In this document: positions 1 through 64,000 of the stretch, piece after piece | Layout: every line of letters starts with the position of its first letter | How positions within the stretch are numbered: position 1 is the first letter of the stretch | Assembly (NCBI RefSeq): GCF_900176365.1 | Contig: NZ_FWXY01000002.1 | Span: forward strand, 62,001-126,000 | Source of the DNA: Desulfocicer vacuolatum DSM 3385 | Lineage (GTDB): Bacteria; Desulfobacterota; Desulfobacteria; Desulfobacterales; Desulfobacteraceae | Direction of reading: 5' to 3' | Length of the DNA stretch: 64,000 nucleotides | Notes under the pieces: generated by a model | Databases searched by the model: none | The model's input: only the letters and a program-made list of their open reading frames with translations | What the model was told of the DNA's origin: nothing | Program-made: the position numbers and the translations under genes

Positions 1-50
1 AAGCCTGACCCCCATGATGACCCCCATGACCCCCACAATACTGATGTTGA

Positions 51-79
51 TTGACATTATATCCAGTTTATTTTAATAT
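51..79 (+). promoter_or_regulatory. Predicted sigma70-type promoter of hicBA
   Basis: A perfect -35 box TTGACA at 51-56 is followed, after exactly 17 bases, by TAATAT at 74-79 (4 of 6 matches to TATAAT). It is the only convincing promoter between the window edge and hicB. Seen directly in sequence; activity is inferred. Confidence 0.6.
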
Positions 80-89
80 ATTTTTTATG

Positions 90-139
90 AAATACAGGCG
101 TAAAATACTACAGCTTCATGAAGTTTTGGGGTTGTATTT
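90..139. promoter_or_regulatory. Candidate HicB operator (inverted repeat)
   Basis: Just downstream of the predicted -10 box there is a 10-bp palindrome CTTCATGAAG at 114-123, flanked by the outer inverted arms AAATACA (90-96) and TGTATTT (133-139). HicB antitoxins commonly bind palindromes overlapping their own promoter, so this is a reasonable autoregulatory site. The symmetry is visible; binding is inference. Confidence 0.35.
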
Positions 140-149
140 AGGTGGATAT

Positions 150-188
150 ATGGCAAAAACAGACAAGATAAAAGAGGTTCAAAAATGA
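150..188 (+). CDS. Possible 12-residue leader peptide coupled to hicB
   Basis: A 13-codon frame (12 residues, MAKTDKIKEVQK) starts at ATG 150, preceded by AGGTGG four bases upstream. It ends in a TGA that overlaps the hicB ATG in an ATGA junction. The arrangement would make hicB translation depend partly on ribosomes finishing the leader. It could equally be a chance frame, or the true N-terminus region of an earlier hicB form. No homology is claimed. Confidence 0.3.
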   Translation: MAKTDKIKEVQK

Positions 189-373
189 GGAATCACACAT
201 TGATATATTGGAAAGATGATGGCTGGTATGTAGGCAAGCTTTTAGAAAACCCTGAAATAATGACCCAGGGAGAAACGCTGGAAGAGCTTGAAGTCAATAT
301 CAAAGATGCCTACATCATGATGTATGTTGATGATGTCCCCAGCGACTACCAGACCAAGGAAATTGCGCTGTGA
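185..373 (+). CDS. hicB: HicB-family antitoxin
   Basis: A 62-residue protein with the short HicB partial RNase H-like fold: N-terminal beta-strands containing W9 and the W14-Y15-V16-G17 stretch, the turn ETLEELEVNIKDA typical of HicB helix 1, then an acidic tail. HicB neutralises the HicA mRNA interferase and represses its own operon. The next gene, hicA, starts inside the last codons, with its GTG overlapping the hicB TGA, so the two are co-translated. AGAGG lies about eight bases before the ATG. The protein lacks a long C-terminal DNA-binding domain, so operator binding may rely on the HicAB complex. Family assignment is firm from sequence pattern and gene order. Confidence 0.82.
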   Translation: MRNHTLIYWKDDGWYVGKLLENPEIMTQGETLEELEVNIKDAYIMMYVDDVPSDYQTKEIAL

Positions 374-549
374 AGCGTAAGGAGTTTATTAGGTATTTGA
401 CCCGAAACGGATGTGTGCTTGTTCGGCATGGTTCCAGGCATGATGTGTATCAGAACCCAGTTAATGGAGAAAAACAACCGGTTCCAAGACATAAAGAAAT
501 CAAGGACATTCTTGCCAATCATATTAAAAAGCAGCTTGGGGTGAAATAA
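370..549 (+). CDS. hicA: HicA-family mRNA interferase toxin
   Basis: A 59-residue protein starting at GTG 370, which overlaps the hicB stop codon by four bases. It has the double-stranded RNA-binding-like HicA core: KRKEFIRYLTRNGCVLVRHG at the start, then a GSRHDVY segment carrying the conserved catalytic-type histidine, a VPRHKEIK strand and a C-terminal helix. HicA toxins cleave mRNA and arrest growth until HicB binds them. The order antitoxin-toxin matches the hicBA arrangement seen in part of the family. It is an easily overlooked gene because of its size and non-ATG start. Confidence 0.82.
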   Translation: MKRKEFIRYLTRNGCVLVRHGSRHDVYQNPVNGEKQPVPRHKEIKDILANHIKKQLGVK

Positions 550-879
550 CGTGGGCCGGCTTGTTTGGATATGGCGGAGTTTTGGTTAATAAATAGACAT
601 AATCTATTGAATTTATAGCAATTATTGAAGAGATACAAGACTGAACCTACTCGACACTGAATAATCCCGGCGATGATCTGAGTGGCGTATCCAGCCCAGC
701 ACCCTGTTCAGGCGCGGAGCGCCGGGACAAGGTGCTGACGCAGTCAGCACCGAGATTCGCGGTGGCGCAGCCGCCGTGAAAGAAAGGGCTATACTTTACC
801 CCCCAATAACCACAATAAACGAAGCCTGACCCCACCACGACCTTTCCTATAAAATCAAAAACTTAGCGGGGTCAGACCC
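550..879. repeat. Intergenic repeat block (composite palindromic repeat, minus orientation)
   Basis: No gene is supported here. Reading the minus strand, 800-834 is a copy of the GGGGTCAGGCTTCG-TTATTG box ending in GGGGGGTAAAGTAT. It is followed by a GGCTGCGCC palindrome around 765-780, and a GGGGTCAGACCC core lies at 866-879 directly against the stop codon of the next minus-strand gene. These are the same modules seen at 34-43 kb. The open frame on the minus strand at 647-838 is made of this repeat and is not called. Confidence 0.6.
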
Positions 880-1935
880 TCACAGGCTCACAGGGATGCC
901 GACGACTACAGCATTCTTTGGCACATCTTTATTTACAAAGCTGAAGGCCCCCACCACAGCGTTTTCACCCACAGTTACCCCGGGCATGACCACGCTATGG
1001 CTGCCGATGCGAGCATTTTTACAAAGGGTCACCTGCCCCTGCTTGTCATCAATGGTGGACACAGAATAAATGGAGCAATGGGAGCCAATCTGAACAAAAT
1101 CCCCAATGATAACCCCATGTTTTGCATTGATATAAGAAAAAGCCCCAATGTCTGTCTTATAACCGAGTTGAAATTTCTCGGTATTTTGAACCACCCAATT
1201 GTATTTTGTTGGTTGGCCATCCACTATTTCCGGGTATTGCCACTGGCTGAAACGATCGCTGGAACTCTCAGATATCTCAGGATCGGGGTTTACCAAGTTC
1301 CCTTGCGGGCACCCCCCCCAAGTTCCAGAAGTGACTGATTTGGTCACGCAAGCCCCGGCACCAATAATCACATCATCACCAATGACCAAGGGGTTTTCTT
1401 TGGTGCCATTCAAAAATACCGCACCCGTTCCCACATATACTCTCTTGCCCAGATACACATATCCTGAAACATGAACACCCGGGGCCAAAGTTGCGTAGTC
1501 ATCCATGATCACATCGTGGCCAATGGTGCAGTCCAGATTGATCTGCACATGATTTCCCATTTTAATGTTGGTGGTCAGGATGCAACCCGAACAGATCACC
1601 GTGCCTTCACCCATTTCAACCCAGGGAGACATTTCCGTTCGGGGATGAATCAATGTCCCTATTGATAGCCCTTCTTGTCGGACCTTTTTAGTAATTTTTT
1701 CTCGTATCTGGGGAGACCCCACGGCAACAACAACCCAAGCATCAGGAAATTTATCCTTGGCTTCCCCAAGAGACATGACCGGGATTCCGTTCATTTCTTT
1801 ACCATGGTATTTGGGATCATCATCAACAACTGCAACCACTTCGCATTCATTGCAGCTCTGCGCCAGCCAGGCGATTTCCCGGCCAAAACCTCCGGCTCCA
1901 TACACCACAATTTTTCTGAATTGATTATCTGGCAT
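880..1935 (-). CDS. Two-domain left-handed beta-helix sugar O/N-acyltransferase (PglD/NeuD-like plus second acyltransferase domain)
   Basis: This 351-residue protein joins two transferase modules. Residues 1-215 match the PglD/NeuD family: an N-terminal Rossmann-like part with VYGAGGFGREIAWLA for UDP-sugar binding, then hexapeptide repeats (GHDVIMDDYATLAPGV) and a catalytic-type histidine in IGHD. After a linker, residues about 240-351 form a second run of hexapeptide repeats, unlike typical PglD proteins of about 200-220 residues. PglD acetylates the 4-amino group of UDP-4-amino sugars using acetyl-CoA, but no PglF/PglE pair is visible here. The gene lies 14 bases after the initiating phosphoglycosyltransferase, so it probably modifies the first sugar or its nucleotide precursor. 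The stop codon is directly followed by a GGGTCTGAC repeat core. Confidence 0.75.
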   Translation of the reverse strand: MPDNQFRKIVVYGAGGFGREIAWLAQSCNECEVVAVVDDDPKYHGKEMNGIPVMSLGEAKDKFPDAWVVVAVGSPQIREKITKKVRQEGLSIGTLIHPRTEMSPWVEMGEGTVICSGCILTTNIKMGNHVQINLDCTIGHDVIMDDYATLAPGVHVSGYVYLGKRVYVGTGAVFLNGTKENPLVIGDDVIIGAGACVTKSVTSGTWGGCPQGNLVNPDPEISESSSDRFSQWQYPEIVDGQPTKYNWVVQNTEKFQLGYKTDIGAFSYINAKHGVIIGDFVQIGSHCSIYSVSTIDDKQGQVTLCKNARIGSHSVVMPGVTVGENAVVGAFSFVNKDVPKNAVVVGIPVSL

Positions 1936-1949
1936 TTTACCTCGCTTGA

Positions 1950-2579
1950 CTAAATACGAATGGATCGTTTATTACTCACTGAGTGTTGCTCAGAACCCAT
2001 AAACTCCTGCATTGTCGCTTCCCCATCTGCACTGATTCCCTCTCTATGGAAGACCTTTCCAACTGTCATCAAAAGAATCTTGATGTCCAGCCAAAGGGAT
2101 TGATTCTCCACATACCACACATCCAGCTTGAATTTTTCTTCCCATGTGATGGCATTGCGCCCATTTACCTGTGCCCAACCGGTAATCCCGGGCTTTGCTT
2201 CATGTCGTCTTGCCTGGTCGGGTGTATAACGGTCAAGATACTGCAGAAGCAAAGGCCGAGGCCCCACCAGACTCATATCCCCATTGAGAACATTAAACAA
2301 TTCCGGCAATTCATCCAAAGAGGTGGCCCGGAGGAATCGGCCCAGGCGTGTCAAGCGCTCGCAGTCGGGCAGCAGACAGCTATTGTCATCACACGCATTG
2401 GTCATGGTGCGGAATTTGTACATGTAAAAGGGATCGCCATGGAGGCCGGGGCGTTTCTGCCTGAAAAAAACCGGCGACCCCATTTTCTGACGCACCAGAA
2501 AAAAAAGAAACAACAAAACCGGGCTGATGACAATCAGACCGGCTGCGGTTGCAATGAAATCAAACAATCGTTTCAACAT
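1950..2579 (-). CDS. Initiating sugar-1-phosphate transferase (monotopic phosphoglycosyltransferase, PglC-like)
   Basis: A 209-residue monotopic phosphoglycosyltransferase. It transfers a sugar-1-phosphate from a UDP-sugar to undecaprenyl phosphate at the inner face of the cytoplasmic membrane, which starts each repeat unit. Visible hallmarks are the N-terminal re-entrant hydrophobic helix (residues 5-30), the basic FRQKRPG motif, YKFRTM, the catalytic-type Asp-Glu pair in ATSLDELPELFNVL, MSLVGPRPL, and KPGITGWAQVNGRN. The length is that of the minimal PglC core rather than the long WbaP form. It is the second-last gene of the minus-strand polysaccharide locus, as is common for initiating transferases. 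The C-terminal 30 residues are divergent. Confidence 0.88.
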   Translation of the reverse strand: MLKRLFDFIATAAGLIVISPVLLFLFFLVRQKMGSPVFFRQKRPGLHGDPFYMYKFRTMTNACDDNSCLLPDCERLTRLGRFLRATSLDELPELFNVLNGDMSLVGPRPLLLQYLDRYTPDQARRHEAKPGITGWAQVNGRNAITWEEKFKLDVWYVENQSLWLDIKILLMTVGKVFHREGISADGEATMQEFMGSEQHSVSNKRSIRI

Positions 2580-2852
2580 AGGGAATCCAGAACAAGAGGA
2601 TGAATGGCGTAAGTGGATAGCACAATATTTTCGCTTAAACAGCTCTTTTTGCCCCCGAAAAGGGGCTTCTAAGACCCAAAAGCGGCTCTTTTAAACGGGT
2701 TTTATTTGTCATATCAGCACATTAGGTGGGTCAGACGTAAGTTCTCAATAACCTGGGGTGATAAAGCCTGCTTACCCTTTAAACGCCGGGTGCTATTCAA
2801 AAGGATTTTATTAACGCCCGGACTTATTGAGAACTTGCGGTCAGACCCACCA
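2580..2852. repeat. Intergenic inverted repeat containing GGGTCAGAC cores
   Basis: There is no gene. Arms at 2725-2751 and 2824-2851 share TTATTGAGAACTT and each end in a GTCAGACCC/GGGTCTGAC core pointing outward, separated by about 70 bases. The right arm lies just past the TAA of the downstream-transcribed glycosyltransferase gene. A GCCCCCGAAAAGGGGC hairpin lies around 2650-2668. The structure resembles a paired-REP (BIME-like) unit, and it could also act as a 3' mRNA stabiliser or terminator. Confidence 0.5.
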
Positions 2853-4070
2853 TTATTTTTTCAACTCATGAAATATTTTTTCAAATTTTTTGACACCAGC
2901 GTTCATTGATAAGTTTTCTCTATAATACTGTGATCCTTTTAATCCCATCCGCTTTCTTTCAGTTTCAGTCATATTGTATAATTCCAATATGCCATCAAGC
3001 ATTGATTCTGGGCTTTCAGGAGTAAACATCACCCCGGCTTCAGATTCTCTAACGATATCGGCGGAATCTCCTTTAACACCTAAAAGGATTGGTTTTCCAG
3101 CTGCCATGTAGGCTTGAATTTTTGAGGGAATCGTTATTTGAAAAAGAGGGATATCCTTGAGATGAACCAACAGCACATCCGCCATTTGAAAAAGAGCATT
3201 GATCTTTTCCGGGGGCTGTCTCTCCAGAAAAACAACATTTTCAAGATTACGCCGGGTCGCGCTCTCTTCCATTCTCTCACATTCTATGCCGCCACCCACA
3301 AGCACAAATTTAATTTGTGGTTCAATTTTTAGCAGGTTTTCTGCTGCATCCAACACAGTATCTAACCCCTGCATTACCCCCATGGTACCGGCAAACATTA
3401 CAATAAAGGGGTTCTCTTTTTTCAGCTTGTTGAGTTTGGATGGAATACTTGAAGAGGTATTTATGTTGGTCTCATCGCACCAGTTGTAAATAACACTGAC
3501 ATTATTCTTTGGAACACCGCGTTTTACAAGTTCATTTTTAAAACCCGGGGATAGTGTTGTCAGATGGCTTGCCCGTCGGTAAACGTTATTACACCAAAAA
3601 CTAAGCAGGTGCATCAGATTCGATTTTCTCATCATTCCTGAATCAATTACTGAATCAGGCCAAAGATCCTGAATATCAAGAACCACCGGACATCCATGTA
3701 TTTTTTTCAATAACCAGGCTGCCCAATCCAAGGTAATGAGGTTATAAGCATAAATAACATCCGGTTTTTTGACCAGCAATGGGCCGATCAATGCTGCACT
3801 GACAGCAAAACTCATGTAATTTAAAATTCGATGAAAACCTGAATGATTGTGGCTGGGATAAAGTGCAACCCGATTCACCGGTATAGAATCAATTACCTCA
3901 CGATGAAACAACCGAACCTTATACCCTGGATAAATTTTACCATTGGGATAATTGGGGAACCCGGTAAGTATCTCCACCTCATGACCCCGAGCCTGCAAGG
4001 CTTTGGCAAAAGGTATACCTTTAAAAAAAGGCTCTGGCTGACACCACTGGGATAAAATTAAAATTCTCAT
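2853..4070 (-). CDS. Family-4 glycosyltransferase (WbuB-like, probable L-FucNAc/FucNAm transferase)
   Basis: A 405-residue GT-B enzyme. The N-terminal acceptor domain begins [20 protein letters not shown] and carries the [15 protein letters not shown] motif typical of WbuB/WbpH-type transferases. The C-terminal domain has [20 protein letters not shown] and the donor-binding [17 protein letters not shown]. Its start overlaps the stop of the 2-epimerase gene by four bases (ATGA), which ties it to the FucNAc branch. WbuB homologues transfer L-FucNAc in E. coli O-antigens, so the same donor is inferred here. No membrane span is apparent; it should work at the cytoplasmic membrane surface. Confidence 0.8.
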
Positions 4071-5197
4071 ACTTTATGCCAAACAAACCTATTTACATAA
4101 TCTATGTAGCTCAAAATAATTCGTACGACTTTCTGGCTGACATTGGGCATGGCGTAATCATTTACAATGCGCAAACTTCTGTCGCTACCTGTGGGTTGAT
4201 CTTCCAATATCTGGATTGCATTTTGAATGATTTTCCATTCAAAACCCGTCATCATCACCGCCCCCTCTTCCATCCCCTCTGGTCTTTCATGGGCATTGCG
4301 GATATTTAAAGCGGGGAAATTCAAGATAGAGCTTTCTTCATTAATGGTCCCGCTGTCTGACAGCACTGCCCTGGAATGCATCTGAAGCTTGACATAATCA
4401 TTAAATCCCAAGGGTTTCATCAGCTCCACCAAACCATTCAATTGTACTTTTTCTGCATCCATACGTTTCCGGGTCCGGGGATGTGTGGATACGATGATGC
4501 GGTGGTTGTAGGTTTCTGCCAACTGATTTAAAATTTCTATGAGCTTGGAGAATTGTTCCGGAGCATCAATATTTTCCTCACGATGGGCACTGACAACAAA
4601 ATATTTCCCAGGCTCAAGACCTAACCGCCCAAGCACATCGGAATCCATGATTTTGGGCATGTAATGATGCAGCACCTCATACATGGGGCTACCGGTCTTG
4701 ATAATACGATCCGGAAGAAGGCCTTCACGCAGCAGGTACTCCCTGGCAATGCTGCTGTAGGGCATATTGATATCACTGATGTGATCAATGATTTTGCGAT
4801 TGATCTCCTCGGGTACCCGTTGGTCAAAACAGCGATTCCCGGCTTCCATGTGGAAGACGGGAATCTTTCGACGTTTGGCTGCATAGGCGGACAGGCAGCT
4901 GTTGGTATCCCCCAGCACAAGGAGGGCATCGGGGTTCTCCTTTTCCAACACCTCATCCACCTTGGCAATGACCTGCCCCACTGTATCACAGGCGGTTTTG
5001 CCAGCTGCTTCCAGGAAATAATCGGGTTTACGAAGTTCCAGATCATCAAAGAAGACCTGATTCAACTCATAATCATAATTCTGGCCGGTGTGGACTATTA
5101 TCTGTTCCATATATTTATCCAGTGCTGCCATGACTCTGGACAGACGGATAATTTCAGGGCGGGTGCCCACAACTGTCATTACTTTGAGTTTATTCAT
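4067..5197 (-). CDS. fnlC: UDP-HexNAc 2-epimerase, non-hydrolysing (FnlC/WbjD/CapG type)
   Basis: This 376-residue protein of the non-hydrolysing UDP-GlcNAc 2-epimerase fold starts [18 protein letters not shown] and contains [29 protein letters not shown]-type loops, [12 protein letters not shown] and [13 protein letters not shown]. The wording [18 protein letters not shown] is closer to the FnlC/CapG subgroup than to WecB. In the UDP-L-FucNAc pathway it converts UDP-N-acetyl-L-pneumosamine to UDP-L-FucNAc. The immediately upstream genes fnlB and fnlA supply the two preceding steps, so the pathway is complete in this cluster. The start is the ATG at 5195-5197. Confidence 0.88.
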
Positions 5198-5302
5198 CGT
5201 TGCCTTTTCTTAATCAAAAATCACAAATAATCGTCTGAGCCCGTTTACCCAAACAGAGAGGCTGAAAATTTAGATCATCAAGTGGATGTAATTCATTGGC
5301 AA

Positions 5303-6412
5303 TTAGACCTTTTCAAAACAGGTGTCTGGTTTTTCAGGATTAAACATTTCACTTGCCCAGAACAGTGTCACCAGCACGCCTTTGCCTATATTTTCAATGG
5401 AATGGGTGTAACCAGGCGGAATGTCAACCACCTGGTAATTTTCTCCACACACCGGATATTCCAGGATTTCATCCTTCTCTATATGTCGGAAACGAATTAC
5501 CCCTTCCCCCTCCAACACCAAAAATTTTTCTGTTTTGGTGTGGTGGTAGTGATCACCCCGTGTGACTCCAGGGTTTGTCCTGCTGACAAAGATCTGTCCA
5601 ATGGCTGGGGACTTTACAAACTCCGCAAGACTGCCCCGCTGGTCTGATTTTATGTCCAGGCCATACTCAAATTTTTTTTCATCCAGATATGTCAGGTATG
5701 TTCCATAAAGGGCTCGATCAAAATCGGTGTTAAGATCTGGCAAGAGCAAACTGGTTCTCATTTCCCTGAAGGATTGAATTTTTGCTGCCAGTTCACCCAA
5801 TGTAATGCGGGTGGAACATAGGGGTTCTGCAAATCTAAATCCGGGAGTTTTTGAGTCTATATCATTAATAAAGGCTTTTACCACATCATCAATGTGTGTC
5901 AGGTCAATTTCGTGGGCTGGATCAGATATTTGGATGGGCAGATTATTGGCAATGTTGTGACAAAATGTTGCGGTTACAGAATTGTAATTGGGCCGACACC
6001 ACATACCAAATAAATTTTTGAAGCGATGAACCACACACTCTGCACCAGTATCCTCTGAAAATTTCTGGAGCAATTCTTCTGCTCCACGTTTGCTTATGCC
6101 ATAGGGATTATCAAGATCCGCCTGGATGGAGGAGGAGAGCACAATTTTTGGTGAGCGATTCATTAATTTCAACTTTAGACAAATTTCATCAATGGAACCG
6201 GTATTGCCGGTTTCAAACTCGTCTGGATTTTCTGGCCTGTTGACTCCTGCAAGGTGGATAATGCAATCGGCTTCAGCTAAAAAATCATCAAGTTCTTCAG
6301 GTTGGCTGTTCACATCATATTCATATAGAATAATATCCTCATGCTGACGTAAAACAGCACAAAGATTTCTGCCCACAAATCCTTTTGATCCCGTGACCAA
6401 TATTTTTTTCAT
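5303..6412 (-). CDS. fnlB: Bifunctional epimerase/reductase with C-terminal cupin (FnlB/CapF/WbjC)
   Basis: A 369-residue CapF-type enzyme. The N-terminal short-chain dehydrogenase domain (about 1-245) has VTGSKGFVGRNLC for NAD(P)H and a YGISKRGAE active-site segment. The C-terminal cupin (about 255-369) has RGDHYHHTKTEKFLVLEGEG, with histidines positioned for metal binding. In S. aureus CapF and its relatives the cupin catalyses C3 epimerisation and the dehydrogenase domain reduces C4, giving UDP-N-acetyl-L-pneumosamine. The gene lies between fnlA and fnlC in the usual order. About 105 non-coding bases separate it from fnlC. The call is confident. Confidence 0.9.
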   Translation of the reverse strand: MKKILVTGSKGFVGRNLCAVLRQHEDIILYEYDVNSQPEELDDFLAEADCIIHLAGVNRPENPDEFETGNTGSIDEICLKLKLMNRSPKIVLSSSIQADLDNPYGISKRGAEELLQKFSEDTGAECVVHRFKNLFGMWCRPNYNSVTATFCHNIANNLPIQISDPAHEIDLTHIDDVVKAFINDIDSKTPGFRFAEPLCSTRITLGELAAKIQSFREMRTSLLLPDLNTDFDRALYGTYLTYLDEKKFEYGLDIKSDQRGSLAEFVKSPAIGQIFVSRTNPGVTRGDHYHHTKTEKFLVLEGEGVIRFRHIEKDEILEYPVCGENYQVVDIPPGYTHSIENIGKGVLVTLFWASEMFNPEKPDTCFEKV

Positions 6413-6471
6413 CTATATCCCTTCAACAATTATTTGTCTCTTATCCTTTGCTCATTGGTGAACTTCGTGCC

Positions 6472-7506
6472 TCAAACTTCTACTTTTTCCCCTCGCAATG
6501 CCATCTGCACACATTCTAACTTAAGCAACAAGTCACACATGCCGGCCACATCCTTCTGATCTATATTATGGGAATTATAATCCAGATTCAAAGCAACTTC
6601 CTCACGACCTTCACTGAAATATTGAGAATAATTCAGGTCACGATTGTCTGCTGGTACCCGGTAATAACCACCGAGATCTTCCGCAACGGCCATCTCTTCC
6701 CTTGTCAACAAGGTCTCATAGAGTTTTTCACCATGCCTGGTACCAATGACTGTGATGGGGGTATCCACTTTGAGCAGTTTTTTCAAAGCCAGAGCCAATG
6801 TTTCAAGAGTGCAAGCGGCAGCCTTCTGGACAAAGGTGTCTCCCGGATTCCCATTTTCAAAGGCATACACGACAAGATCAACAGCATCTTCAATGGTCAT
6901 CATGAACCGACTCATGGCAGGATCTGTGATAGTTAAAGGGTGTCCTTCTTGAATCTGCTTAATAAAGAGGGGGATGACCGATCCTCTGCTAGCCATAACA
7001 TTGCCATAACGTGTGATGGAAATGGTTGTGGTATCAGTGGCTACTCGAGATTTTGCCACAGCTATTTTTTCCATCATTGCTTTGGAAATTCCCATTGCGT
7101 TAATGGGATAAACTGCCTTATCTGTGCTTAAGATAATTACCCGTTCCACTTTTGCATCTATTGCAGCATTAAGCATATTCTCTGTGCCGATTGCATTGGT
7201 TCTTAATGCTTCAACCGGAAAAAATTCACAAGATGGAACCTGTTTCAGAGCGGCAGCATGAAACACTAAATCAACCCCAATCATGGCATCTCTCAGACTA
7301 CTTGAATCACGAACATTACCGATATAAAATTTCAATTTTGAATCGGCATATTCTTTTCGCATGTCATCTTGTTTTTTTTCATCTCGTGAAAAAATACGTA
7401 CTTCTTTAATTTTGGTTTCTAAAAAACCTTTCAAAACCGCGTTCCCAAAAGTGCCCGTCCCGCCAGTTATTAATAAAATTTTATCAGTAAACATAATATT
7501 TTTCAT
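6472..7506 (-). CDS. fnlA: UDP-GlcNAc 4,6-dehydratase/5-epimerase (FnlA/CapE/WbjB)
   Basis: A 344-residue soluble short-chain dehydrogenase. It has the GGTGTFGNAVLKGFL nucleotide loop, VFHAAALKQVPSCE, STDKAVYPINAMGISKAMMEK (a Met replaces the usual active-site Tyr of YxxxK, as is characteristic of the CapE/FlaA1 group) and a typical C-terminal substrate cap. It converts UDP-GlcNAc into the 4-keto-6-deoxy-L-talose-type intermediate that starts UDP-L-FucNAc synthesis. It is the first gene of the fnlABC set on the minus strand. About 100 bases upstream lies the remnant of an IS66 element, so its promoter or read-through may have been altered. Initiation could be at the fifth residue instead (second ATG). 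Confidence 0.9.
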   Translation of the reverse strand: MKNIMFTDKILLITGGTGTFGNAVLKGFLETKIKEVRIFSRDEKKQDDMRKEYADSKLKFYIGNVRDSSSLRDAMIGVDLVFHAAALKQVPSCEFFPVEALRTNAIGTENMLNAAIDAKVERVIILSTDKAVYPINAMGISKAMMEKIAVAKSRVATDTTTISITRYGNVMASRGSVIPLFIKQIQEGHPLTITDPAMSRFMMTIEDAVDLVVYAFENGNPGDTFVQKAAACTLETLALALKKLLKVDTPITVIGTRHGEKLYETLLTREEMAVAEDLGGYYRVPADNRDLNYSQYFSEGREEVALNLDYNSHNIDQKDVAGMCDLLLKLECVQMALRGEKVEV

Positions 7507-7605
7507 CCCAACAATCTATAATTATCAAAGGTTTGAACATTTAAAATCTGTAACTATTCAGCGTCGAAAATTCATGCCCAGCTAATTATTCAAACATCCA
7601 GCCGG

Positions 7606-7945
7606 GTAACTACGAACTTTTTGGCTCCATATGACAGAAACCAGGGAGACTGCCTTCAAACAACATCCGCAGAGCATCCGTAGCACTCATCCCATGCTTC
7701 CGGCACGTGGAAAGATAACTGCGTACGCGGCAGAATATTTGAGCTCCGTCCATGGAACGGAAACACCCGGACACCTTCTGCTGAAGCATTGTCATCCTGA
7801 GGTCATTTCCACCCTGGTTGTTGGTGAAGGTGTGTCAGGTTCCTCCATGAACCTCAGGATCTGTGTTTCAAAGTATCTCAGCCGTTCAAGAAGGCTTCTT
7901 GCCTTGAAGCGCTTGGCCGTCCCCGAGTTCCCTTTTTCCTTTAGA
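7606..7945 (-). pseudogene. IS66-family transposase remnant (3' end of tnpC and element terminus)
   Basis: On the minus strand the translation gives KRFKARSLLERL, then FMEEPDT, a one-base frameshift, FTNNQ, then DLRMTMLQQKVSGCFRSMDG and a DALRMLFEG tail. This is the recognisable C-terminal block of IS66 TnpC transposases. The frame break lies near 7836. The stop codon at 7610-7612 sits next to GTAAC at 7606-7610, which resembles the GTAA ends of IS66 elements. The rest of the element is gone, so this is an old, decayed insertion between hisF and fnlA. The overlapping plus-strand frame is a shadow. Confidence 0.75.
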
Positions 7946-8719
7946 ACCGGTGATTGAAAAGAGCTTATCCTTATCCGCCGAATTTGGATACTGAATCAGC
8001 ACCGCGCGGTATTTACCCTTGAACACAAACAGGCTGCCAGCTGCTGCCCCGATCACCCCGTAGCGATGTACCAGCGCACGAAGGTCTTCCACTGCGCCCG
8101 CCCCACCCAGAACCGAGATTGGCAAACTGACCGCACCCCGCACTTGATCAATTAAGGCATAATCATAACCCTTCATTACCCCATCCTGATCGATTGAGTT
8201 GACCAGAATCTCACCGGCACCTAAAGCCTCGGCTTGACGGGCAAACTCTACAGGATGTATACCAGTGGAGTGCTTACCGTTATGCGTAAAGACCTCATAG
8301 CGCTTACTTATCAGCCCGATTTTTTTGACATCCAGCACCACCACGAGACTTTGATTGCCCACTCTCCGCGATGACTCGTAAATTAGTTTTGAGTTTGTCA
8401 GTGCCGCACTACTGATCGCCACCTTTTCAACTCCCAGGCTGATAATACGCTCCACATGTTCAGGTGTTTTCACCCCGCCACCATAACACAGAGGCATCCG
8501 ACATTCACCGGAAAGATTGGCGATCAGCCCGTAATCCGGTTCCTGGCCGAAGGCAGTGGCGTCGATATCCAACACGATAAGTTCATCCACTTCCTTCTCG
8601 TTGAAAATACGCACAGCATTCAGCGGATCACCCACATACCGAGGCTCAGCGAACTTCACTGTTTTCACCAATCCGCCATTTTGTATCAACAGACATGGAA
8701 TTATTCGAGGACGTAGCAT
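7886..8719 (-). CDS. HisF-like glutamine-amidotransferase cyclase partner (HisF2/WbuZ type), with IS-derived tail
   Basis: This 277-residue protein has the HisF TIM-barrel pattern: RIIPCLLIQNGGLVKTVKF at the N-terminus, DELIVLDIDATAFG on strand 2, LCYGGGVKTPEHVERI, GAGEILVNSIDQDG, and VLGGAGAVEDL with a C-terminal phosphate-binding AAAGSLFVFKGKY. In O-antigen loci such copies pair with HisH and an N-acetyl-sugar amidotransferase to install an acetamidino group, the HisH-HisF pair supplying ammonia. The last residues (about 262-277, after KDKLFSITG) run into the IS66 remnant in another frame, so the native C-terminus has been replaced. Function is probably retained because the barrel is complete. 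Confidence 0.8.
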   Translation of the reverse strand: MLRPRIIPCLLIQNGGLVKTVKFAEPRYVGDPLNAVRIFNEKEVDELIVLDIDATAFGQEPDYGLIANLSGECRMPLCYGGGVKTPEHVERIISLGVEKVAISSAALTNSKLIYESSRRVGNQSLVVVLDVKKIGLISKRYEVFTHNGKHSTGIHPVEFARQAEALGAGEILVNSIDQDGVMKGYDYALIDQVRGAVSLPISVLGGAGAVEDLRALVHRYGVIGAAAGSLFVFKGKYRAVLIQYPNSADKDKLFSITGSKGKRELGDGQALQGKKPS

Positions 8720-8721
8720 GA

Positions 8722-9339
8722 TTACATCTCCGCAAAGTTTTTCAATAACTGAATTCCCCAGTTGTGGCTTTTCTCAGGATGAAACTGCACGCCATAGACA
8801 TTGCCATTGGACATGGCCGAAGTAAATTCATCGCCGTACTGTGTAGTCGCCAAAGTCTGTGATGCATGGCCAGGCACAAAGTAATATGAGTGCAGGAAGT
8901 AGAACATAGGCGCAGTAATACTGGCGAAGAGTGGATTATCTCTCACCGGCATAACGTCATTCCAGCCCATGTGCGGCAAATGGGTCTGCGAGGTAAAAGC
9001 TGCCTGGTCAAAGCGCTTGACTTTTGCTTCAATCCAGCCTAAGCCCTGTAAACATCCCTCTTCGCTGCCTTTGGCCATCATCTGCATACCCACACAAATG
9101 CCCAGGACCGGGATTTGTTGTTTCATCACCATCTCGTCCAATGCTTCTCGCAGGCCAGAGTCGTTCAGCCGAGTCATTGCCCAGTCAAATGAACCTACAC
9201 CCGGCATAATAATTTTTTTCGATCGCAACAATTGAGCAGGGCATGAGGCTACCTCTACGGTAATATTCAATCGGTGATATATGTTGATAAAAGCAGGGAT
9301 ATTTCCCATTCCATAATTGATCAGAGTGACTGATGGCAT
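8722..9339 (-). CDS. HisH-like glutamine amidotransferase subunit (HisH2/WbuY type)
   Basis: A 205-residue class I glutaminase. The nucleophile motif is LGICVGMQMM, with the catalytic Cys in GICVG, the oxyanion region PGVGSFDWAM precedes it, and the His-Glu pair is in VQFHPEKSHNWG. In histidine synthesis HisH feeds ammonia to HisF. Here it sits two bases from the hisF-like gene and two bases from an N-acetyl-sugar amidotransferase, the arrangement seen in acetamidino-sugar loci (wbpG-hisH2-hisF2, wbuXYZ). No other his gene is near. The ammonia is therefore expected to be used for sugar amidination. Confidence 0.85.
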   Translation of the reverse strand: MPSVTLINYGMGNIPAFINIYHRLNITVEVASCPAQLLRSKKIIMPGVGSFDWAMTRLNDSGLREALDEMVMKQQIPVLGICVGMQMMAKGSEEGCLQGLGWIEAKVKRFDQAAFTSQTHLPHMGWNDVMPVRDNPLFASITAPMFYFLHSYYFVPGHASQTLATTQYGDEFTSAMSNGNVYGVQFHPEKSHNWGIQLLKNFAEM

Positions 9340-9341
9340 TC

Positions 9342-10499
9342 CTAAAAAGCACCTCCCCTGCGGGTTCCGGAAATCTTTGACATTATTTTTTCACCCAGTT
9401 GGATACGCCGGCATTTGTTGCGATAATTCCAATAAAAATTTTTCGGCATTTGGTGATAACTGTGCAGTTTAGCCTCAGAGATACCCAATTTGGCGGCAAC
9501 ATATTCAATCTCCTGCTGAATCCGTTCGGTATCGTATGGCGGGACCTCAAGCAGCTCCAGGGCTTTACCGCGGTCCATCTGCTCAGTTAATATCAGGCTG
9601 GAAAACTGCACCCTGCGCACATCAAAACCAAAGCGAGTAGGAAGCCAATAGCCCTCAAAAAAACGGGTAAATATGGATTCAAAATGTTTTTGTGGATAAG
9701 GCTTCCAACCATACACTTTCTCCAGCTCTATCATAGCCTCAGCCTTGATATAGGGTACAAAATTGAGAGGCTTGAATATTTTCACGCCTTGGAAATAGGG
9801 CAAATAAAATTTACGGTAGAATATTGAGCTGAAAGGATAAGTCGCCATTTTCACAAGACCAAAACGGGAGAGAACATCTCGTACAAGCGTCATATCTGCA
9901 TAATAATAATATTGAAGAGGATAGCATACGCATTCCGTTGATATATTTCCCCCATTTAATATGAATTTTATTCCATATTTCTGAGCATATTGATACAAGA
10001 CACCAATAAAAGCGATATCTTGTGGCCCATCGATATTTGGCAGGCCACTCTTGAACATCGCCAACTGAAAGTCCCGCATTTCTTTCCAGTTAATTACTTC
10101 AGTAAAGAGATCAAGCCCCAAACTATCCACAAGCACTTTAATATTATGTACCGCCAACTCAGTGTTCCAGCCGCCATCCACATGAAAAACCAGCGGACGT
10201 AGACCAAATTCAGTCACCATCACATGCAGCATGTAGGAACTGTCAGCCCCGCCGCTCAACCCCATAATGCAGTCGAATTCATGCCCTTCACCTGATTTCT
10301 TAATAACTTCGACCATCTGTTCCAGCTTTAACCGCCCCTCGGGGCCTGTATGCCAGTGTTGTTTCACAAAGTTATTGAACTCCCAGAAATGGTTTGATAT
10401 CCCGTCATGATCAAAGGTGATCGTGGGATCGGTTATGTCCATTACCGTTTTAGTACAAATTTGGTATGGCCTTTGATTCTCTATGGTGGTATTAAGCAT
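9342..10499 (-). CDS. N-acetyl-sugar amidotransferase (LfnA/WbuX/WbpG family)
   Basis: A 385-residue PP-loop ATPase. SGGADS at residues 82-87 in CIMGLSGGADSSYML is the ATP-pyrophosphatase loop. The N-terminus YQICTKTVMDITDPTITFD is that of the TIGR03573-type N-acetyl sugar amidotransferases, although the usual second cysteines are absent (NHFWEF in place of a CxxC). LfnA of P. aeruginosa O12 and WbuX of E. coli O145 turn L-FucNAc into the acetamidino sugar L-FucNAm. Together with fnlABC, hisH and hisF this predicts L-FucNAm. The gene leads a tightly packed three-gene unit. Substrate choice is inferred from the neighbours. Confidence 0.85.
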   Translation of the reverse strand: MLNTTIENQRPYQICTKTVMDITDPTITFDHDGISNHFWEFNNFVKQHWHTGPEGRLKLEQMVEVIKKSGEGHEFDCIMGLSGGADSSYMLHVMVTEFGLRPLVFHVDGGWNTELAVHNIKVLVDSLGLDLFTEVINWKEMRDFQLAMFKSGLPNIDGPQDIAFIGVLYQYAQKYGIKFILNGGNISTECVCYPLQYYYYADMTLVRDVLSRFGLVKMATYPFSSIFYRKFYLPYFQGVKIFKPLNFVPYIKAEAMIELEKVYGWKPYPQKHFESIFTRFFEGYWLPTRFGFDVRRVQFSSLILTEQMDRGKALELLEVPPYDTERIQQEIEYVAAKLGISEAKLHSYHQMPKNFYWNYRNKCRRIQLGEKIMSKISGTRRGGAF

Positions 10500-10540
10500 C
10501 TCTTGCAGTCATCTCCATATTATTGATAATTTTAGGCTGT

Positions 10541-10700
10541 TTAGTACTGTTGGAGCAGCATCAAATCAACCATTTTCAACTCGTCCGTTTTCATTTCAAT
10601 CCAGTCTTTCCCCAATGTATTGACAAGCTTAAATTCGATTAGTGCCACAGGCAAGGGGGTAAAGGCGAATGTTAGTATATACGCCGGGGCAAACGCCCGA
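10541..10700 (-). pseudogene. Possible 3' fragment of an unknown gene
   Basis: Between the amidotransferase and the next glycosyltransferase (362 bases without a gene) the minus strand keeps an open stretch of about 50 codons ending in TAA at 10541-10543. It contains FTPLPVALIEFKLVNTLGKD and ends DLMLLQQY. It has no plausible start and no recognised family, and may be leftover coding sequence from a deleted gene. The remaining bases to 10861 are AT-rich and show nothing clear. Confidence 0.25.
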
Positions 10701-10861
10701 GTGTTTTATAATAGAGCTCTTGGCTCATTTTGCCTATCTATCTAATAGATATTTAGCTCCTTAGATATAAAGAGTACCATAAAAAACCTAAGTTGGATCA
10801 CTATAAAAGTACGCTTCATTTTGATGAACCGGAGTGTAAACGAGCCACGCCTTTATGAGAT

Positions 10862-12073
10862 TTAGCCTATATTTGGTTTAGAGAAAAGTTTCAGATGGTC
10901 AATAAATATTTTTTCAGTGTCATTCAATGCGTTAAATGCTTTTATTCTAATTCTTCTTGCCTCTTTTTGATCATATATATTGTTTTGGACCAACTTTGAT
11001 TCTATCACATCAACGAATTCTTGCATGTTATTTAAATTAATATCCCATCCAAGGCCAAATTCAGACAAGTTTTTCCATGGGGTATTATCGCTAATTAATA
11101 CAGGGGTGCCAACCGAAAGTGATTCTGCTATCACATGTCCAAAGTTCTCGGCGAAAGTCGGTAAAAACAATAAGTCATTATTTAGTAAAATATTTTTCAC
11201 TTTTTCTCTTTTAACTTCACCCAAGTACATATATTCAATATTAGAAGGAAGTTTCTTTGATTTTTTAACACAGATATCCCAAATATAATTGTCTTCAATA
11301 GGCCCATAAATTCTAAGTATCAACTTTCTTTTTACTTTCTTTAGTACGTCAAACACAAATGGGAGGTTTTTGTCTTTTGAAATCCTGGAAAGAAAAACGA
11401 TATTTATAACATCATAGTTTCTCATAATATCAGAAGAGCTACAAATTTCGAATTCCTTACTGGTTTTTGATGACAGGTTTGTTGCTATACGAACTTTTGA
11501 AGAAGTGGTTTTGATGTGCTTCATGATACTTTGTTTCTCGAATTCTGTTGAGGCATGAAATATAATTTCTTTGTAAAGATTAAACCGTTTTGCAAAAAAA
11601 AGAAAAAGTCTTTTTTTATTCTTTTTGAAGTTTAACGCCTCATCATACAATTCACCCTTAGTCGCGACAATGATACATTTTACATTAAATATTTTTATCT
11701 TATGCAGAATGATTATCAGAATTGAAAAAAGAGGACTGAATAAACTTGGAAGGTAAAGAAAATCAGGGTTGACATTTATTATCTCCCTGACAACCGATTT
11801 AATTGATTGTAAATGCGATGGCAAGTACATTATTTGCACATTTCCATCTTTTATCCAACTGTTTACCGGAACTCCTTCATAAGGCTTAGAAATGCCCAGG
11901 TCATTATTATAAGTAATTATGTTAAAGTCATATTTCGATCCCAAATGATCTATAATGTTAATTATGGATGTAAGTGGGCCTCCAATTTTGTTCCCTGGCA
12001 AGTAGTGAGAGATTAAAATCAATATTGACTTTTTCCTATAGCCGCAAAATGCTGTTGCTTTTTGTTGAATCAT
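10862..12073 (-). CDS. Family-4 glycosyltransferase
   Basis: A GT-B enzyme of 403 residues from the chosen start. The frame extends 17 codons further upstream, but AGAGGA lies six bases before the ATG at 12071-12073, so that start is preferred. The N-terminal domain has SHYLPGNKIGGPLTSIIN. The C-terminal donor domain has VFLSRISKDKNLPFVFDVLKK and the EX7E motif in AENFGHVIAESLSVGTPVL. It belongs to the Wzy-type locus and should add one sugar of the repeat unit from a nucleotide donor. Donor and linkage cannot be read from sequence. The gene is strongly AT-rich compared with fnlABC, which suggests separate acquisition. Confidence 0.78.
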   Translation of the reverse strand: MIQQKATAFCGYRKKSILILISHYLPGNKIGGPLTSIINIIDHLGSKYDFNIITYNNDLGISKPYEGVPVNSWIKDGNVQIMYLPSHLQSIKSVVREIINVNPDFLYLPSLFSPLFSILIIILHKIKIFNVKCIIVATKGELYDEALNFKKNKKRLFLFFAKRFNLYKEIIFHASTEFEKQSIMKHIKTTSSKVRIATNLSSKTSKEFEICSSSDIMRNYDVINIVFLSRISKDKNLPFVFDVLKKVKRKLILRIYGPIEDNYIWDICVKKSKKLPSNIEYMYLGEVKREKVKNILLNNDLLFLPTFAENFGHVIAESLSVGTPVLISDNTPWKNLSEFGLGWDINLNNMQEFVDVIESKLVQNNIYDQKEARRIRIKAFNALNDTEKIFIDHLKLFSKPNIG

Positions 12074-12228
12074 AAACATTCCTCTAAAACTTACCGAGCT
12101 GAAGTTCCCATCCTGCCCAACCACCGGAAAATTTGATTGTTCACGGATAATCCTTATACACAGTTAACTCCACACCATCTTTATTAAGGGTGTTGGAATT
12201 GATGACTTTTATTCTATAAAAATAGTAA

Positions 12229-12476
12229 GTTATTACCAAGACATGTAAATCCTCATAAGTTCAGGTATTCAGAGATTCATTTTGAATACCATTTGGCGTT
12301 TAAAGGGCTAAATAGATTTTATACCTCGACAGGCTGTTACGGAACTAAAAATATCTTCACAGAATAGCCATATGTAGTATCGATGAAGCGAATGAGCCAC
12401 TGTATGATGTGCTTTGCTTCGTGAGATCATGCATTCCGTAACAGCCTGTCGAGTTATTGAGTTATTACCAAGACAT
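12229..12476. repeat. 16-bp direct repeat flanking an inverted-repeat element
   Basis: GTTATTACCAAGACAT occurs at 12229-12244 and again at 12461-12476. The interval between them holds the 129-bp inverted-repeat element at 12325-12453. This could be a duplication made on insertion or a short recombination scar. No gene is supported in 12074-12557; the frame at 12308-12508 is formed by the element. Confidence 0.5.
12325..12453. mobile_element. MITE-like element with perfect 20-bp terminal inverted repeats
   Basis: The arms CTCGACAGGCTGTTACGGAA (12325-12344) and its exact complement at 12434-12453 enclose 89 bases without a coding frame of note. The size and perfect arms fit a non-autonomous miniature element mobilised by a transposase elsewhere. 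No second copy was found in this window and no obvious short target duplication sits directly at the ends. Confidence 0.5.
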
Positions 12477-12557
12477 CTTTTATTTGGATAAACTACTGAA
12501 ACGATCAATACGATTGCTACTATTTGACAAATTGACTTAACACCCTATTTAATAGGG

Positions 12558-13739
12558 TTATTTCAACTTGCTACCTAAAAATATTAGTAATTTTTTACTA
12601 TTTTTATTATAATCTAAATAGTCAGAAGCCCAATTATATCCATTAAGAGCTATTGCTTGGGCCTCTGCTTTGTTATTCAGGACATAGCATATTGCTTCTG
12701 ATAAAGAAATCGGATCATCAGGATTTGCAAAAATCAACTCTCTTTTATCTTTAAAATATGATAAAAGATCTCCCACCTTGGTTGAAATAACAGGTTTCTT
12801 GTTTGCAAAATATTCGCCTAACTTGGTTGGAAAACCTGTTTCTGCATGTATTCCAGATTTCCTAGGATTGACCATCACCGTACATTTTTGAATATATCGA
12901 TTCACTTCTAATTTAGTTATTAAACCAGTAAATGTTATATTAGCTTTACATGTAATTTTATTAGCTATTTTGTCATAAATTTCAGGTTTTATATCACCGA
13001 TGATAACCAATTCGGTGTTTGTCTTTTTTCTTGAAACGATTAAATATGCGTCTACCAAGTCTAATATGCCATTTTCGTAAGTTGGATTACCACAATAGCA
13101 AATTCTATCTGTATCTGAATTCTGATCATCCCCAATTTGTTTATTAACGTTGTCCACATCAATAAAATGTGGTATTAAAGTTAAATTTTCTTTTCTTACC
13201 TTGTTGGCAACACAAATTTGATAAAGGCGTTTTGTAAGAACGATTATTCCATCGAAATACCTGTCAAAATACATAAGCTGAGAATTGTAAAATAAGATTA
13301 GTGGTTTTCTCCACCAGCAATATGCATATTTATATGGTAGATATATTTCTGTAATTATTCTGAAGCACTTTATTCCAAAAGCCTTTGATAAGAAGAATAC
13401 AGGAACTAAAATATAAGAAACATCAAGCCCATAAATAAGCAAAACATCGCTCTTTTTAAATAACTTTATTTTAATGAAAAATAATGGCAAAAATAGAATT
13501 TGACAAATTGTCTCAAAAATTTTTGAAAAAGCATTTTTAAATGGTTTTTTGAAAAGATAATTTGAACAGAAAATATCAACATCATTAATATTGGAAAACC
13601 TGTCCCCCCAGAAACGAATTATTTCAATTGAAGCCTTGTTATTTTTCAATCCTATAGTCAGCTGCCTCACAAAACTTTCTGCCGCCCCCCTATATGGGAA
13701 ATCTGATGTAGTTAATAAAGTAATTCTTAATTGTCGCAT
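12558..13739 (-). CDS. Family-4-type glycosyltransferase
   Basis: A 393-residue GT-B glycosyltransferase. The N-terminal part starts LRITLLTTSDFPYRGAAESF, typical of GT4 enzymes that begin with a glycine-rich acceptor loop. A hydrophobic patch at about 80-125 may contact the membrane. The C-terminal domain shows CYCGNPTYENGILDLVDAY and the donor region GFPTKLGEYFANKKPVISTKVGD. It is expected to act on the lipid-linked repeat unit. The gene is AT-rich like its neighbours and isolated by element-filled gaps on both sides, so it may need its own promoter or long read-through. Sugar specificity is unknown. Confidence 0.72.
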   Translation of the reverse strand: MRQLRITLLTTSDFPYRGAAESFVRQLTIGLKNNKASIEIIRFWGDRFSNINDVDIFCSNYLFKKPFKNAFSKIFETICQILFLPLFFIKIKLFKKSDVLLIYGLDVSYILVPVFFLSKAFGIKCFRIITEIYLPYKYAYCWWRKPLILFYNSQLMYFDRYFDGIIVLTKRLYQICVANKVRKENLTLIPHFIDVDNVNKQIGDDQNSDTDRICYCGNPTYENGILDLVDAYLIVSRKKTNTELVIIGDIKPEIYDKIANKITCKANITFTGLITKLEVNRYIQKCTVMVNPRKSGIHAETGFPTKLGEYFANKKPVISTKVGDLLSYFKDKRELIFANPDDPISLSEAICYVLNNKAEAQAIALNGYNWASDYLDYNKNSKKLLIFLGSKLK

Positions 13740-13845
13740 TTATAATATTATCCCCAATATTCATTCGAATTATTTCGGTCTGATCCTTTCTTCGTTAAAA
13801 TCCCTTTCTTATGTCACCTGATTTTGTTAAACTTGATTGAGTTAT

Positions 13846-13920
13846 GAGCATAGCCCTTCTTTTATGTATTCTTTTTGTTGGAAACTTTAAAATACATTTA
13901 AAGGGGGCTTGCTCATAACT
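13846..13920. repeat. Imperfect long hairpin with downstream T-run
   Basis: AGTTATGAGCA near 13846 pairs with TGCTCATAACT ending near 13920, and the pairing extends imperfectly through GCCCTT/AAGGGGGC and ATGTATT/AATACAT. A run of seven T follows on the plus strand. It could be a terminator or another miniature inverted element. The surrounding 13740-14711 region has no intact gene. Confidence 0.35.
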
Positions 13921-14058
13921 ATTTTTTTAATTTTATCTTTTCAACCCCAAAATCCTTTTTTTTAACTCAAAGCGTAAAATGAGAATGAAGGGTGCACAGA
14001 ACTGGACTTTTAAATTTTGGATACCAACCGATTCGTTAAATTTATGACATTACCATTA

Positions 14059-14310
14059 CGTCTCATCTTCCAGTACCTGGGCACGGTAGACCCTGACAAC
14101 CTTAATGATGTCGATATCAATGGCCTGCCTTGCTTCATAGCGTTTATCCGTATATTGACCCGGCGACAAAGTTACAGCCTTTTGAGGTCCCCAGATTCAT
14201 CCGGAATATCATCCAGAGAGAATGATCCGGGGGAAACAGGACCATGCTGTTCTCTGCCTGAGAGTCATCTTTATAGCTTTGCACAAACCTGTTTTGCTCC
14301 ATTAATTTTT
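14059..14310 (-). pseudogene. Degraded IS66-type transposase N-terminal fragment (tentative)
   Basis: On the minus strand 14059-14175 reads YTDKRYEARQAIDID followed by VVRVYRAQVLEDE. This resembles the zinc-finger-proximal part of IS66 TnpC proteins (RYEARQVIDIP...YRAQVLEDE). A second frame upstream (14180-14310) starts MEQNRFVQSYKDDSQAENSM. Frames are interrupted and the ends are undefined. It may come from the same kind of element as the remnant at 7.6-7.9 kb. The plus-strand frame 14017-14388 is its shadow. Confidence 0.35.
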
Positions 14311-14711
14311 ACTCCTTTTTGTCACCAATTTTTGACCCATTTGAGGAATTTTTTCTGTCACACCCTCTTTGCTACCTGCTGTTTTTAGCATCGGCCGACC
14401 GGTACCGGGTTTTTGGTCCAACTAATAAAAAAGCGGCCTGGTTCAAAAGAGCATATGCCAGGGTAACACTTTTTTCTGATCTCCCAACTAAGTTTTCGCG
14501 ACTAACTTACTGATATTTATTAATAAAAATCCAGCAAGGCTGATAGGAAAATATCAAAAACTATTACCCTGATTTGAATCAGGCCAAAAAACCCTTATTT
14601 CCTGATGGACAATACCGAGTGGCCTACTCTCACTGATGCAGCATATTCAATCTGAATTTCACGGATGGGCACTTTTTAGCACACCTACAATCATCCTTGA
14701 CAGACAGCGGA

Positions 14712-16061
14712 CTATCCTTGCCTAAAACAGGGGGCTCTAAGTGATTGAATAGTATTGTGTTTGCTGTTTGCTGTTTGCTGTTTGCCAATTATTATCCCAA
14801 CAATCACCAAAAAAAAAGGGTCTACGTAAACCATGTTGGTTAGAACAGCTAATAAAAGATATGCCTGAAGAATAGAATTATTTTTTGTAAGCCGATATAT
14901 GCGTAACAAACCTACTAAATAGAGTAGCACCCCAATTATGCCGCTTCTACTTAAAACATTAATGAGGAAAACATTCGGAACACTGTCAATTCTACCTTCT
15001 AAAGAAAAAATTGATGTAGAAGGTATAAATTCACTTGCCGGAATGCTTATTAGGTTGGGGCCAACCCCAGAAATAAGGTACTTAGGATTATTCCACAAAA
15101 AAATTAGAGATAGTCTATCAAAAATATCAAATCGAGTAAAAAGTTTTGGTTCATTTGGAATCCAAAAATCTTCAACTCCCATAATTGCTTTTTGAACTTT
15201 ACTATAAGTAAAGTCAAAAACATACTCTTGTAAAACTGAAAATGTTAAAATGATTAAAGCAATAAATATTATATAGTATTTAGAAAATCGGCTTTTAAAA
15301 TTTTTCAGCACAATAAAATTAATTAAAACAAAAAGAATAAAACTAGATGCAGAAGAGCTTAGAACTACAGCAATAACATTAGTTATAATTGCGAATAGTA
15401 GTATTTGTTTTTTTTTAATGTACAAATAATAGTAAAATATTATCCCATATGCTAACGCTGCATGTCTGCCCAGCTTTTTGGGTTCAAAATTAAGCCCGAC
15501 AAATCTTCCTCGAATATTGTCGGCCGCATAAAATAGATGCTCTTTTATCACATAATCAAAATTATAATCTATTAATCCTATCCAAAAAGAGAACAATGAA
15601 GTTATTGCGAAGAATAAGACTATTGTATCTAATTCTATCTTTTTAAAATAAATAACCCATGCAAAATAAAACATAATTGCGAATTCATTTAACATTCGGA
15701 TTAACGTAACGACTGTTCTACCTTGTGCTTGCTGAGTCAAAGTTCTTAGCCCTGTTATATCTTCCCATGGTATAATAAATCCAAAAAGCACACCTAATAA
15801 AATCAAATATACATATTCAGCAATAAATGGTTTTGTGTATTTATTAATATTTCTTTTGATAAAATTACTATTTGCGACGAGAAGCGGAATGACAGCAAAG
15901 CCAACAATATTAATCAGCAATAAACTAGGGCCAAAATATATTGTTCGAAAGTTATCAGCGATAATAGACAAAATACTTAAAAAAACCAATGTTTTATGAT
16001 TTTTACTTGCAACCGCATGAAAAATAACCAAAATCGCCAGAATAGTGAGGTAAAAATTCAT
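14712..16061 (-). CDS. wzy: O-antigen polymerase (Wzy-like)
   Basis: A 449-residue polytopic membrane protein with about 11-12 hydrophobic segments from residue 2 onward. A periplasmic loop (about residues 275-370) contains LFTRFDIFDRLSLIFLWNNP and LISGVGPNLISIPASEF. The segment GRFVGLNFEPKKLGRHAALA is of the kind found in Wzy and O-ligase loops. In Wzy-dependent pathways it polymerises lipid-linked repeat units at the periplasmic face. It is the only polymerase candidate, and Wzx and Wzz partners are present. The 3' end contains four tandem copies of a heptanucleotide, so the C-terminal tail after GIIIGKQ could vary between cells. WaaL ligase activity is less likely given the locus. Confidence 0.75.
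   Translation of the reverse strand: MNFYLTILAILVIFHAVASKNHKTLVFLSILSIIADNFRTIYFGPSLLLINIVGFAVIPLLVANSNFIKRNINKYTKPFIAEYVYLILLGVLFGFIIPWEDITGLRTLTQQAQGRTVVTLIRMLNEFAIMFYFAWVIYFKKIELDTIVLFFAITSLFSFWIGLIDYNFDYVIKEHLFYAADNIRGRFVGLNFEPKKLGRHAALAYGIIFYYYLYIKKKQILLFAIITNVIAVVLSSSASSFILFVLINFIVLKNFKSRFSKYYIIFIALIILTFSVLQEYVFDFTYSKVQKAIMGVEDFWIPNEPKLFTRFDIFDRLSLIFLWNNPKYLISGVGPNLISIPASEFIPSTSIFSLEGRIDSVPNVFLINVLSRSGIIGVLLYLVGLLRIYRLTKNNSILQAYLLLAVLTNMVYVDPFFLVIVGIIIGKQQTANSKHNTIQSLRAPCFRQG
14758..14785. repeat. Tandem heptanucleotide repeat (TGTTTGC x4) inside wzy
   Basis: Four exact copies of TGTTTGC occupy 14758-14785. On the coding strand they encode the KQQTANSK region near the Wzy C-terminus. 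Copy-number change would shift the reading frame because seven is not a multiple of three. Confidence 0.75.
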
Positions 16062-17043
16062 TTACTGAGAATAATCCATTTTATGATACTCATTAGGGGG
16101 GGGTGAGACCTTAGCACGACCACATTAATTTGACCGCAGCGAAGTCGTAATTTGGGCAGCTATCTTACTTTAACTTTTCATTATTATATTTTACCAAAGG
16201 TGATTAGGAGACATGCTTCGTCGCATGACTTATCCAGCCTCCCCTCATCGAATCTGGAAATGAAGTTTTCCCTCATTCGTGGATGCATCCTGAACTTCTT
16301 TTCTGTCGCCTGTGTCGTCCGCTTTCTCAAGGCCATGGTTTTTCAATACAAAGCAACGGCGTTATGAGAATTTTCACGGATCAACTCAACGCTCACATCT
16401 CCAAACAAGCCAAAATATGGGGTTTATATTCACTGGTGGCCATCAATTAGGTGGTGGTGTAAACGGTGCCAAACTCCGATTTGTTGAAGATCAATACTCT
16501 GTTAGTATGCAAATAGTATGACGGGTATTTTGTACCCAAATTGGCAAAATACTGTAACGCCTTTTTGGGCACACAAAAATTATAAGGTTTTACTGGATTC
16601 CAACCGGCATTCGCGATCATAGTTAAATATAAGAAAACAAGAAAAAATCGTTGTTTTTCAGCTAAAAAGGGCTCATAAAACTGTTCACCTGGCTTAAAGT
16701 GCACGCTTTATCCGACTTTCAGGATTTTATAGGGCTACAGAACCTGGATGGAATAGCTTTGGGCATCATTTACATCCAATCGCTATTTAAAAAATCCGTT
16801 ATTTCAGCCACTTTAAAAACTGATGAACCTGTAAAAAGTCGACCTATGAATTTTTAACCACATCATATTGATTTGAAGTTGATTCTAAGTACCACATAAT
16901 GTGGTTAAATATTGAGATCTGGACTTTTTGCGAGACCATCAAAAACTGATCCTTCAAGAACTCCGACGCAACCCCACATACTGAAAGAAGGTTTAGGACT
17001 CATCAATTAGGGCTTGAGCCTGATTACACAGGGTTTACCTGTA
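16062..17043. other. Gene-free region with probable decayed coding debris
   Basis: This stretch holds no supported gene. On the minus strand 16190-16300 an open stretch includes MRENFISRFDEGRLDKSCDE, possibly part of a dead transposase or other gene. The frame on the minus strand at 16447-16704 has no recognisable features. A run of eight G lies near 16096-16104. Nothing else could be identified. Confidence 0.4.
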
Positions 17044-17439
17044 ACTCGATGTTCAAGTTTTTGTACAACCATTGTAAACACGGCTACCGCCATAAGCCGG
17101 GACACTTTTTGTGTTATGACGCAGTAATGACGCGAACATGACGCATTTTTGAAATTTTATGACGCACTTAACTTATTGATTTCAAAAGCCATATCTGCAT
17201 TTCCCCTGCGAGCTCAATCAAGCCTTACTATAGTGAGAATTTAGACTGTCCCGGCTTATGGCGGTAGCCGTAAACACTATGCTTGTGGGTGATGTTTTTT
17301 TGTGACTTAAAATCATCAATAAAACATAAACCTTTGATATTACTATCAATTAAAAACCATGCCAATATAATATTTAATTAAGAGCTTAAGCAATATTATC
17401 TTATTATATTAAAGGTTTAAAAAAACTTGAACATCGAGT
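17044..17439. mobile_element. Outer inverted-repeat element (19-bp arms) enclosing a second element
   Basis: ACTCGATGTTCAAGTTTTT at 17044-17062 is perfectly complementary to 17421-17439, so the two form inverted ends of a 396-bp unit. No transposase is encoded inside. A smaller element with its own arms and target duplication (17081-17270) lies within it, so the outer unit was probably there first. Confidence 0.5.
17081..17270. mobile_element. 190-bp MITE with 24-bp inverted repeats and 6-bp target duplication
   Basis: The arms 17081-17104 and 17247-17270 are perfect complements (core GGCTACCGCCATAAGCCGGG). The hexamer TAAACA lies immediately outside on both sides (17075-17080 and 17271-17276), as expected of a target-site duplication. 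The interior repeats TGACGCA-like motifs four times (17116-17165) and has no coding frame. Confidence 0.7.
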
Positions 17440-17455
17440 GTAAATATGCAAATCT

Positions 17456-17486
17456 CAAAAAGCGTGAATTTTTTTCACGTTTTTTA
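17456..17486 (-). terminator. Rho-independent terminator after the 17.6-kb glycosyltransferase gene
   Basis: On the minus strand AAAACGTGAA pairs with TTCACGCTTTT across a short A-rich loop and is followed by a T-run. It lies about 80 bases beyond the stop codon of the gene at 17567-18697. The hairpin is nearly symmetric, so it may work in both directions. Confidence 0.6.
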
Positions 17487-17566
17487 GGAACAAAGCATAT
17501 CATTTCTCCCCAGATCTGTGGAACGTCGTGAGGTCCGCTAGCATAGGTGGAGGATTTAGACAGGTG

Positions 17567-18697
17567 TTAATTTCCAGAATATATTTTTTTTAAGTGATCA
17601 ATATAACTATTCCAATTATACTTCTCTCTGGTCTGTTTTATTGAGTTCTCTCTTAATTTTCTCAGGAACTCAGGATCAAAAAGTAATTTTTTTATCGATC
17701 TTACGTAATCTTTTGAATCATTAATACCAACTATAATACCAGTTATGCCATGTTGTATAACTTCATTGTTTGACTCAACATTTGATGCGACAACCGGAAC
17801 ACCTGCAAAAAGGGATTCAAGGATTGAAATTTGAGGGTTTATTGATAATTTTCTATACGGCGCTATAACCAATAATGATTGTGAAAGCAACTTTTCAATA
17901 GTGATTTGATTCTCGTATGGATGTATATAAACAAATACATTTGTGAATTTAAATGATAGCTCATTTATTGAGTGTTCGAATTCACTACCTGGTCTTATTG
18001 CAAAAACAAATTTTTTTCTTTTAAATACAGGCGCTAATTGCTTAACAATACTTATCATTATATCTGCACCATTATTATAATCAGCATTTCTCCAAAACAA
18101 AATAATATCACGCTGCCCATCATTAAAAATGGGTATTATGTTTTTTACGATGCCAGGTTTAATAACGACTGATTTGTGTTCACCAACAAAACTTTTCCAT
18201 TTTTGGGCCACAAATTCTGAGTTAGATATAATTAAATCAAGATTACGAAAAAAATTAAAACCTGATCCTGTATAAATTTGTTCTGGCTCAGAAATTGGCG
18301 AGAAAAATACTCTTTTATTAGCAAAAATTAATTTTGAAATAACCGCAACCATGCCAGTTTTGTAACCACCAAAAAAATGAATTAGAGAATAATTTTCCTT
18401 CTTGATAAGAATTATAAGCTGAACAATTTGAATAAATGACCTAAAAAGACTAACACCTTTTTTCGGCCATTTTTTTGTTGAGTGTAAAACGGTTTTGATT
18501 TTTACATTTTCTGACAAATCAATCATTAAATGATTTGCCCCTTTTGGCTTTGTTGTAATGAAATCAACATTTATATTTTTTTCTGATAACAATGAAGTGG
18601 TTTTTAAAGGTATTTGAACATGACCAGACACGCCGTAAAGTTGTTCTTTCAAATAATACGCTTCCGTCACATAAATTGCTATTTTGGAATCTTTCAT
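17567..18697 (-). CDS. Family-4-type glycosyltransferase
   Basis: A 376-residue GT-B enzyme. The N-terminal domain includes KEQLYGVSGHVQIPLKTTSLLSE, a glycine loop for the acceptor side, and LIHFFGGYKTGMVAVISKL. The C-terminal domain has ILFWRNADYNNGADIMISIV and NPQISILESLFAGVPVVASN, the donor-binding helix with the usual Glu-rich pattern. Only seven bases separate it from the upstream methyltransferase gene, so they are probably co-transcribed and the pair may build and cap or modify the same glycan. Donor sugar unknown. A terminator follows. Confidence 0.72.
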   Translation of the reverse strand: MKDSKIAIYVTEAYYLKEQLYGVSGHVQIPLKTTSLLSEKNINVDFITTKPKGANHLMIDLSENVKIKTVLHSTKKWPKKGVSLFRSFIQIVQLIILIKKENYSLIHFFGGYKTGMVAVISKLIFANKRVFFSPISEPEQIYTGSGFNFFRNLDLIISNSEFVAQKWKSFVGEHKSVVIKPGIVKNIIPIFNDGQRDIILFWRNADYNNGADIMISIVKQLAPVFKRKKFVFAIRPGSEFEHSINELSFKFTNVFVYIHPYENQITIEKLLSQSLLVIAPYRKLSINPQISILESLFAGVPVVASNVESNNEVIQHGITGIIVGINDSKDYVRSIKKLLFDPEFLRKLRENSIKQTREKYNWNSYIDHLKKIYSGN

Positions 18698-18704
18698 GGT
18701 ACAA

Positions 18705-19433
18705 TTAGCCTTTTTTGATAATTATATAACCTCTCGAAGCAAAACGCCATATAAAGATTGCTGATAATTTCTCGACCCACTCCCAAAATCCTAAAAAAAA
18801 CAAAGGAATTTTATTTAAAACAGTTTGAGAGAATATTAAAATACCTGATTCCTTAATTACAGAACAGTTGTTGCTCCTTGCATAATTTTTTATCTGATTA
18901 AATGTTAGTCTTACAGAAGTTGTATTACGTACGAAAGGTCTTGATCTGTTTGCAAATTCCACAAGAATTACCCCTTCTTTTTTGGCAACACGAATCATTT
19001 CACTGATCGTACTTATCGCATAGTCTTTTGATTCAGTAGAATTTAAAACACGAATTGCAAAAACAAAATCAAAACTGTCATTTTCAAATGGCAAGGAAGC
19101 ACCTTCAGCAACCTGAAAATCAACATTTGTTAATGAAGCACATTTTTGTTGAGCGATTTTAATCATATCAGGGGAAGGATCTATGGCTCTTACTTTGAAG
19201 CCCTGTTTTGCAAAAAACTCAGAGAATCGAGCTGTACCGCAGCCAACTTCAAGCACATATGAATTCTTGCTTATTATTTGTATTGTTTTTTTTAACTGAG
19301 TTAATTCAAGATTGTGAAAGACTCTACCTTGTTTAGATTTAAACCTTCTATCATCATAAGTATAAGCACCATCACCTATATAGGCAGTACTACTGATGTT
19401 GATTTTTTTATTTTTTTTTATTGTATCGTACAT
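18705..19433 (-). CDS. Class I SAM-dependent methyltransferase
   Basis: A 242-residue Rossmann-fold methyltransferase. Motif I is VLEVGCGTARFSEFFAKQG, followed by the acidic VRAIDPSPDMI (ribose contact), the motif-II region FDFVFAIRVLNS and a later VILVEFANRSR strand. The N-terminal 70 residues place YDDRRFKSKQGRVFHNLE before motif I. Its position directly ahead of a glycosyltransferase suggests O-methylation of a sugar, possibly at a chain end, but a small-molecule substrate cannot be excluded. The 3' end is basic and hydrophobic (WRFASRGYIIIKKG). No other gene of the locus shows a methylation role. Confidence 0.7.
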   Translation of the reverse strand: MYDTIKKNKKINISSTAYIGDGAYTYDDRRFKSKQGRVFHNLELTQLKKTIQIISKNSYVLEVGCGTARFSEFFAKQGFKVRAIDPSPDMIKIAQQKCASLTNVDFQVAEGASLPFENDSFDFVFAIRVLNSTESKDYAISTISEMIRVAKKEGVILVEFANRSRPFVRNTTSVRLTFNQIKNYARSNNCSVIKESGILIFSQTVLNKIPLFFLGFWEWVEKLSAIFIWRFASRGYIIIKKG

Positions 19434-19753
19434 TCTGCACCTTTTTTATTTTTGTTAAGTCTGAGGCTGTTTATTAAATGGTGTACAAATTGACATCTCA
19501 AATTGTATCATTTCCTTAATACTCTCAATGAGTTACTCCAAAAAGTTTTTGACCAATTTACTGTTTTTATTAGAAAAACTATCCTTTTCAACACCCATTA
19601 TTACTGCCTAAGCAACATAAACCCCACTTTTTTCCATTTCAATCCAAAGAATTCTCGTCGTCTTCGTAATTTTTCTTCACCCCTAGTACAAGGCAGTTAT
19701 TTTTTTTAAAATATGTTCATTTTTGCTGACGTCCCCCTTTTCTTTTTGCTATA

Positions 19754-19956
19754 ATTGGCACTGGTTCAGTTGAATAGGTAGTGTATATTTCTAAAAATAT
19801 TAGAGAATATCCATATTTAATATGAGAAAAGGGGTAAAAACAAGCCTATTTCTAACTGATATGATTTGTCAAGGTGATTCAAGCTGTTCTGAAATCCTTG
19901 ATTTTAAAGACTGTCCAGGTTTAGCTGATTACCTATTTAACTGAACCAGTGCCAAT
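19754..19956. mobile_element. 203-bp element with 26-bp inverted repeats (one mismatch)
   Basis: 19754-19779 begins ATTGGCACTGGTTCAGTT, and its complement lies at 19931-19956 with one mismatch in 26. A complete 40-codon frame fills most of the interior. No clear target duplication was found. It resembles the joined ends of a larger IS whose middle has been lost. Confidence 0.55.
19822..19944 (+). CDS. Small 40-residue frame inside the inverted-repeat element (uncertain)
   Basis: ATG at 19822 to TGA at 19944 encodes 40 residues beginning MRKGVKTSLFLTDMICQGDS and ending CPGLADYLFN. The stop lies within the right inverted repeat. No ribosome-binding site of note precedes it. It may be an in-frame fusion of the first and last codons of a lost transposase. 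No family recognised. Confidence 0.25.
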   Translation: MRKGVKTSLFLTDMICQGDSSCSEILDFKDCPGLADYLFN

Positions 19957-20033
19957 AAATCAAGTACTTTATATTTTTTTCAACATGCAAGAACCTAACT
20001 GGTCACCACTGGGATAACCGATTTTTCAATTTT

Positions 20034-20219
20034 GACAAAGGAACTTACTCAACACGTTCCAAACACCTGAACCATTACTGGTACCTGACCCAGATTGAAG
20101 TCTGCTCTAATATGATTTTTAAGTCCACCCTTTACCGCACCAGTCTCTTTGAACGACTTTTGGACAAGTTTTCTCGTGTCGGATTGCCCGACACTATTGC
20201 CAGAATGTTCAGCCGATAA
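20034..20219 (+). pseudogene. C-terminal fragment of a transposase
   Basis: The plus-strand translation from 20034 reads DKGTYSTRSKHLNHYWYLTQ, then IFKSTLYRTSLFERLLDKFS and ends TIARMFSR with TAA at 20217-20219. The upstream frame is interrupted immediately. The helical, basic ending and its place next to a 24-bp inverted repeat suggest the 3' end of an insertion-sequence transposase, family not determined. Confidence 0.45.
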
Positions 20220-20244
20220 CTTGCCCGTACAGGTTCAAATTTTA

Positions 20245-20268
20245 GGGCTTGATCATAAGATCGGCCAT
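20245..20268 (+). repeat. Left 24-bp inverted repeat bounding the IS110-containing segment
   Basis: GGGCTTGATCATAAGATCGG plus CCAT is the exact inverse complement of 22045-22068. It follows the stop of the transposase fragment by 25 bases, the position expected for a terminal repeat of that older IS. Confidence 0.6.
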
Positions 20269-20288
20269 CATCACAATTGGTGGACCAA

Positions 20289-20375
20289 CGGGGTCAGGCT
20301 TGTGTTATTATATTTTTGACAACAGCCTGTGTTTAAAGACAAATTCAAACAAAAGTGTCAATAACGCAAGCCTGA
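20289..20375. repeat. REP-like inverted repeat of the GGGGTCAGGCTT family
   Basis: GGGGTCAGGCTTGTGTTATT at 20289 pairs with the complementary half around 20355-20375 (AATAACGCAAGCCTGA). It is a divergent member of the repeat family that dominates 34-61 kb, here outside the duplicated region. Confidence 0.5.
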
Positions 20376-20451
20376 TAATCATATAAAGAGCACAGGGGAA
20401 ATTTCAACGCTAATGGTTGATGGTTTGGCAGATGTGGCCTGTAAGAAACAC

Positions 20452-20480
20452 GCCAGGGGGATTTTTAGTGTCCCCCTGGC
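20452..20480. other. GC-rich hairpin upstream of the IS110 transposase
   Basis: GCCAGGGGGA and TCCCCCTGGC form a 10-bp stem with a 9-base AT-rich loop. It lies about 105 bases upstream of the transposase start. It may be part of the element end, or a terminator that shields the transposase from outside transcription. There is no U-run. Confidence 0.45.
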
Positions 20481-20512
20481 TTATGGGAACACATACTTTT
20501 AAAAGAAAATGA

Positions 20513-20585
20513 GACACCTCCCTAATTATAGCACCTACTGCTATAATACCAGTTATGATTAACCATTTGGATTTAGGAGGTGTCA
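20513..20585 (+). promoter_or_regulatory. Transposase promoter within an RBS-sequestering hairpin
   Basis: GACACCTCC at 20513-20521 is complementary to GGAGGTGTC at 20577-20585, which contains the ribosome-binding site (AGGAGG) of the transposase. The extended -10 promoter TGCTATAAT (20539-20547) lies in the loop. Transcripts begun outside would fold and hide the ribosome-binding site, while those from the internal promoter would lack the left arm. This is the logic known for IS10-type protection from read-through; its use here is inferred. Confidence 0.5.
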
Positions 20586-20586
20586 G

Positions 20587-21600
20587 ATGAAATTTTACGC
20601 TGGAATTGATTTGCATTCAAGTAATAATTACATCGGCGTCATTGATGAGACGGACAAAAGAGTATTTGGCAGGCGGATTGATAACCATCTGCCCTGCGTT
20701 CTATCTGCTCTGGAACCGTTTAAGAAAAATCTCGATGGTGTCGTGGTTGAATCGACCTACAACTGGTACTGGCTGGTGGACGGTCTACAGGAAAACGGAT
20801 ACAAAGTCCACTTGGCTAACCCGGCCGCCATTAAGCAATATGAAGGGTTAAAATACACCGATGACAAATGGGATGCATTCTGTCTGGCGCACATGAAACG
20901 ATTAAATATCTTACCTGAAGGCTACATCTACCCAAAAGATTTGAGACCGGTCAGGGACCTGCTGAGAAGAAGGAGTCTGTTTGTCCACCAGCGTACCAGC
21001 CAAATCCTGAGTCTTCAAAGCATGATTACACGAAATCTGGGTATTCGAATATCTGCTCAAAATATTCGAAAATTCGGACTCGATAGAATGGATCAGATAA
21101 ATGATGTAAATCAAGCGTTTCTCATAGAAAATCAGCTGGGAACCATCGAGCATCTGGACAAGACCATTAAGGGTATGGAAAAGCAGGTGTTGTCCCAGGT
21201 CAAACTCAAGGAGGAATTCAGGCTGCTACAGTCCATTCCCGGCATTGGTACTATCCTGGCGCTGACCATCATGCTGGAGGTGGGAGACATCAAACGTTTT
21301 AAAAAAGTCGGCCATTATTCATCCTACTGCCGCTGTGTCAAAAGTGAAAAGACCTCCAACAGCAAGAAAAAGGGAGAAAACAACAAAAAGAACGGCAACA
21401 AGTACCTGTCCTGGGCATATGTTGAGGCGGCCAATTTTGCAAACCGGTTCAGCCAAGAGGCCCAGCGTTTTTTTCAAAAAAAACAAGCAAAACGGAACAG
21501 GATCGTTGCCACCAAAGCCTTGAGCAACAAGCTATGCAGGGCATCATATTACATCATGCGGGATCAGGTTCCCTTTGATGAAGCAAAACTGTTTTGCTGA
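20587..21600 (+). CDS. IS110-family transposase (DEDD recombinase)
   Basis: An intact 337-residue transposase. The N-terminal RuvC-like DEDD domain starts FYAGIDLHSSNNYIGVID (first Asp), then VVVESTYNWYWLVDGL (Glu) and KYTDDKWDAFCLAHM (Asp pair). The C-terminal transposase_20 domain has LLQSIPGIGTILALTIMLE with the helix-hairpin-helix-like GIG and a serine-rich YSSYCRCVKSEKTSNSKKK segment in which the catalytic Ser is expected. Family members are guided by a bridge RNA transcribed from the element's non-coding end, and a candidate follows the stop codon. AGGAGGTG lies seven bases before the ATG. There is no frameshift, so the element may still be active. Confidence 0.93.
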   Translation: MKFYAGIDLHSSNNYIGVIDETDKRVFGRRIDNHLPCVLSALEPFKKNLDGVVVESTYNWYWLVDGLQENGYKVHLANPAAIKQYEGLKYTDDKWDAFCLAHMKRLNILPEGYIYPKDLRPVRDLLRRRSLFVHQRTSQILSLQSMITRNLGIRISAQNIRKFGLDRMDQINDVNQAFLIENQLGTIEHLDKTIKGMEKQVLSQVKLKEEFRLLQSIPGIGTILALTIMLEVGDIKRFKKVGHYSSYCRCVKSEKTSNSKKKGENNKKNGNKYLSWAYVEAANFANRFSQEAQRFFQKKQAKRNRIVATKALSNKLCRASYYIMRDQVPFDEAKLFC

Positions 21601-21780
21601 GTTTGGTTGCGGCAGAGAACCCGTATAGGGGTTGGAATGAAACCATCAAGCCTGATTGGAACCTGCCGCAACCACTATAATGGTTTTTTGACTTGATTCG
21701 CCTATGCCGTGAGCCTGTATGGGGTTGGTTTACAACCATAAAATCTGAAAAACAAAACAATTAGCCACGGCATGGTACTG
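21601..21780 (+). ncRNA. Candidate bridge RNA of the IS110-family element
   Basis: Directly after the transposase stop are two tandem stem-loops. Stem 1 is GGTTGCGGCAG (21605-21615) with CTGCCGCAACC (21663-21673), with an inner AACCC/GGGTT hairpin. Stem 2 is ATGCCGTG (21704-21711) with CACGGCAT (21766-21773), with an inner GGTTG/CAACC hairpin. Both loops share the phrase GTAT(A)GGGGTTGG followed by AACCAT, as expected if one loop reads donor and the other target around a common core. Bridge RNAs in the downstream end are known for the IS1111 group. This is inference from symmetry. Confidence 0.5.
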
Positions 21781-22044
21781 AAGATTTTCTGGGGTCCGAA
21801 TGGACCAGGGGCCGTGTATTAAGCCGTGAAGGCTAATGCACACTCGCCTTGAACCCGATGGGTGACTGGTGCGGATCAACAAACCCGCAAACCCACACGA
21901 TGAAATAACAGGTGCAGGTCAGGGATAAAAGCCGTGTTGAAAGAGCAAAAAATAGTGTCAGAAGTCAAGAAAAAAGGAAACTTTTTTCATAGGGGAGGTG
22001 TTTTTTCTCTTGACTGGCCCTTTAATGGGTGACCCCAACTCAAA
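21781..22044. other. Non-coding right part of the IS110-containing segment
   Basis: 264 bases after the candidate bridge RNA contain no convincing gene. An AGGGGAGGTG stretch (21999-22008) resembles a ribosome-binding site but leads to no frame. The right boundary of the insertion sequence could not be fixed. Confidence 0.35.
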
Positions 22045-22068
22045 ATGGCCGATCTTATGATCAAGCCC
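22045..22068 (-). repeat. Right 24-bp inverted repeat bounding the IS110-containing segment
   Basis: Exact inverse complement of 20245-20268, with similarity extending outward through AAATTTT. IS110 elements themselves lack long terminal repeats, so this pair belongs to another, older element. Confidence 0.6.
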
Positions 22069-22150
22069 AAATTTTCAGAACACGACATGTCATCCTCCTG
22101 TGCCCCCGACGATGTAAAAGTGTGTTATGCAGCCTGACTTTTGGATCCTC

Positions 22151-22179
22151 GCCCAGGCCCCCCGCGGGGGCCTCTGGGC
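22151..22179. terminator. Strong GC hairpin downstream of the 521-residue glycosyltransferase gene
   Basis: GCCCAGGCCCCC and GGGGGCCTCTGGGC form a near-perfect stem about 50-80 bases beyond the stop codon of the minus-strand gene at 22231. No U-run follows on either strand, so factor-independent termination is uncertain. It may instead be an IS-end structure. Confidence 0.35.
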
Positions 22180-22230
22180 GTAATTTCGACTGCTGTCTTT
22201 GGAGGTGACAACTATCCTGCCACAGGGGGA

Positions 22231-23796
22231 TCATCTGTGAAGTCCTTTATGAGATCTTTGATAATTGAATTTAAATTTATTCATAATTTTCTCTCTTATT
22301 TTTAAATAAAAATCACTTGGAGCACATAAAAAAATTCTATACAATATAATAAGTTTTTCGAAAAAGCTTGTTATTGTTCTTAACATTAGCATCTTAGAGA
22401 AAAAATAGTTAAATTCGGAATTTGGCAAATTTATATATTGATTTAGATAATAGTCATCATCCATCTCTACATCACCGGAATATACTTGCTTAGGGGTAGG
22501 AGAAATATCGCAAAACAAAGTATGTAGCGCAGATTCAAACTTTGTTTTCCTATATCTATTATTCGAAAAGAATGAAGCATTTTTTGATCTTTCATCCTCA
22601 TAAATTATCAATTTTTCTGCTTCAGTAAAAAATTCATCAATATTTTGTGGCTGTTTATAATTGTTTAGATCAAAAAAATCTTCAATACATCCAGACGCAT
22701 TTCGTTTTTCTCCTATACCTATGATTGGCTTATTATTTTCGGTCCCGTACAAGACCGTCAACCCTCCTTTCAAAGGATAAGATTCAAACAAAATATCAAT
22801 ATTCTTTACAAGCTCATAAAAATCTTTTCTTCTGCCTAAAAAATAAAACCTTTTTTCTAAATTGTTTTCTTTAATAAACTCTATGATCAGTCTCTCGTTG
22901 CCCCAACCTGCTAAACAAAAAACAAAATTTTTATTTCGATCTAATAATTTCTTGACTGCATAAAAGTAGGCTAAACTTGGATCCAACAAATACTTATTAA
23001 GGTTTGCCCCACTTAAACCTACTACCTTTCCTTTTCGATCAAAAGGCAACCCTAAAAAATTTATTTTTTGAACTATTGGATAATATGGTATATGAAAAAT
23101 TTTTTCTGGAGAAATTTTTCTCCGGTTTGTTGCTAACAAGTACCCAAATTTTCTAAATTCAATAAAAAAATCACTACAATTTTTTCCCAACCAAAACGTA
23201 TGATCATTATGAACAATATAATATTTTGTAACGTCTTCAAAGGTGCAAAAAGAAGCATATCCAACAACATCATTAGGGACAAAATGAAGAAATGCTTTTT
23301 GAGGCATATAATCCTCAATTTTCTCAACGATTTTTTTTATTTTCTCAACATATCCAGAACACTCAGGAATAAAGAGTTCTACATAATCTGAATTTTCAAT
23401 GAGTTTCAAAATATTTACACCTTCCAAAGTGTATTTTTTATCTGGAATAATAAAGAGAACCTCAATTTCATTTTCAATAAAATAATATAAATACTGCTCT
23501 GTCAGGGCTCCACTATCAATTATTTGAGAATTATAGAAAATTACCTTATTAGGTTTAACTGGCTTAATATTAATATTCCGGTGAAATACGATTTCTTTAG
23601 AAAGTTCTTCAAGAATTTTTTCTAAATCATCATCACAGAAATTATAAAGAATAGGATATTTCCATGCGATAAAAGCGCAAAAAGCAACACACAAAAGAGA
23701 TTTCTCGAACTTATCTTTTTCAAAACATTCATACGCTTTTTTTTTATAAAAAGAATATTCTTTATTTAAAAAATTTTTATTTAATTTAAAATCCAT
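22231..23796 (-). CDS. Large GT-B-type glycosyltransferase (family uncertain)
   Basis: A 521-residue AT-rich gene product without signal peptide. Residues about 1-85 are helical and unrelated to known domains by eye. About 95-240 form a Rossmann-like N-lobe (NKVIFYNSQIIDSGALTEQY). About 255-400 form a donor lobe with GKVVGLSGANLNKYLLDPSL, FCLAGWGNERLIIEFIKENN, FYFLGRRKDFYELVKNIDIL and ESYPLKGGLTVLYG, the layout of GT-B enzymes such as GT4 or GT41 relatives. It lies directly after wzx in the minus-strand order. It may transfer the AT-rich locus's unusual sugar. The C-terminal 100 residues carry an amphipathic, basic end that could attach to the membrane. Confidence 0.6.
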   Translation of the reverse strand: MDFKLNKNFLNKEYSFYKKKAYECFEKDKFEKSLLCVAFCAFIAWKYPILYNFCDDDLEKILEELSKEIVFHRNINIKPVKPNKVIFYNSQIIDSGALTEQYLYYFIENEIEVLFIIPDKKYTLEGVNILKLIENSDYVELFIPECSGYVEKIKKIVEKIEDYMPQKAFLHFVPNDVVGYASFCTFEDVTKYYIVHNDHTFWLGKNCSDFFIEFRKFGYLLATNRRKISPEKIFHIPYYPIVQKINFLGLPFDRKGKVVGLSGANLNKYLLDPSLAYFYAVKKLLDRNKNFVFCLAGWGNERLIIEFIKENNLEKRFYFLGRRKDFYELVKNIDILFESYPLKGGLTVLYGTENNKPIIGIGEKRNASGCIEDFFDLNNYKQPQNIDEFFTEAEKLIIYEDERSKNASFFSNNRYRKTKFESALHTLFCDISPTPKQVYSGDVEMDDDYYLNQYINLPNSEFNYFFSKMLMLRTITSFFEKLIILYRIFLCAPSDFYLKIREKIMNKFKFNYQRSHKGLHR

Positions 23797-23847
23797 ATAC
23801 TCTCACTCTATTTTTTCATCAAAATACCCGGTCTTTTGTTATGCTGG

Positions 23848-25359
23848 TCAATGGTATGGATTAAACATTTTACCTAAAAAGGGAATTTTCACAATCATCC
23901 GATAAACACGATGTTCTTTTCCCAGTCGTGCCAGTAACTGCCGTAAAGAATAAGCTCCGACCACAAATGACAAAATGCCACCAAAAGCCATACTCCACAA
24001 CCCAGGCAACACAAGAGAACCCACAAAAACACAACCCACAATGAAAAGCTGACTGATAATCAAACGTTTAGTAGCTTTATCCCAAGAAAAACAAATCAAG
24101 TGCCTTGCAATAAGCCGAACACCAAAAACATAGAGCACATACATCGAAAAAAATGCAATAGCAGCGCCACATAAACCAAAAAAACGAAGCCCAACAAAAA
24201 TAAAAAAAATATGCAATACATTAAAAAATATCTCAGAAGAAATAAACCAATATTTTTCGCCTTTCGCAAGCTGTATAAACGCCATAGGCCAAGATATCAC
24301 TCGTAAAAAACACCCCATGGCAAACCAACGCAACAAATCAACGGCTGGGGCAAATTGAGTGGAGTACAAAAGATTGATGGCCAATGGAGCTAAGGCAAGG
24401 GTTGCAACTATAGCGGGTGTAGCAAGTAAAAGACCTATTTCAGTCTGTTCGTTAACCAAACAAACCATTTCCTCGTGATCCTCGGAAACACCTGCCAAAC
24501 GGGGATAGAAGTCTGCCCCCATGGCACCGAGTACAAAATTAAGAACATAACCGGAAATAGAAAACGCAGCTTGGTACATACCTAAGCCATCCATCCCAAT
24601 ATCACGGACAATTAATGCCCGGGTGGCATAGGCTGTAAATGTTGTGGCCAAGCCTCCGACCATAAAGGCGGCACCCAGTCCGAGCAAGCTTTTGGCACCA
24701 CTAAAAGTTTCTCTCCAGGACATAGGGATACTTCTTTCAAACAACTTTCTGGAAAACCACCAGGCCGATCCAAGATTAAACAGGGCAATTGCCATCAATG
24801 ACGGTACAATTCCTGCTTTCCCAAAGGATGCATACAGACCTATGCTGATCACGGCCCCAGCTGTTGAGCCAAGAATTTGCACTCGAACCAAATCCGTAAT
24901 ACGTCGCAATCCCTGAATTACTGCCATCTGTCCCTGTGCAATGGTGGTAACAAGAACCACCATAGACAAAAGCATAAGACTGACAGCGTGATCTGAGTTT
25001 CCAAAGGTCAACTGGCTGACCGGAACGGCCAGAGCAGCCAAGACTACTGCACCGACCAAGCCTGTCAGCCAACACATTCGACGTAAAATAGAAACCGTCC
25101 GTGCGACTGCTTCTTCATCTTCTGATCCGGATGAAACGGCGACATCACGAACTCCACTCTGATTGATGCCAAGCCCAGCGAGTTGAATACCAAGCTGAAT
25201 TATAGATTGGTATGCCCCTATTAACCCTACACCTGAAGGCCCGATAAGTATAGCCGCAAATTTAGTTGAGACAACCCCGATCATCATTCTTATGAGCTGG
25301 GAGCCACCGACCATGGAAGAGGATTTTAATATTTGAGAATAGGACTTCTGATTTGTCAA
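23848..25359 (-). CDS. wzx: O-antigen flippase (Wzx-like, MOP superfamily)
   Basis: A 503-residue polytopic protein with about 12-14 transmembrane helices. The N-terminus SSSMVGGSQLIRMMIGVVST and the helix GPSGVGLIGAYQSIIQLGIQ match the MOP-type Wzx/RfbX pattern, and GLGMYQAAFSISGYVLNFVL marks the second half. It moves undecaprenyl-PP-linked repeat units across the inner membrane for Wzy. The start is TTG at 25357-25359, chosen because GGAG lies four bases upstream and no ATG fits before residue 15. Composition here is less AT-rich than in the downstream glycosyltransferase gene, marking a boundary. A Wzy candidate and a Wzz complete the pathway. Confidence 0.85.
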   Translation of the reverse strand: MTNQKSYSQILKSSSMVGGSQLIRMMIGVVSTKFAAILIGPSGVGLIGAYQSIIQLGIQLAGLGINQSGVRDVAVSSGSEDEEAVARTVSILRRMCWLTGLVGAVVLAALAVPVSQLTFGNSDHAVSLMLLSMVVLVTTIAQGQMAVIQGLRRITDLVRVQILGSTAGAVISIGLYASFGKAGIVPSLMAIALFNLGSAWWFSRKLFERSIPMSWRETFSGAKSLLGLGAAFMVGGLATTFTAYATRALIVRDIGMDGLGMYQAAFSISGYVLNFVLGAMGADFYPRLAGVSEDHEEMVCLVNEQTEIGLLLATPAIVATLALAPLAINLLYSTQFAPAVDLLRWFAMGCFLRVISWPMAFIQLAKGEKYWFISSEIFFNVLHIFFIFVGLRFFGLCGAAIAFFSMYVLYVFGVRLIARHLICFSWDKATKRLIISQLFIVGCVFVGSLVLPGLWSMAFGGILSFVVGAYSLRQLLARLGKEHRVYRMIVKIPFLGKMFNPYH

Positions 25360-25421
25360 TTTACTCCAAACGTTTTAAAATTTTTCCGGATTTCCACCTG
25401 ATAACAATTTTGTGGAACACA

Positions 25422-26525
25422 CTATGAAAAGGCATTAACAACCTCGACGACTTCATTTAAGCTTTCCAAACTCATCACAGGGCTCATAGGCAAGCTCAAT
25501 ACTTCAGTATGAATAGATTCTGTAAGTAAAATATTTTGATTAGGCCACTCAACAAAAGCCTGTTGTTTATGGGGAGGTAGTGGGTAATGAATCAAAGTTT
25601 GAACACCAGATTCATTCAAATATTTCTGAAGTTCATCACGCTTTGAACAGCGAACAACAAACAAATGAAACACATGCTGTTCGTATGCTTTCCATGCCGG
25701 CAACACAATAATTGGGTTGTTAATTCGTTCAAGATATATTTTTGCAACATTACGCCTGCCAATATTCTCTTGATCCAAACGCTTCAACTTAACCCGCAGC
25801 AATGCCGCCTGCATCTCATCCAACCGACTGTTAACACCCTTATACAAATTTTCGTACTTCTTATGGCTCCCATAATTACCCAAAGCCCTGATGGTATTTG
25901 CCAGCTCTTCATCATTTGTGGTAACTGCTCCACCATCACCCAAAGCACCAAGGTTTTTACCCGGATAAAAACTAAATCCAGCAGCATCACCCCAACTACC
26001 AGCTTTCTTCCCTTGAAAGCTTGCACCATGGGCCTGAGCAGCATCCTCAAGAACCAACAGCCCATGCCTTTTTGCAATATCCATAATTTCAGGCATTTCA
26101 GCCAATCGGCCATAAAGATGCACCGGCAAAATAACTTTAGTTTTTGAAGTAACAGCTTTTTCCGCCAACACAGGGGATAAATTATAAGTATTTTCATCCG
26201 GCTCAACAAGAACAGGCGTCAAACGATTTTCAGTAATAGCAAAAATGGTTGCAATATAGGTATTTGCAGGCACGATGACCTCGTCACCTTCCTTTAGTTT
26301 ACCCAATTCCTTCCAGGCACGGAGAGTCAATATCAAGGCATCCAAGCCATTCCCAACACCAACGCAATACTTCACCCCGCAGTACTCGGCAAACTCCCTT
26401 TCAAATGCTTGGACTTCTTGGCCTTGAATATACCAACCAGAATCAATAACCCGAGTAGCAGCCGCTATAAACTCTTCACGATAGGCCGCGTTGATTGCCT
26501 TAAGATCCAGAAATGGTACCTTCAT
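25422..26525 (-). CDS. DegT/DnrJ/EryC1-family sugar aminotransferase (FdtB/QdtB-like)
   Basis: A 367-residue PLP enzyme. The Schiff-base lysine is K190 in [14 protein letters not shown], the cofactor-nitrogen Asp is in [12 protein letters not shown] (D161), and the substrate region shows [20 protein letters not shown]. It begins [16 protein letters not shown], as do FdtB/QdtB/VioA-type enzymes. It follows a 3,4-ketoisomerase gene with a four-base ATGA overlap, so the natural substrate is a dTDP-3-keto-6-deoxyhexose, giving dTDP-3-amino-3,6-dideoxy-hexose (Fuc3N or Qui3N) with glutamate as amino donor. Which stereoisomer is made depends on the ketoisomerase. The function is strong; the substrate is inferred from context. 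Confidence 0.88.
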
Positions 26526-26935
26526 CTTTGTTTCACCTGCAAAAATTCATCATAATTTCGAATATATTCAGCTTCATCATACAGCATAGATGCAAGCACA
26601 AGGCAATTGGCACCAGAAGAAAAATTAATTAATTCACGCCATATTTGCTTTGGAATATAGAGACCACAATATGCACGATCCAGGCGAATTGTTTTTTTTT
26701 CTGAGCCATCATCCACAATAACATCAAAAGCGCCCATTACAGAGACCATCAATTGTTGAAGTTCTTGATGCGCATGACCACCCCTGGATTCACCACCAGG
26801 CACATCATAAAGGTAGTAAGTTCTGACAATATCAAAAGGAACTTGCACACCATTAGAAATATGCGTCAATGAACCCCTTTGATCATACATGCGGGGCAAC
26901 TCAATCATTTTGCAGTCATGAACAGTCGTTTTCAT
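26522..26935 (-). CDS. dTDP-4-keto-6-deoxyglucose 3,4-ketoisomerase-like cupin (FdtA/QdtA type), copy 2
   Basis: A 137-residue single-domain cupin of the WxcM-like/FdtA family. The signature is [20 protein letters not shown] with the catalytic-type histidines in GHAH, then [20 protein letters not shown] and [11 protein letters not shown]. These enzymes move the keto group from C4 to C3 of dTDP-4-keto-6-deoxyglucose; FdtA gives the galacto and QdtA the gluco product. It overlaps the next aminotransferase gene and the previous ketoisomerase gene by four bases each (ATGA). It shares about half its residues with the neighbouring copy, which means tandem duplication followed by divergence. Confidence 0.85.
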
Positions 26936-27357
26936 TTTCCCTCCCGCATCAACGTTTTGTATGCATCAAAATTTCTCACATAATCCTCCGCCTTATACGG
27001 GCAGGAAGCAAGTACATAAGCCACTGCATTGGTGGAAAAATTCTGCATTCTTCGCCAGAGCATTTTGGGGACGTAAAGACCATGGTATGCACGATTTAAA
27101 TGAACAATTTTCTGGGCTGTGCCGTCGTCCAAGAACACATCAAAACTGCCCGAGAGAGCGATGATTACTTCATCTTGTTCCTGGAATGCATGACCTCCGC
27201 GCTTCTCACCTCCAGGCACATCGTAAATCCAGTAAACCCGGGAGATATCAAAAGGAATGTGTTGTTGCTGTTCTATAAAAGTAAGATTACCTCTGGGATC
27301 AAGGATTTTAGGAAATTGGATTAGGGATGCGTCGTAAACGGAAGGAATCGAATTCAT
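26932..27357 (-). CDS. dTDP-4-keto-6-deoxyglucose 3,4-ketoisomerase-like cupin (FdtA/QdtA type), copy 1
   Basis: A 141-residue cupin from the ATG at 27355-27357. A longer frame to 27432 adds 25 residues unlike the family and would overlap the previous gene, so the shorter form is chosen. The core is YWIYDVPGGEKRGGHAFQEQ (His-Ala-Phe instead of His-Ala-His), VFLDDGTAQKIVHLNRAYHG and LYVPKMLWRRM. The second histidine of the GHAH motif is lost here, whereas copy 2 keeps it. In FdtA/QdtA these residues govern acid-base chemistry and stereochemistry, so the copies may have different products, may act together, or this one may be inactive. Confidence 0.82.
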   Translation of the reverse strand: MNSIPSVYDASLIQFPKILDPRGNLTFIEQQQHIPFDISRVYWIYDVPGGEKRGGHAFQEQDEVIIALSGSFDVFLDDGTAQKIVHLNRAYHGLYVPKMLWRRMQNFSTNAVAYVLASCPYKAEDYVRNFDAYKTLMREGK

Positions 27358-27424
27358 ATATACACCCGAATATTTCTTTATTTTTTCAATTAATTTCAAA
27401 GCATTAGATAGAAAATACCAACAA

Positions 27425-27931
27425 TCATTCAAAATTTAATTCAAAATTGCAAATATTCTTTTCAAATAATTTACTTTCATATCCAAAAGTTGCCCAGATA
27501 TTCCAATCTTCAATTTTCAAACTATGAATATAAAAAAGCTTTTCTTTTTTTGGGAATTTCACTTTTACGACACTAAATTTATCAGGTACTTCAGAAACAG
27601 GTCTTGATTTTACGAGGATTAATATTGGAATATTTAATAGCTTGGCAACAACTTCGTAATATGTCCAAACTTTATAAAAGGTATTGCTCTCTTTAATAGA
27701 AAAATATTTACTAAGGTGCTCAGGGACATCTCTCTGATAAGTTTCAATATCCAAAGCAATATTTAATGAATTTTCTAAAATTTCAATTGATGGAGACCAC
27801 GTGTACTTAAACCCTAAACCATCATATGATATCGCATAATTATTTTTCTTTGGATTAATGTTAATAGTGCTGCAATCACAATTCAGAGACCCCCAGATAT
27901 AATCTTGCACCCAAGAAGTCTTAGATGTCAA
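27425..27931 (-). CDS. Divergent 4'-phosphopantetheinyl-transferase-like protein (tentative)
   Basis: A 168-residue protein. Not a clear family member by eye, but it keeps the spaced residues of Sfp-type phosphopantetheinyl transferases: D61-x-E63 in IALDIETY (metal-binding Asp/Glu) and W89, E93, K97 in VWTYYEVVAKLLNIPI, spaced as in the W-x2-K-E-x3-K motif, with Tyr at the first Lys position. Such enzymes load the 4'-phosphopantetheine arm on ACP serines. The operon includes an ACP, so this is the natural modifying enzyme. It starts at TTG 27929-27931, which overlaps the TGA of the reductase gene. No homology search was possible. Alternative: an unrelated small protein in the acylation route. 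Confidence 0.45.
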   Translation of the reverse strand: MTSKTSWVQDYIWGSLNCDCSTININPKKNNYAISYDGLGFKYTWSPSIEILENSLNIALDIETYQRDVPEHLSKYFSIKESNTFYKVWTYYEVVAKLLNIPILILVKSRPVSEVPDKFSVVKVKFPKKEKLFYIHSLKIEDWNIWATFGYESKLFEKNICNFELNFE

Positions 27932-28662
27932 TTGCTGATACCGCCATCAATAAAAATTGTTTGTCCTGTTATATTGGTTTGCTCAAATAACAACATATTT
28001 ATAATAGGGAGGATATTAGATGTTTGCGTTAATTCTTTTGTCGGTGTACGCCGCTTAATTGTATTTAACTGGTCTGCCCTTAGCACTGATGACATCTCAG
28101 ATTCAAAAAAACCCGGGGCGATGGAATTAATATAAATCTTTCTTTCTCCCACCTCCCTTGCTAAAGAGCGAGTAAACGCATTCAAGGCACCTTTAGTGGC
28201 TGAATAAGTTGAAAGGCCAGGATAGCCCCTTTCTGCACAAATAGAGCTGATATTGACTATCCTTCCTCCATTGTTTGCCAAGAGCATGTATTTCAAAACC
28301 AGACGTGTCAAAATTATTGGCGCGACCAAATTAATGTTGACGATATTATGAATGGCTTCTTCTGGTGTATGCACAAGTAAATGATCTTGACCTATGGCGG
28401 CATTATTTATCAATGCATCAATTCTGCCATACTTTTGATTAACTGCAATTAAGAATTGTTTCAAAGCCACTGCATCTTGCAAATCAACTTCATCAAAATA
28501 AAGTTTCTCATGATATTCTAAAATTAAATCAGAAATCTCTGTGGTTTTTTTCCTTGCAAAGGTTACGACGGTATGCCCCTTGTGGAGTAAATGTTTTACA
28601 AGAGCTAACCCAAGCCCTCTACTTCCTCCACTTACAATAACAACCCTTTCGATATTCATCAT
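27928..28662 (-). CDS. Short-chain dehydrogenase/reductase, 3-oxoacyl-ACP-reductase-like
   Basis: A 244-residue classical SDR. It has VIVSGGSRGLGLALVKHLLH (NADPH loop), LINNAAIGQDH, the catalytic Ser in VNISSICAERGYPG, Tyr-x3-Lys in STYSATKGALNAF, and the C-terminal GQTIFIDGGISN. The wording is FabG-like, so the likely reaction is NADPH-dependent reduction of a 3-keto group on an ACP-bound acyl chain. It overlaps the ligase gene upstream and the PPTase-like gene downstream. In this context it would make a 3-hydroxyacyl group for transfer to an amino sugar. Reduction of a keto sugar is an alternative. Confidence 0.8.
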   Translation of the reverse strand: MMNIERVVIVSGGSRGLGLALVKHLLHKGHTVVTFARKKTTEISDLILEYHEKLYFDEVDLQDAVALKQFLIAVNQKYGRIDALINNAAIGQDHLLVHTPEEAIHNIVNINLVAPIILTRLVLKYMLLANNGGRIVNISSICAERGYPGLSTYSATKGALNAFTRSLAREVGERKIYINSIAPGFFESEMSSVLRADQLNTIKRRTPTKELTQTSNILPIINMLLFEQTNITGQTIFIDGGISN

Positions 28663-29933
28663 TTTATCTCCGCTTTTAAATTATAACCAACAGGAATCTC
28701 GGAAAGGTTATTCCATATTCTGGGAACTGCAAATTCGGGACAATTTTCACGGCATAACGTTTCAAGTTCTTTTTCAATATCCGCTGTAAATTTGATATTA
28801 TTTTTTAATACTATGTCAGCGGCAACCAGAAAGCCAACCAATGGAGCTTTTCGAGGATAAACACGACACCAGAGTACTTTTGAATTTCTTAATATTAAGG
28901 ATTCAATGTCCACGGGATAGGCTTTACTGCCACCAACATTAATCATATTTGTTTTATCCCTTCCGAGAAATAAAACTCTATCTTTTCGGATTTCAACCAA
29001 GTCACCCGTATCAATCCAATTTTCTTTATCTTTATCAATTGAAATTGCAGAGAAAATTGATTTTAAATAGAGGTGGTTACCAACAATTTTCATTTTTTTA
29101 TTGTCAATCCATTTTTCAGGAAAACCTTGCTTACCATCTTTTACAACAATACAGGCACCTGCCTCTGTGGACGCATAAATATGAAAAATAGCAGCATCTG
29201 GGTAAATTTCCCGCAAGTGATCCAAAACTGATTGGTCGGCGGCTTCACCACCTAATGAAATTTGTTTAAATGGTATTCCTTTCAAGTCCTTTTCATTCAA
29301 ACCTAAAAAAGCCATTCTCCAAAAAGTGGGGGTACTCGAAATAGCAGTCACGTTGTGATGGGAAGCCTGCAATAACATCTCTGCTGGTTCTGCACTCAAT
29401 GGGAATACAAGTTCCTGACCTTCAAGGAACAACCCCATGCATATCATCTGATACCATGCATATGTGCCAGGATTATAAGGTACCATCCATTTAAGCGGAT
29501 TTGATTTTTTTACGTTTTGAAAAGTATTTAGGGTATTCCATGTGTGTTCAATAAGCTTTGGTATGCCAGTTGTGCCTGAAGTAAGCATTGAAATTCTACC
29601 AGGTACAACTTCTTCAATCTTATTAGCTATGACATCATCACTGACATTAATTGGCTTACCTATAATAGAATATCCATTATCTGATAAAATAGCCCTGATA
29701 TTTTCATTGAGCCGTTCATGCGTTAAAATCAATCCGTCCGCTTTTTTTCGATTTAGGTAAGCGACTGCCCCCACGGCATCATGAGAATTTTCTATAGAAA
29801 ATGCGATTTTATGTAGTCCATGGTCAAGCAGTGATTTTAAATCTTTGTTTTTTTCTTCATAGACCTCATCCCAGGTTGAGTTATTATGCTCCCCAAAAAA
29901 AATTTTATTTTCCCAATAGATTTTCTGTTCCAT
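28659..29933 (-). CDS. AMP-forming acyl-ACP/CoA ligase (ANL superfamily)
   Basis: A protein of about 424 residues (from the ATG at 29931-29933, which overlaps the ACP TAA as TAATG; a frame three codons longer exists). The ANL hallmark P-loop is SMLTSGTTGIPKLIEHTW, then the A5-like YASTEAGACIV, A7 IDTGDLVEIRKDRVLFLGRD and a GG-K hinge with NMINVGGSKAYPVDIES. The length is short because the N-terminal subdomain and the C-terminal part are reduced compared with full acyl-CoA synthetases (about 500-550 residues). It should activate a short carboxylic acid with ATP and load it on the holo-ACP encoded just upstream. Substrate unknown. Confidence 0.8.
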   Translation of the reverse strand: MEQKIYWENKIFFGEHNNSTWDEVYEEKNKDLKSLLDHGLHKIAFSIENSHDAVGAVAYLNRKKADGLILTHERLNENIRAILSDNGYSIIGKPINVSDDVIANKIEEVVPGRISMLTSGTTGIPKLIEHTWNTLNTFQNVKKSNPLKWMVPYNPGTYAWYQMICMGLFLEGQELVFPLSAEPAEMLLQASHHNVTAISSTPTFWRMAFLGLNEKDLKGIPFKQISLGGEAADQSVLDHLREIYPDAAIFHIYASTEAGACIVVKDGKQGFPEKWIDNKKMKIVGNHLYLKSIFSAISIDKDKENWIDTGDLVEIRKDRVLFLGRDKTNMINVGGSKAYPVDIESLILRNSKVLWCRVYPRKAPLVGFLVAADIVLKNNIKFTADIEKELETLCRENCPEFAVPRIWNNLSEIPVGYNLKAEIK

Positions 29934-30169
29934 TACGCACATTCCTGAAAAAATTCTAAGACATCACTGACCGTTTCAATCTTTCGTAAATGCGAAGCAT
30001 CAAAATTAAGCTCTTTTCCAGTTGTCATCTCCACGCGTAAAGCCAACTCAGAAAAATCAAGGCTGCGAAAGCCTATTTCTCGCAACTTTTGGTCATGAGA
30101 GTGAATGGGTTCTTTATTTTGCTTTTCCAAAATCATATTCATCAGTGTTAAAGTTTCAGATAGTTCCAT
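29933..30169 (-). CDS. Acyl carrier protein
   Basis: A 78-residue ACP: four-helix size, with the phosphopantetheine-serine motif IGFRSLDFSELALRVEM (S36) in place of the common GADSL, and an acidic loop. The residue before Ser is Arg instead of Asp, a change seen in specialised ACPs that use a dedicated transferase. Its stop overlaps the ligase start. It is not beside fab genes, so it most likely serves the local ligase, reductase and acyltransferase. The call is from length and motif. Confidence 0.85.
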   Translation of the reverse strand: MELSETLTLMNMILEKQNKEPIHSHDQKLREIGFRSLDFSELALRVEMTTGKELNFDASHLRKIETVSDVLEFFQECA

Positions 30170-30182
30170 AATCGTTGTCCCA

Positions 30183-30965
30183 TCAGTTTATTTTGAGATT
30201 CATTTTATTTATCATTATTTCATTTAACAAAGAATCCAAACGGTTTGTAATTTCCTCTGTGTTTGGATAAACATGTCGATAATGATTCATCCAAGGATGC
30301 CTCTGCCCGCTGTTGAAATCTATCAAACGACTAACATGGTTGACTACTTTGCCATCCTCACCCGCAATGACTGCACCTGCAGGGACATCTCCTCTTGCCT
30401 GAGCACCAGCACTGATAAAAGCACCAGTCCCTACAATAGAGCCTGGCATCAAAGTGGCACCGACACATACAACAGCCCCATCTTTGATTTTAACTGGTGC
30501 TTGGGCATTAGATGGGGGCAAGGGATCATTTGTGGCAGTAACAAGGGAAAAAATCCAGACGAAATGTCCTATTTCTGCGCCTTTCCCAATATGAGAATAT
30601 CCATGAAAACGACAATAGTCTCCAATTACACAGTCGCCCTCAATATCAGAAAAATTTCCAACTCTCAAATTTTCACCCACCATGGTTCCTTCACGTATGA
30701 CAACATGATGTCCGGTTTCCAGAGCAGGGCCAAATTCAGAATTCTCATAAATTATTGAAAAAGATCTAATATGACTATTTGAGCCAATAATTACTGGTTT
30801 TTTATCGCTTAAAATGGAGGGATGGCCAATTTGACAATAATCATCTATCTGGACGTTATCACCAATAACCACATTATCAAAAATCTTAGCGTAATCACCG
30901 ATAACAACATTTTTGCCCAAAATGGCCTTGGAAGAAATAATCGATGTTTTTGAAAATTCACTCAT
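30183..30965 (-). CDS. Left-handed beta-helix amino-sugar N-acyltransferase (FdtC/QdtC-like)
   Basis: A 260-residue protein from the ATG at 30963-30965; a TTG 12 bases further upstream would give 264. Hexapeptide repeats run from about residue 8 to 205 (SIISSKAILGKNVVIGDYAK, GHPSILS), with the loop FSLVTATNDPLPPSNAQAPV and a catalytic-type His in RFHGYSHIG. The C-terminus holds a long helix. FdtC and QdtC acetylate the 3-amino group of dTDP-3-amino-3,6-dideoxyhexoses with acetyl-CoA. Sitting next to an ACP, it may use acyl-ACP in place of acetyl-CoA, giving an unusual N-acyl group. The family is certain; the acyl donor is inferred. Confidence 0.83.
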   Translation of the reverse strand: MSEFSKTSIISSKAILGKNVVIGDYAKIFDNVVIGDNVQIDDYCQIGHPSILSDKKPVIIGSNSHIRSFSIIYENSEFGPALETGHHVVIREGTMVGENLRVGNFSDIEGDCVIGDYCRFHGYSHIGKGAEIGHFVWIFSLVTATNDPLPPSNAQAPVKIKDGAVVCVGATLMPGSIVGTGAFISAGAQARGDVPAGAVIAGEDGKVVNHVSRLIDFNSGQRHPWMNHYRHVYPNTEEITNRLDSLLNEIMINKMNLKIN

Positions 30966-31148
30966 TTGCTTTTCCAATTTTTTAATTGACTGCCCAATAA
31001 AAATCAGGACTCCCTTCTAAATTCAATTTGATTGATTAAAGAGGAGTGGCTTAAAAACTCTATGTTCATTTTTTTGAAGAATATACAAATTTATCAAAAT
31101 TTGAGTTGAACTGGGCAATATTCTTTATAATTGTTTTTTACAAATTCA

Positions 31149-32045
31149 TCAAAAATTATTAAAAATATTTGAAGCGGAAACGCTTTGGCGTAGCCCTTTT
31201 AGATACGCTCCATAACCGTTTTTCAAAAGTGGTTTAGCCAATTCATCTAACGCCTCAATAGAAATATAGCCTTTTCGGAAAGCAACTTCTTCCACACACC
31301 CGACTTTAAGTCCTTGGCGCTTTTCAATGGTTTCAATAAATGTCCCAGCGTCCATAAGGGATTCATGTGTACCTGTATCCAACCATGCAAAACCTCGACC
31401 CAGAAGCTGAACTTTAAGATTCCCCCGGGACAAGTAGGCGTTATTAACGTCTGTGATTTCAAGCTCACCCCGGGCTGAGGGTTTGATGTTTTGTGCAATA
31501 TCCACAACTGAGTTATCGTAAAAATAGAGACCGGGAACTGCAAAATTCGATTTCGGTTTTTGGGGTTTTTCTTCTATGCTGAGCACTTTACCGGTTTCAT
31601 CAAAGTCCACAACCCCATACCGGGATGGGTCATTGACCCAATAACCAAAAACAATTCCTCCATCCTTCAATCCAGTACATTTTTTTAAGAGCGGCTGAAA
31701 TCCCTGTCCATAAAATAAATTATCACCAAGGATCAGGCAGACTGAATCATTCCCAATAAAATCTTTACCCAGGACAAATGCCTGGGCAAGCCCTTCAGGC
31801 TCTGGCTGTTCAACGTAAGAAATTGAAATCCCCCATTGTGAGCCACCTTTCAGCAATTTCTTAAATCGTGGCAGATCTTCCGGAGCAGAGATCAGCAGAA
31901 TCTCCCTGATACCCGCCAGCATCAGCGTTGACAAAGGGTAATATATCATGGGCTTGTCATACACCGGCAGGAGTTGCTTGGACCCTGCAATTGTCAGCGG
32001 GTATAACCGCGTACCGGAACCACCTGCTAATATGATGCCTTTCAT
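31149..32045 (-). CDS. rmlA: Glucose-1-phosphate thymidylyltransferase
   Basis: A 298-residue nucleotidyltransferase with the RmlA/RfbA hallmarks [20 protein letters not shown] (dTTP loop), [31 protein letters not shown] (catalytic-type Asp), [20 protein letters not shown] and [14 protein letters not shown]. It makes dTDP-glucose from glucose-1-phosphate and dTTP. It is the first gene of the minus-strand locus. The next step enzyme RmlB, needed before the 3,4-ketoisomerases, is not found in this window and must come from elsewhere in the genome. A GGGGTCTGACCC repeat core lies about 35 bases upstream, in the presumed promoter region. Confidence 0.95.
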
Positions 32046-32353
32046 TTTATTTCCTCAAAGTCGGCTCAAAGTCGGGGTCTGACCCAGCTAAGTCGTTGTT
32101 ATTTAAATTTAATTGCTTTTAAAATGGCCCATTTTAGCTCTTAAAGCCCACTTTTTGGGATCAAAAACAACAGTTTAAGAATATCCTGAATCAGAGAGCT
32201 GGGGGTCTGGCTTGGTTTATGGGCTTTGTTTGAGTTGTATTATGGGGCAAGATCAGGTACTTTGGTTTATGATCAATCTCGACCCGAATGCTTGCTGTTT
32301 TTCAATGGATTTTTTCTCGGAATCAACTCATTTTCAAAGAAAACAAGGATTTT
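32046..32353. repeat. Divergent intergenic region with composite-repeat module
   Basis: Contains GGGGTCTGACCC followed by AGCTAAG (about 32082-32100), a CCCACTTTTTGGG segment and GGGGTCTGGCTT (about 32204), the same order of modules as in the composite repeats of 35-42 kb. It separates divergent genes and must hold their promoters; no clear -35/-10 pair stands out. AAGGA five bases before 32354 supports the start of the plus-strand gene. Confidence 0.5.
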
Positions 32354-34234
32354 ATGATGTGCCATCAGAAGCGTCTCTTGGGAATTTTTTTGTTTATCAT
32401 CTTACTGGGTTTTTATTGTTTTAACGTCTCTGTTACATGGTGTGCGGATCAAGAAATTTCATCACCCGGATTAAATCTTGCGGCACTTGAGGAGTGGCGC
32501 ATTGTCATTCCGGAAAAACCCATCCCCAGCGAAGCTTTTGCAGCCCGGGAGTTCCAACATTTTTTCAACATCGCATCTGGTGTCAACCTGCCCATCATCA
32601 CATCGGCAATATCCCATCCATCTAACCCCGATGAAACCAGAAGAACCGGTCAGCATATTTTCATTGGATCACACAAGGCCATGCATAAAATTAACCAAGG
32701 TTCCCATGTAGACGGGTTTGGAGCTGAAGAGTTCAGTATCATCATCCGGGAAAACTCCATTACCATTTCCGGAGGAACACCCCGTGGCACCCTGTACGGT
32801 GTCTACGCCTTTCTTGAAACCTGGCTCGGAGTTCGGTTTCTCACGACTGATCACACCCATGTCCCGCCCCTGGATCGAGAAAAACGCCTCAGCCCCGGTG
32901 AGTTCACGTATCATCCATCCTTTGCCATGCGCACCTGCAGTTACCCGGAAACCACACAACACCCGCTCTTTGCCGCCAGAATGCGGATCAATACCGTTGC
33001 AGGTCCCAAACATCTGGGGGGCATCACCGATATCCGCACCATCAATCACAGTTTTTACCGACAGATTCCAACAACGGTGTATGGCACGGCCCATCCCGAG
33101 TATTATGCCCTGGTGGAAGGCAAGCGCCTGTCCCAGGTGAAGTCCGATGCCTATGACACCCAGCCCTGCCTGACTAACCCCGATGTCCTGGACATTGTCA
33201 CCCGGTCTGTGCTCGCTGAAATAAAAGATCATCCGGACAGGAATTACATCGCCATCAGCCAGAATGACAGCCGCCAATATTGCCGTTGCAGCAGGTGTGC
33301 CGCCATTGATCAGCAGGAAGGCACGCACATGGGATCGCTGCTCACCTTTGTCAATGCCGTGGCAGACCGAGTGGCCCGGGAACATCCACACATCATGGTG
33401 GGCACCTTGAGCTATCTCTATTCCAGAAAGCCACCCCGCACCATCAAACCCCGTCCCAATGTTCAGATTCAGCTATGCAGCATTGAGTGCTGTCAAATCC
33501 ATGCCATCAATGATCCGGATTGTCCCAAAAATGTTGCGTTCTGTAAGGATTTAAAGGCGTGGCGTGGTCTCACCGATCATATTTCTATCTGGAATTACAA
33601 TGTTAATTTTAATAACTTTCTGCTGCCCTGCCCCAACCTTCGGGTGATTGAGCCCAACATCCGGTTTTTTGCAGCCAATCAGGTCACCGGGGTATTTATT
33701 GAAGCGGCGGACAATGGGGTTTCAGCTGAATTCTCGGACCTGAGGAATTATATGACCTGTCGTTTGCTGTGGGAACCCTCCCAGAGCGGTGAAGCCCTGA
33801 TGGATGAATTTTTGATCCTGCATTACAAAAAGGCGGCAGCCCCCATCCGGGAATTCATTGATCTGATTCATGACACGGCTGAAGCAAGCGGGCGGCATCG
33901 CCATTGTATGGCCCATTATGCCCAGTATTATGGCATCCATGGATGGGATGTGGCTTCCCGGGGATTGGCATTATTTGACAAGGCCCTGGCATTGGAGCCC
34001 ACCGGTGTGGTGCATCAATGGGTGGAAAAGGCTTCCATTGCGGCGTTGCGCCTGGCCATTGAACCCATATGGTATGTAAAAGACCCCAAAAAAGTACATC
34101 CATGCCTGCTAAAGGAAATGCGACCCTTAATTAAACGCTTCCTGACTCTATGCAAAAAATACGGCGTTACCCGCTCCCGCTCAACCGCCCCCTTTGAAAA
34201 AGACCGGAAAAGACTTCTCAAACTCGGGGTCTGA
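32354..34234 (+). CDS. Exported DUF4838 protein (glycoside-hydrolase-like)
   Basis: About 626 residues from the ATG at 32354, chosen because AAGGA precedes it and a signal peptide follows directly (KRLLGIFLFIILLGFYCFNV ending near TWCAD). A longer frame from 32288 has no such support. Residues about 60-180 look like the GH20/GH67 non-catalytic N-domain (GGTPRGTLYGVYAFLETWLG). The DUF4838 core follows with YIAISQNDSRQYCRCSRCAA, conserved cysteines, HISIWNYNVNFNNFLLPCPN and GVFIEAADNGVSAEFSDLRN. Members are exported and found with polysaccharide genes, and a sugar-cleaving role is presumed, not proven. Its stop TGA is supplied by a GGGGTCTGACCCC repeat. It is transcribed away from the O-antigen locus. 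Confidence 0.8.
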   Translation: MMCHQKRLLGIFLFIILLGFYCFNVSVTWCADQEISSPGLNLAALEEWRIVIPEKPIPSEAFAAREFQHFFNIASGVNLPIITSAISHPSNPDETRRTGQHIFIGSHKAMHKINQGSHVDGFGAEEFSIIIRENSITISGGTPRGTLYGVYAFLETWLGVRFLTTDHTHVPPLDREKRLSPGEFTYHPSFAMRTCSYPETTQHPLFAARMRINTVAGPKHLGGITDIRTINHSFYRQIPTTVYGTAHPEYYALVEGKRLSQVKSDAYDTQPCLTNPDVLDIVTRSVLAEIKDHPDRNYIAISQNDSRQYCRCSRCAAIDQQEGTHMGSLLTFVNAVADRVAREHPHIMVGTLSYLYSRKPPRTIKPRPNVQIQLCSIECCQIHAINDPDCPKNVAFCKDLKAWRGLTDHISIWNYNVNFNNFLLPCPNLRVIEPNIRFFAANQVTGVFIEAADNGVSAEFSDLRNYMTCRLLWEPSQSGEALMDEFLILHYKKAAAPIREFIDLIHDTAEASGRHRHCMAHYAQYYGIHGWDVASRGLALFDKALALEPTGVVHQWVEKASIAALRLAIEPIWYVKDPKKVHPCLLKEMRPLIKRFLTLCKKYGVTRSRSTAPFEKDRKRLLKLGV

Positions 34235-34250
34235 CCCCGTAATCAATCAT

Positions 34251-34294
34251 GGGGTCAGGCTTCGCTTATTGCTGTTATTGGGGGGTAAAGTATG
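34251..34294 (+). repeat. 44-bp repeat box (GGGGTCAGGCTTCGCTTATT type)
   Basis: The sequence from GGGGTCAGG through GGGGGGTAAAGTATG is identical over 44 bases to the copy inside the MBL-fold gene at 38850-38893. A palindromic GGGGTCTGACCCC core lies just before it at the DUF4838 stop codon. Confidence 0.8.
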
Positions 34295-34338
34295 CCCGGG
34301 AGTGGGCTCAGGCTTGGGTGCTGCCCACGGTGTCGTCA

Positions 34339-34764
34339 TCAGACGTCGGTCATCATTTTTACGAGGGTGCGGGCGCGTTGCCCCACCTGGGTGTACCACC
34401 GGGAATCCTTCATTTCTGCGGCGGCCCGGGGGTAATCCAGATCGTTGACGGCGGTGATCATTTTTTTGAATTTCCGGAACCGGCCGGGTCCCAGGTTAAA
34501 CCGCATATCCACAAGCACCAGCTGCACCGTTTCTGGCAGCAGCTCAAACCCCTTAAAAACTTTGTTTAAATCCGCAATGCACTCCTCAATATCATTTTCA
34601 AGAAGCATCACTGCTTCCTTTTCCGTGATGCCTTTGTCCTCAAGGTTTCTGCCGATGCCTATTGTTAATTTACCCGCCGGGCAATGATAGGGTTTCAGGC
34701 GCAGGCCTTCGTGTTTTGTCAATTGATCCGTCAGTTTTTCATGAAACGCTTTGTCATGGCTCAT
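34339..34764 (-). CDS. Phage-type lysozyme (glycoside hydrolase 24), copy 1
   Basis: A 141-residue endolysin from the ATG at 34762-34764, preceded by GGAGG seven bases upstream. The longer open frame is not used. The family-24 site is KHEGLRLKPYHCPAGKLTIG: catalytic Glu in HEG, a Cys where T4 lysozyme has Asp20, Thr in LTIGIGR. The Cys form is common in phage relatives. The middle helix block LVDMRFNLGPGRFRKFKKMI is conserved. It cuts the MurNAc-GlcNAc bond of peptidoglycan. No signal peptide is present, so it needs a holin-like exit or is moved by another route. A second copy lies at 40903-41328. Confidence 0.88.
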   Translation of the reverse strand: MSHDKAFHEKLTDQLTKHEGLRLKPYHCPAGKLTIGIGRNLEDKGITEKEAVMLLENDIEECIADLNKVFKGFELLPETVQLVLVDMRFNLGPGRFRKFKKMITAVNDLDYPRAAAEMKDSRWYTQVGQRARTLVKMMTDV

Positions 34765-34789
34765 AATTTGCCTCCAAATCAAATCAGGG

Positions 34790-35278
34790 TCAGGGCAGCA
34801 GCTCCGGGGCATTTCGTTTGCGGTTGCCCCGCCAGGCCCACCACCCAGCCACGGACAGGGTGGCCCATCCCAGGGTATCAATGACGGCCATGCCGTTCAC
34901 CTCTTTGCCCACGTCCTTGAAAATGGTGTCCCAGAAGTGCTGGCCCCGGCCCTTGCCGTATTTATATATGGTGCCGTCGGCTTCCTTTGCCCAGAGATAA
35001 TCGTATCGGTACCCGAAATCGTGGATCAACCCGGGGATGAGGAGCAATCCGATGGGGGACAGCACGCCCCACAAGGGTCTGGGGATGGAGGCCCCGTCAA
35101 ACAGAAAACCTTTGGGAATGATGATGCGCGGCCCGCCGTTGGGAAGGGAGTATTCCCAGTTTTCCATGACTTCCCACTGCCGCACCGTGGTTACCCAGCG
35201 CCAGACCCGCTTTGGCGCACCACAGCCCTTGGTGTCAATGGGCCAGGGCCTCAAAATCGGCATATGTTGTATTTTCAT
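34790..35278 (-). CDS. DUF1353 phage-type protein with C-terminal membrane segment, copy 1
   Basis: A 162-residue protein. The DUF1353 block is IPKGFLFDGASIPRPLWGVL, PIGLLLIPGLIHDFGYRYDY and YKYGKGRGQHFWDTIFKDVG; the His-Asp pair in GLIHDFGYR and the later His are typical of the family. The tail VIDTLGWATLSVAGWWAWRG is a possible membrane helix followed by basic residues. It is placed 25 bases before the lysozyme gene, so a role in cell lysis (holin- or spanin-like) is plausible but unproven. The start ATG is directly preceded by a GGGGTCATACCCC repeat core and has no usual ribosome-binding site. Copy 2, nearly identical, is at 41355-41843. Confidence 0.75.
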   Translation of the reverse strand: MKIQHMPILRPWPIDTKGCGAPKRVWRWVTTVRQWEVMENWEYSLPNGGPRIIIPKGFLFDGASIPRPLWGVLSPIGLLLIPGLIHDFGYRYDYLWAKEADGTIYKYGKGRGQHFWDTIFKDVGKEVNGMAVIDTLGWATLSVAGWWAWRGNRKRNAPELLP

Positions 35279-35592
35279 GGGGTATGACCCCGCTAAGTGG
35301 TTGTTATTAATGTGTTATGGATTTAAATAAAGGGTGTTTTTGCGCTTAGGGTGCACTTTTTGGGGGCAAAAAGTGGATTTTAAGAAATTGTAGTCTGATA
35401 CTCCGTGCTGGGTTATCGGCTTATCGGGCAGGGTTCGGGTTTGTATGCTCGGCGGCTGCGCCGCCTTGCATACAAACCCGAACCCATGAGTAGTCGGATC
35501 GCAGGACCTGGTCGTGTTGGTGTTATTGGTGGGTAAAGTATAGAGGTTTTAGTTGCCCCTTGGGCTTCAATGGTGGATTCAGGCCCTATGAT
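35279..35592. repeat. Composite repeat, copy A
   Basis: Order of modules: GGGGTATGACCCC core next to the DUF1353 start codon (35279-35292); GCTAAG; hairpin CACTTTTTGGGGGCAAAAAGTG (35354-35375); a long palindrome GGGTTCGGGTTTGTATGC with its complement around a GGCGGCTGCGCCGCC centre (35431-35485); and a GGGTAAAGTAT tail near 35530. It is almost identical to 39561-39838. Confidence 0.8.
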
Positions 35593-36210
35593 TCAGAGGG
35601 TATCTGTAGAATCCAGAAGATGCAGAGGGATATTGATATCTTCATTGTTCAATATACTTTCAACCATGGAAATGTCCAACTGAACAATTTTGGCAATAGT
35701 TGACACGCTGATTCCCTGTTCATGGGCACGGCGGACAAAAGAAAGAAGCTTTTTCTCCTCTCCTTTTTTTCTGCCTATTCTTTCAGCACTTGTAATATAA
35801 GGCATGTTTTTCTCCTTTTCATACGCTTTCAACTCTTCAAGAAAAATTTCCTCAAGGGCTTCGGGCAAAATCAACACCCAGTCTATAAAACGGTACAGGT
35901 TTACGACCGTTCTGGAAAATCTGATTTGCTCTGGGCCTGAACTTCTATATGGATCAATATCCATTTTTTGTTATTATTCTTGAGCGTGATTTCTACACTT
36001 GAGCGTGATTTCTACAAGTTTATCCGTATGCCTTTGACCGAGAACAGACTCTTTTGTCAATTTCTGAAATTCTTTATCCAGAAATTTGATATCTTTGCCC
36101 CAATCAATGTCCTCCTCTGAGCCGGGGACAAAAAAGGCCATGAACTGAGGGAAAAAGAATTCAATGATCTCTTTCCAGGGGGTGTCGTATGTTTGATTTT
36201 TATGGGTCAT
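35593..36210 (-). pseudogene. Broken Rpn/YhgA-like PD-(D/E)XK nuclease gene
   Basis: Pieces of one gene in different frames. The N-terminal piece (35974-36210) starts MTHKNQTYDTPWKEIIEFFF and runs to KLVEITL. Next, in another frame, NKKWILIHIEVQAQSKSDF carries the catalytic EVQ motif and stops. Then a deletion joins to VNLYRFIDWVLILPEALEEI and the normal C-terminus with IPLHLLDSTD at 35593. A 19-base tandem duplication (CTTGAGCGTGATTTCTACA, 35980-36017) marks one lesion. Compared with intact members of about 300 residues the middle is missing. Rpn proteins are recombination-promoting nucleases of the YhgA-like family. Confidence 0.7.
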
Positions 36211-36231
36211 AATTCCGAATGTTGGTGTCAT

Positions 36232-36319
36232 GGAATGTTGGAATTTGGTTTGTTTTTATTGCGGCTGCGCCGCCGTAAATACAAACCTGCTGTGGGGTCA
36301 ATCTCGGCTTATTGTGTTA
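36232..36319. repeat. Partial composite repeat (GCGGCTGCGCCGCC palindrome)
   Basis: GGTTTGTTTTTATTGCGGCT and GCCGCCGTAAATACAAACC form an inverted repeat at 36246-36286, followed by GGGGTCAATCTCGGCTTATT at 36295. It lies between the broken nuclease gene and the chimeric gene. Confidence 0.6.
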
Positions 36320-36985
36320 TTAAAAACCCAGTCGTTGGGCCAATGCTTTTTGGGCATGGGGTTCGCCGTGTACCAGGATTATTTTTCCCGGGGGCTTGGG
36401 CATGGATTTTACCCAGTTAACAAGGGTATTTTGATCGGCATGGGCTGAATAACCGGACAGGGTATGAATGGCAGCCTTCACCGGTATCTTTTTTTCCATC
36501 ATGCGGCGGCCCGGGGTGCCTTTTGCCTGGTATCCCACAAAAAAGAGATCGTTTTTCGCATCGTTCAAACCCTGCTCCAGATGATCCACAATGCGTCCTC
36601 CGGTGCACATGCCCGACCCCTTTTCGTATAAAAGCCTTGTCAGCTCTATTTTCCATTGCTTTCTCAACGAATGGTCTTTTCTTGTCTCAAGTGCTTTTAA
36701 ATGTGCCATCACCACAATGGCAAAGGGGTTATCCTGTCTTTCAAGATACGCCCATTTCTCCTGATAATCAAGGAGGAGGGTTACTTCTACGAGTTTATCC
36801 GTATGCCTTTGGCCGAGAACAGACTCTTTTGTTAATTTCTGAAATTCTTTATCAAGAAATTTAATTTCTTTGCCCCAGTTAATGTCCCCTTCCGAACCGG
36901 GAACAAAAAAGGCCATGAACTGTGGAAAAAAGAATTCAATGATCTCTTTCCAAGGGGTGTCGTATGTTTGATTTTTTTGGGTCAT
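36320..36985 (-). CDS. Chimeric gene: Rpn-like N-terminal part fused to the C-terminus of an MBL-fold protein
   Basis: The 221-residue product (from the ATG at 36983-36985) has two origins. Residues 1-140 are Rpn/YhgA-like (KNQTYDTPWKEIIEFFF, NPFAIVVMAHLKALETRKDH, IELTRLLYEKG) but lack the catalytic IHIEVQ region kept in the broken copy next door. From GSGMCTGGRIVDHLEQGLND onward it is nearly identical to the last 95 residues of the beta-CASP MBL protein at 38081-39388, including GYSAHADQNTLVNWVKSM. The joint is at the shared GSGMCTGG. Because it has neither nuclease core nor the MBL metal site, it is unlikely to keep either activity. It may be a neutral product of recombination. Confidence 0.75.
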   Translation of the reverse strand: MTQKNQTYDTPWKEIIEFFFPQFMAFFVPGSEGDINWGKEIKFLDKEFQKLTKESVLGQRHTDKLVEVTLLLDYQEKWAYLERQDNPFAIVVMAHLKALETRKDHSLRKQWKIELTRLLYEKGSGMCTGGRIVDHLEQGLNDAKNDLFFVGYQAKGTPGRRMMEKKIPVKAAIHTLSGYSAHADQNTLVNWVKSMPKPPGKIILVHGEPHAQKALAQRLGF

Positions 36986-37006
36986 AGCTCCGAATGTTGG
37001 GCTCAT

Positions 37007-37101
37007 GGAATGTTAGGGTCTGGGTTGTTTTTACTGCGGCTGCGCCGCTGCAAATACAAACAAGTTCCAGGCTCAGGCTTGGCTTATAAGTAGTGTTGGG
37101 G
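37007..37101. repeat. Partial composite repeat upstream of the chimeric gene
   Basis: Contains GTTTTTACTGCGGCTGCGCC and the complementary half with CAAATACAAACAA (about 37024-37065), then GCTCAGGCTTGGCTTAT at 37070. Same module as at 36246 and 38013. Confidence 0.55.
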
Positions 37102-37503
37102 CTACGAATGAAATAATATATCACTGATCGTGGTAAAAACACTTTGTGCAACATCGTAGAATTCTCGGGCATCCGTCTGAGATGGTTTTCCGTCCGGTAA
37201 AAGCCCCAAATCCCCGGGGTACCTTGCGTCAATATAAAGCGAATCAAAATCTGTTAAAAAATCAATGTCAATATCAAGCGTCAATTCATCCTTGATCATT
37301 CCATACAATTTCAATGTTGAGTGCGTTCGTGGCACCTTAACACCTGCCTTTGCTTCCAACATGGCTTTAAAACACTTTTCCACACATTGCTGGGCATAAA
37401 ATGCAACAATGTGCGTCAAGAATTCATCATCAATGATATGCTTAATGCTTTTCAGGTCAGCCAAGGCTGATGTAATCCAGGCTTTTGCCATCTCATTGCT
37501 CAT
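37102..37503 (-). CDS. HEPN-domain protein (partner of MNT)
   Basis: A 133-residue helical HEPN protein. Family pattern: AKAWITSALADLKSIKHIID, FYAQQCVEKCFKAMLEAKAG, RTHSTLKLYGMI, and a terminal YIDARYPGD with a last helix. HEPN-MNT pairs act as toxin-antitoxin or regulatory systems in which MNT adenylylates the HEPN RNase. Here the usual R-x4-6-H catalytic motif is not evident, so RNase activity is doubtful and a nucleotide-binding role is possible. Its ATG overlaps the MNT stop by four bases. It lies inside the duplicated accessory block. Confidence 0.8.
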   Translation of the reverse strand: MSNEMAKAWITSALADLKSIKHIIDDEFLTHIVAFYAQQCVEKCFKAMLEAKAGVKVPRTHSTLKLYGMIKDELTLDIDIDFLTDFDSLYIDARYPGDLGLLPDGKPSQTDAREFYDVAQSVFTTISDILFHS

Positions 37504-37832
37504 AACAGACGAATCCCTTTTTCCTGGATCTCCTTTGCAAACGAGCTGCGCAGTGCGTAAAATTTTTTATTCATAGGTGAGGTGTGCACCATTAAGTCAA
37601 GGCTAACCTTCAATCGGAGGTCCATAAGCGAGCGCGATATTCTCCTGACAATTTTTCGCTTTTCATGATAATTCTGAGGTATAAAATCATCCTTTGTCAC
37701 CACATACAAATCAATATCACTCTCCCCATCAGGCTTGCCATAGGCATGGCTCCCAAACAAAATAACAGATTTTGGATCGACTGGACGCAGACGCTTTACA
37801 ATTTCTTTTTTCAGCATTTCAATATTTTTCAT
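37500..37832 (-). CDS. Minimal nucleotidyltransferase (MNT)
   Basis: A 110-residue protein from the ATG at 37830-37832, with GGGAGG five bases upstream; an in-frame GTG two codons earlier (37836-37838) is less likely. The catalytic loop is GSHAYGKPDGESDID, an exact GSX10DXD motif, followed by LYVVTKDDF. Polymerase-beta-type MNT proteins add AMP or other NMP to partner HEPN proteins as antitoxins (MntA-HepT). The C-terminus (VSLDLMVHTSPMNKKFYALR) is short. The repeat core GGGGGTCTGACCCC lies just upstream of the ribosome-binding site, so the promoter is within or beyond the repeat. Confidence 0.85.
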   Translation of the reverse strand: MKNIEMLKKEIVKRLRPVDPKSVILFGSHAYGKPDGESDIDLYVVTKDDFIPQNYHEKRKIVRRISRSLMDLRLKVSLDLMVHTSPMNKKFYALRSSFAKEIQEKGIRLL

Positions 37833-37844
37833 GGGCACCTCCCA

Positions 37845-38080
37845 TGGGGGTCTGACCCCGCTAAGGTATTACTATTTCAGAGTATTTTGTTTATTTTTGG
37901 GCTATTTTGGCTCTTAAAGTGAGCTTTTGGGGCTTAAAAAAGACAGTTTAAGGATTGCATCCTTGTTGCGGGTGCTGATATCGGATGTCCGGTTTTTTGA
38001 ACAGGGCAATGGTTTGTTATCACTGCGGCTGCGCCGCCGTGAACACAAGCCCGCTGTGGAGTTGGGCTCGGATTATGACA
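37845..38080. repeat. Composite repeat, copy B
   Basis: GGGGTCTGACCCCGCTAAGG (37848), a diverged CTCTTAAAGTGAGCTTTTGG segment, then GGTTTGTTATCACTGCGGCT with its complement (38012-38052), ending in GGGCTCGGATTATGACATT at the MBL-fold gene's 3' end. Same module order as copies A and C, more diverged. Confidence 0.6.
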
Positions 38081-39388
38081 TTATTTTAAACCAAGGCGCT
38101 GGGCCAGGGCTTTCTGGGCATGGGGTTCTCCGTGGACCAGAATTATTTTTCCCGGAGGCTTGGGCATGGATTTCACCCAGTTAACAAGGGTATTTTGATC
38201 CGCATGGGCCGAGTATCCGGACAGGGTATGAATGGCGGCCTTAACCGGTATCTTTTTTTCCATCATGCGGCGGCCAGGTGTGCCCTTGGCCTGGTACCCC
38301 ACAAAAAAAAGGTCATTTTTCGAATCGTTCAGGCCCTGTTCCAGGTGATCCACAATGCGGCCCCCTGTACACATGCCGGAACCTGCAATGATGACGGCCG
38401 GTCCCTTAATATCCATGAGCTGCTTATGATCCCGGTATTTTTCCACAGAATAGAGGTTCTTAAAATCCAGGGGATGATCCCCGTCAGCTTTAAGAGCCTT
38501 TGCCTCCTGATCCCAGAAGCTTTCCAGATCCGCATAGATTTTTGTAATTTTCAGGCCCAGGGGAGAATCAATGAACACAGGCACCTTGGTTTTAATGCGG
38601 TCCAGTTCGTAGATCAGCTCCTGGGTGCGGCCCAATGAAAACGCCGGGATATAAACAATGCCGTTGTCTGCCAGGGCTTTGTCCAAAAGCGTCTTCAATG
38701 TTTCAATGCGCTGTTTTCTGTTGGTGTGGTTCCGATCTCCGTAGGTGGATTCCAGTATCAGCAGATCACAGGATTCCGGTGGGTCAGGGTCCGGCAGTAT
38801 AGGCGTATCACAACACCCCAGATCCCCGGAAAAAATAACCGAATATGTGGGGGTCAGGCTTCGCTTATTGCTGTTATTGGGGGGTAAAGTATGGGGGAGC
38901 CGGGGAAAGCAAAATCGGATAAAGCACGAGCCCAGAATATGCCCGGCATTGCCAAGCTTGAATGTGATCCCTTTTTTAAGGGAAAATGTTTCATGCAGTT
39001 CAAAGCCCCAGGAGAGGTCATCAATGGCCCGTTCCATGCGGCGGATCTCTTTATGGCTCCTGTTGCTAAAGGACATGCCGTCGTGGAGCATGGGAATCAG
39101 CAGTGCCTTTGTGGCATGGGTGCAGATGATCTCGCCTTTGAACCCGGCATCTATGAGATCCGGTACCCGGCCGATGTGATCAATGTGGGCATGGGTCAAA
39201 AACAGGTAATCAACATCTTGGGGCTGCACCGGGAATTGATCAAAGGGGATCTTCGGGTCGTGGCCTTGGGCCATGCCGCAGTCCACCAGGATGTTTACGC
39301 CCTCTTTGGAACCCGGCCGGGTCTGCACCAGATGGCAGGAACCTGTGACGCACTCTTTTGCTCCAAGATGTGTAATTTTCATTTTCAT
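38081..39388 (-). CDS. MBL-fold beta-CASP RNA exonuclease-like protein, with in-frame repeat insertion
   Basis: A 435-residue member of the CPSF/RNase J-like MBL family. Motif II is LTHAHIDHIGR; before it NILVDCGMAQG, after it GNAGHILGSCFIRF and FSGDLGCCDTPI. The beta-CASP part has STYGDRNHTNRKQRIETLKT, the Zn-dependent specificity domain SGMCTGGRIVDHLEQGLND and GYSAHADQNTLVNWVK. A stretch PHTLPPNNSNKRSLTPT, between SCFIRF and SVIFSGDLG, is translated from a 44-base repeat box (38850-38893) on the opposite strand. It enlarges a loop at the metal-site hairpin without breaking the frame. The C-terminal 95 residues occur again in the chimera at 36320. The start codon abuts a repeat core (CAGACCCC-ATG). 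Confidence 0.85.
   Translation of the reverse strand: MKMKITHLGAKECVTGSCHLVQTRPGSKEGVNILVDCGMAQGHDPKIPFDQFPVQPQDVDYLFLTHAHIDHIGRVPDLIDAGFKGEIICTHATKALLIPMLHDGMSFSNRSHKEIRRMERAIDDLSWGFELHETFSLKKGITFKLGNAGHILGSCFIRFCFPRLPHTLPPNNSNKRSLTPTYSVIFSGDLGCCDTPILPDPDPPESCDLLILESTYGDRNHTNRKQRIETLKTLLDKALADNGIVYIPAFSLGRTQELIYELDRIKTKVPVFIDSPLGLKITKIYADLESFWDQEAKALKADGDHPLDFKNLYSVEKYRDHKQLMDIKGPAVIIAGSGMCTGGRIVDHLEQGLNDSKNDLFFVGYQAKGTPGRRMMEKKIPVKAAIHTLSGYSAHADQNTLVNWVKSMPKPPGKIILVHGEPHAQKALAQRLGLK
38850..38893 (+). repeat. 44-bp repeat box inside a coding sequence
   Basis: Identical to 34251-34294. It lies within the MBL-fold gene, is read antisense to the repeat's GGGGTCAGG orientation, and keeps the frame open. 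Confidence 0.85.
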
Positions 39389-39413
39389 GGGGTCTGATTA
39401 ATGTGTTCTGGGC

Positions 39414-39560
39414 TCAGGTGTCTGACAGCAGATGCAGGGGGATATCAATATCTTCATTATTCAATATTTTATTGACCATAGAAACATCCAGATTAACAAT
39501 TTTGGCAATGGTTTGTACTGTAATTCCCTGCTCATGGGCACGGCGAACAAATATTTTCAT
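39414..39560 (-). pseudogene. C-terminal fragment of an Rpn/YhgA-like gene behind a repeat core
   Basis: A 48-codon frame with ATG at 39558-39560, directly preceded on the minus strand by GGGGTCAGACCCC, reads MKIFVRRAHEQGITVQTIAK and ends IDIPLHLLSDT. It is a copy of the last 45 residues of the Rpn-like proteins at 35593 and 39839. No upstream part exists, so the repeat seems to have truncated the gene and provided a start-like context. Expression is doubtful. Confidence 0.6.
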
Positions 39561-39838
39561 GGGGTCTGACCCCACTAAGTGGCTGTTATTAATGCGTTAT
39601 GGATTTAAATAAGGGGTGTTTTTGCGCTTAAGGTGCACTTTTTGGGGGCAAAAAGTGGATTTTAAGAAATTGTAGTCTGATACTCCGTGCTGGGTTATCG
39701 GCTAATCGGGCAGGGTTCAGGTTTGTATGCACGGCGGCTGCGCCGCCTTGCATACAAACCTGAACCCATGAGTGCGCGTAGAGTTGTGGGCATCTGCGAA
39801 ACGACCTGGAGGGGGGTAAACCATGTACCAATCCGAAT
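39561..39838. repeat. Composite repeat, copy C (near-identical to copy A)
   Basis: GGGGTCTGACCCC (39561-39574), hairpin ACTTTTTGGGGGCAAAAAGT, the palindrome GGGTTCAGGTTTGTATGC around GGCGGCTGCGCCGCC (39713-39767), and a GGGGTAAACCATG tail. It has the same length and order as copy A, which makes the pair a good substrate for recombination. Confidence 0.8.
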
Positions 39839-40798
39839 TTATTCTGTATCCTGAAGGAGATGCAGGGGTATGTTGACGGATTCATTGTTCAAAATTCTTT
39901 TTACCATGGTAATATCCAGATTGGCTATCTGTGCTATCAATTCTTCGGACAATCCCTTTTTTCGAGCATTACGTACCAGGGAAACCATGGTTTGTTGGCT
40001 GCCTTTCTGAAGCCCTTTCTGAAGCCCTTCCTGAAGCCCTTTTTGTCTAATTTTTTCTGCTGTTGTCATGGCAATCTCCCCACCTTTTTCTGAAATACGG
40101 GCAACAGAATCGACAAGTTTGTCCGTTTCTATTTCCGTTGCCTGTAAAATATAGTTTATCACAGCCTCAAGAAATTTCAATCCCTGCTCTTCCTGGAAAT
40201 ATGCACGCCCAATTTCAAGAAACTGCACCAAATGATGCTCCAGTTTTTGCTGATCAAATATATTTTTCATGATCAACAATGCAATCCGCAGCGATGTCAG
40301 TTCAAATACGCTCTTTTTAATGCTTTCATTGGAATACGCAGAGAGGTCGACAAAAACAAATTCAAAATCCGGAATATATGGTTTTACAGCCACAGGAAAA
40401 TTATCAAATCGGGAAGACAAGCTGCCCGGATTCCAGGATTTACAGCCATGATAAAGCACAACGGGGATCACTGGTATCCGGGGCTGTTTCTGCTTGATGC
40501 TGTTTTCCCAGAGATTTCCCATGTAGCGGAGAAGCTGAAACTGCAAATTATTGTCAGGACTGCTTTTATGTTCAAAGAGCAGGGCTATCTTTATTTGAAT
40601 GCCGGATATTCGACAGGTATAGACGGTGTCGGTAAAGTTTTCCGCCAGTGCGGTATCAACATGAGACCCTTTTTCAATGGTGAGCGTACTGAAATCCATC
40701 TCCGCTGCTAACTCTGTGGGGAGTGTATGCTTGACAAAGTCGGCAGCATGCTCACGGATTGAAAAAGTCTGTTTAAAAAACAAGTCGTGATGGCCCAT
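39839..40798 (-). CDS. Rpn family recombination-promoting nuclease / YhgA-like PD-(D/E)XK protein
   Basis: An intact 319-residue protein. The N-terminus is the YhgA-like HDLFFKQTFSIREHAADFVK. The nuclease core has FTDTVYTCRISGIQIKIALL, with the Asp in TDTV and the E-x-K in LLFEHKSSPD, followed by VIPVVLYHGCKSWNPG. Near the C-terminus a Gln-Lys-Gly-Leu repeat (GLQEGLQKGLQKGSQQ) is encoded by 12-base tandem units. Rpn proteins of E. coli (RpnA-E) cut DNA and promote RecA-independent recombination. It belongs to a different Rpn subgroup from the broken copies but shares their LHLL ending. Its place among rearranged repeats is suggestive. Confidence 0.85.
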   Translation of the reverse strand: MGHHDLFFKQTFSIREHAADFVKHTLPTELAAEMDFSTLTIEKGSHVDTALAENFTDTVYTCRISGIQIKIALLFEHKSSPDNNLQFQLLRYMGNLWENSIKQKQPRIPVIPVVLYHGCKSWNPGSLSSRFDNFPVAVKPYIPDFEFVFVDLSAYSNESIKKSVFELTSLRIALLIMKNIFDQQKLEHHLVQFLEIGRAYFQEEQGLKFLEAVINYILQATEIETDKLVDSVARISEKGGEIAMTTAEKIRQKGLQEGLQKGLQKGSQQTMVSLVRNARKKGLSEELIAQIANLDITMVKRILNNESVNIPLHLLQDTE

Positions 40799-40902
40799 GT
40801 TTATCCTTTAAATTCGGTGGCATTTGGTTTGCCCCCACTAAGCCTTTGTTATTAAAACCCACTTTTTGGGGGCAAAAACAGCATTTTAAGGAATCAGTGG
40901 GC
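40799..40902. repeat. Short repeat remnant
   Basis: Contains GCCCCCACTAAGCCTTTGTT and CCCACTTTTTGGGGGCAAAAA, the core and hairpin modules of the composite repeat in shortened form, upstream of the intact nuclease gene and downstream of the second lysozyme gene. Confidence 0.55.
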
Positions 40903-41328
40903 TCAGGCGTTGCTCATCATGTTTACGAGGGTCTCTGCCCGTCGGCCCACCTGGCCATACCATCGTGAATCCTTCATCTCCGCACCGGCCCTGCCAAAAT
41001 CCTGATCCTTAACAGCGGCAATCATTTTCTTAAATTGCCGGAACCGGCCAGGCCCCAGGTTAAACCGCATATCCACAAGCACCAGCTGCACCGCTTCCGG
41101 CAGCAGATCAAACCCCTGGAAAACCGTTTCCAGATCCTCAATACACTCCTGAATATCATTTTCCAGCAGCATCACCGCTTCTTTGTCCGTGATGCCTTTG
41201 TCCTCAAGATTCCTGCCGATACCAATGGTCAGCTTGCCTGCCGGGCATCGATAGGGTTTCAGACGCAGGCCTTCGTGGGTTGTCAGTTGATCCGTCAGTT
41301 TTTTATGAAAATCCTTGTCACGGCTCAT
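40903..41328 (-). CDS. Phage-type lysozyme (glycoside hydrolase 24), copy 2
   Basis: A 141-residue protein, roughly 85-90% identical by eye to copy 1 at 34339. It keeps the catalytic Glu and the Cys-Thr pair (THEGLRLKPYRCPAGKLTIG) and has only scattered substitutions, such as SRDKDFHKKL at the start. A GGAGG ribosome-binding site precedes the ATG as in copy 1. Both copies are open and intact, so the duplication is recent or maintained by selection. No capsid, tail, integrase or terminase gene is near, so this is not part of a complete prophage. Confidence 0.87.
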   Translation of the reverse strand: MSRDKDFHKKLTDQLTTHEGLRLKPYRCPAGKLTIGIGRNLEDKGITDKEAVMLLENDIQECIEDLETVFQGFDLLPEAVQLVLVDMRFNLGPGRFRQFKKMIAAVKDQDFGRAGAEMKDSRWYGQVGRRAETLVNMMSNA

Positions 41329-41354
41329 TATATGTCCTCCAAATCAAATCAGGT

Positions 41355-41843
41355 TCAGGGCAAAAGCTCCGGGGAGTTTTTTTTGCGGTTGCTGCGCCAG
41401 GCCCACCACCCGGCCACGGTGAGGGTGGCCCAGCCCAAGGTATCAATGACGGCCATGCCGTTCACCGCTTTGCCCACGTCCTTGAAAATGACGTCCCAGA
41501 AGTGCTGTCCCCGGCCTTTGCCGTATTTATAGAGGGTGCCGTCGGCCTCCCTGGCCCACAGATAATCGTATCGGTACCCGAAATCGTGGATCAGCCCGGG
41601 GATGAGCAGCAGCCCGATGGGGGAGAGCATGCCCCACAATGGCCGGGGGATGGAGGCCCCGTCAAACAGAAATCCTTTGGGGATTACAATGCGTGGCCCG
41701 CCGTTGGGCAACGAATATTCCCAGTTTTCCATGACTTCCCACTGCCGCACCCGGGTGATCCACCGCCACAGGCGCTTTGGCGCACCACAGCCCTTGGTAT
41801 CTATGGGCCACGGCCTGAGTATCGGCATATGTTCTATTTTCAT
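41355..41843 (-). CDS. DUF1353 phage-type protein, copy 2
   Basis: A 162-residue protein, almost identical to copy 1 (differences such as KIEHMPIL, RLWRWITRVRQ and VLVLP-proximal changes). It keeps GLIHDFGYRYDYLWAREADG and the C-terminal hydrophobic stretch VIDTLGWATLTVAGWWAWRS. It has the same 26-base spacing to the lysozyme gene. The ATG directly follows the palindromic core GGGGTCAGACCCC, as in copy 1, so the core was duplicated with the gene or captured the same site. A function in lysis is inferred from pairing only. Confidence 0.75.
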   Translation of the reverse strand: MKIEHMPILRPWPIDTKGCGAPKRLWRWITRVRQWEVMENWEYSLPNGGPRIVIPKGFLFDGASIPRPLWGMLSPIGLLLIPGLIHDFGYRYDYLWAREADGTLYKYGKGRGQHFWDVIFKDVGKAVNGMAVIDTLGWATLTVAGWWAWRSNRKKNSPELLP

Positions 41844-42148
41844 GGGGTCTGACCCCGCTAAGTAGTTGTTATTAATGCGTTATGAGTTCTATAAAGGGGT
41901 GTTTTTGCGCTTAGGGTGCACTTTTTGGGGGCTAAAAGTGGGGTTTAAGGATTTTGAGCCTTGTTATGGATGCTGGTATTGGGTTTTGGCTTCTTCACTT
42001 TTTAGACAGAGGGCAGATTTGTATTTACTGCGGCTTCGCCGCCGTAAATACAAACCTGGATCAATCAAGCCTGGGGCTTGGCTTGTTGATGTTATTGGGG
42101 GTAAAATATGCTTTTTTCGTTGCCCGGAGAGTTGCCAAGATTAGACTA
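41844..42148. repeat. Composite repeat, copy D
   Basis: GGGGTCTGACCCCGCTAAGT (41845), hairpin CACTTTTTGGGGGCTAAAAGTG, the GATTTGTATTTACTGCGGCT/CCGCCGTAAATACAAACC palindrome (42017-42058), then GGGGCTTGGCTTGTTGATGT and TTATTGGGGGTAAAATATG (42070-42110). It is the most complete example, showing all modules in order. Confidence 0.75.
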
Positions 42149-42670
42149 TTATGAATATTTCGGATTATTCCCAAAAGATTTTAAAGACAAAAATAATCTT
42201 GCACTGCTGTCATTTAAGCAAGTAAATCCGTATTGTTCATAAAAACCTTTGGCATTATCGTCAATTGCATCAACAACCATGGCATAGATGGCTATCTGCT
42301 CGCTTACCGACAGCGTTCGCTTAATGGCATCTATCAGCAGCATTTTGCCGATACCGTATCCCTGAACGCTTTTGCTGACTGCAAGCCTGCCAATCAAAGC
42401 AGCGGGTATCGGATGCCTGGGCAGCTTCCGTGCCAGATTTTCTGGTAATTGGCTCAGTTCAATGGATAATGTACTCAAGCTGTAATAGCCCATCACCTCT
42501 TTGGAATTGCCAGGCTGCTCCGCAACAAAAACACGACTGATGCTGCGTTTGATATCCTGCCCTGCCTGCTTATGAATATAATTATCCAATGCGTCTACAT
42601 TACAATGAAAGCTGGCTCTGTCATGATCCGTGTTGAGCGGTGCAATAACCAGGTCCCGGAGATGTCTCAT
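42149..42670 (-). CDS. GNAT-family toxin (TacT-like acetyltransferase)
   Basis: A 173-residue acetyltransferase. The acetyl-CoA loop is VSKSVQGYGIGKMLLIDAIK (Q-x-x-G-x-G), preceded by IPAALIGRLAV and followed by the C-terminal GFYEQYGF. The N-terminus LVIAPLNTDHDRASFHCNVD matches the TacT/AtaT type. Such toxins acetylate the amino group of aminoacyl-tRNA and stop translation. It starts at 42670, overlapping the antitoxin stop by four bases in an ATGA junction, the standard arrangement. Assigned by motif and operon. Confidence 0.85.
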   Translation of the reverse strand: MRHLRDLVIAPLNTDHDRASFHCNVDALDNYIHKQAGQDIKRSISRVFVAEQPGNSKEVMGYYSLSTLSIELSQLPENLARKLPRHPIPAALIGRLAVSKSVQGYGIGKMLLIDAIKRTLSVSEQIAIYAMVVDAIDDNAKGFYEQYGFTCLNDSSARLFLSLKSFGNNPKYS

Positions 42671-42954
42671 TTGGCGATGACACGCTTATCATATTCTCCA
42701 AGAGCTGCAGTCAATTTGGAATTAAACCGCACAGGGGCGGAAAGTGCCTCAAAAAAAGACTTTGAATCCTTTGCATTTAAGGCCAGGATCTGATGATCCT
42801 GAACTGTTTTTTCTGCACATTTCAAAGCACTGGTCAAAATAAAGTTACTGACGGTCTTACCCTCAAAACCGGCAGCAAGCATTATGAGGTCCTTTGCACT
42901 GCTTTGCACACGGAGATTGATTCTCTCGGTTTTACTTTGTGACCCTGCTTCCAT
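42667..42954 (-). CDS. DUF1778 ribbon-helix-helix antitoxin (TacA-like)
   Basis: A 95-residue protein from the ATG at 42952-42954, chosen for the GGGAGG ribosome-binding site seven bases upstream (a longer frame to 43053 lacks one). The ribbon-helix-helix part is TERINLRVQSSAKDLIMLAA, with GKTVSNFILTSALKCAEKTV as second helix. The C-terminal FFEALSAPVRFNSKLTAAL is the toxin-binding segment with the conserved FxxLxxP-type motif. It neutralises the GNAT toxin and represses the operon. Upstream lies a GGGGTCTGACCC core and a 73-bp repeat palindrome. Confidence 0.87.
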   Translation of the reverse strand: MEAGSQSKTERINLRVQSSAKDLIMLAAGFEGKTVSNFILTSALKCAEKTVQDHQILALNAKDSKSFFEALSAPVRFNSKLTAALGEYDKRVIAK

Positions 42955-43053
42955 GACTCTCCCTCCCCTGTATTTTTGTTGACATCTTGCACAAATGTAC
43001 GTCATATCGGTGCCTTTGTCAACAACATGGGGTCTGACCCAGAACGGGGTCAC

Positions 43054-43126
43054 GGGGTCAGGCTTCGTTTATTAGCGTTATTGCAAAACAGCCCTCAAAT
43101 AACCACAATAAACGAAGCCTGACCCC
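43054..43126. repeat. REP-type palindrome with 20-bp arms
   Basis: GGGGTCAGGCTTCGTTTATT (43054-43073) and its exact complement (43107-43126) enclose 33 bases. The outer end touches the TAG of the tyrosine-kinase gene at 43127. A strong hairpin on both strands may serve as terminator between the capsule operon and the antitoxin operon. Confidence 0.8.
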
Positions 43127-44374
43127 CTATTTCCCGTTCCCGTAGTAGGAGGCGTAATATTTTTGATAATACTTGTAGTAATACCCGCCTTTTTTAACAT
43201 CCACGCGGTTAAGAAGGACCCCCAGGATGGGTAATTTGGCCATGCGAAATCGATCCACCACCTCTTTAACGATTTTTTTATTGGTTTTACCCGACTGAAG
43301 CACCAATACCGTGCCATCGGTGCGGGGGGCCATGAGCAGTGCATCAGAGGCAGGCAGCACAGGAGGTGTATCCACAATGATAAAATCAAAACGCTGCTTT
43401 AGAATCTCCATGAGAAATTCAGCTTTATCCGATCCCACCACTTCGGCGGGATTGGGGGGAACCTTTCCCGCCGGTAAAAGAAAAAGATTTTCCATCTCTG
43501 TTGTCTGAACAGCGCCATCAATAACTTGATTGATATACTTTAACTCCTTGCCCTGGCCAAAGAAATCCCGGTAAAGCTTTTCAAAATCAAGGGAGGGCAC
43601 CATGGATGAGGTTACATCCTGTTCAGCCATGGGGAAAAACTCAAAGGAACCTTCTAACATCAAAGATGCCACCCGCAGGGCGTCCAGGGCATTTATCCCA
43701 AGCGTTTTTTCAAGATCTGGTCTGGAGATAAATCCCATGGCATAAAAAATATCCCCCAGGCGCTGGCGGGTTTTTCTCTGATGGGCCAAAGCAATATCAG
43801 CATTTTCCTGGGAAATAACTTTCTGCCGAACCAGCTGGGAAGCCAGTTTTCGGGTGGGGGGACAGGTATTCCAAAGAAGATCGGTCACCTTGCCGTTAAT
43901 CACATAAAAGCTCACCTGCTCTTCCGGCGAAGTTATCTTTAAAATACCCGTATTTTTCTGGTACTTCATCAATTTTAATTTGTCCCCAAGGGAGTATTCA
44001 GAAAGATCGCCCCGGGGCACGTCTTTTCCCAATGCATCGGAAAGAATATCGGTGAAACCCGGTTCATATTTTTTTTCAAACACTTCGGTGAGCACCGGCT
44101 TTCTCAAGTCAGCGTCAATAAGCAAGGTGCGTTTGCCACTCTGGGCCATGGTGTAGGCCAAATTGATGGCAGTGTTGGTTTTGCCCTCGGCAGGAATGGA
44201 CGAAGTCACCAGCACGGATTTTAAATTTTTTTCCATGGCGGAAAAATAGAGGTTGGTGCGCAAATTTCGATAGGACTCTGCATACCTGGAACCCGAAGGA
44301 AAGTCAAAAAGCAGATTTTTCTTCCGAAGTGCAAGATCTGCGCTTTTTTTCTTGTTTTTACTGAAAAATTTCAT
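43127..44374 (-). CDS. Capsule/exopolysaccharide tyrosine autokinase (BY-kinase) with internal extra domain
   Basis: A 415-residue BY-kinase. Walker A SSIPAEGKTNTAINLA (about 59-74), Walker A' TLLIDADLRKP (83-93), Walker B FIIVDTPPVLPASDA (331-345), and a C-terminal tyrosine cluster GGYYYKYYQKYYASYYG for autophosphorylation. Unlike CpsD/CapB of about 230 residues, about 170 residues are inserted between A' and the LLPAGKVPPNPAEVVGS region. The insert (about 119-290) has SLGDKLKLMKYQKNTGILKI, VSFYVINGKV and RLGDIFYAMGFISRPDLEK, resembling DUF4388/MshEN-type regulatory modules. The kinase works with Wzz in polymer length control; its start overlaps the Wzz gene end. Confidence 0.82.
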   Translation of the reverse strand: MKFFSKNKKKSADLALRKKNLLFDFPSGSRYAESYRNLRTNLYFSAMEKNLKSVLVTSSIPAEGKTNTAINLAYTMAQSGKRTLLIDADLRKPVLTEVFEKKYEPGFTDILSDALGKDVPRGDLSEYSLGDKLKLMKYQKNTGILKITSPEEQVSFYVINGKVTDLLWNTCPPTRKLASQLVRQKVISQENADIALAHQRKTRQRLGDIFYAMGFISRPDLEKTLGINALDALRVASLMLEGSFEFFPMAEQDVTSSMVPSLDFEKLYRDFFGQGKELKYINQVIDGAVQTTEMENLFLLPAGKVPPNPAEVVGSDKAEFLMEILKQRFDFIIVDTPPVLPASDALLMAPRTDGTVLVLQSGKTNKKIVKEVVDRFRMAKLPILGVLLNRVDVKKGGYYYKYYQKYYASYYGNGK

Positions 44375-45945
44375 CGTCTGGCTCCATAGGTATATCCATA
44401 CCCCGAACTTTTATCGGCCTCGGGAATGACAGACAGCACCGGCAAATTGAGGTAAGCGTGAATATCTTCTTCGGTTCTCAGGGACTGGTCCAGATACTCA
44501 AAGAAAAATGCCAACCCCACTCCGCCCATGAGCCCCAGCACAATGCCAAGAAGGAAATTGCGTTTTTTATTGGGGGACACCGGAACAGGGGAGACACCGG
44601 CACTTTCCACAATGCGAATATTGGAGGTGTCGCTGGTCTTTAAAATATCTGATTCCTTTACCCGGGCCACCATCACATCATAGAGATTCTGGCTGGTGTT
44701 AACATTTCTCTGGAGAATGGTGTATTTAAGCTCCTTTCCGCTGGTATCCAGGGCATCCTGTTCAAATTCACCAATGGTTTTCTCCAACACCCCTTCCCGG
44801 GCACGGAGTACAGTGCGCTGGGATTTAAGATTGGCAAGCTCCTTGGCCAGCTCTTCGTTAAGGTGCTTTTTGCTTTTGGCAAGCTCACTTTTCAGCTGCA
44901 CCACCTTGGGGTGCTTTGATTTATACACCTTGGTAAGTTTGGAATACTCAATTTCCAGGTTATTAATCTTGTTATAAAGATTTTCAATAAAGGTATTGTT
45001 CAACAACGATCGAACCTTGGCAAGCCCCCGGGCGGAATTCAGATGACGTTCCAGCTCGGCAATCTTGGAGTCCAGCTCCATGCGGCTGTTCCGGGCCTCC
45101 AGGTATTTGGTGTTGAACTCAGAAATTTTCTGATCCACCACTTTTTGTTTGCCTTCCATGGAAAACAATTTAGACTGCTGCTTATACTCAAAAAAAGTCC
45201 GCTCATCATCCTCCAGCTTCTTTTTCAGACGATAAAGTTCATTGTTGAGCCAGTCCAGATTTTCCTTGGATGATTCCACCCGGTTGGAAAGATTGAATTT
45301 TATGTATTCCCTTGCCAGGGCATTGGCAATATCAGCAGCCATGGCCGGATCTTTATCCTTCACAGATATATCCAGCAGCCGGGTGTTTCGCACCTCTTGG
45401 ATATTAATTTTCGCCCCGACATTTTTGATCAGATCATTGCGTTTCTGGATTTGCGGATCAACCAAAGCCCTATCCGTGTTAATATCTTCATCATTGTCCT
45501 GGGAAAAGAGCAGCTTGATGTTTTCTTTGAGTTGACGGATCACATTGCCAATGGGACTGATCTCCAGATCTTCCTCGTTCACCTGGTCCAATCGCAGGGC
45601 AGTGACCACCTTTTCAATCACCGGGGTTGATTTAATCAATTTAAAATGGGTCTGAAAGGTAAGGGTTTCTGATGCATACCCTTCAAACTCCATGCGCTCC
45701 CCTGTGATGGGAGAGGTAGTTTTCTCCCTGTCAATGATCAGCTGGGCTGTGGATTTATAAATGGGGGTGGTGCGCAGGGTAAACAGCACCGTGGCAGACA
45801 GGGTCAGCACAAAACACAGAAATATTAATCCTTTGCGCTTGGTGAGGATTTCTATGTATTCCGACAGGTGGATCTCTTTTTCCTGGAACATCTCATCCGG
45901 GTGTGAGAGATCCTCAAATTGTCTCTGCTGGAAATGGTTTTCCAT
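44371..45945 (-). CDS. Polysaccharide co-polymerase / chain-length determinant (Wzz/GumC type)
   Basis: A 524-residue inner-membrane protein. The N-terminal transmembrane helix is KGLIFLCFVLTLSATVLFTL (about 34-53), and the C-terminal helix is RNFLLGIVLGLMGGVGLAFF, after a proline-rich stretch. Between them lies a long periplasmic coiled coil (about 225-400) containing ARNSRMELDSKIAELERHLN and KSKHPKVVQLKSELAKSKKH. Wzz/PCP-2a proteins set chain length and activate the tyrosine kinase, which is encoded next. It comes 48 bases after wza. The C-terminal 40 residues (YLDQSLRTEEDIHAYLNLPV) are the usual cytoplasmic interaction site. Confidence 0.88.
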   Translation of the reverse strand: MENHFQQRQFEDLSHPDEMFQEKEIHLSEYIEILTKRKGLIFLCFVLTLSATVLFTLRTTPIYKSTAQLIIDREKTTSPITGERMEFEGYASETLTFQTHFKLIKSTPVIEKVVTALRLDQVNEEDLEISPIGNVIRQLKENIKLLFSQDNDEDINTDRALVDPQIQKRNDLIKNVGAKINIQEVRNTRLLDISVKDKDPAMAADIANALAREYIKFNLSNRVESSKENLDWLNNELYRLKKKLEDDERTFFEYKQQSKLFSMEGKQKVVDQKISEFNTKYLEARNSRMELDSKIAELERHLNSARGLAKVRSLLNNTFIENLYNKINNLEIEYSKLTKVYKSKHPKVVQLKSELAKSKKHLNEELAKELANLKSQRTVLRAREGVLEKTIGEFEQDALDTSGKELKYTILQRNVNTSQNLYDVMVARVKESDILKTSDTSNIRIVESAGVSPVPVSPNKKRNFLLGIVLGLMGGVGLAFFFEYLDQSLRTEEDIHAYLNLPVLSVIPEADKSSGYGYTYGARR

Positions 45946-45993
45946 TTTATAAGGTCCTGGGTTTTAGGTTTTACTGGGGAGGTAGTGTATATG

Positions 45994-47001
45994 TTACAGC
46001 CAGGATTCAGGGATAAAAATACGATCCCCGGGTTCCAGGGGAAAATCGGAAATTTTTCCCCGCTGGACTTTTTCCAGGTTGATTTTAAATACCTTTTGTT
46101 CGTCGGAATCAGTGTTGCGGATGATGCGGGCACGGTTGGGAGCTGCATATTTACCAAAACCGCCAGCCATGATGCAGGCACCAAAAGCTGTAAGCCCTGG
46201 CTGGTAATCAAACACACCGGGGGACTTTACTTCGCCCTCCACATACACCTTGGTAAAGGTCTGATTCAATGCTTTCCCAAGGGGTATGTAAACGGTATCC
46301 CCGGACTGCAAAGCAATATTTTCCGTCATATCGCCCTGATCCAGAAGTTTCAGCAGATCCACCCGGATGGGCTCTTTTTTTACCACGGTGCTTTCAAAGG
46401 AATCTGCATCCGTGTTTGCAGCCAGAAGGTCATTAACCCCACCTCCTTTACTGCCCCGGAGAACGTAGGCAACGTTTCCCCGGTCCGAATTAACACCACC
46501 GGCTTTGGCAATGAGATCCATGATGCTGGGATTAAAATTAAGCTCGTACATACCAGGGCTTTTCACAGCGCCTGAAATAAAAAACTGCAGGCTGTGGTAC
46601 GCTTTGATCTGCACCTGCACCTGGGGATTCACAAAATAATCCCGTTGCAGGGGAATTTGAATGGCCTGCTCCAAAGCTTCCTGGGTAAGCCCTTCGGCTC
46701 TGACAGCCCCCACCAGGGGAACATTTATATCCCCAGACCCGGACACCACAAGTTCCGTGGAAATATGAACTTCACCACCGGCAAGCACTGTTACCAGGAC
46801 CACATCCTCTGCCCCCAGACGATACCCGGTGACCATGTCGGTGCCGTCGGCAGCATGCAAGGTGGCTCCGGCATGGAAAACAACCATTAAAGACATGGCC
46901 ACCACCTGGAGGAAACACAGAAAAAGGCATTTCCGGAAAAACGATTTCCGGGAAATCCATGGAAAGCCCCTGGCATCAGTTATATTTCTTTTAAGTGTCA
47001 T
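45994..47001 (-). CDS. Polysaccharide export outer-membrane protein (Wza-like)
   Basis: A 335-residue export protein from the ATG at 46999-47001. The longer open frame to 47136 is not favoured because the signal peptide (FFRKCLFLCFLQVVAMSLMV ending HAGATLHAAD) would then be internal. It lacks a lipobox cysteine, unlike E. coli Wza. It has the poly-export domain YRLGAEDVVLVTVLAGGEVH and DINVPLVGAVRAEGLTQEAL, then two SLBB domains (ISGAVKSPGMYELNFNPSIM; YVEGEVKSPGVFDYQPGLT). It forms the periplasm-spanning channel for the capsule polymer. Next gene: Wzz. Confidence 0.87.
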   Translation of the reverse strand: MTLKRNITDARGFPWISRKSFFRKCLFLCFLQVVAMSLMVVFHAGATLHAADGTDMVTGYRLGAEDVVLVTVLAGGEVHISTELVVSGSGDINVPLVGAVRAEGLTQEALEQAIQIPLQRDYFVNPQVQVQIKAYHSLQFFISGAVKSPGMYELNFNPSIMDLIAKAGGVNSDRGNVAYVLRGSKGGGVNDLLAANTDADSFESTVVKKEPIRVDLLKLLDQGDMTENIALQSGDTVYIPLGKALNQTFTKVYVEGEVKSPGVFDYQPGLTAFGACIMAGGFGKYAAPNRARIIRNTDSDEQKVFKINLEKVQRGKISDFPLEPGDRIFIPESWL

Positions 47002-47169
47002 TGGATATCCATATATAATAATTACACCCTGATTTTTTCTGCCGGAGACCGCACAAAAAAAGATACTCATCAATAATAAAACAAAAAAAGGCATGAAAAG
47101 CTGGTGAGTCGCCCATACAGGTACTTTCCATGCCAAATTAAAACCATTGTCAATTTTAATTAAGCAATA

Positions 47170-48360
47170 CTAAAACCAGTTTTTACCACCCAAATCATAC
47201 CGTACATTTATATTAAAAAGGATATAGGTATTATCATAATCCTTACCGGCCTCATTGGATTGCCGGGATTCAAACCCCGGCTCCACAGCAAGGGAGAACA
47301 CTTTGTTCACAGCGTAATTTGTGCGGCATGCCAATGCCCATTTATTGTCTTTCCTGGGGCCCTCGTCATAATCACTGAACTGATAAAATCCCTTTAAATC
47401 CATTTTCAGGCGCTCCATAAAGACATGTCCCAATGACGCGCTGAACTTGGTGGCCTTATAGTAAAAATCTCCAGAACCGGAATCATTGTAATTCTGATTT
47501 AAGGTGGCGTCAATCCAGCTTTTGGGTGTTCCATCACTGCTGGAACCGGTTTGTCCTTTTACACCAATAACCCAGGTGGGTGCGTTCAGATCATTCATAT
47601 CGGAGTGATCAAATTCCCTGGCATGGTACCCCGCCCCTGCTTTGAAAGTCAGGTATTTATACTTCTTTTTCAGATTAAACATGGCTTGGTTAGAGGTATA
47701 ATCAGAGGAACTGCCCTCATAATCCCTGTCCCAGACCTGGTAGTCTATATCCACGGCTGTACTGTGGTTTAAATTATAGGTGAGCGTAAAAGTCCCCCGA
47801 TTTTCATTGGAATCTTCACTTATCCCCTCGGAATAATCGGTCCTGAGATTTGTAAACTTAACGCCAAGGCTGAATTTATCTCCAAATTGATATAAAAGCC
47901 CGGGGGTAAACCGGTTTAAAGTGTATTTATTCCGGGTAACATCATTGTTAAATTCGTCTGAACTTGCAGGGTCTCTGGTTTTGATAAAATCATTTAAAAC
48001 GGCCATGGTGAGACGATTGCTCACTTGACTTTTAACGGCCAGGGAGGCTTTGTGGCCAACATAATCATAGTCACTGATATTGTCTTCTCCACTGTACTGG
48101 TTTACCTCTGCTGAATAATTTAAACTCAAACTGCTTTTGGCCGTTACATAACCAAGATCAATTCCCGGTCTAAAAATATAGGTACCAACACTTTTTTCGC
48201 CATTTTCTGCTTTAAAGTAATTGGAGTCATGCTGATACTCCAAATCCAGATGGGGAACTATGGTAAGGCGATCTGCATGGGAGTCCTCCAGAAATATTCC
48301 TGTCAAAGCATACAATATTATCAATAGACTACATATAGGGTTTAAGCATGAAATTTTCAT
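47170..48360 (-). CDS. Outer-membrane beta-barrel protein of the capsule locus
   Basis: A 396-residue exported protein with an N-terminal signal (LNPICSLLIILYALTGIFLE, cleaved near SHADR) and a long run of amphipathic beta-strands (FRPGIDLGYVTAKSSLSLNY, KFSLGVKFTNLRTDYSEGIS, FTLTYNLNHSTAVDIDYQVW), ending in FNINVRYDLGGKNWF with an aromatic C-terminus typical of barrels. It resembles outer-membrane proteins found next to Wza and Wzz in exopolysaccharide loci, where they help secretion or anchor the polymer. Strand count is about 16 by eye. Which polymer step it serves is unknown. Confidence 0.78.
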   Translation of the reverse strand: MKISCLNPICSLLIILYALTGIFLEDSHADRLTIVPHLDLEYQHDSNYFKAENGEKSVGTYIFRPGIDLGYVTAKSSLSLNYSAEVNQYSGEDNISDYDYVGHKASLAVKSQVSNRLTMAVLNDFIKTRDPASSDEFNNDVTRNKYTLNRFTPGLLYQFGDKFSLGVKFTNLRTDYSEGISEDSNENRGTFTLTYNLNHSTAVDIDYQVWDRDYEGSSSDYTSNQAMFNLKKKYKYLTFKAGAGYHAREFDHSDMNDLNAPTWVIGVKGQTGSSSDGTPKSWIDATLNQNYNDSGSGDFYYKATKFSASLGHVFMERLKMDLKGFYQFSDYDEGPRKDNKWALACRTNYAVNKVFSLAVEPGFESRQSNEAGKDYDNTYILFNINVRYDLGGKNWF

Positions 48361-48399
48361 GGAATCTCCAAGCTAATTTGGATGAATTCTGTAGACATA

Positions 48400-48954
48400 T
48401 TAAACGTCGCTGGCTGGCTCTGCATCATTTTGATTTTCTACATCATCGTCTCTCACGACATTTTCAATGGGGGGAAGATCTTCCCCTATGTTGTCATCAC
48501 CTGCAGCGTCATCATCTGCGCCATCATCTGCATCTGCGCCATCATCACCTGTGGCGTCATCATCCACATCATCCACATCATCGCTAACAGCCGCTGCAAT
48601 CTCATCTGCTGCTTCCGGGACCACACTGGTCACGGCAGCGACCACCTCCTCTGCTGCTTCAGGAGCTGCGGTGGTCACGGCCGAGGCTATTTCTGCGGCG
48701 GCTTCAGGAGCTGCGGTGGTCACGGCCGAGGCTATTTCTGCGGCGGCTTCAGGAGCTGCCGTTACTGCCTGGGTGGCCGCAGCAACGGGGTCCATACCCT
48801 CATCTATTGCTTTTTGGGCGGCTTCAACCGGAGTCATACCTGCTGCAATATCCGCAGCAATATCTGCAAAGACAACAGCAGGAAAAAAAACTGTAAGACT
48901 TAAACAAAAACTCAACAATAGATATAATGTTCGAAAATTTTTTAAACGGACCAT
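48400..48954 (-). CDS. Exported Ala-rich tandem-repeat protein with acidic tail
   Basis: A 184-residue protein. Residues 1-31 are a signal peptide (LYLLLSFCLSLTVFFPAVVF-ADI). Residues about 30-65 carry AADIAAGMTPVEAAQKAIDEG-type helix motifs, then four 15-residue repeats (TAAPEAAAEIASAVT, TAAPEAAAEIASAVT, TAAPEAAEEVVAAVT, SVVPEAADEIAAAV). The last third is almost all Asp, Gly and Ala (DDVDDVDDDATGDDGADADD). Two copies of the repeat are identical at DNA level over 45 bases. No family was recognised; a periplasmic or surface linker is possible. It lies between the barrel and phosphatase genes, so it probably belongs to the capsule operon. The plus-strand open frames here are shadows. Confidence 0.7.
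   Translation of the reverse strand: MVRLKNFRTLYLLLSFCLSLTVFFPAVVFADIAADIAAGMTPVEAAQKAIDEGMDPVAAATQAVTAAPEAAAEIASAVTTAAPEAAAEIASAVTTAAPEAAEEVVAAVTSVVPEAADEIAAAVSDDVDDVDDDATGDDGADADDGADDDAAGDDNIGEDLPPIENVVRDDDVENQNDAEPASDV
48658..48757. repeat. 45-bp coding tandem repeat
   Basis: The unit beginning AGGAGCTGCGGTGGTCACGG recurs at 48661 and 48706 with a period of 45 bases, and more diverged copies lie on either side. In-frame changes in copy number would only lengthen or shorten the Ala-rich helix region. Confidence 0.75.
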
Positions 48955-49009
48955 ATTTCCTCCTGAACTTAACTAAATAAGATAAAGTTCAATTTTAACC
49001 ATCACCGGC

Positions 49010-49732
49010 CTACGCCCGCAACAACTCAACCGTTTCCTCATATTGACATGTTTCAAAACGACAATGGGGTTCCCACGGTCTATTCAACAACTTTTCCAAA
49101 CGTTTCCTGGCCCGGGCTATGCCCGGCGGCCTCATATTGGCTGAATGAGCATCAGACCCCAAAAAGTGAACCATGTCCATATGGGCAAGACGCGTGGCGC
49201 TTTTCTTTACAGCCCTTCCAAAACCACCCATTAAACTACCGGCAGTGACTTGAAACAAGGCACCACAATGGTGCATTTCTTTTAACAGGTCCAAATTTTT
49301 CATAAGGACGACATTTCGCTCGGGATGGGCGATCACCGGGATCAATCCCCGGGATCGAACCAATCGAATAATCTGGCATAAATAACCTGGCATTACATGC
49401 GTGGGCAGCTCAATGAGGATATAAGCGCTGGCATTTAATGTCAGCACCCTGCCAGAATCGATATCATCCAACAACTCGGGTGTCAAACGAATTTCCTGAC
49501 CGGGCAGAATGGTAAGGGGAATTTGCTCTTCCTCTAATAGGGAGTTAAGAAACCTGCACCCATTGAGCACATCAGATTTTTGACAATTGTAGGTACCATC
49601 GCAGCAATGGGGGGTGGCCACCATAACAGAAGTACCATCAGCCACCGCCATTTTTGCCATCTTTATCGCATCCTCAACAGAGGATGCTCCATCATCTACA
49701 CAAGGCAGAATATGACTGTGAAAATCTATCAT
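49010..49732 (-). CDS. PHP-family tyrosine-protein phosphatase (CpsB/CapC/YwqE type)
   Basis: A 240-residue metal-dependent phosphatase from the ATG at 49730-49732, with AAGGAGG seven bases upstream. The longer frame to 49807 lacks support. The metal-binding motifs are DFHSHILPCVDDGASSVEDA (motif 1), VATPHCC, ILPGQEIRL, VIAHPERNVVLMKN and FLGSDAHS. It dephosphorylates the BY-kinase tyrosine cluster and so resets capsule assembly. Kinase and phosphatase are encoded in the same operon, which begins here. The wide 553-base region upstream (49733-50285) shows no gene. Confidence 0.9.
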   Translation of the reverse strand: MIDFHSHILPCVDDGASSVEDAIKMAKMAVADGTSVMVATPHCCDGTYNCQKSDVLNGCRFLNSLLEEEQIPLTILPGQEIRLTPELLDDIDSGRVLTLNASAYILIELPTHVMPGYLCQIIRLVRSRGLIPVIAHPERNVVLMKNLDLLKEMHHCGALFQVTAGSLMGGFGRAVKKSATRLAHMDMVHFLGSDAHSANMRPPGIARARKRLEKLLNRPWEPHCRFETCQYEETVELLRA

Positions 49733-50285
49733 GAGCCCTCCTTTACAATCGAACAAAAGAGCATTAGAGCATATAGCTCCGCCCTTTAAGTTACATGGCG
49801 AAAGCACAATAACACATAATCGTCAAAAACTAATATTCTAAGCAAACTAAGCAAATTTCATACCTGTCCACCGGCAACAAACGCAGGGAGTTGCAAGGTT
49901 GAACTTGGTTTAATTTCAAAAAGGAGTGGTTTTGCAAAAACAGTCGACTGTTCACATAAGAAAGCAAAAGAAATAAAGCAGCACACAAGAACAAAGAGCA
50001 ACCGATCATTACAAAAGCTAATGAGCAAATTCTAAAATCAGACCCTAAGATACACAATCACAAATTTAAATTCAACAATTTAAAAATATTTTTTTAAAAT
50101 TATTCATTAACAATTCAAAACCACCCACGCCTTCATTTTTTACCATGTAAATATAGAGAAATAGAATCAAGAGAAGGAAAAATATGACACACAGCAAGAA
50201 AGATAACAACCAGACAAAAGGTTACAATAAGAATTCCATACAGAATATAATCGTTCTTTGCAAGACATTTTTCAACCTTTAATAC
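49733..50285. other. Intergenic region without recognised genes
   Basis: This AT-rich stretch separates the capsule operon start from the glmM stop. A short minus-strand frame at 49830-50057 has a hydrophobic middle but no ribosome-binding site and no family resemblance, so it is not called. It should contain the capsule-operon promoter; no confident -35/-10 pair could be fixed. Confidence 0.4.
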
Positions 50286-51716
50286 TTAAAGACCAATATA
50301 TTCCCGAATCACCCTGCAAATCTCATCACAAACACCATGGATACACGAAGAATCTTCCCCCTCCACCATCACCCGAAGCAGGGGCTGTGTACCCGAGTAC
50401 CTCACCAGCACACGGCCATTTCCATTTAAAAGTTTTTCCGCTTGCTCTATACTCGATGCAATGGCATCAATCCCCATGAAATCAGGTTTATCCGGACGCA
50501 CACTGACATTTTTTAACACCTGGGGATAAACAGTCATAACCTCTGCCAGCCGGGAAAGTGCCTCTCCGGTTTCCACCATGACAATGAGCAGCTTCAGAGC
50601 CGTGAGAAGACCGTCGCCGGTGGTGAGACAATTGGAAAAGATCATATGACCAGAATCTTCCCCACCCAGCACCGCACCGCTTTTTTCCATGGCCGCCATG
50701 ACCTGGCGATCCCCCACCCCCGTGATTTCATGGTGAATCCCCAGGGATTTCAAAGCCCGGGACAACCCTATATTGCTCATGACGGTGCTCACCACCCGGT
50801 TGTGGGTAAGGTGGCCCTTGCGGGCGGCATGGGCTGCGCATATGGCAAGAATTTTATCCCCGGTCACCACGGCACCGGTTTCATCCAGGGCAATGAGGCG
50901 ATCGGCATCCCCATCAAAGGCAAGACCTGCACAGGCATTATGTTTTATCACCTCTTTTGAAAGATCCTCGGTGTGCTGGGAGCCACAATCCTTATTAATA
51001 TTAACGCCATCAGGGGAAATATGAATAAAACGGGCATTGAAATGCGGGGGAGCAAACACCTGTTGTGCCACCTGGAATGCGGCTCCGTTGGAGCAATCCA
51101 CCACAATGGTGCCCAGGGGAGAGTCATTGGAAGTGGCAGCGTGTGTATCTTTTATCCCCTGGGTATAGATTCCTCTTAAAAAGGTGGCATATCGCTCCAG
51201 AACATGGGACATGGGTTGAATATGCCCGGGGTTTGCAATCTCCTCACCGGACCTGTCTTCCTGTGCATTGTCTCCTTTATTATTAGAAAGCAGTGCCAGT
51301 ATCCGGGCCTCCATCATGGCCTCTTCTTCATCTGAAAGCTTATGGCCATCCCCTCGAAAAAGCTTAATGCCATTGTCATAGTAAGGGTTGTGAGAGGCAG
51401 ATATAACGATGCCCGCCCCTGCATCCGGGGTGTTCATGGCAAGAAATGCCACCGCCGGAGTAGGAATAACACCTGCCAGACAAACATCCACCCCCTGGGA
51501 GGCGATGCCGGCAGCCAGGGCCGATTCCAGCATGCTGCCGGAACCACGGGTATCCCTGCCAATAACCACCTGTTTACGGTCACCCCCACCGACAAAATGT
51601 GCCACGGCCTTACCGGTTGCCATGGCAACCTCCACTGTCATGGGATAATGTCCGGTTCTTCCACGTATACCGTCTGTTCCAAATAGCTTACCCAAAGTAT
51701 TTTTTCCTTTTATCAC
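50286..51716 (-). CDS. glmM: Phosphoglucosamine mutase
   Basis: A 476-residue alpha-D-phosphohexomutase. GKLFGTDGIRGRTGHYPMTV opens the first domain. The phospho-serine loop is VISASHNPYYDNGIKLFRGD (S108), the metal loop AFDGDADRLIALDETG, the sugar-binding GGEDSGHMIFSN, and the phosphate-binding RYSGTQPLLRVMVEGED. It converts glucosamine-6-phosphate to glucosamine-1-phosphate for UDP-GlcNAc, the precursor of peptidoglycan, LPS and the UDP-L-FucNAc branch of the O-antigen locus. Slightly longer than the usual 445 residues because of a loop near residue 145. A GlmU-like gene is next upstream. Confidence 0.95.
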   Translation of the reverse strand: MIKGKNTLGKLFGTDGIRGRTGHYPMTVEVAMATGKAVAHFVGGGDRKQVVIGRDTRGSGSMLESALAAGIASQGVDVCLAGVIPTPAVAFLAMNTPDAGAGIVISASHNPYYDNGIKLFRGDGHKLSDEEEAMMEARILALLSNNKGDNAQEDRSGEEIANPGHIQPMSHVLERYATFLRGIYTQGIKDTHAATSNDSPLGTIVVDCSNGAAFQVAQQVFAPPHFNARFIHISPDGVNINKDCGSQHTEDLSKEVIKHNACAGLAFDGDADRLIALDETGAVVTGDKILAICAAHAARKGHLTHNRVVSTVMSNIGLSRALKSLGIHHEITGVGDRQVMAAMEKSGAVLGGEDSGHMIFSNCLTTGDGLLTALKLLIVMVETGEALSRLAEVMTVYPQVLKNVSVRPDKPDFMGIDAIASSIEQAEKLLNGNGRVLVRYSGTQPLLRVMVEGEDSSCIHGVCDEICRVIREYIGL

Positions 51717-51769
51717 TCATGCACAAGATATTATACTGAGCTTACATAATTTATCATGATCATTGTATT

Positions 51770-52981
51770 TTAATCGTCACAGATTCCCTTCAGCCAAGCC
51801 ATTCCCATGGCACGGGCCGTGGGAGAAAGGGAGTGAATGACCCGGGTATAATGAAATCCCTGGTGCTGGATGCCATGCAATATACAATCCACAAAATCAC
51901 CCGGGGCCCGGGGCAATGGATACAGAAAGGCTTTTTCCTCCATTTGATATTTTATTTTTGACCATTTCCGAAGCACAGCATCACGGGGTGTAACCTCTGC
52001 TGGAGGCCCATCGCCACGGGACTGGATTTTTTCCCCGTAGCGTTTAAGGCCCTCACAAAAGCCATCCAAACGCTTTATGCGCTCTTTAATGCATCCCTCA
52101 AGGGTGGTCTGCATGCCGGACAGCAGTGCTTTGGAAAGAAAATTGTGGGAAAAAAACAGGGGACGGATCTGTTGATACCAGGCAAGGAGGGCGATGAGGT
52201 TTTGAATGTAGTGACAATTTTTTTCAAAAATATTGTGAATATCCCGGAATTTTTTTTTACCCATGGGAATGGAGCCAGATTTCATGGCACCGCCGAAAAT
52301 CAGACATCCGGGTCGTGGCTCATCCCTGCGACAAATGGTCCCGGCAGCAACCACCGTTCCAAAGGCAAGGGATCGAGGCCCCACAAGCCCCCCCTGCCCC
52401 CCCAGGAAAATGGGGGGCTGATCCAGCATCACCCCCTGGTGGACATTGCCAAGCAAAGAGGCGGTGGCCTTATGCTGCTCCGGGGTATAATTAAAATGAA
52501 TATAGGAACTTCCCACCTCGGAGTGATCTTTGCGACTGGTGCCGCCGGCCATTAAAAGATCACAAAAATTAATAAGGCTTCCCAGGGTAACAAAGGGGAG
52601 CAAAATGGTCTGTTTCAACCCCACGGTGTGGGCCGCACCGGCCTCTTCTTCCAGAATGGTGCCCCCCCGGACATGGGCCCCGGAGCCAAAAGAGTTTTTA
52701 CCCACAAACACAGCATCCTGGAAAAAACCGCCCTTCAGGTGGGTATCCGGGCCCACATGACAGTTATCCAGGGTCACCGGCGCTTCTTTTCCCAGGGTGG
52801 TACCGGACATGATCAGGGTGTCTTTTCCAGAAATCCGGGTGCCGGGGTAAAGTGTGACACCCTCCCCGGAAATGCGCTCAAGGTCCACTTCCGGCCCAAT
52901 GAACAGGGTGTGGGGAAGGGGTATCTCCACCCCTTTTTCCATCAAATAATTACAATTGTCTATTCCATTTTTTAGATTCAT
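51770..52981 (-). CDS. GlmU-like left-handed beta-helix protein (no uridylyltransferase domain)
   Basis: A 403-residue protein with hexapeptide-like strands from about residue 30 to 230 (GVTLYPGTRISGKDTLIMSG, DAVFVGKNSFGSGAHVRGGT) and the GlmU-like site NFCDLLMAGGTSRKDHSEVG followed by SSYIHFNYTP. The N-terminal pyrophosphorylase of GlmU is absent, and the C-terminal 160 residues are helical. Located directly upstream of glmM, it may bind or acetylate a glucosamine phosphate or a nucleotide sugar. Related proteins are often labelled as UDP-GlcNAc pyrophosphorylase-related. The exact reaction cannot be told from sequence. The start is the ATG at 52979-52981. Confidence 0.6.
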   Translation of the reverse strand: MNLKNGIDNCNYLMEKGVEIPLPHTLFIGPEVDLERISGEGVTLYPGTRISGKDTLIMSGTTLGKEAPVTLDNCHVGPDTHLKGGFFQDAVFVGKNSFGSGAHVRGGTILEEEAGAAHTVGLKQTILLPFVTLGSLINFCDLLMAGGTSRKDHSEVGSSYIHFNYTPEQHKATASLLGNVHQGVMLDQPPIFLGGQGGLVGPRSLAFGTVVAAGTICRRDEPRPGCLIFGGAMKSGSIPMGKKKFRDIHNIFEKNCHYIQNLIALLAWYQQIRPLFFSHNFLSKALLSGMQTTLEGCIKERIKRLDGFCEGLKRYGEKIQSRGDGPPAEVTPRDAVLRKWSKIKYQMEEKAFLYPLPRAPGDFVDCILHGIQHQGFHYTRVIHSLSPTARAMGMAWLKGICDD

Positions 52982-53196
52982 TTTTTAACACCTGAATTAA
53001 TCATGGCTTCAGCAAAAAATAGTGGCAAAATTTGCTCTTTCTATAGACAAATTTTGTCGCAATGTGCAAAATCAAACATGCTCCCCGGATTTTTTTATAT
53101 GAAACACTCCGCAGATCAGAGGCGTATTTCAAGCTTTGTTGTGGCCGGAACCGCATCAGAATACGGTCCGCCCGTGGCGGTTATATGAAAAGGCTA
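52982..53196. repeat. Intergenic region with repeat family D (plus orientation)
   Basis: 53098-53190 (GAAACACTCCGCAGATCAGA, TCAAGCTTTGTTGTGG, ATCAGAATACGG, CCCGTGGCGGTTATA) matches 61036-61128 and, inverted, 54560-54720. No gene is present. The segment follows the fabH stop. Confidence 0.6.
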
Positions 53197-54207
53197 TCAA
53201 AAGCGATAGGCCACCCCCCCCCAGGTCAAACCGGCACCAAATCCCACAAAAAGAATGGTATCTCCAGGGTTACCCACCACCCCCTGCTCCAGGGCTTCAT
53301 CCAGGGCCAGGGGGATACTGGCTGCGGTGGTGTTGCCGTATTTTTGTATATTATTAAACATTTTGGATTCATCAATTTTCATGAACTGGGCAAAGGCCTG
53401 GTTAATGCGAAGATTGGCCTGGTGGGGAAACACCATGTCAATGTCATCCAGGGTGATATTGGCTTTTTCCAGGGTTTCCCGGGTGACCTGGGGTAATTTT
53501 CTCACAGCGGTTTTAAACACGGCAGGACCGTTCATGCTGGGGAAATATCGTTCAGAATCAATGGGAAGCCCCTTGGGGTGTCTGGCCGGCAGACGGGACG
53601 CCGGAAGCTCGGTCATGAGATTGTCAGCCCCGCGGCCATCGGCATGGAGACAGGAGGCAAGCACACCGATGTTCTCATCGGTTTCCACCCCTTCCACACA
53701 CACGGCAGCAGCACCGTCCCCAAAAAGAACCGCCACATCCCGGCCCCTTGTGCTTTTATCCAGGCCCGAGGAGTGCACCTCCCCCCCCACCACCAGAACT
53801 TTATTGGCAAGCCCGCTTTTAATGTAGGCATCGGCCGTGGCCATGCCATAAAGAAAGCCTGTGCATTGCTGGCGGATGTCCAGGGCCGGTGTGCTGGTCA
53901 GGCCCAGTTTTTCTGCAAGAAGGCATCCGGATCCCGGAAAAAAGATATCTGGACTCAGGGTGGCAAAAATAATGAAATCAATATCTTCCGGCTGCCATCC
54001 GGCCTTTTCCATGGCCTTTTGGCTGGCGGTGAGACCCAGGTCCGATGCTCCCATTTCCCCCTCTTCGGGAATCCAATATCGCTGCTGGATACCGGTGCGC
54101 TGCTGTATCCATTCGTCGGTGGTATCCATGATCTTTGTCAGATCTTCATTGGTGACAAGGCAGGGGGCCAGGGCACGACCGGTGCCCCTGATAACGGTTT
54201 TTTTCAT
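53197..54207 (-). CDS. fabH: 3-oxoacyl-ACP synthase III (FabH)
   Basis: A 336-residue KAS III. The active-site Cys is C115 in DIRQQCTGFLYGMATADAYI, the His in VFPHQANLRINQ and the Asn in KYGNTTAASIPLALDEA. It starts KKTVIRGTGRALAPCLVTNE and has the DTTDEWIQQRTGIQQRYW substrate loop. It condenses an acyl-CoA with malonyl-ACP to start fatty-acid or related acyl chains. There is no fab cluster around it. It could in principle supply acyl chains for the ACP module at 30 kb but has no positional link to it. It is also related to enzymes starting other acyl pathways. Confidence 0.9.
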   Translation of the reverse strand: MKKTVIRGTGRALAPCLVTNEDLTKIMDTTDEWIQQRTGIQQRYWIPEEGEMGASDLGLTASQKAMEKAGWQPEDIDFIIFATLSPDIFFPGSGCLLAEKLGLTSTPALDIRQQCTGFLYGMATADAYIKSGLANKVLVVGGEVHSSGLDKSTRGRDVAVLFGDGAAAVCVEGVETDENIGVLASCLHADGRGADNLMTELPASRLPARHPKGLPIDSERYFPSMNGPAVFKTAVRKLPQVTRETLEKANITLDDIDMVFPHQANLRINQAFAQFMKIDESKMFNNIQKYGNTTAASIPLALDEALEQGVVGNPGDTILFVGFGAGLTWGGVAYRF

Positions 54208-54416
54208 ACTTTTGTTCCTTTGTTTGATATTTGTGGGATTATTTTTTTCTTTAGCAGGCTGAACGCCTGGTTTTGTTTCGTAATAATTAAGTATTATCGG
54301 GGTCAGAGCCCACTATAAGGTTGAATAAGTGCCCATAATGTTTATAATGTTCAGGCATTTCCTGTCGAAGACAATGAATATAGGGTCGTAGACGCGGAGC
54401 CAAATGGTATTATACC

Positions 54417-54500
54417 GCCGCCCCCCGACGGGCAATAGGGCCCGGACCGGAACTGTAGACAGCTCAATTGTCCGGTTCCCATTGCCCGTCGGGGGGCGGC
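54417..54500. repeat. Repeat family C: 84-bp palindrome with 20-bp arms
   Basis: GCCGCCCCCCGACGGGCAAT (54417-54436) and its exact complement (54481-54500) enclose a centre with CGGAACTGTAGACAG. An inverted relative lies at 60903-60987, whose centre reads TGTCTACAGTTCCG. Very stable hairpin; function unknown. Confidence 0.75.
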
Positions 54501-54559
54501 TCTGCCTTAGCTTGCCTTGGAGGTTGCATTGTATATAACTGCCATGGGCAAATCATATT

Positions 54560-54760
54560 GGGATTTAACCTGCCCACAACGAAATTTGAAACTCTAAACA
54601 TCACAAGCCCTTGGACAGAGTTTCATATAAACCGCCACGGCGGATCGTATTTTGATCCGGTGCTGCCCACAACAAAGATAAAAATGTTCCACAGATTTGT
54701 GGAGTATCTCATATAAAAAAACTGCCACGGACAGACCTTATTCTATCCTGCTCTGCCATG
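54560..54760. repeat. Repeat family D, inverted copy
   Basis: In reverse complement this segment gives ATGAGATACTCCACAAATCT, TTTGTTGTGGGCAGCACCGG, ATCAAAATACGATCCGCC and CCGTGGCGGTTTATATGAAA, matching 53098-53190 and 61036-61128. Part of it is repeated once more within 54560-54600. Confidence 0.6.
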
Positions 54761-54844
54761 GCAGTTATATGCATATAATACTTTATAACTAAAGGCAAGT
54801 GGACTCACAGCCATAAGGCACAATGATCGTAAGAATTTTTTAAT

Positions 54845-54985
54845 AAAAAACTTCGACATCTTTCATACAACTTCAAAAGTAGTTTACACTTTTCCATCAA
54901 GTTTTCCCGGGAAATGGGTATATCTTTTTGCAAAATGTAAACTGGAAAATGAAGCATGCCAAAACTTCGACATGCTTCATTTTTA
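54845..54985. repeat. Repeat family E (about 115-140 bp)
   Basis: Contains CTTCAAAAGTAGTTTACACT, GAAATGGGTATATCTTT and AATGAAGCATGCC. The inverse complement of 58920-59045 shares these with scattered changes, roughly 80% identity by eye. It occupies the leader region of the antiporter gene. Confidence 0.65.
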
Positions 54986-55003
54986 AATTTTTAAGGAGAC
55001 ATC

Positions 55004-55933
55004 GTGATCATAGAATTTTTATTATTGCTGGCAGGCCTGGCCCTGCTTTATTATGGATCAGAATTCCTGGTAAAAGGAGCGGCCTCAACAGCCATATTAT
55101 TTGCCGTGCGACCGGTGATTGTGGGATTGACCGTGGTGGCTTTTGCCACATCCGCACCAGAACTTCTGGTGAGCCTGGTGGCATCGGTGAAGGGGTCCGG
55201 GGATATTTCCGTGGGCAATATATTGGGAAGCAATGTCATCAACATTGCCCTGGTGCTGGGATTGTCAGCTTTAATCCGCCCCATTAAAATCAATGGACGC
55301 ATTGCCCAGGTGGAAATGCCCATCATGGTTTTTGTGTGTGTTCTTTTCTATGTTATCTGCCTGGACGGGGTAATCGGATGGGGGGATGGCGCTTTGCTGC
55401 TGGCCATCCTGGTACTGTTTCTGGGCTACAGCATCTGGACGGCCCGGGATAAAAACGGTGACACTGTCCGGGAAAAACCGACGGTGAGAGCCCTTTTCCG
55501 AAATGGTGTAATGATAGTGGGGGGATTGATTGGCCTTGCCAAAGGGGCGGACATGGTGGTGCAATCCGCCATCATCATGGCCCGGGAAATCGGGCTGTCC
55601 GAGGCCTTCATCGGTATCTCCATTGTGGCATTGGGGACATCATTGCCCGAACTTGCTACCTCCGCCGTGGCCGCGGCCCAAGGGGAAAGCGACATCTCCG
55701 TGGGCAATGTGGTGGGCAGCAACATCTTTAACGTGTGCATGGTCATGGGGCTGGTGGGCTTGATCCAGCCCATGACCCTGGATAAATCGTTGCTGACCTT
55801 TGAATTCCCGTTCATGATTTTCATTGCCCTTTTCCTCCAGGCGGTGTGTTGGTGGAGGAAGGGCATCGGACGTTTAGCAGGTGGTGTGTTTGTACTGCTG
55901 TTCATCCTCTATATTATCGGAGCTTTGCTATAG
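55004..55933 (+). CDS. Calcium/sodium antiporter (CaCA family, YrbG-like)
   Basis: A 309-residue inner-membrane exchanger with about ten transmembrane helices in two inverted halves. The alpha-1 repeat is GSEFLVKGAASTAILF and VAFATSAPELLVSLVASVKG with SGDISVGNILGSNVINIALV; the alpha-2 repeat is ALGTSLPELATSAVAAAQG with SDISVGNVVGSNIFNVCMVM. The Glu of each PEL motif and the Asn of GSN are ion ligands. It starts at GTG 55004 with AAGGAG six bases upstream. It exports Ca2+ in exchange for Na+. It stands alone, convergent with clpB. Confidence 0.92.
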   Translation: MIIEFLLLLAGLALLYYGSEFLVKGAASTAILFAVRPVIVGLTVVAFATSAPELLVSLVASVKGSGDISVGNILGSNVINIALVLGLSALIRPIKINGRIAQVEMPIMVFVCVLFYVICLDGVIGWGDGALLLAILVLFLGYSIWTARDKNGDTVREKPTVRALFRNGVMIVGGLIGLAKGADMVVQSAIIMAREIGLSEAFIGISIVALGTSLPELATSAVAAAQGESDISVGNVVGSNIFNVCMVMGLVGLIQPMTLDKSLLTFEFPFMIFIALFLQAVCWWRKGIGRLAGGVFVLLFILYIIGALL

Positions 55934-55946
55934 TTGGGGTATAGTT

Positions 55947-56017
55947 GGGGTCAGGCTTCGCTTATTGCTGTTATTTTGCAAAATGCAAAATAACAGCAAT
56001 AAGCGAAGCCTGACCCC
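55947..56017. repeat. Perfect REP-type palindrome (34-bp arms, 3-bp loop)
   Basis: GGGGTCAGGCTTCGCTTATT plus GCTGTTATTTTGCA (55947-55980) is exactly complementary to 55984-56017. It lies between the convergent antiporter and clpB genes and ends six bases before the clpB stop. The hairpin is symmetric and would form in transcripts from both sides, so it may end or protect both mRNAs. Confidence 0.85.
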
Positions 56018-56022
56018 ATTTT

Positions 56023-58695
56023 TTACCATTTAAGTCCTTTATCTGGGTCAGACCCCACAATAAGGGACTGGCCGTCTTTGACGGTGCCGTTTAAGAGAGC
56101 CAGGGAAAGGGGATTTTCCAGGTGCTGCTGGATGGCACGCTTCAGGGGGCGGGCCCCAAAGGCCGGATCATAGCCGGATCGGGCCAGAAATTCCTGGGCA
56201 TCCCGGTTCAGGGTGATGTGGATCTTGCGCTGGGCCAGGCGCTCATTTAACTGCCGGATCTGGATGGCGGCAATGGCTTTTATATCTTCCAGGGTTAAAT
56301 TCTGAAAGGTGATGATCTCATCAATTCGGTTTAAAAATTCCGGTTTGAAGGCCTGTTTCAGAGCCTGGGAAATGGCGGCCTGGAGCCGTTGGTCGTTTTC
56401 TGTGGACATTGGGTTTGGGTTGCTTTTCTGCTTTTCTCCTGTGCCACTTTCAGCACCGCGATCCAGGGCACCGATGTACCCGGTGTCCGATGAAATTCCC
56501 GCAGCCTCCTGGATGAATCTTGACCCCACATTGGAGGTCATGATGATGATGGTGTTGGTGAAATCCACGGTGCGGCCCTGACCGTCTGTCATGCGGCCGT
56601 CATCCAATACCTGGAGCAGCACGTTGAACACATCGGGATGGGCCTTTTCAATTTCATCAAAGAGCAGTACAGAATAGGGTCTTCGCCGCACCGCCTCGGT
56701 GAGGGCACCGCCCTCATCATACCCCACATATCCCGGAGGGGCACCAATGAGCCTTGCCACGGAATGTTTTTCCATGTATTCAGACATGTCAATGCGCACC
56801 ATGGCGGACTGGGAATCAAACATGAATTCCGCCAGGGCCTTGGCAAGTTCGGTTTTTCCCACACCGGTGGGTCCCATGAAAATAAAGGTGCCAATGGGAC
56901 GATCCGGGGACTGCAGCCCCGACCTTGCCCGGCGCACAGCATTGGAAACCGCATCAATGGCAGTCTTCTGGCCGATCACCCGTTTTTTGATGTGGGATTC
57001 CATCTCCACCAGTTTTTCCTGCTCTCCCTTTAACATGCGGGACACCGGGATGCCGGTCCAGGCAGACACCACATCTGCAATGTCTGTGGCTTCCACATCT
57101 TCCTTTAGCATGCGAAGCTCTTTCTGGGCTTTATTGAGCGTTGCTTTTTTATCTGCCAGGGATTTTTGCAACGTTTCAATGGTGCCGTAACGAATCTGGG
57201 CCACCTTGGCCAAATCCCCTGCCCGTTCAGCCACCTGGGCCTGGGTCTGGGCCTGGTCCATCTGCTCCCTTATGGCACTGATCTCCTGGATGAGCTCCTT
57301 TTCCATGTTCCAGTGAAGTTTCATGGGCTGGATCTCTTCTTTCATGTCGGCAATGGACTTTTCCAATGTTGTCAGACGCTCCCGGGAGGCCTCGTCCTTT
57401 TCTTTTTTCAGGGCCTGGCGCTCGATCTCAGCCTGGGTGATGCGGCGCTGGACATCATCTATGACGGTGGGCATGCTGTCAATCTCAATGCGCAACCGGG
57501 AGGCTGCCTCATCCACAAGATCAATGGCCTTGTCCGGCAGAAACCGGTCGGCAATATACCGCTGGGAAAGGGTGGCAGCCGCCACAATGGCTGAATCCTT
57601 GATGCGCACCCCATGGTGCACCTCGTACTTTTCCTTGAGCCCCCGGAGAATGGAGATGGTGTCCGCCACCGTGGGTTCCGCCGCCATCACGGGCTGGAAA
57701 CGGCGCTCCAGGGCCGCATCCTTTTCTATGTATTTTCTGTACTCATCCAGGGTGGTGGCCCCCACGCAGCGAAGCGTTCCCCGGGCCAGGGCCGGCTTTA
57801 ACATATTGGAAGCATCCACAGACCCTTCAGAGGCCCCGGCCCCCACCACGGTGTGGAGCTCATCAATGAAAAGAACAATCTCCCCCTGGGAGGATTCCAC
57901 CTCTTTTAACACCGCCTTGAGTCGATCTTCAAATTCCCCCCGGTACTTGGCACCGGCCAGCATGGCCCCCATGTCCAGGGCAATGAGGCGTCTGTTTTTA
58001 AGACTTTCTGACACATCCCCCTCCACAATACGCTGGGCCAGCCCCTCCACCACGGCGGTTTTACCCACCCCGGGCTCTCCAATGAGCACAGGATTATTTT
58101 TGCGCCGGCGGGAAAGGACCTGGACAATGCGGCGGATCTCCTCGTCCCGGCCAATCACCGGGTCCAGCTTACCCTGGCGGGCAAGTTCTGTGAGGTTGCG
58201 TCCAAACTTTTCCAGGGCCTGGTATTTTTCTTCGGGGTTTTGATCGGTGATGGTCTGATTGCCGCGGATTTCCCGGAGAACCTTTAAAATAGCGTCCCGG
58301 GTGATGCCCTGGGCTTTTAAAATATCAGCACAAGTGCCCCGGGTGTCTGCCATGGCCAGCACCACATGCTCCAGGCTCACATACTGATCCTTCATCTTGT
58401 CTGCTTCTTTAAAGGCCACTTCAAACAGGGCCTGGGACTCCTGGGATAGATAGATCTGGGGGGCTGCACCGGTGACCTTGGCCTGTTTGGTCAGGGCATT
58501 GTCCAAGCTTGCCAGAACTGTATCAAGGTTGCCGCCGATCTTTGCAATGATGGATGCCGGGACCCCCTGGCGATCTTCCAGCATCACCCGCAACAGATGC
58601 AGGGGCTCTATGGCGGTGTGCTGGTATTTTCGCACCAGGGCCTGGGCAGAATGGATCATCTCCTGGGATTTAACAGTTAGTTTTTCGGGGTTCAT
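56023..58695 (-). CDS. clpB: ClpB/Hsp104 disaggregase chaperone
   Basis: An 890-residue AAA+ protein. The N-domain has [23 protein letters not shown]1 Walker [14 protein letters not shown] and [11 protein letters not shown], the middle coiled-coil about 405-530, NBD2 Walker [14 protein letters not shown] with [19 protein letters not shown], and the C-terminal domain [15 protein letters not shown]. It refolds aggregated proteins with DnaK. An extra loop (about 30 residues, [20 protein letters not shown]) follows [14 protein letters not shown]. The C-terminus [12 protein letters not shown] is encoded across the repeat core GGGGTCTGACCC, so the repeat has become part of the coding sequence. Slightly longer than the usual 857 residues. 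Confidence 0.96.
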
Positions 58696-59240
58696 ATTTC
58701 CTCCATGAGTTTTTTAATTAATGCACATAAAGTAATACAACCCATTCCTTTGTCAACTAATAACTAATTGGTAATCTAATTGGGGTTCTAATTGGGGTCG
58801 GGCCAAACGAACCTATTGATATTAAAAAGCTTTACTGTAAAACAAGCCAATTTTTCAAGCTTAAAGCGTCCATTTCACCCATAAAAAATGCATTTTAAGA
58901 AAAACAGGCACATACAAAAAAAATAGCAACATCTTGGCATGCTTCATTATCCAGCTTACACTTTTCAGAAAGATATACCCATTTCTCGAAAAAAAATGAT
59001 CGAAAAGTGCAAACTACTTTTGAGGTTTGATAAAGGATGCCAACATCTTATGGTTGAAATTTTATAGATTGACTTTTTACAGGGGGAAGTAGCATCACAC
59101 TTTAAATGTTTTAAAAAAAATCAGGGATAACGACGCTCAATTTCTTAGAAGGCACTTTTGGGGGGTAAAAAGTGCCTTCTAAGAGCAGCATCAAGCATAT
59201 TTTGATACATATAAATAATAATTTAAAGCGGTTATCTGGG
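58696..59240. repeat. Intergenic repeats between clpB and lpdA (composite-repeat relics and family E)
   Basis: After the clpB start region a GGGGTCGGGCC core (58795) is followed by a diverged remnant of the composite repeat. 58920-59045 is the inverted copy of repeat family E. A GGCACTTTTGGGGGGTAAAAAGTGCC hairpin lies at 59150-59177 and a GGGTCAGACCCC core at 59231-59242 forms the stop codon of the lpdA gene. No gene. The clpB promoter must lie here, but no sigma32-type boxes were clear. Confidence 0.6.
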
Positions 59241-60659
59241 TCAGACCCCGAAAGAGAAGGCGAGTTCGGACATGATTTCAGCCAGGGTGGGATGGGCATG
59301 GATGGTGTGGGCAAGATCAGATACTGTCAGTTCTTTGGTGACGGCCAGGGCACCTTCGGCAATGAGATCCGTGGCGTGGGGGCCTGTGATGTGGACACCC
59401 AACACCTTTCCGGTGGATGTGTCAGCCACAATTTTGGCTTCCCCGGCAATTTCCCCAATGGCCTGGGCCTTGCCAAGGGTACGAAAATTCACACTGGCAC
59501 AGGTGACATCAAGGCCCTGTTCCCGGGCCTGGGCCTGGGTGAGCCCCACATTACCGATTTCCGGCATGGTAAAGATGGCACCGGGCACAGCAGTATAATC
59601 CATAACAGCAGATCCGCCCATGGCATTTTCCGCTGCCACCATTCCCTCATGGGATGCCACATGGGCCAGCATGATATGCCGGGGTCCCAGGATATCCCCA
59701 ATGGCATACACCCCGTCCACGCCTGTTCCCATACCCTGATTCACCGGTATCCACCCCTTGTCATCCAGATCAAGACCGATGTTTTCCAGACCCAGATCCC
59801 CGGATAAAGCCGACCTGCCAATGCACACAGCCATCTTTTCTGCGACCAGGGTACCGGGTTTCACCCGTTTTTTTCGTTTTTCATCCACAAAGGGTGACAC
59901 CCCCAGTGTGATGGTGAGTAAGTCACCGTTCTTTTCTGCGGTTTCCACCACCTGATCGGTGATAAATTTAATTTTCCGTTTTTTCATCTCCCGCTGGAGA
60001 ATTTTGGAGCACCCCTCATCCACCGACGGCAGGGGCAATAAACGATTCATGGCTTCCACCACAGTGACGTCCACCCCCAAAGCTGACAAGATACAGGCAA
60101 ATTCACACCCGATCACCCCGCCCCCCACAATAACCAGGGATTGGGGAAGACTTTCCAGGGTCAACAGATCATTGCTGGACAAAATCTGCTTTCCATCAAA
60201 GGGAAACTGAGAAATGTTTAAAGGTTCGGTGCCCACGGCAAGAATAAGACGATCGTAATGGATCTCCTTTTCCCAGCACTTATCATCGGCCACGGAAACC
60301 ACCCCCTGTTCCTTTATATAGCCCCGCCCCTGTTCAAACTGCACATTGCTTTTTTTAAGCAGGGCCAGAATACCTTTGCGCTGGGTCTCCATGATCTGCT
60401 GTTTCCGGGCCATGATAGCTGCCATGTCCACAGCCACGCCGCCGTCAATTTTAATGCCATAGTCCCTGGCTTCCCTGGTTTTTAAAAAAAGATCTGCCGA
60501 TGTTTTCATGATCTTTGAAGGGATACATCCCCAGTTAAGACAGGTGCCGCCGGGGTGTTCCTTTTCCACCACGGTGACATCCCCGCCCAGCTGGGCTGCC
60601 TTTAATGCCGCCACATATCCACCGGGGCCTGCACCAATAACCACTATTTTTTCCGCCAT
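59241..60659 (-). CDS. lpdA: Dihydrolipoamide dehydrogenase
   Basis: A 472-residue flavoprotein disulfide reductase. The FAD motif is VVIGAGPGGYVAALKAAQLG; the redox-active pair is GGTCLNWGCIPSK (C40 and C45). The NAD motif is VIVGGGVIGCEFACILSALG, and the C-terminal interface holds the His-Glu pair in HTIHAHPTLAEIMSE. It is the E3/L-protein that reoxidises lipoyl-GcvH or 2-oxoacid dehydrogenase E2. It lies near gcvT-gcvH-gcvPA but on the opposite strand, so it is probably the L protein of this glycine cleavage system. The stop codon TGA belongs to the palindromic core GGGGTCTGACCC. The final residues AFSFGV end at this repeat. Confidence 0.95.
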   Translation of the reverse strand: MAEKIVVIGAGPGGYVAALKAAQLGGDVTVVEKEHPGGTCLNWGCIPSKIMKTSADLFLKTREARDYGIKIDGGVAVDMAAIMARKQQIMETQRKGILALLKKSNVQFEQGRGYIKEQGVVSVADDKCWEKEIHYDRLILAVGTEPLNISQFPFDGKQILSSNDLLTLESLPQSLVIVGGGVIGCEFACILSALGVDVTVVEAMNRLLPLPSVDEGCSKILQREMKKRKIKFITDQVVETAEKNGDLLTITLGVSPFVDEKRKKRVKPGTLVAEKMAVCIGRSALSGDLGLENIGLDLDDKGWIPVNQGMGTGVDGVYAIGDILGPRHIMLAHVASHEGMVAAENAMGGSAVMDYTAVPGAIFTMPEIGNVGLTQAQAREQGLDVTCASVNFRTLGKAQAIGEIAGEAKIVADTSTGKVLGVHITGPHATDLIAEGALAVTKELTVSDLAHTIHAHPTLAEIMSELAFSFGV

Positions 60660-61368
60660 CTCATTTTCTCCTTTACAAAATTAACAGAATTGATAAAAAT
60701 ATAGGATCGAATTTATTTTTTCCCCAATTTATTTTAAAAAAACTTTCCACAAATTTGTGGTTATTTTATATACTCAACTTTCGGTGTCCGCATTTCGTGG
60801 TGGGGTCAGGCTTTCGTTATTGACATTATCGAGGCTTTTTTCGTTGGCAAAGGCCTTGGTCGATAACGTCAATAACAAAAGCCTGACCCCGTCGGCACAC
60901 TGAGCCCCCCCGAGGGGTAATAGGAACCGGCCAATCGGGCTGTCTACAGTTCCGGGCCGGGCCCATTGCCCCTCGGGGGGGGGCGGCATGACACCATTGT
61001 CAATATTCGTTGTGTCCGACAGGACATGCCTGTTTATATGAAATACTCCGCAAATCGGGGGGGGGTATTTCAAGCTTTGTTGTGGGCAGAGCCGGATCAG
61101 AATACGGCCTGCCCGTGGCAGTTATAGAAATATAACTAACATTGGTATTTCAGTAAAATCAACATAAAACAGCCCCTTTTTCGCTGCCTCCTGCCCAGAG
61201 TATTATTTTGATTAAAACACGTAAAACATAAAAATTCAATTTTTAATTTGATGATTATATAAATTTATTATTTTAAGATTGACATTTTCACAACAATTAA
61301 TTAAACAATAACCCGAACCCCAAATCAATTGAGGTTCTCCTTCATTTTGAGCAGAGATTAAAACAATT
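60660..61368. repeat. Divergent intergenic region with four repeat families
   Basis: Between lpdA and lrp: a REP-type inverted repeat (GGGGTCAGGCTTTCGTTATT at 60801 with its partner ending 60889), the family C palindrome (60903-60987, GCCCCCCCGAGGGGTAAT and ATTGCCCCTCGGGGG), family D (61036-61128), and an AT-rich promoter region up to the regulator. No gene was found; the frame at 60774-61073 is built from repeats. Confidence 0.65.
61279..61307 (+). promoter_or_regulatory. Possible promoter of the Lrp-family regulator
   Basis: TTGACA (61279-61284) precedes TAAACA (61302-61307) with 17 bases between. The -10 match is weak. It lies about 60 bases before the ATG in AT-rich DNA without another good candidate. 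Confidence 0.35.
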
Positions 61369-61812
61369 ATGAAAATTGATGATGTAAATATTGAGATTAT
61401 TAAAGAATTACGCAATGGCAGACAATCCTTTAAAAAAATAGCAGACAAACTTGGCATCACAGAAAACACGGTGCGGACCCGGGTAAACAAACTCAGGGAA
61501 GAAGGGGTTCTGGATATCTGTGGATTGTTTGATCCGGCCTGCCTTCCCGGACATCAAAGCGTTATTATCGGTATTAAGCTTTCCGCCGCCAATCTGGTGG
61601 AAAAGGGCGAAGAAATATCAAAACTCATGGGAGTGATCTCGGCAAGTGTGGTCACAGGGCGCTACGACCTGATCATCCAGGTATTATTTAAACCGGGATT
61701 CGGGCTTCTGGAATTTTACACCAATGAGATCTCTAAGGTCCAGGGGATAAACACAGTGGAAACCTTTGTGATATACAAAGCGTATAACCTCAAAGTTCCC
61801 TATGTATTATAA
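61369..61812 (+). CDS. Lrp/AsnC-family transcriptional regulator
   Basis: A 147-residue regulator. The winged helix-turn-helix at residues 5-55 includes GRQSFKKIADKLGITENTVR and VRTRVNKLREEGVLD. The C-terminal RAM domain (about 65-145) includes GVISASVVTGRYDLIIQVLF and VQGINTVETFVIYKAYN, for octamer assembly and amino-acid sensing. It is 72 bases before gcvT and in the same direction, so it is probably co-transcribed and controls the glycine cleavage genes in response to glycine or another amino acid. The ligand is unknown. This position replaces the riboswitch or GcvA used elsewhere; no glycine riboswitch was seen. Confidence 0.85.
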   Translation: MKIDDVNIEIIKELRNGRQSFKKIADKLGITENTVRTRVNKLREEGVLDICGLFDPACLPGHQSVIIGIKLSAANLVEKGEEISKLMGVISASVVTGRYDLIIQVLFKPGFGLLEFYTNEISKVQGINTVETFVIYKAYNLKVPYVL

Positions 61813-61884
61813 CCCCCCTGATCTTCTACTCCGGGCAGGAGAAGACCCGTTAAAAATCTGAAAGTTGATCAAAGAGGTGAAAAC

Positions 61885-63171
61885 ATGGAAACAACAATCA
61901 AAACAACACCTTTGAACCAATGGCATAGATCCCGCGGGGCCAACATGGCCAACTTCGGAGGCTTTGACATGCCGCTGTGGTATGACACCGGTGTAAAAGC
62001 GGAACATCTGGCAGTGATACAGTCAGCAGGCATCTTTGACACATCCCACATGGCATCGGTGCTGGTCAACGGTCCCGGCGCACTGCCACTGCTGCAATAT
62101 TGCCACACCCGGGACCTTTCCCCCCTGGCCAACGGCCGATGTGTGTATGGGGCCATTCTCGATGAAAAGGGTCATGTCATTGACGATGCCATTGTTTATC
62201 GTTTCCAGGCTGATCAGTACATGGTGTGTGTCAATGCGGGCATGGGTACTGCCGTTGCCCAACACCTGAAGTCCCAGCTGGCCGTTATCCAAAAAACAGA
62301 TGACACCCACGGCACAGTGGATATCCGGGATCTTTCCGAAAAACTCGGAAAAGTGGATATCCAGGGCAAAAATGCGGCAAAGATACTGCAACCGCTCCTG
62401 GACAACCCCAAAGCAATTTTTGAAAAAATGCCCTACTTCTCCTTTAAGGGGCATTTTGATGATAACAATCCCCTGGCTGACGGGGTACGGTTAAAGGATG
62501 GCACCCCCATTCTGCTCTCCCGGTCGGGCTACACCGGTGAGTTCGGATTTGAGATTTTCATCAAAACCGATGCTGTGGTGGCCCTGTGGGAGTCCATCCT
62601 CACGGCCGGGGAACCCTTTGATGTTGTTGCCTGCGGACTGGGTGCCCGGGATTCACTCCGGGCCGGGGCTGTGCTTCCCCTTTCCCACCAGGATGTGGGG
62701 CCATGGAAATTCATCAACCATCCCTGGATGTTTGCCCTGCCCCTGGCACCGGACAATGGCAGCTTTACCAAACCCTTTCTGGGGGACAAGGCCCTTCTGG
62801 ACCCCAAAGACACTTTTTACACCCTGCCCTTTGCCGGGGAAAATCTCAGAAAAGTGGGCAGTGGCCCGGATTCCCAGGTACTGGATAAGAATGGTGAGGT
62901 GCTGGGCATAGTACTCACCTGTGCCACGGACATGGCCATTGGTCGTCATGACGGCACAATCTTAAGCATTGCATCCCCCGATCTCCCCCGGGGCTTCAAG
63001 GCCCGGGGCATCAGCTGCGGATTTATCCGGGTGGATCGTCCCCTGGAAGTGGGCACCCCACTGGTGCTCCGGGAAAAAAAGCGAAAAATCAATGTCACCG
63101 TGGTTTCCGATGTCCGGCCCCACCGCACGGCCCGGCGGAAAATTACGGATTTTCTGGATACAAAAATTTAG
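61885..63171 (+). CDS. gcvT: Glycine cleavage system T protein (aminomethyltransferase)
   Basis: A 428-residue T protein. Family features are GFDMPLWYDTGVKAEHLAV, FDTSHMASVLVNGPGALPLL, VYGAILDEKGHVIDDAIVYR, LSRSGYTGEFGFEIFIKTDA and the folate-binding GLGARDSLRAGAVLPL. It releases ammonia from the aminomethyl-lipoyl arm of GcvH and makes methylene-tetrahydrofolate. It is about 60 residues longer than the common 365, with extra sequence mostly in the region 275-330 (PDNGSFTKPFLGDKALLDPK). AAGAGGTGA precedes the ATG by seven bases. It is followed by gcvH and gcvPA, so the system is complete apart from gcvPB beyond the window. Confidence 0.93.
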   Translation: METTIKTTPLNQWHRSRGANMANFGGFDMPLWYDTGVKAEHLAVIQSAGIFDTSHMASVLVNGPGALPLLQYCHTRDLSPLANGRCVYGAILDEKGHVIDDAIVYRFQADQYMVCVNAGMGTAVAQHLKSQLAVIQKTDDTHGTVDIRDLSEKLGKVDIQGKNAAKILQPLLDNPKAIFEKMPYFSFKGHFDDNNPLADGVRLKDGTPILLSRSGYTGEFGFEIFIKTDAVVALWESILTAGEPFDVVACGLGARDSLRAGAVLPLSHQDVGPWKFINHPWMFALPLAPDNGSFTKPFLGDKALLDPKDTFYTLPFAGENLRKVGSGPDSQVLDKNGEVLGIVLTCATDMAIGRHDGTILSIASPDLPRGFKARGISCGFIRVDRPLEVGTPLVLREKKRKINVTVVSDVRPHRTARRKITDFLDTKI

Positions 63172-63287
63172 ATTTCACATGCCGGGTGCCGGAACGTGAA
63201 CCCCAAGTGACCGTACCGACACCCTGAATAGAGCCAATTTAATTTTTTTAACGGGGATCACCCCGCCACACATGGAGGGTAACAAAG

Positions 63288-63686
63288 ATGAAAGAGATAA
63301 ATGAACTGAATCTGCCGGAAAATTTAAAGTATTCCAAGGACCATGAATGGGTCGGTGTGGAAGGCGATGTGGCCACCATCGGCATCAACGATTATGCCCA
63401 GGATCAACTGGGTGAAGTGGTGTTTGTGGAAGTGCCCGAAGTGGGTGACACCTTTGACGCAGAGGATGAATTTGGCACGGTGGAGTCAGTAAAGGCGGTT
63501 TCTGAACTCTATTGCCCCATTGCCGGTGAGGTGGTGGCCATTAACGAAGATCTGGAAGATGCACCGGAACTTGTCAATGAATCCCCCTATGAAAAGGGGT
63601 GGATCATGAAAATTAAAGTTGCAGATGCCTCTGAACTGGACAACCTTATGGACAAAGCAGCATATTTTGAGATGCTGAAAGGATAA
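63288..63686 (+). CDS. gcvH: Glycine cleavage system H protein
   Basis: A 132-residue lipoyl carrier. The lipoylated lysine is K69 in EFGTVESVKAVSELYCPIAG, in the standard beta-hairpin. The N-terminus has NLKYSKDHEWVGVEGDVATI and the C-terminus KGWIMKIKVADASELDNLMD. It shuttles the aminomethyl group between P and T proteins and is reoxidised by LpdA. GGAGGG precedes the ATG by ten bases, with 116 bases to gcvT. Five bases separate its stop from gcvPA. Confidence 0.96.
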   Translation: MKEINELNLPENLKYSKDHEWVGVEGDVATIGINDYAQDQLGEVVFVEVPEVGDTFDAEDEFGTVESVKAVSELYCPIAGEVVAINEDLEDAPELVNESPYEKGWIMKIKVADASELDNLMDKAAYFEMLKG

Positions 63687-63691
63687 TTGCC

Positions 63692-64000
63692 ATGCGTTAT
63701 CTTCCCCACACCCCACAGGATATTGCCGAGATGCTGGAAAGGACCGGCCATGCCAGCATGGACGATCTTTTTGAAACCATCCCGGAAAAATTCCGCATCA
63801 ATGGAGAGATGGATCTTCCCCAGCCATTGACCGAATGGGAACTCAATGCCCACATGGAAGCGCTGTCCCAGGAGATGTGCGCCTTTCCCAAAAATAAAAT
63901 TTTTCTGGGTGCTGGCAGCTACCCCCATTACATTCCCTCTTTGATCCCCTATCTTGCCGGTCGGTCGGAATTTGCCACGGCCTACACCCCCTATCAGCCG
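63692..64000 (+). CDS. gcvPA: Glycine dehydrogenase (decarboxylating) subunit 1, 5' part (truncated by window edge)
   Basis: The first 103 codons of gcvPA are present. MRYLPHTPQDIAEMLERTGH, EWELNAHMEALSQEMCAF and FLGAGSYPHYIPSLIPYLAG are typical of the alpha subunit of two-subunit P proteins; the one-chain GcvP begins differently. With gcvPB, expected further right, it decarboxylates glycine with PLP. The ATG at 63692 is five bases after the gcvH stop. The gene continues beyond position 64000. Confidence 0.93.
   Translation, partial: MRYLPHTPQDIAEMLERTGHASMDDLFETIPEKFRINGEMDLPQPLTEWELNAHMEALSQEMCAFPKNKIFLGAGSYPHYIPSLIPYLAGRSEFATAYTPYQP

Follow-up and report, generated by a model that had tools for sequence, protein, structure and literature searches.

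A candidate carrier-protein-based N-acylation unit within an O-antigen amino-sugar cassette of Desulfocicer vacuolatum

Why should an O-antigen locus with an otherwise ordinary dTDP-3-amino-3,6-dideoxyhexose (Fuc3N/Qui3N) cassette encode an acyl carrier protein (ACP) of its own, together with proteins that might charge it? This question is raised by a 64,000-nucleotide stretch of the Desulfocicer vacuolatum genome (the window). We consider it probable that the genes concerned form a carrier-protein-based N-acylation unit that has replaced the ancestral acyltransferase of the cassette. Gene content, the pattern of exchange relative to related genomes and the altered acyltransferase can be read from the sequence itself.

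Gene content and arrangement of the locus

All genes named here as part of the interval 25422-30977 lie on the minus strand. There are eight, rather than the seven counted in the initial annotation, and they encode a left-handed beta-helix (LβH) acyltransferase, an ACP, an ANL ligase, a short-chain dehydrogenase/reductase (SDR), a protein resembling phosphopantetheinyl transferases (PPTases), FdtA1, FdtA2 and a DegT aminotransferase. The families assigned earlier were borne out by family searches (Pfam and others), the PPTase-like protein excepted. Next to the block is rmlA (31149..32045, minus strand), which encodes the glucose-1-phosphate thymidylyltransferase at the start of the dTDP-sugar branch (TIGR01207, 486 bits, above cut-off). 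An rmlB-like gene lies on another contig, its product sharing 53% identity with the RmlB-like protein of G735, a genome of the same family. The aminotransferase (25422..26525, minus strand; PF01041, 4e-112; lysine motif SFYPGK) would take the FdtB/QdtB role. Two 3,4-ketoisomerases had been proposed, and both candidates do belong to the PF05523 cupins. FdtA2 (26522..26935, minus strand; PF05523, 3e-52; 5tpu, 3e-37; 2pa7, 8e-31) carries the HxH motif of FdtA/QdtA enzymes as HAH, residues that we take to correspond to His49/His51 of FdtA, whereas FdtA1 (26932..27432, likely start 27357, minus strand; PF05523, 6e-50; 2pa7, 8e-30) has HAF instead and is therefore perhaps not a conventional second isomerase.

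The description of these genes as tightly overlapping holds for five junctions: ACP and ligase share 10 nt, and 4-nt overlaps join ligase to SDR, SDR to the PPTase-like gene (with a TTG start), FdtA1 to FdtA2 and FdtA2 to DegT. It fails between the LβH and ACP genes, which are separated by 13 nt, and probably between the PPTase-like gene and FdtA1, where overlap depends on a TTG start of FdtA1; homology makes the ATG at 27357 the more likely start, which would leave a gap of 67 nt. The carrier module directly follows the acyltransferase gene and precedes the FdtA genes, all within a single compact run of genes. G+C content is 29-39% in the five-gene block that runs from the acyltransferase to the PPTase-like gene, 39-41% in the two FdtA genes outside it and 42-44% in RmlA, DegT and Wzx, a weak contrast, and no convincing repeat marking a mobile border was found around the block. 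The locus also encodes a Wzx-type flippase (23848..25359, minus strand; Polysacc_synt_3, 8e-20), FnlA, WbuX and glycosyltransferases, with no flagellin among the genes scanned. An IS110 transposase gene and a gene for a second, NeuD-type acyltransferase (880-1935) lie within it as well.

An acyltransferase that departs from its relatives

Hexapeptide repeats (PF00132, 6e-22) and full-length similarity place the LβH protein (30183..30977, minus strand) with QdtC-type acyltransferases, the closest solved structure being QdtC itself (3fs8, 2e-37, residues 7-239). Its surroundings closely resemble those of G735, with identities of 83% for RmlA, 83% for FdtA1, 76% for FdtA2, 68% for DegT and 69% for Wzx, but the acyltransferases of the two genomes are only 41% identical, though that of G735 is 67% identical to its counterpart in G553. 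The G735 sugar cassette has no ACP, ligase, SDR or PPTase-like gene, and homologues of the first three were absent from the fetched stretches of all nine other loci with LβH relatives (E at most 1e-30; G735 included, as is L152 of G586, which encodes a shorter relative and no FdtA). Since the sugar genes are alike, the acyltransferases unlike and the module absent from these nine loci, acyltransferase and carrier genes look as though they were swapped together as one block.

The window enzyme is 40-45% identical to six relatives that are 53-67% identical among themselves. Of 71 alignment columns that do not vary among eight relatives (L152 left out), it departs at 27; the same count made for each relative by omitting it from the set gave 1-11. 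The 27 columns partly restate that the window protein is the most distant enzyme of the set. One change is more specific: the proline of the C-terminal GxP turn, kept in all eight aligned relatives, in G586 and in QdtC, is replaced by aspartate in the window protein (Pro208 column; GEDGK), which by sequence appears to lack this CoA-associated turn. In one LβH N-acetyltransferase that depends on CoA, the Asn-Pro of the final reverse turn adopts the cis form when CoA is bound and the trans form when it is absent (PMC8040287); judged by position, the GxP turn would be the equivalent of this turn.

With an odd acyltransferase exactly where the module is present, and with the CoA-linked proline lost, the earlier suggestion that the local ACP module serves the local acyltransferase is probably correct. 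The module might still end in acyl-CoA or release a modified acid in free form, in which case the ACP would only hold the acyl group during the SDR step and the sugar would be acylated from a CoA-bound donor. QdtC is described as an N-acetyltransferase in the title of a paper cited by PMC7885111, and the FdhC/QdhC 3-hydroxybutanoyl transferases for Fuc3N/Qui3N are reported without an ACP gene, neither ACP nor ligase being mentioned for them in the accessible part of the source (PMC4869667). The loss of the proline and a block containing neither a thioesterase nor a second acyl-activating gene make a CoA-bound donor improbable.

Two further indicators were rejected. In L131 and L132, two other loci with an ACP-ligase-SDR cassette, the adjacent LβH acyltransferases retain GNPA/GNPG, although these enzymes look like another LβH type; proline loss is thus no general mark of ACP use, nor of every acyltransferase beside an ACP cassette (L131, L132, L125). 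Likewise, the NCBIfam ranking that places LpxA first is uninformative, because five of the seven relatives scanned, all without an ACP, rank LpxA first too. No LβH relatives were found in plasmids at 1e-20.

The carrier module here and in other genomes

The ACP (29933..30169, minus strand; 78 aa) matches TIGR00517 at E 6e-4 and structure 2lol at 9e-4, and scores 16.0 bits against PP-binding (PF00550), under the 20.8 cut-off. Its attachment motif is GFRSLDF, in which the serine is retained but preceded by arginine instead of the aspartate of the (G)xDSL pattern; nearly all compared ACPs beside related ligases have DSL. From its sequence, it is probably a genuine yet divergent ACP. The ligase (28659..29942, minus strand; 427 aa; AMP-binding, 5e-18, plus AMP-binding_C) contains TSGTTGIPK, YASTE, TGD, GGSK and KAEIK by pattern check. 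Such core motifs, the C-terminal lysine and the overlapping ACP gene make it a likely acyl-ACP synthetase of the ANL type. It clusters (99/99 support) with the 11 ligases from ACP cassettes and is separate from six other ligases encoded in the same genome; no relatives were found in phages at 1e-10. The FabG-like SDR (27928..28662, minus strand; adh_short, 1e-49) has TIGR01830 as its best NCBIfam model (8e-53, under its cut-off) and shows GGSRGLG, NNA, NISS and YSATK by pattern check.

The earlier label PPTase-like for the remaining protein (27425..27931, minus strand; 168 aa; G+C 29%) was upheld by profile scores but not by Pfam, which gave no match even at E 10. HHalign against 23 PPTases (those from 32 fetched loci whose ORFs passed a motif filter) scored 31.3 (probability 39%), whereas none of 150 shuffles exceeded 19.9; of 54 other ORFs, a single one surpassed it, a PPTase-type ORF in L122. 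With hmmsearch the protein reached 8.8 bits, the best of 500 shuffles 5.8. Profile similarity to Sfp/AcpS-type PPTases therefore lies above chance. Residues D61, E63, E81, E93 and K97 (also T90) align with 19 PPTases, but by the same procedure equally many invariant columns were kept in 4 of 60 shuffles and in 4 of 27 unrelated ORFs, and we rejected such counts as proof, since these controls do nearly as well. A structure model from the PPTase alignment (mean pLDDT 67) was ranked by VIA-align with PPTases in places 1-10 (Z 6.7-8.9; next row 4.9), an outcome favored by the input alignment, and Foldseek of the same model gave no PPTase among the best 50 matches listed; a single-sequence AlphaFold model (pLDDT 32) was discarded. 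A divergent PPTase is plausible. Relatives were found in 2 of 291 genomes of the order, namely its own and one with a weak match (E 8e-4) interrupted by an internal stop codon, and none were found in plasmids.

The unusual ACP motif GFRSL with a PP-binding score under cut-off, the PPTase-like protein without any Pfam match and the IS110 transposase within the locus could be taken as signs of a decaying or non-functional block, with an ACP devoid of its usual aspartate and a degenerate PPTase. Yet all reading frames are open and tightly packed, the ligase, SDR and aminotransferase have their usual motifs, the ACP still has its attachment serine, and the acidic residues and lysine of PPTases have aligned counterparts in the PPTase-like protein, so that we regard decay as very improbable.

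Related modules occur elsewhere in varied company. Among the matches listed, the ACP gene adjoins the ligase gene in 10 of 11 loci with close ligase relatives and is one gene away in the other, and an SDR gene adjoins it in 10 of the 11. The ACP profile combined the window ACP with those of five counted loci (L122, L129-L132), leaving the other six loci as an independent test of ACP adjacency. Counted were three loci at E 5e-44 or better, from at least 80 ligase loci, the four plasmid ligase records opened of 14, and the phylum and order matches G325, G077, G284 and G752; the weaker G001, G066, G296 and G274 were left out, as were G553:C61, G429 and G522. Modules of this kind accompany pseudaminic acid genes, flagellin or a PKS, and some loci have no evident glycan genes, among them three from Bradyrhizobium/Hyphomicrobiales on reading of translations (names of L120 neighbors, the pseudaminic acid genes, of L040-L042 and of rmlB in L150 likewise come from translations, not family searches). 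The initial annotation had held that relatives of the module without sugar genes would speak against its proposal. Such relatives exist, since no FdtA homologue occurs in any of the 11 loci among the matches listed; they indicate that the module is portable, which in our judgement does not refute a role in sugar acylation here. It had also called for a search for the full set, and no second locus combining LβH, ACP, ligase, SDR and PPTase genes with FdtA turned up, which leaves the association dependent on one genome.

Portability also suits a different assignment, in which the LβH protein is a QdtC of the ordinary type that depends on acetyl-CoA and has diverged fast, and the module acylates another target (a repeat-unit sugar, a lipid or a small molecule), merely sharing the operon; the NeuD-type protein, as a second acyltransferase in the locus, fits it too. 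We think this rather unlikely, given that the nine module-less loci keep the GxP proline and the sole locus with the module has the odd acyltransferase, and given the position of the module between the acyltransferase and FdtA genes.

A possible route and its nearest parallels

For the N-acylation unit that we favor, the individual reactions, the identity of donor and acyl group and the stereochemistry of the sugar are all inferred, as follows. RmlA and the RmlB encoded elsewhere would provide the 4-keto sugar, whose keto group FdtA2, perhaps acting with FdtA1, would move to C3 for amination there by the DegT enzyme. The PPTase-like protein would convert the atypical ACP to its holo form, and the ligase would activate a free acid with ATP and load it. 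The SDR would reduce or oxidize the acid, most simply by interconverting 3-oxo and 3-hydroxy forms, either before the acid is loaded or once it is on the ACP; the acyl group might be 3-hydroxylated. It counts against this route that the block contains no ketosynthase able to make a 3-oxoacyl substrate. The LβH enzyme would finally use the loaded ACP, instead of acetyl-CoA, as the donor for acylating the 3-amino group, acyltransferase and donor module having replaced an ancestral acetyl-CoA-type acyltransferase as one block. More tentatively, these genes could form an insulated acyl-delivery line, comprising a GFRSL-type ACP, its own minimal PPTase, a ligase, an SDR and a QdtC-derived LβH enzyme using acyl-ACP instead of CoA, swappable as a whole and yielding an N-acyl Fuc3N/Qui3N that no known O-antigen pathway makes. 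If so, O-antigen sugars would gain unusual N-acyl groups by exchange of an acyltransferase with its own acid-loading carrier system rather than by adjustment of cellular acyl-CoA use. The locus would also offer a natural case of a β-helix N-acetyltransferase turned acyl-ACP enzyme, with candidate substitutions listed, and a candidate orthogonal ACP/PPTase pair.

The kind of module is known, and what looks new is its arrangement with an O-antigen sugar cassette. QdtC/FdtC-type systems share the LβH fold, by sequence, and the isomerase (QdtA/FdtA) and aminotransferase (QdtB/FdtB) partners, but the window differs by the lost GxP proline, the 27 changed positions and the adjacent ACP module. The tetronate genes of Vibrio cholerae O1 (rfbKLMN), which serve N-acylated perosamine, likewise combine an ACP with an acyl-protein synthetase within an O-antigen locus to provide an uncommon N-acyl group; their ligase family and perosamine acceptor differ from those of the window. 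FdhC, a GNAT rather than an LβH enzyme, and QdhC are comparable by likely product class, N-3-hydroxyacyl Fuc3N/Qui3N. A functional precedent for a dedicated ACP and ligase feeding one enzyme is offered by the AcpR-AasR-SPT sphingolipid system, which to our knowledge has no FdtA-type genes. There, in the passages available, acyl-ACP made with a dedicated ACP and adenylating ligase is used by one acyl-transferring enzyme, with serine instead of a nucleotide sugar as acceptor and a fatty acyl group (PMC9386255).

The combination had been called poorly described, which is only partly apt: ACP, 3-oxoacyl-ACP reductase and AMP-dependent synthetase genes are reported from group II flagellin glycosylation islands of Aeromonas (PMC7874193), and Acp/CaiC/FabG from enterobacterial flagellin islands (PMC4875605). 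No paper on the present combination in an O-antigen locus was evident in the part of the open-licence literature that was covered. The islands and the window share these three gene types within a surface-glycan locus. From what is accessible of both sources, the islands are flagellar loci that also have LuxC/LuxE and, in Aeromonas, pseudaminic acid, in contrast to the Wzx, FnlA, WbuX and glycosyltransferase setting of the window with its dTDP-3-amino-3,6-dideoxyhexose, LβH acyltransferase and local PPTase-like gene. In the accessible parts of these reports, the flagellin-island sets are noted with little functional explanation (PMC7874193, PMC4875605); compared with them, the window locus would be a simpler ACP-ligase-SDR system with a likely acceptor.

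Sugar and acyl genes of the block

The block (window 25422–30977, minus strand) encodes, in transcription order, a left-handed beta-helix (LβH) acyltransferase of the QdtC type (264 aa), an ACP (78 aa), an ANL ligase (427 aa), an SDR (244 aa), a PPTase-like protein (168 aa), two FdtA-family proteins and a DegT aminotransferase. The families that the initial annotation had assigned from sequence were borne out by Pfam and NCBIfam for all but two of these genes, namely the PPTase-like gene, which had no match, and the ACP, which fell below the Pfam cut-off. The rmlA gene precedes the acyltransferase gene by 171 nt, and a Wzx-type flippase gene follows DegT after 62 nt. Further along (window 4067–10499) lie the genes for FnlA, a WbcJ-type reductase, a WecB-type epimerase, WbuX, HisH and HisF2, a set that makes L-FucNAc and its acetamidino form; here they likely supply L-FucNAc/L-FucNAm as a further branch of this polysaccharide. 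The locus also encodes an initial sugar transferase and glycosyltransferases, and this wider gene set as a whole supports an O-antigen or similar polysaccharide as the predicted product of the locus.

Comparison with relatives separates the two halves of the block. A genome of the same family (G735) carries the order rmlB-rmlA-LβH-FdtA1-FdtA2-DegT-Wzx, with other genes interspersed (rmlB being named from its read translation), and none of the ACP, ligase, SDR and PPTase-like genes has a homologue in its locus. Identity between the window and this genome is 83% for RmlA, 83% for FdtA1, 76% for FdtA2, 68% for DegT and 69% for Wzx; for the LβH acyltransferase it is only 41%. Likewise, the acyltransferases of six relatives are 53%–67% identical among themselves and 40%–45% identical to that of the window. 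Acyltransferase searches (E <= 1e-30) covering 389 genomes at class level and 395 at phylum level yielded nine loci beyond the window's own genome, all of which were opened, including one with a shorter relative and no FdtA (L152); within the fetched stretches, none of the nine had an ACP, ligase or SDR homologue. The G+C content of the block genes is 29%–39%, compared with 42%–44% for RmlA, DegT and Wzx, a contrast that is weak because the FdtA genes stand at 39%–41%. In these sequence comparisons the sugar branch is of the usual kind, with the acyl branch as the apparent graft; the simplest reading is that the acyltransferase and its putative donor module arrived together.

Recurrence of the ACP-ligase-SDR module

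The eleven loci with the closest ligases among the matches listed share much of this arrangement: the ACP gene adjoins the ligase gene in ten and is one gene away in the other (L145), and the SDR gene adjoins it in 10 of 11. One of them (G325) is a pseudaminic acid-type locus and another (G752) a PKS locus. Azospirillum contributes flagellin/pseI loci that also encode a ketoacyl synthase III, two loci lie on plasmids and have the gene order acyltransferase-ACP-ligase-SDR, and in the Bradyrhizobium/Hyphomicrobiales loci no glycan genes were recognised. The window ligase, on a long branch of its own, groups in a tree with these eleven ligases (99/99) and apart from six others that the same genome encodes. 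ACP, reductase and AMP synthetase gene types are also described in published accounts of flagellin islands in Aeromonas (PMC7874193) and enterobacteria (PMC4875605). Given this recurrence in related loci and published islands, the ACP-ligase-SDR kind of module is already known. Its combination with FdtA/QdtC-type genes and a local PPTase-like gene was not found described in the open-licence literature searched.

Carrier protein, acyltransferase and likely acyl group

The attachment motif of the window ACP is GFRSLDF; the other ACPs compared, a set without that of locus L121, have DSL or DSM, except for GFTSL in the PKS locus. The PPTase-like protein scored 31.3 (probability 39%) in HHalign against a profile of 23 PPTases, with a maximum of 19.9 among 150 shuffles and a higher score in only one of 54 other ORFs, itself a PPTase-type ORF. 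The alignment keeps D61, E63, E81, E93 and K97, although some shuffles (4 of 60) and some unrelated ORFs (4 of 27) kept as many columns. A model of middling quality, built on the PPTase alignment, had PPTases as its best VIA-align matches; PPTases were not among the matches listed by Foldseek for the same model. We consider it probable that the protein is a divergent PPTase. Two further PPTase-family genes occur in the genome. It is an attractive hypothesis that the local protein would be dedicated to this ACP, whose recognition site is changed, as a candidate PPTase/ACP pair.

Eight relatives share 71 invariant columns, and the window acyltransferase deviates at 27 of them, compared with 1 to 11 differences when each relative was left out in turn; the figure of 27 partly restates the position of the window enzyme as the most distant one. 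One change is Asp208, which replaces the Pro of a C-terminal GxP turn (GVP, GSP or GNP in relatives). In Pcryo_0637, a CoA-dependent LβH N-acetyltransferase, the Asn-Pro peptide of the last reverse turn is reported as cis with CoA and trans without it (PMC8040287); judging from position, the GxP turn would correspond to this turn. Two LβH acyltransferases that neighbour ACP cassettes elsewhere keep the motif, so that loss of the Pro is a clue rather than a rule. The window enzyme is thus altered where a change of donor might show.

The AcpR/AasR system, in which an ACP and a ligase are both dedicated to supplying serine palmitoyltransferase (PMC9386255), is a useful precedent for such an arrangement here. 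Since Fuc3N and Qui3N bearing 3-hydroxybutanoyl groups are reported from bacterial surface polysaccharides (PMC4869667, PMC3726653), we tentatively put forward, by analogy, a short 3-hydroxyacyl group as the most likely product class.

FdtA pairs, relatives' cassettes and repeated DNA

In all five tandem FdtA pairs aligned (window, L146, L148, L149 and L150, the last being the G735 locus), the first copy (in the window FdtA1, 26932–27432, minus strand) has HAF or HAY, and the second has HAH, as does characterised FdtA. The pair may possibly form a heteromer or catalyse a changed reaction. The G735 QdtC-type acyltransferase ORF (L150:8453–9838) continues into a second LβH-like stretch, for a total of 461 aa. 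In the same locus, the DegT sugar aminotransferase (L150:5701–7317) has an N-terminal extension with a PIN-domain match (8.8e-6); N-terminal extensions are also present in DegT of L151 (10278–11825; PIN match 0.001, below cut-off) and, perhaps similarly, of L148 (2987–4570; no PIN match). One or two ORFs of ~100 aa with no family matches precede each such DegT; a toxin-antitoxin-like fusion within a sugar cassette would be odd.

An IS110-type transposase gene (window 20587–21600) lies inside the O-antigen locus, and 27-nt inverted repeats (20242–20268 and 22045–22071) bound the stretch that contains it. Beside the locus, near-identical lysozyme-like stretches occur in two ORFs (34339–34881, a PF00959 match, and 40903–41328), two others have a near-identical N-terminal stretch in common (35974–36231 and 36320–37006), and a beta-CASP/RMMBL protein is present as one partial and one full copy (one of the two at 38081–39388). 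These repeated gene pieces suggest duplication or recombination.
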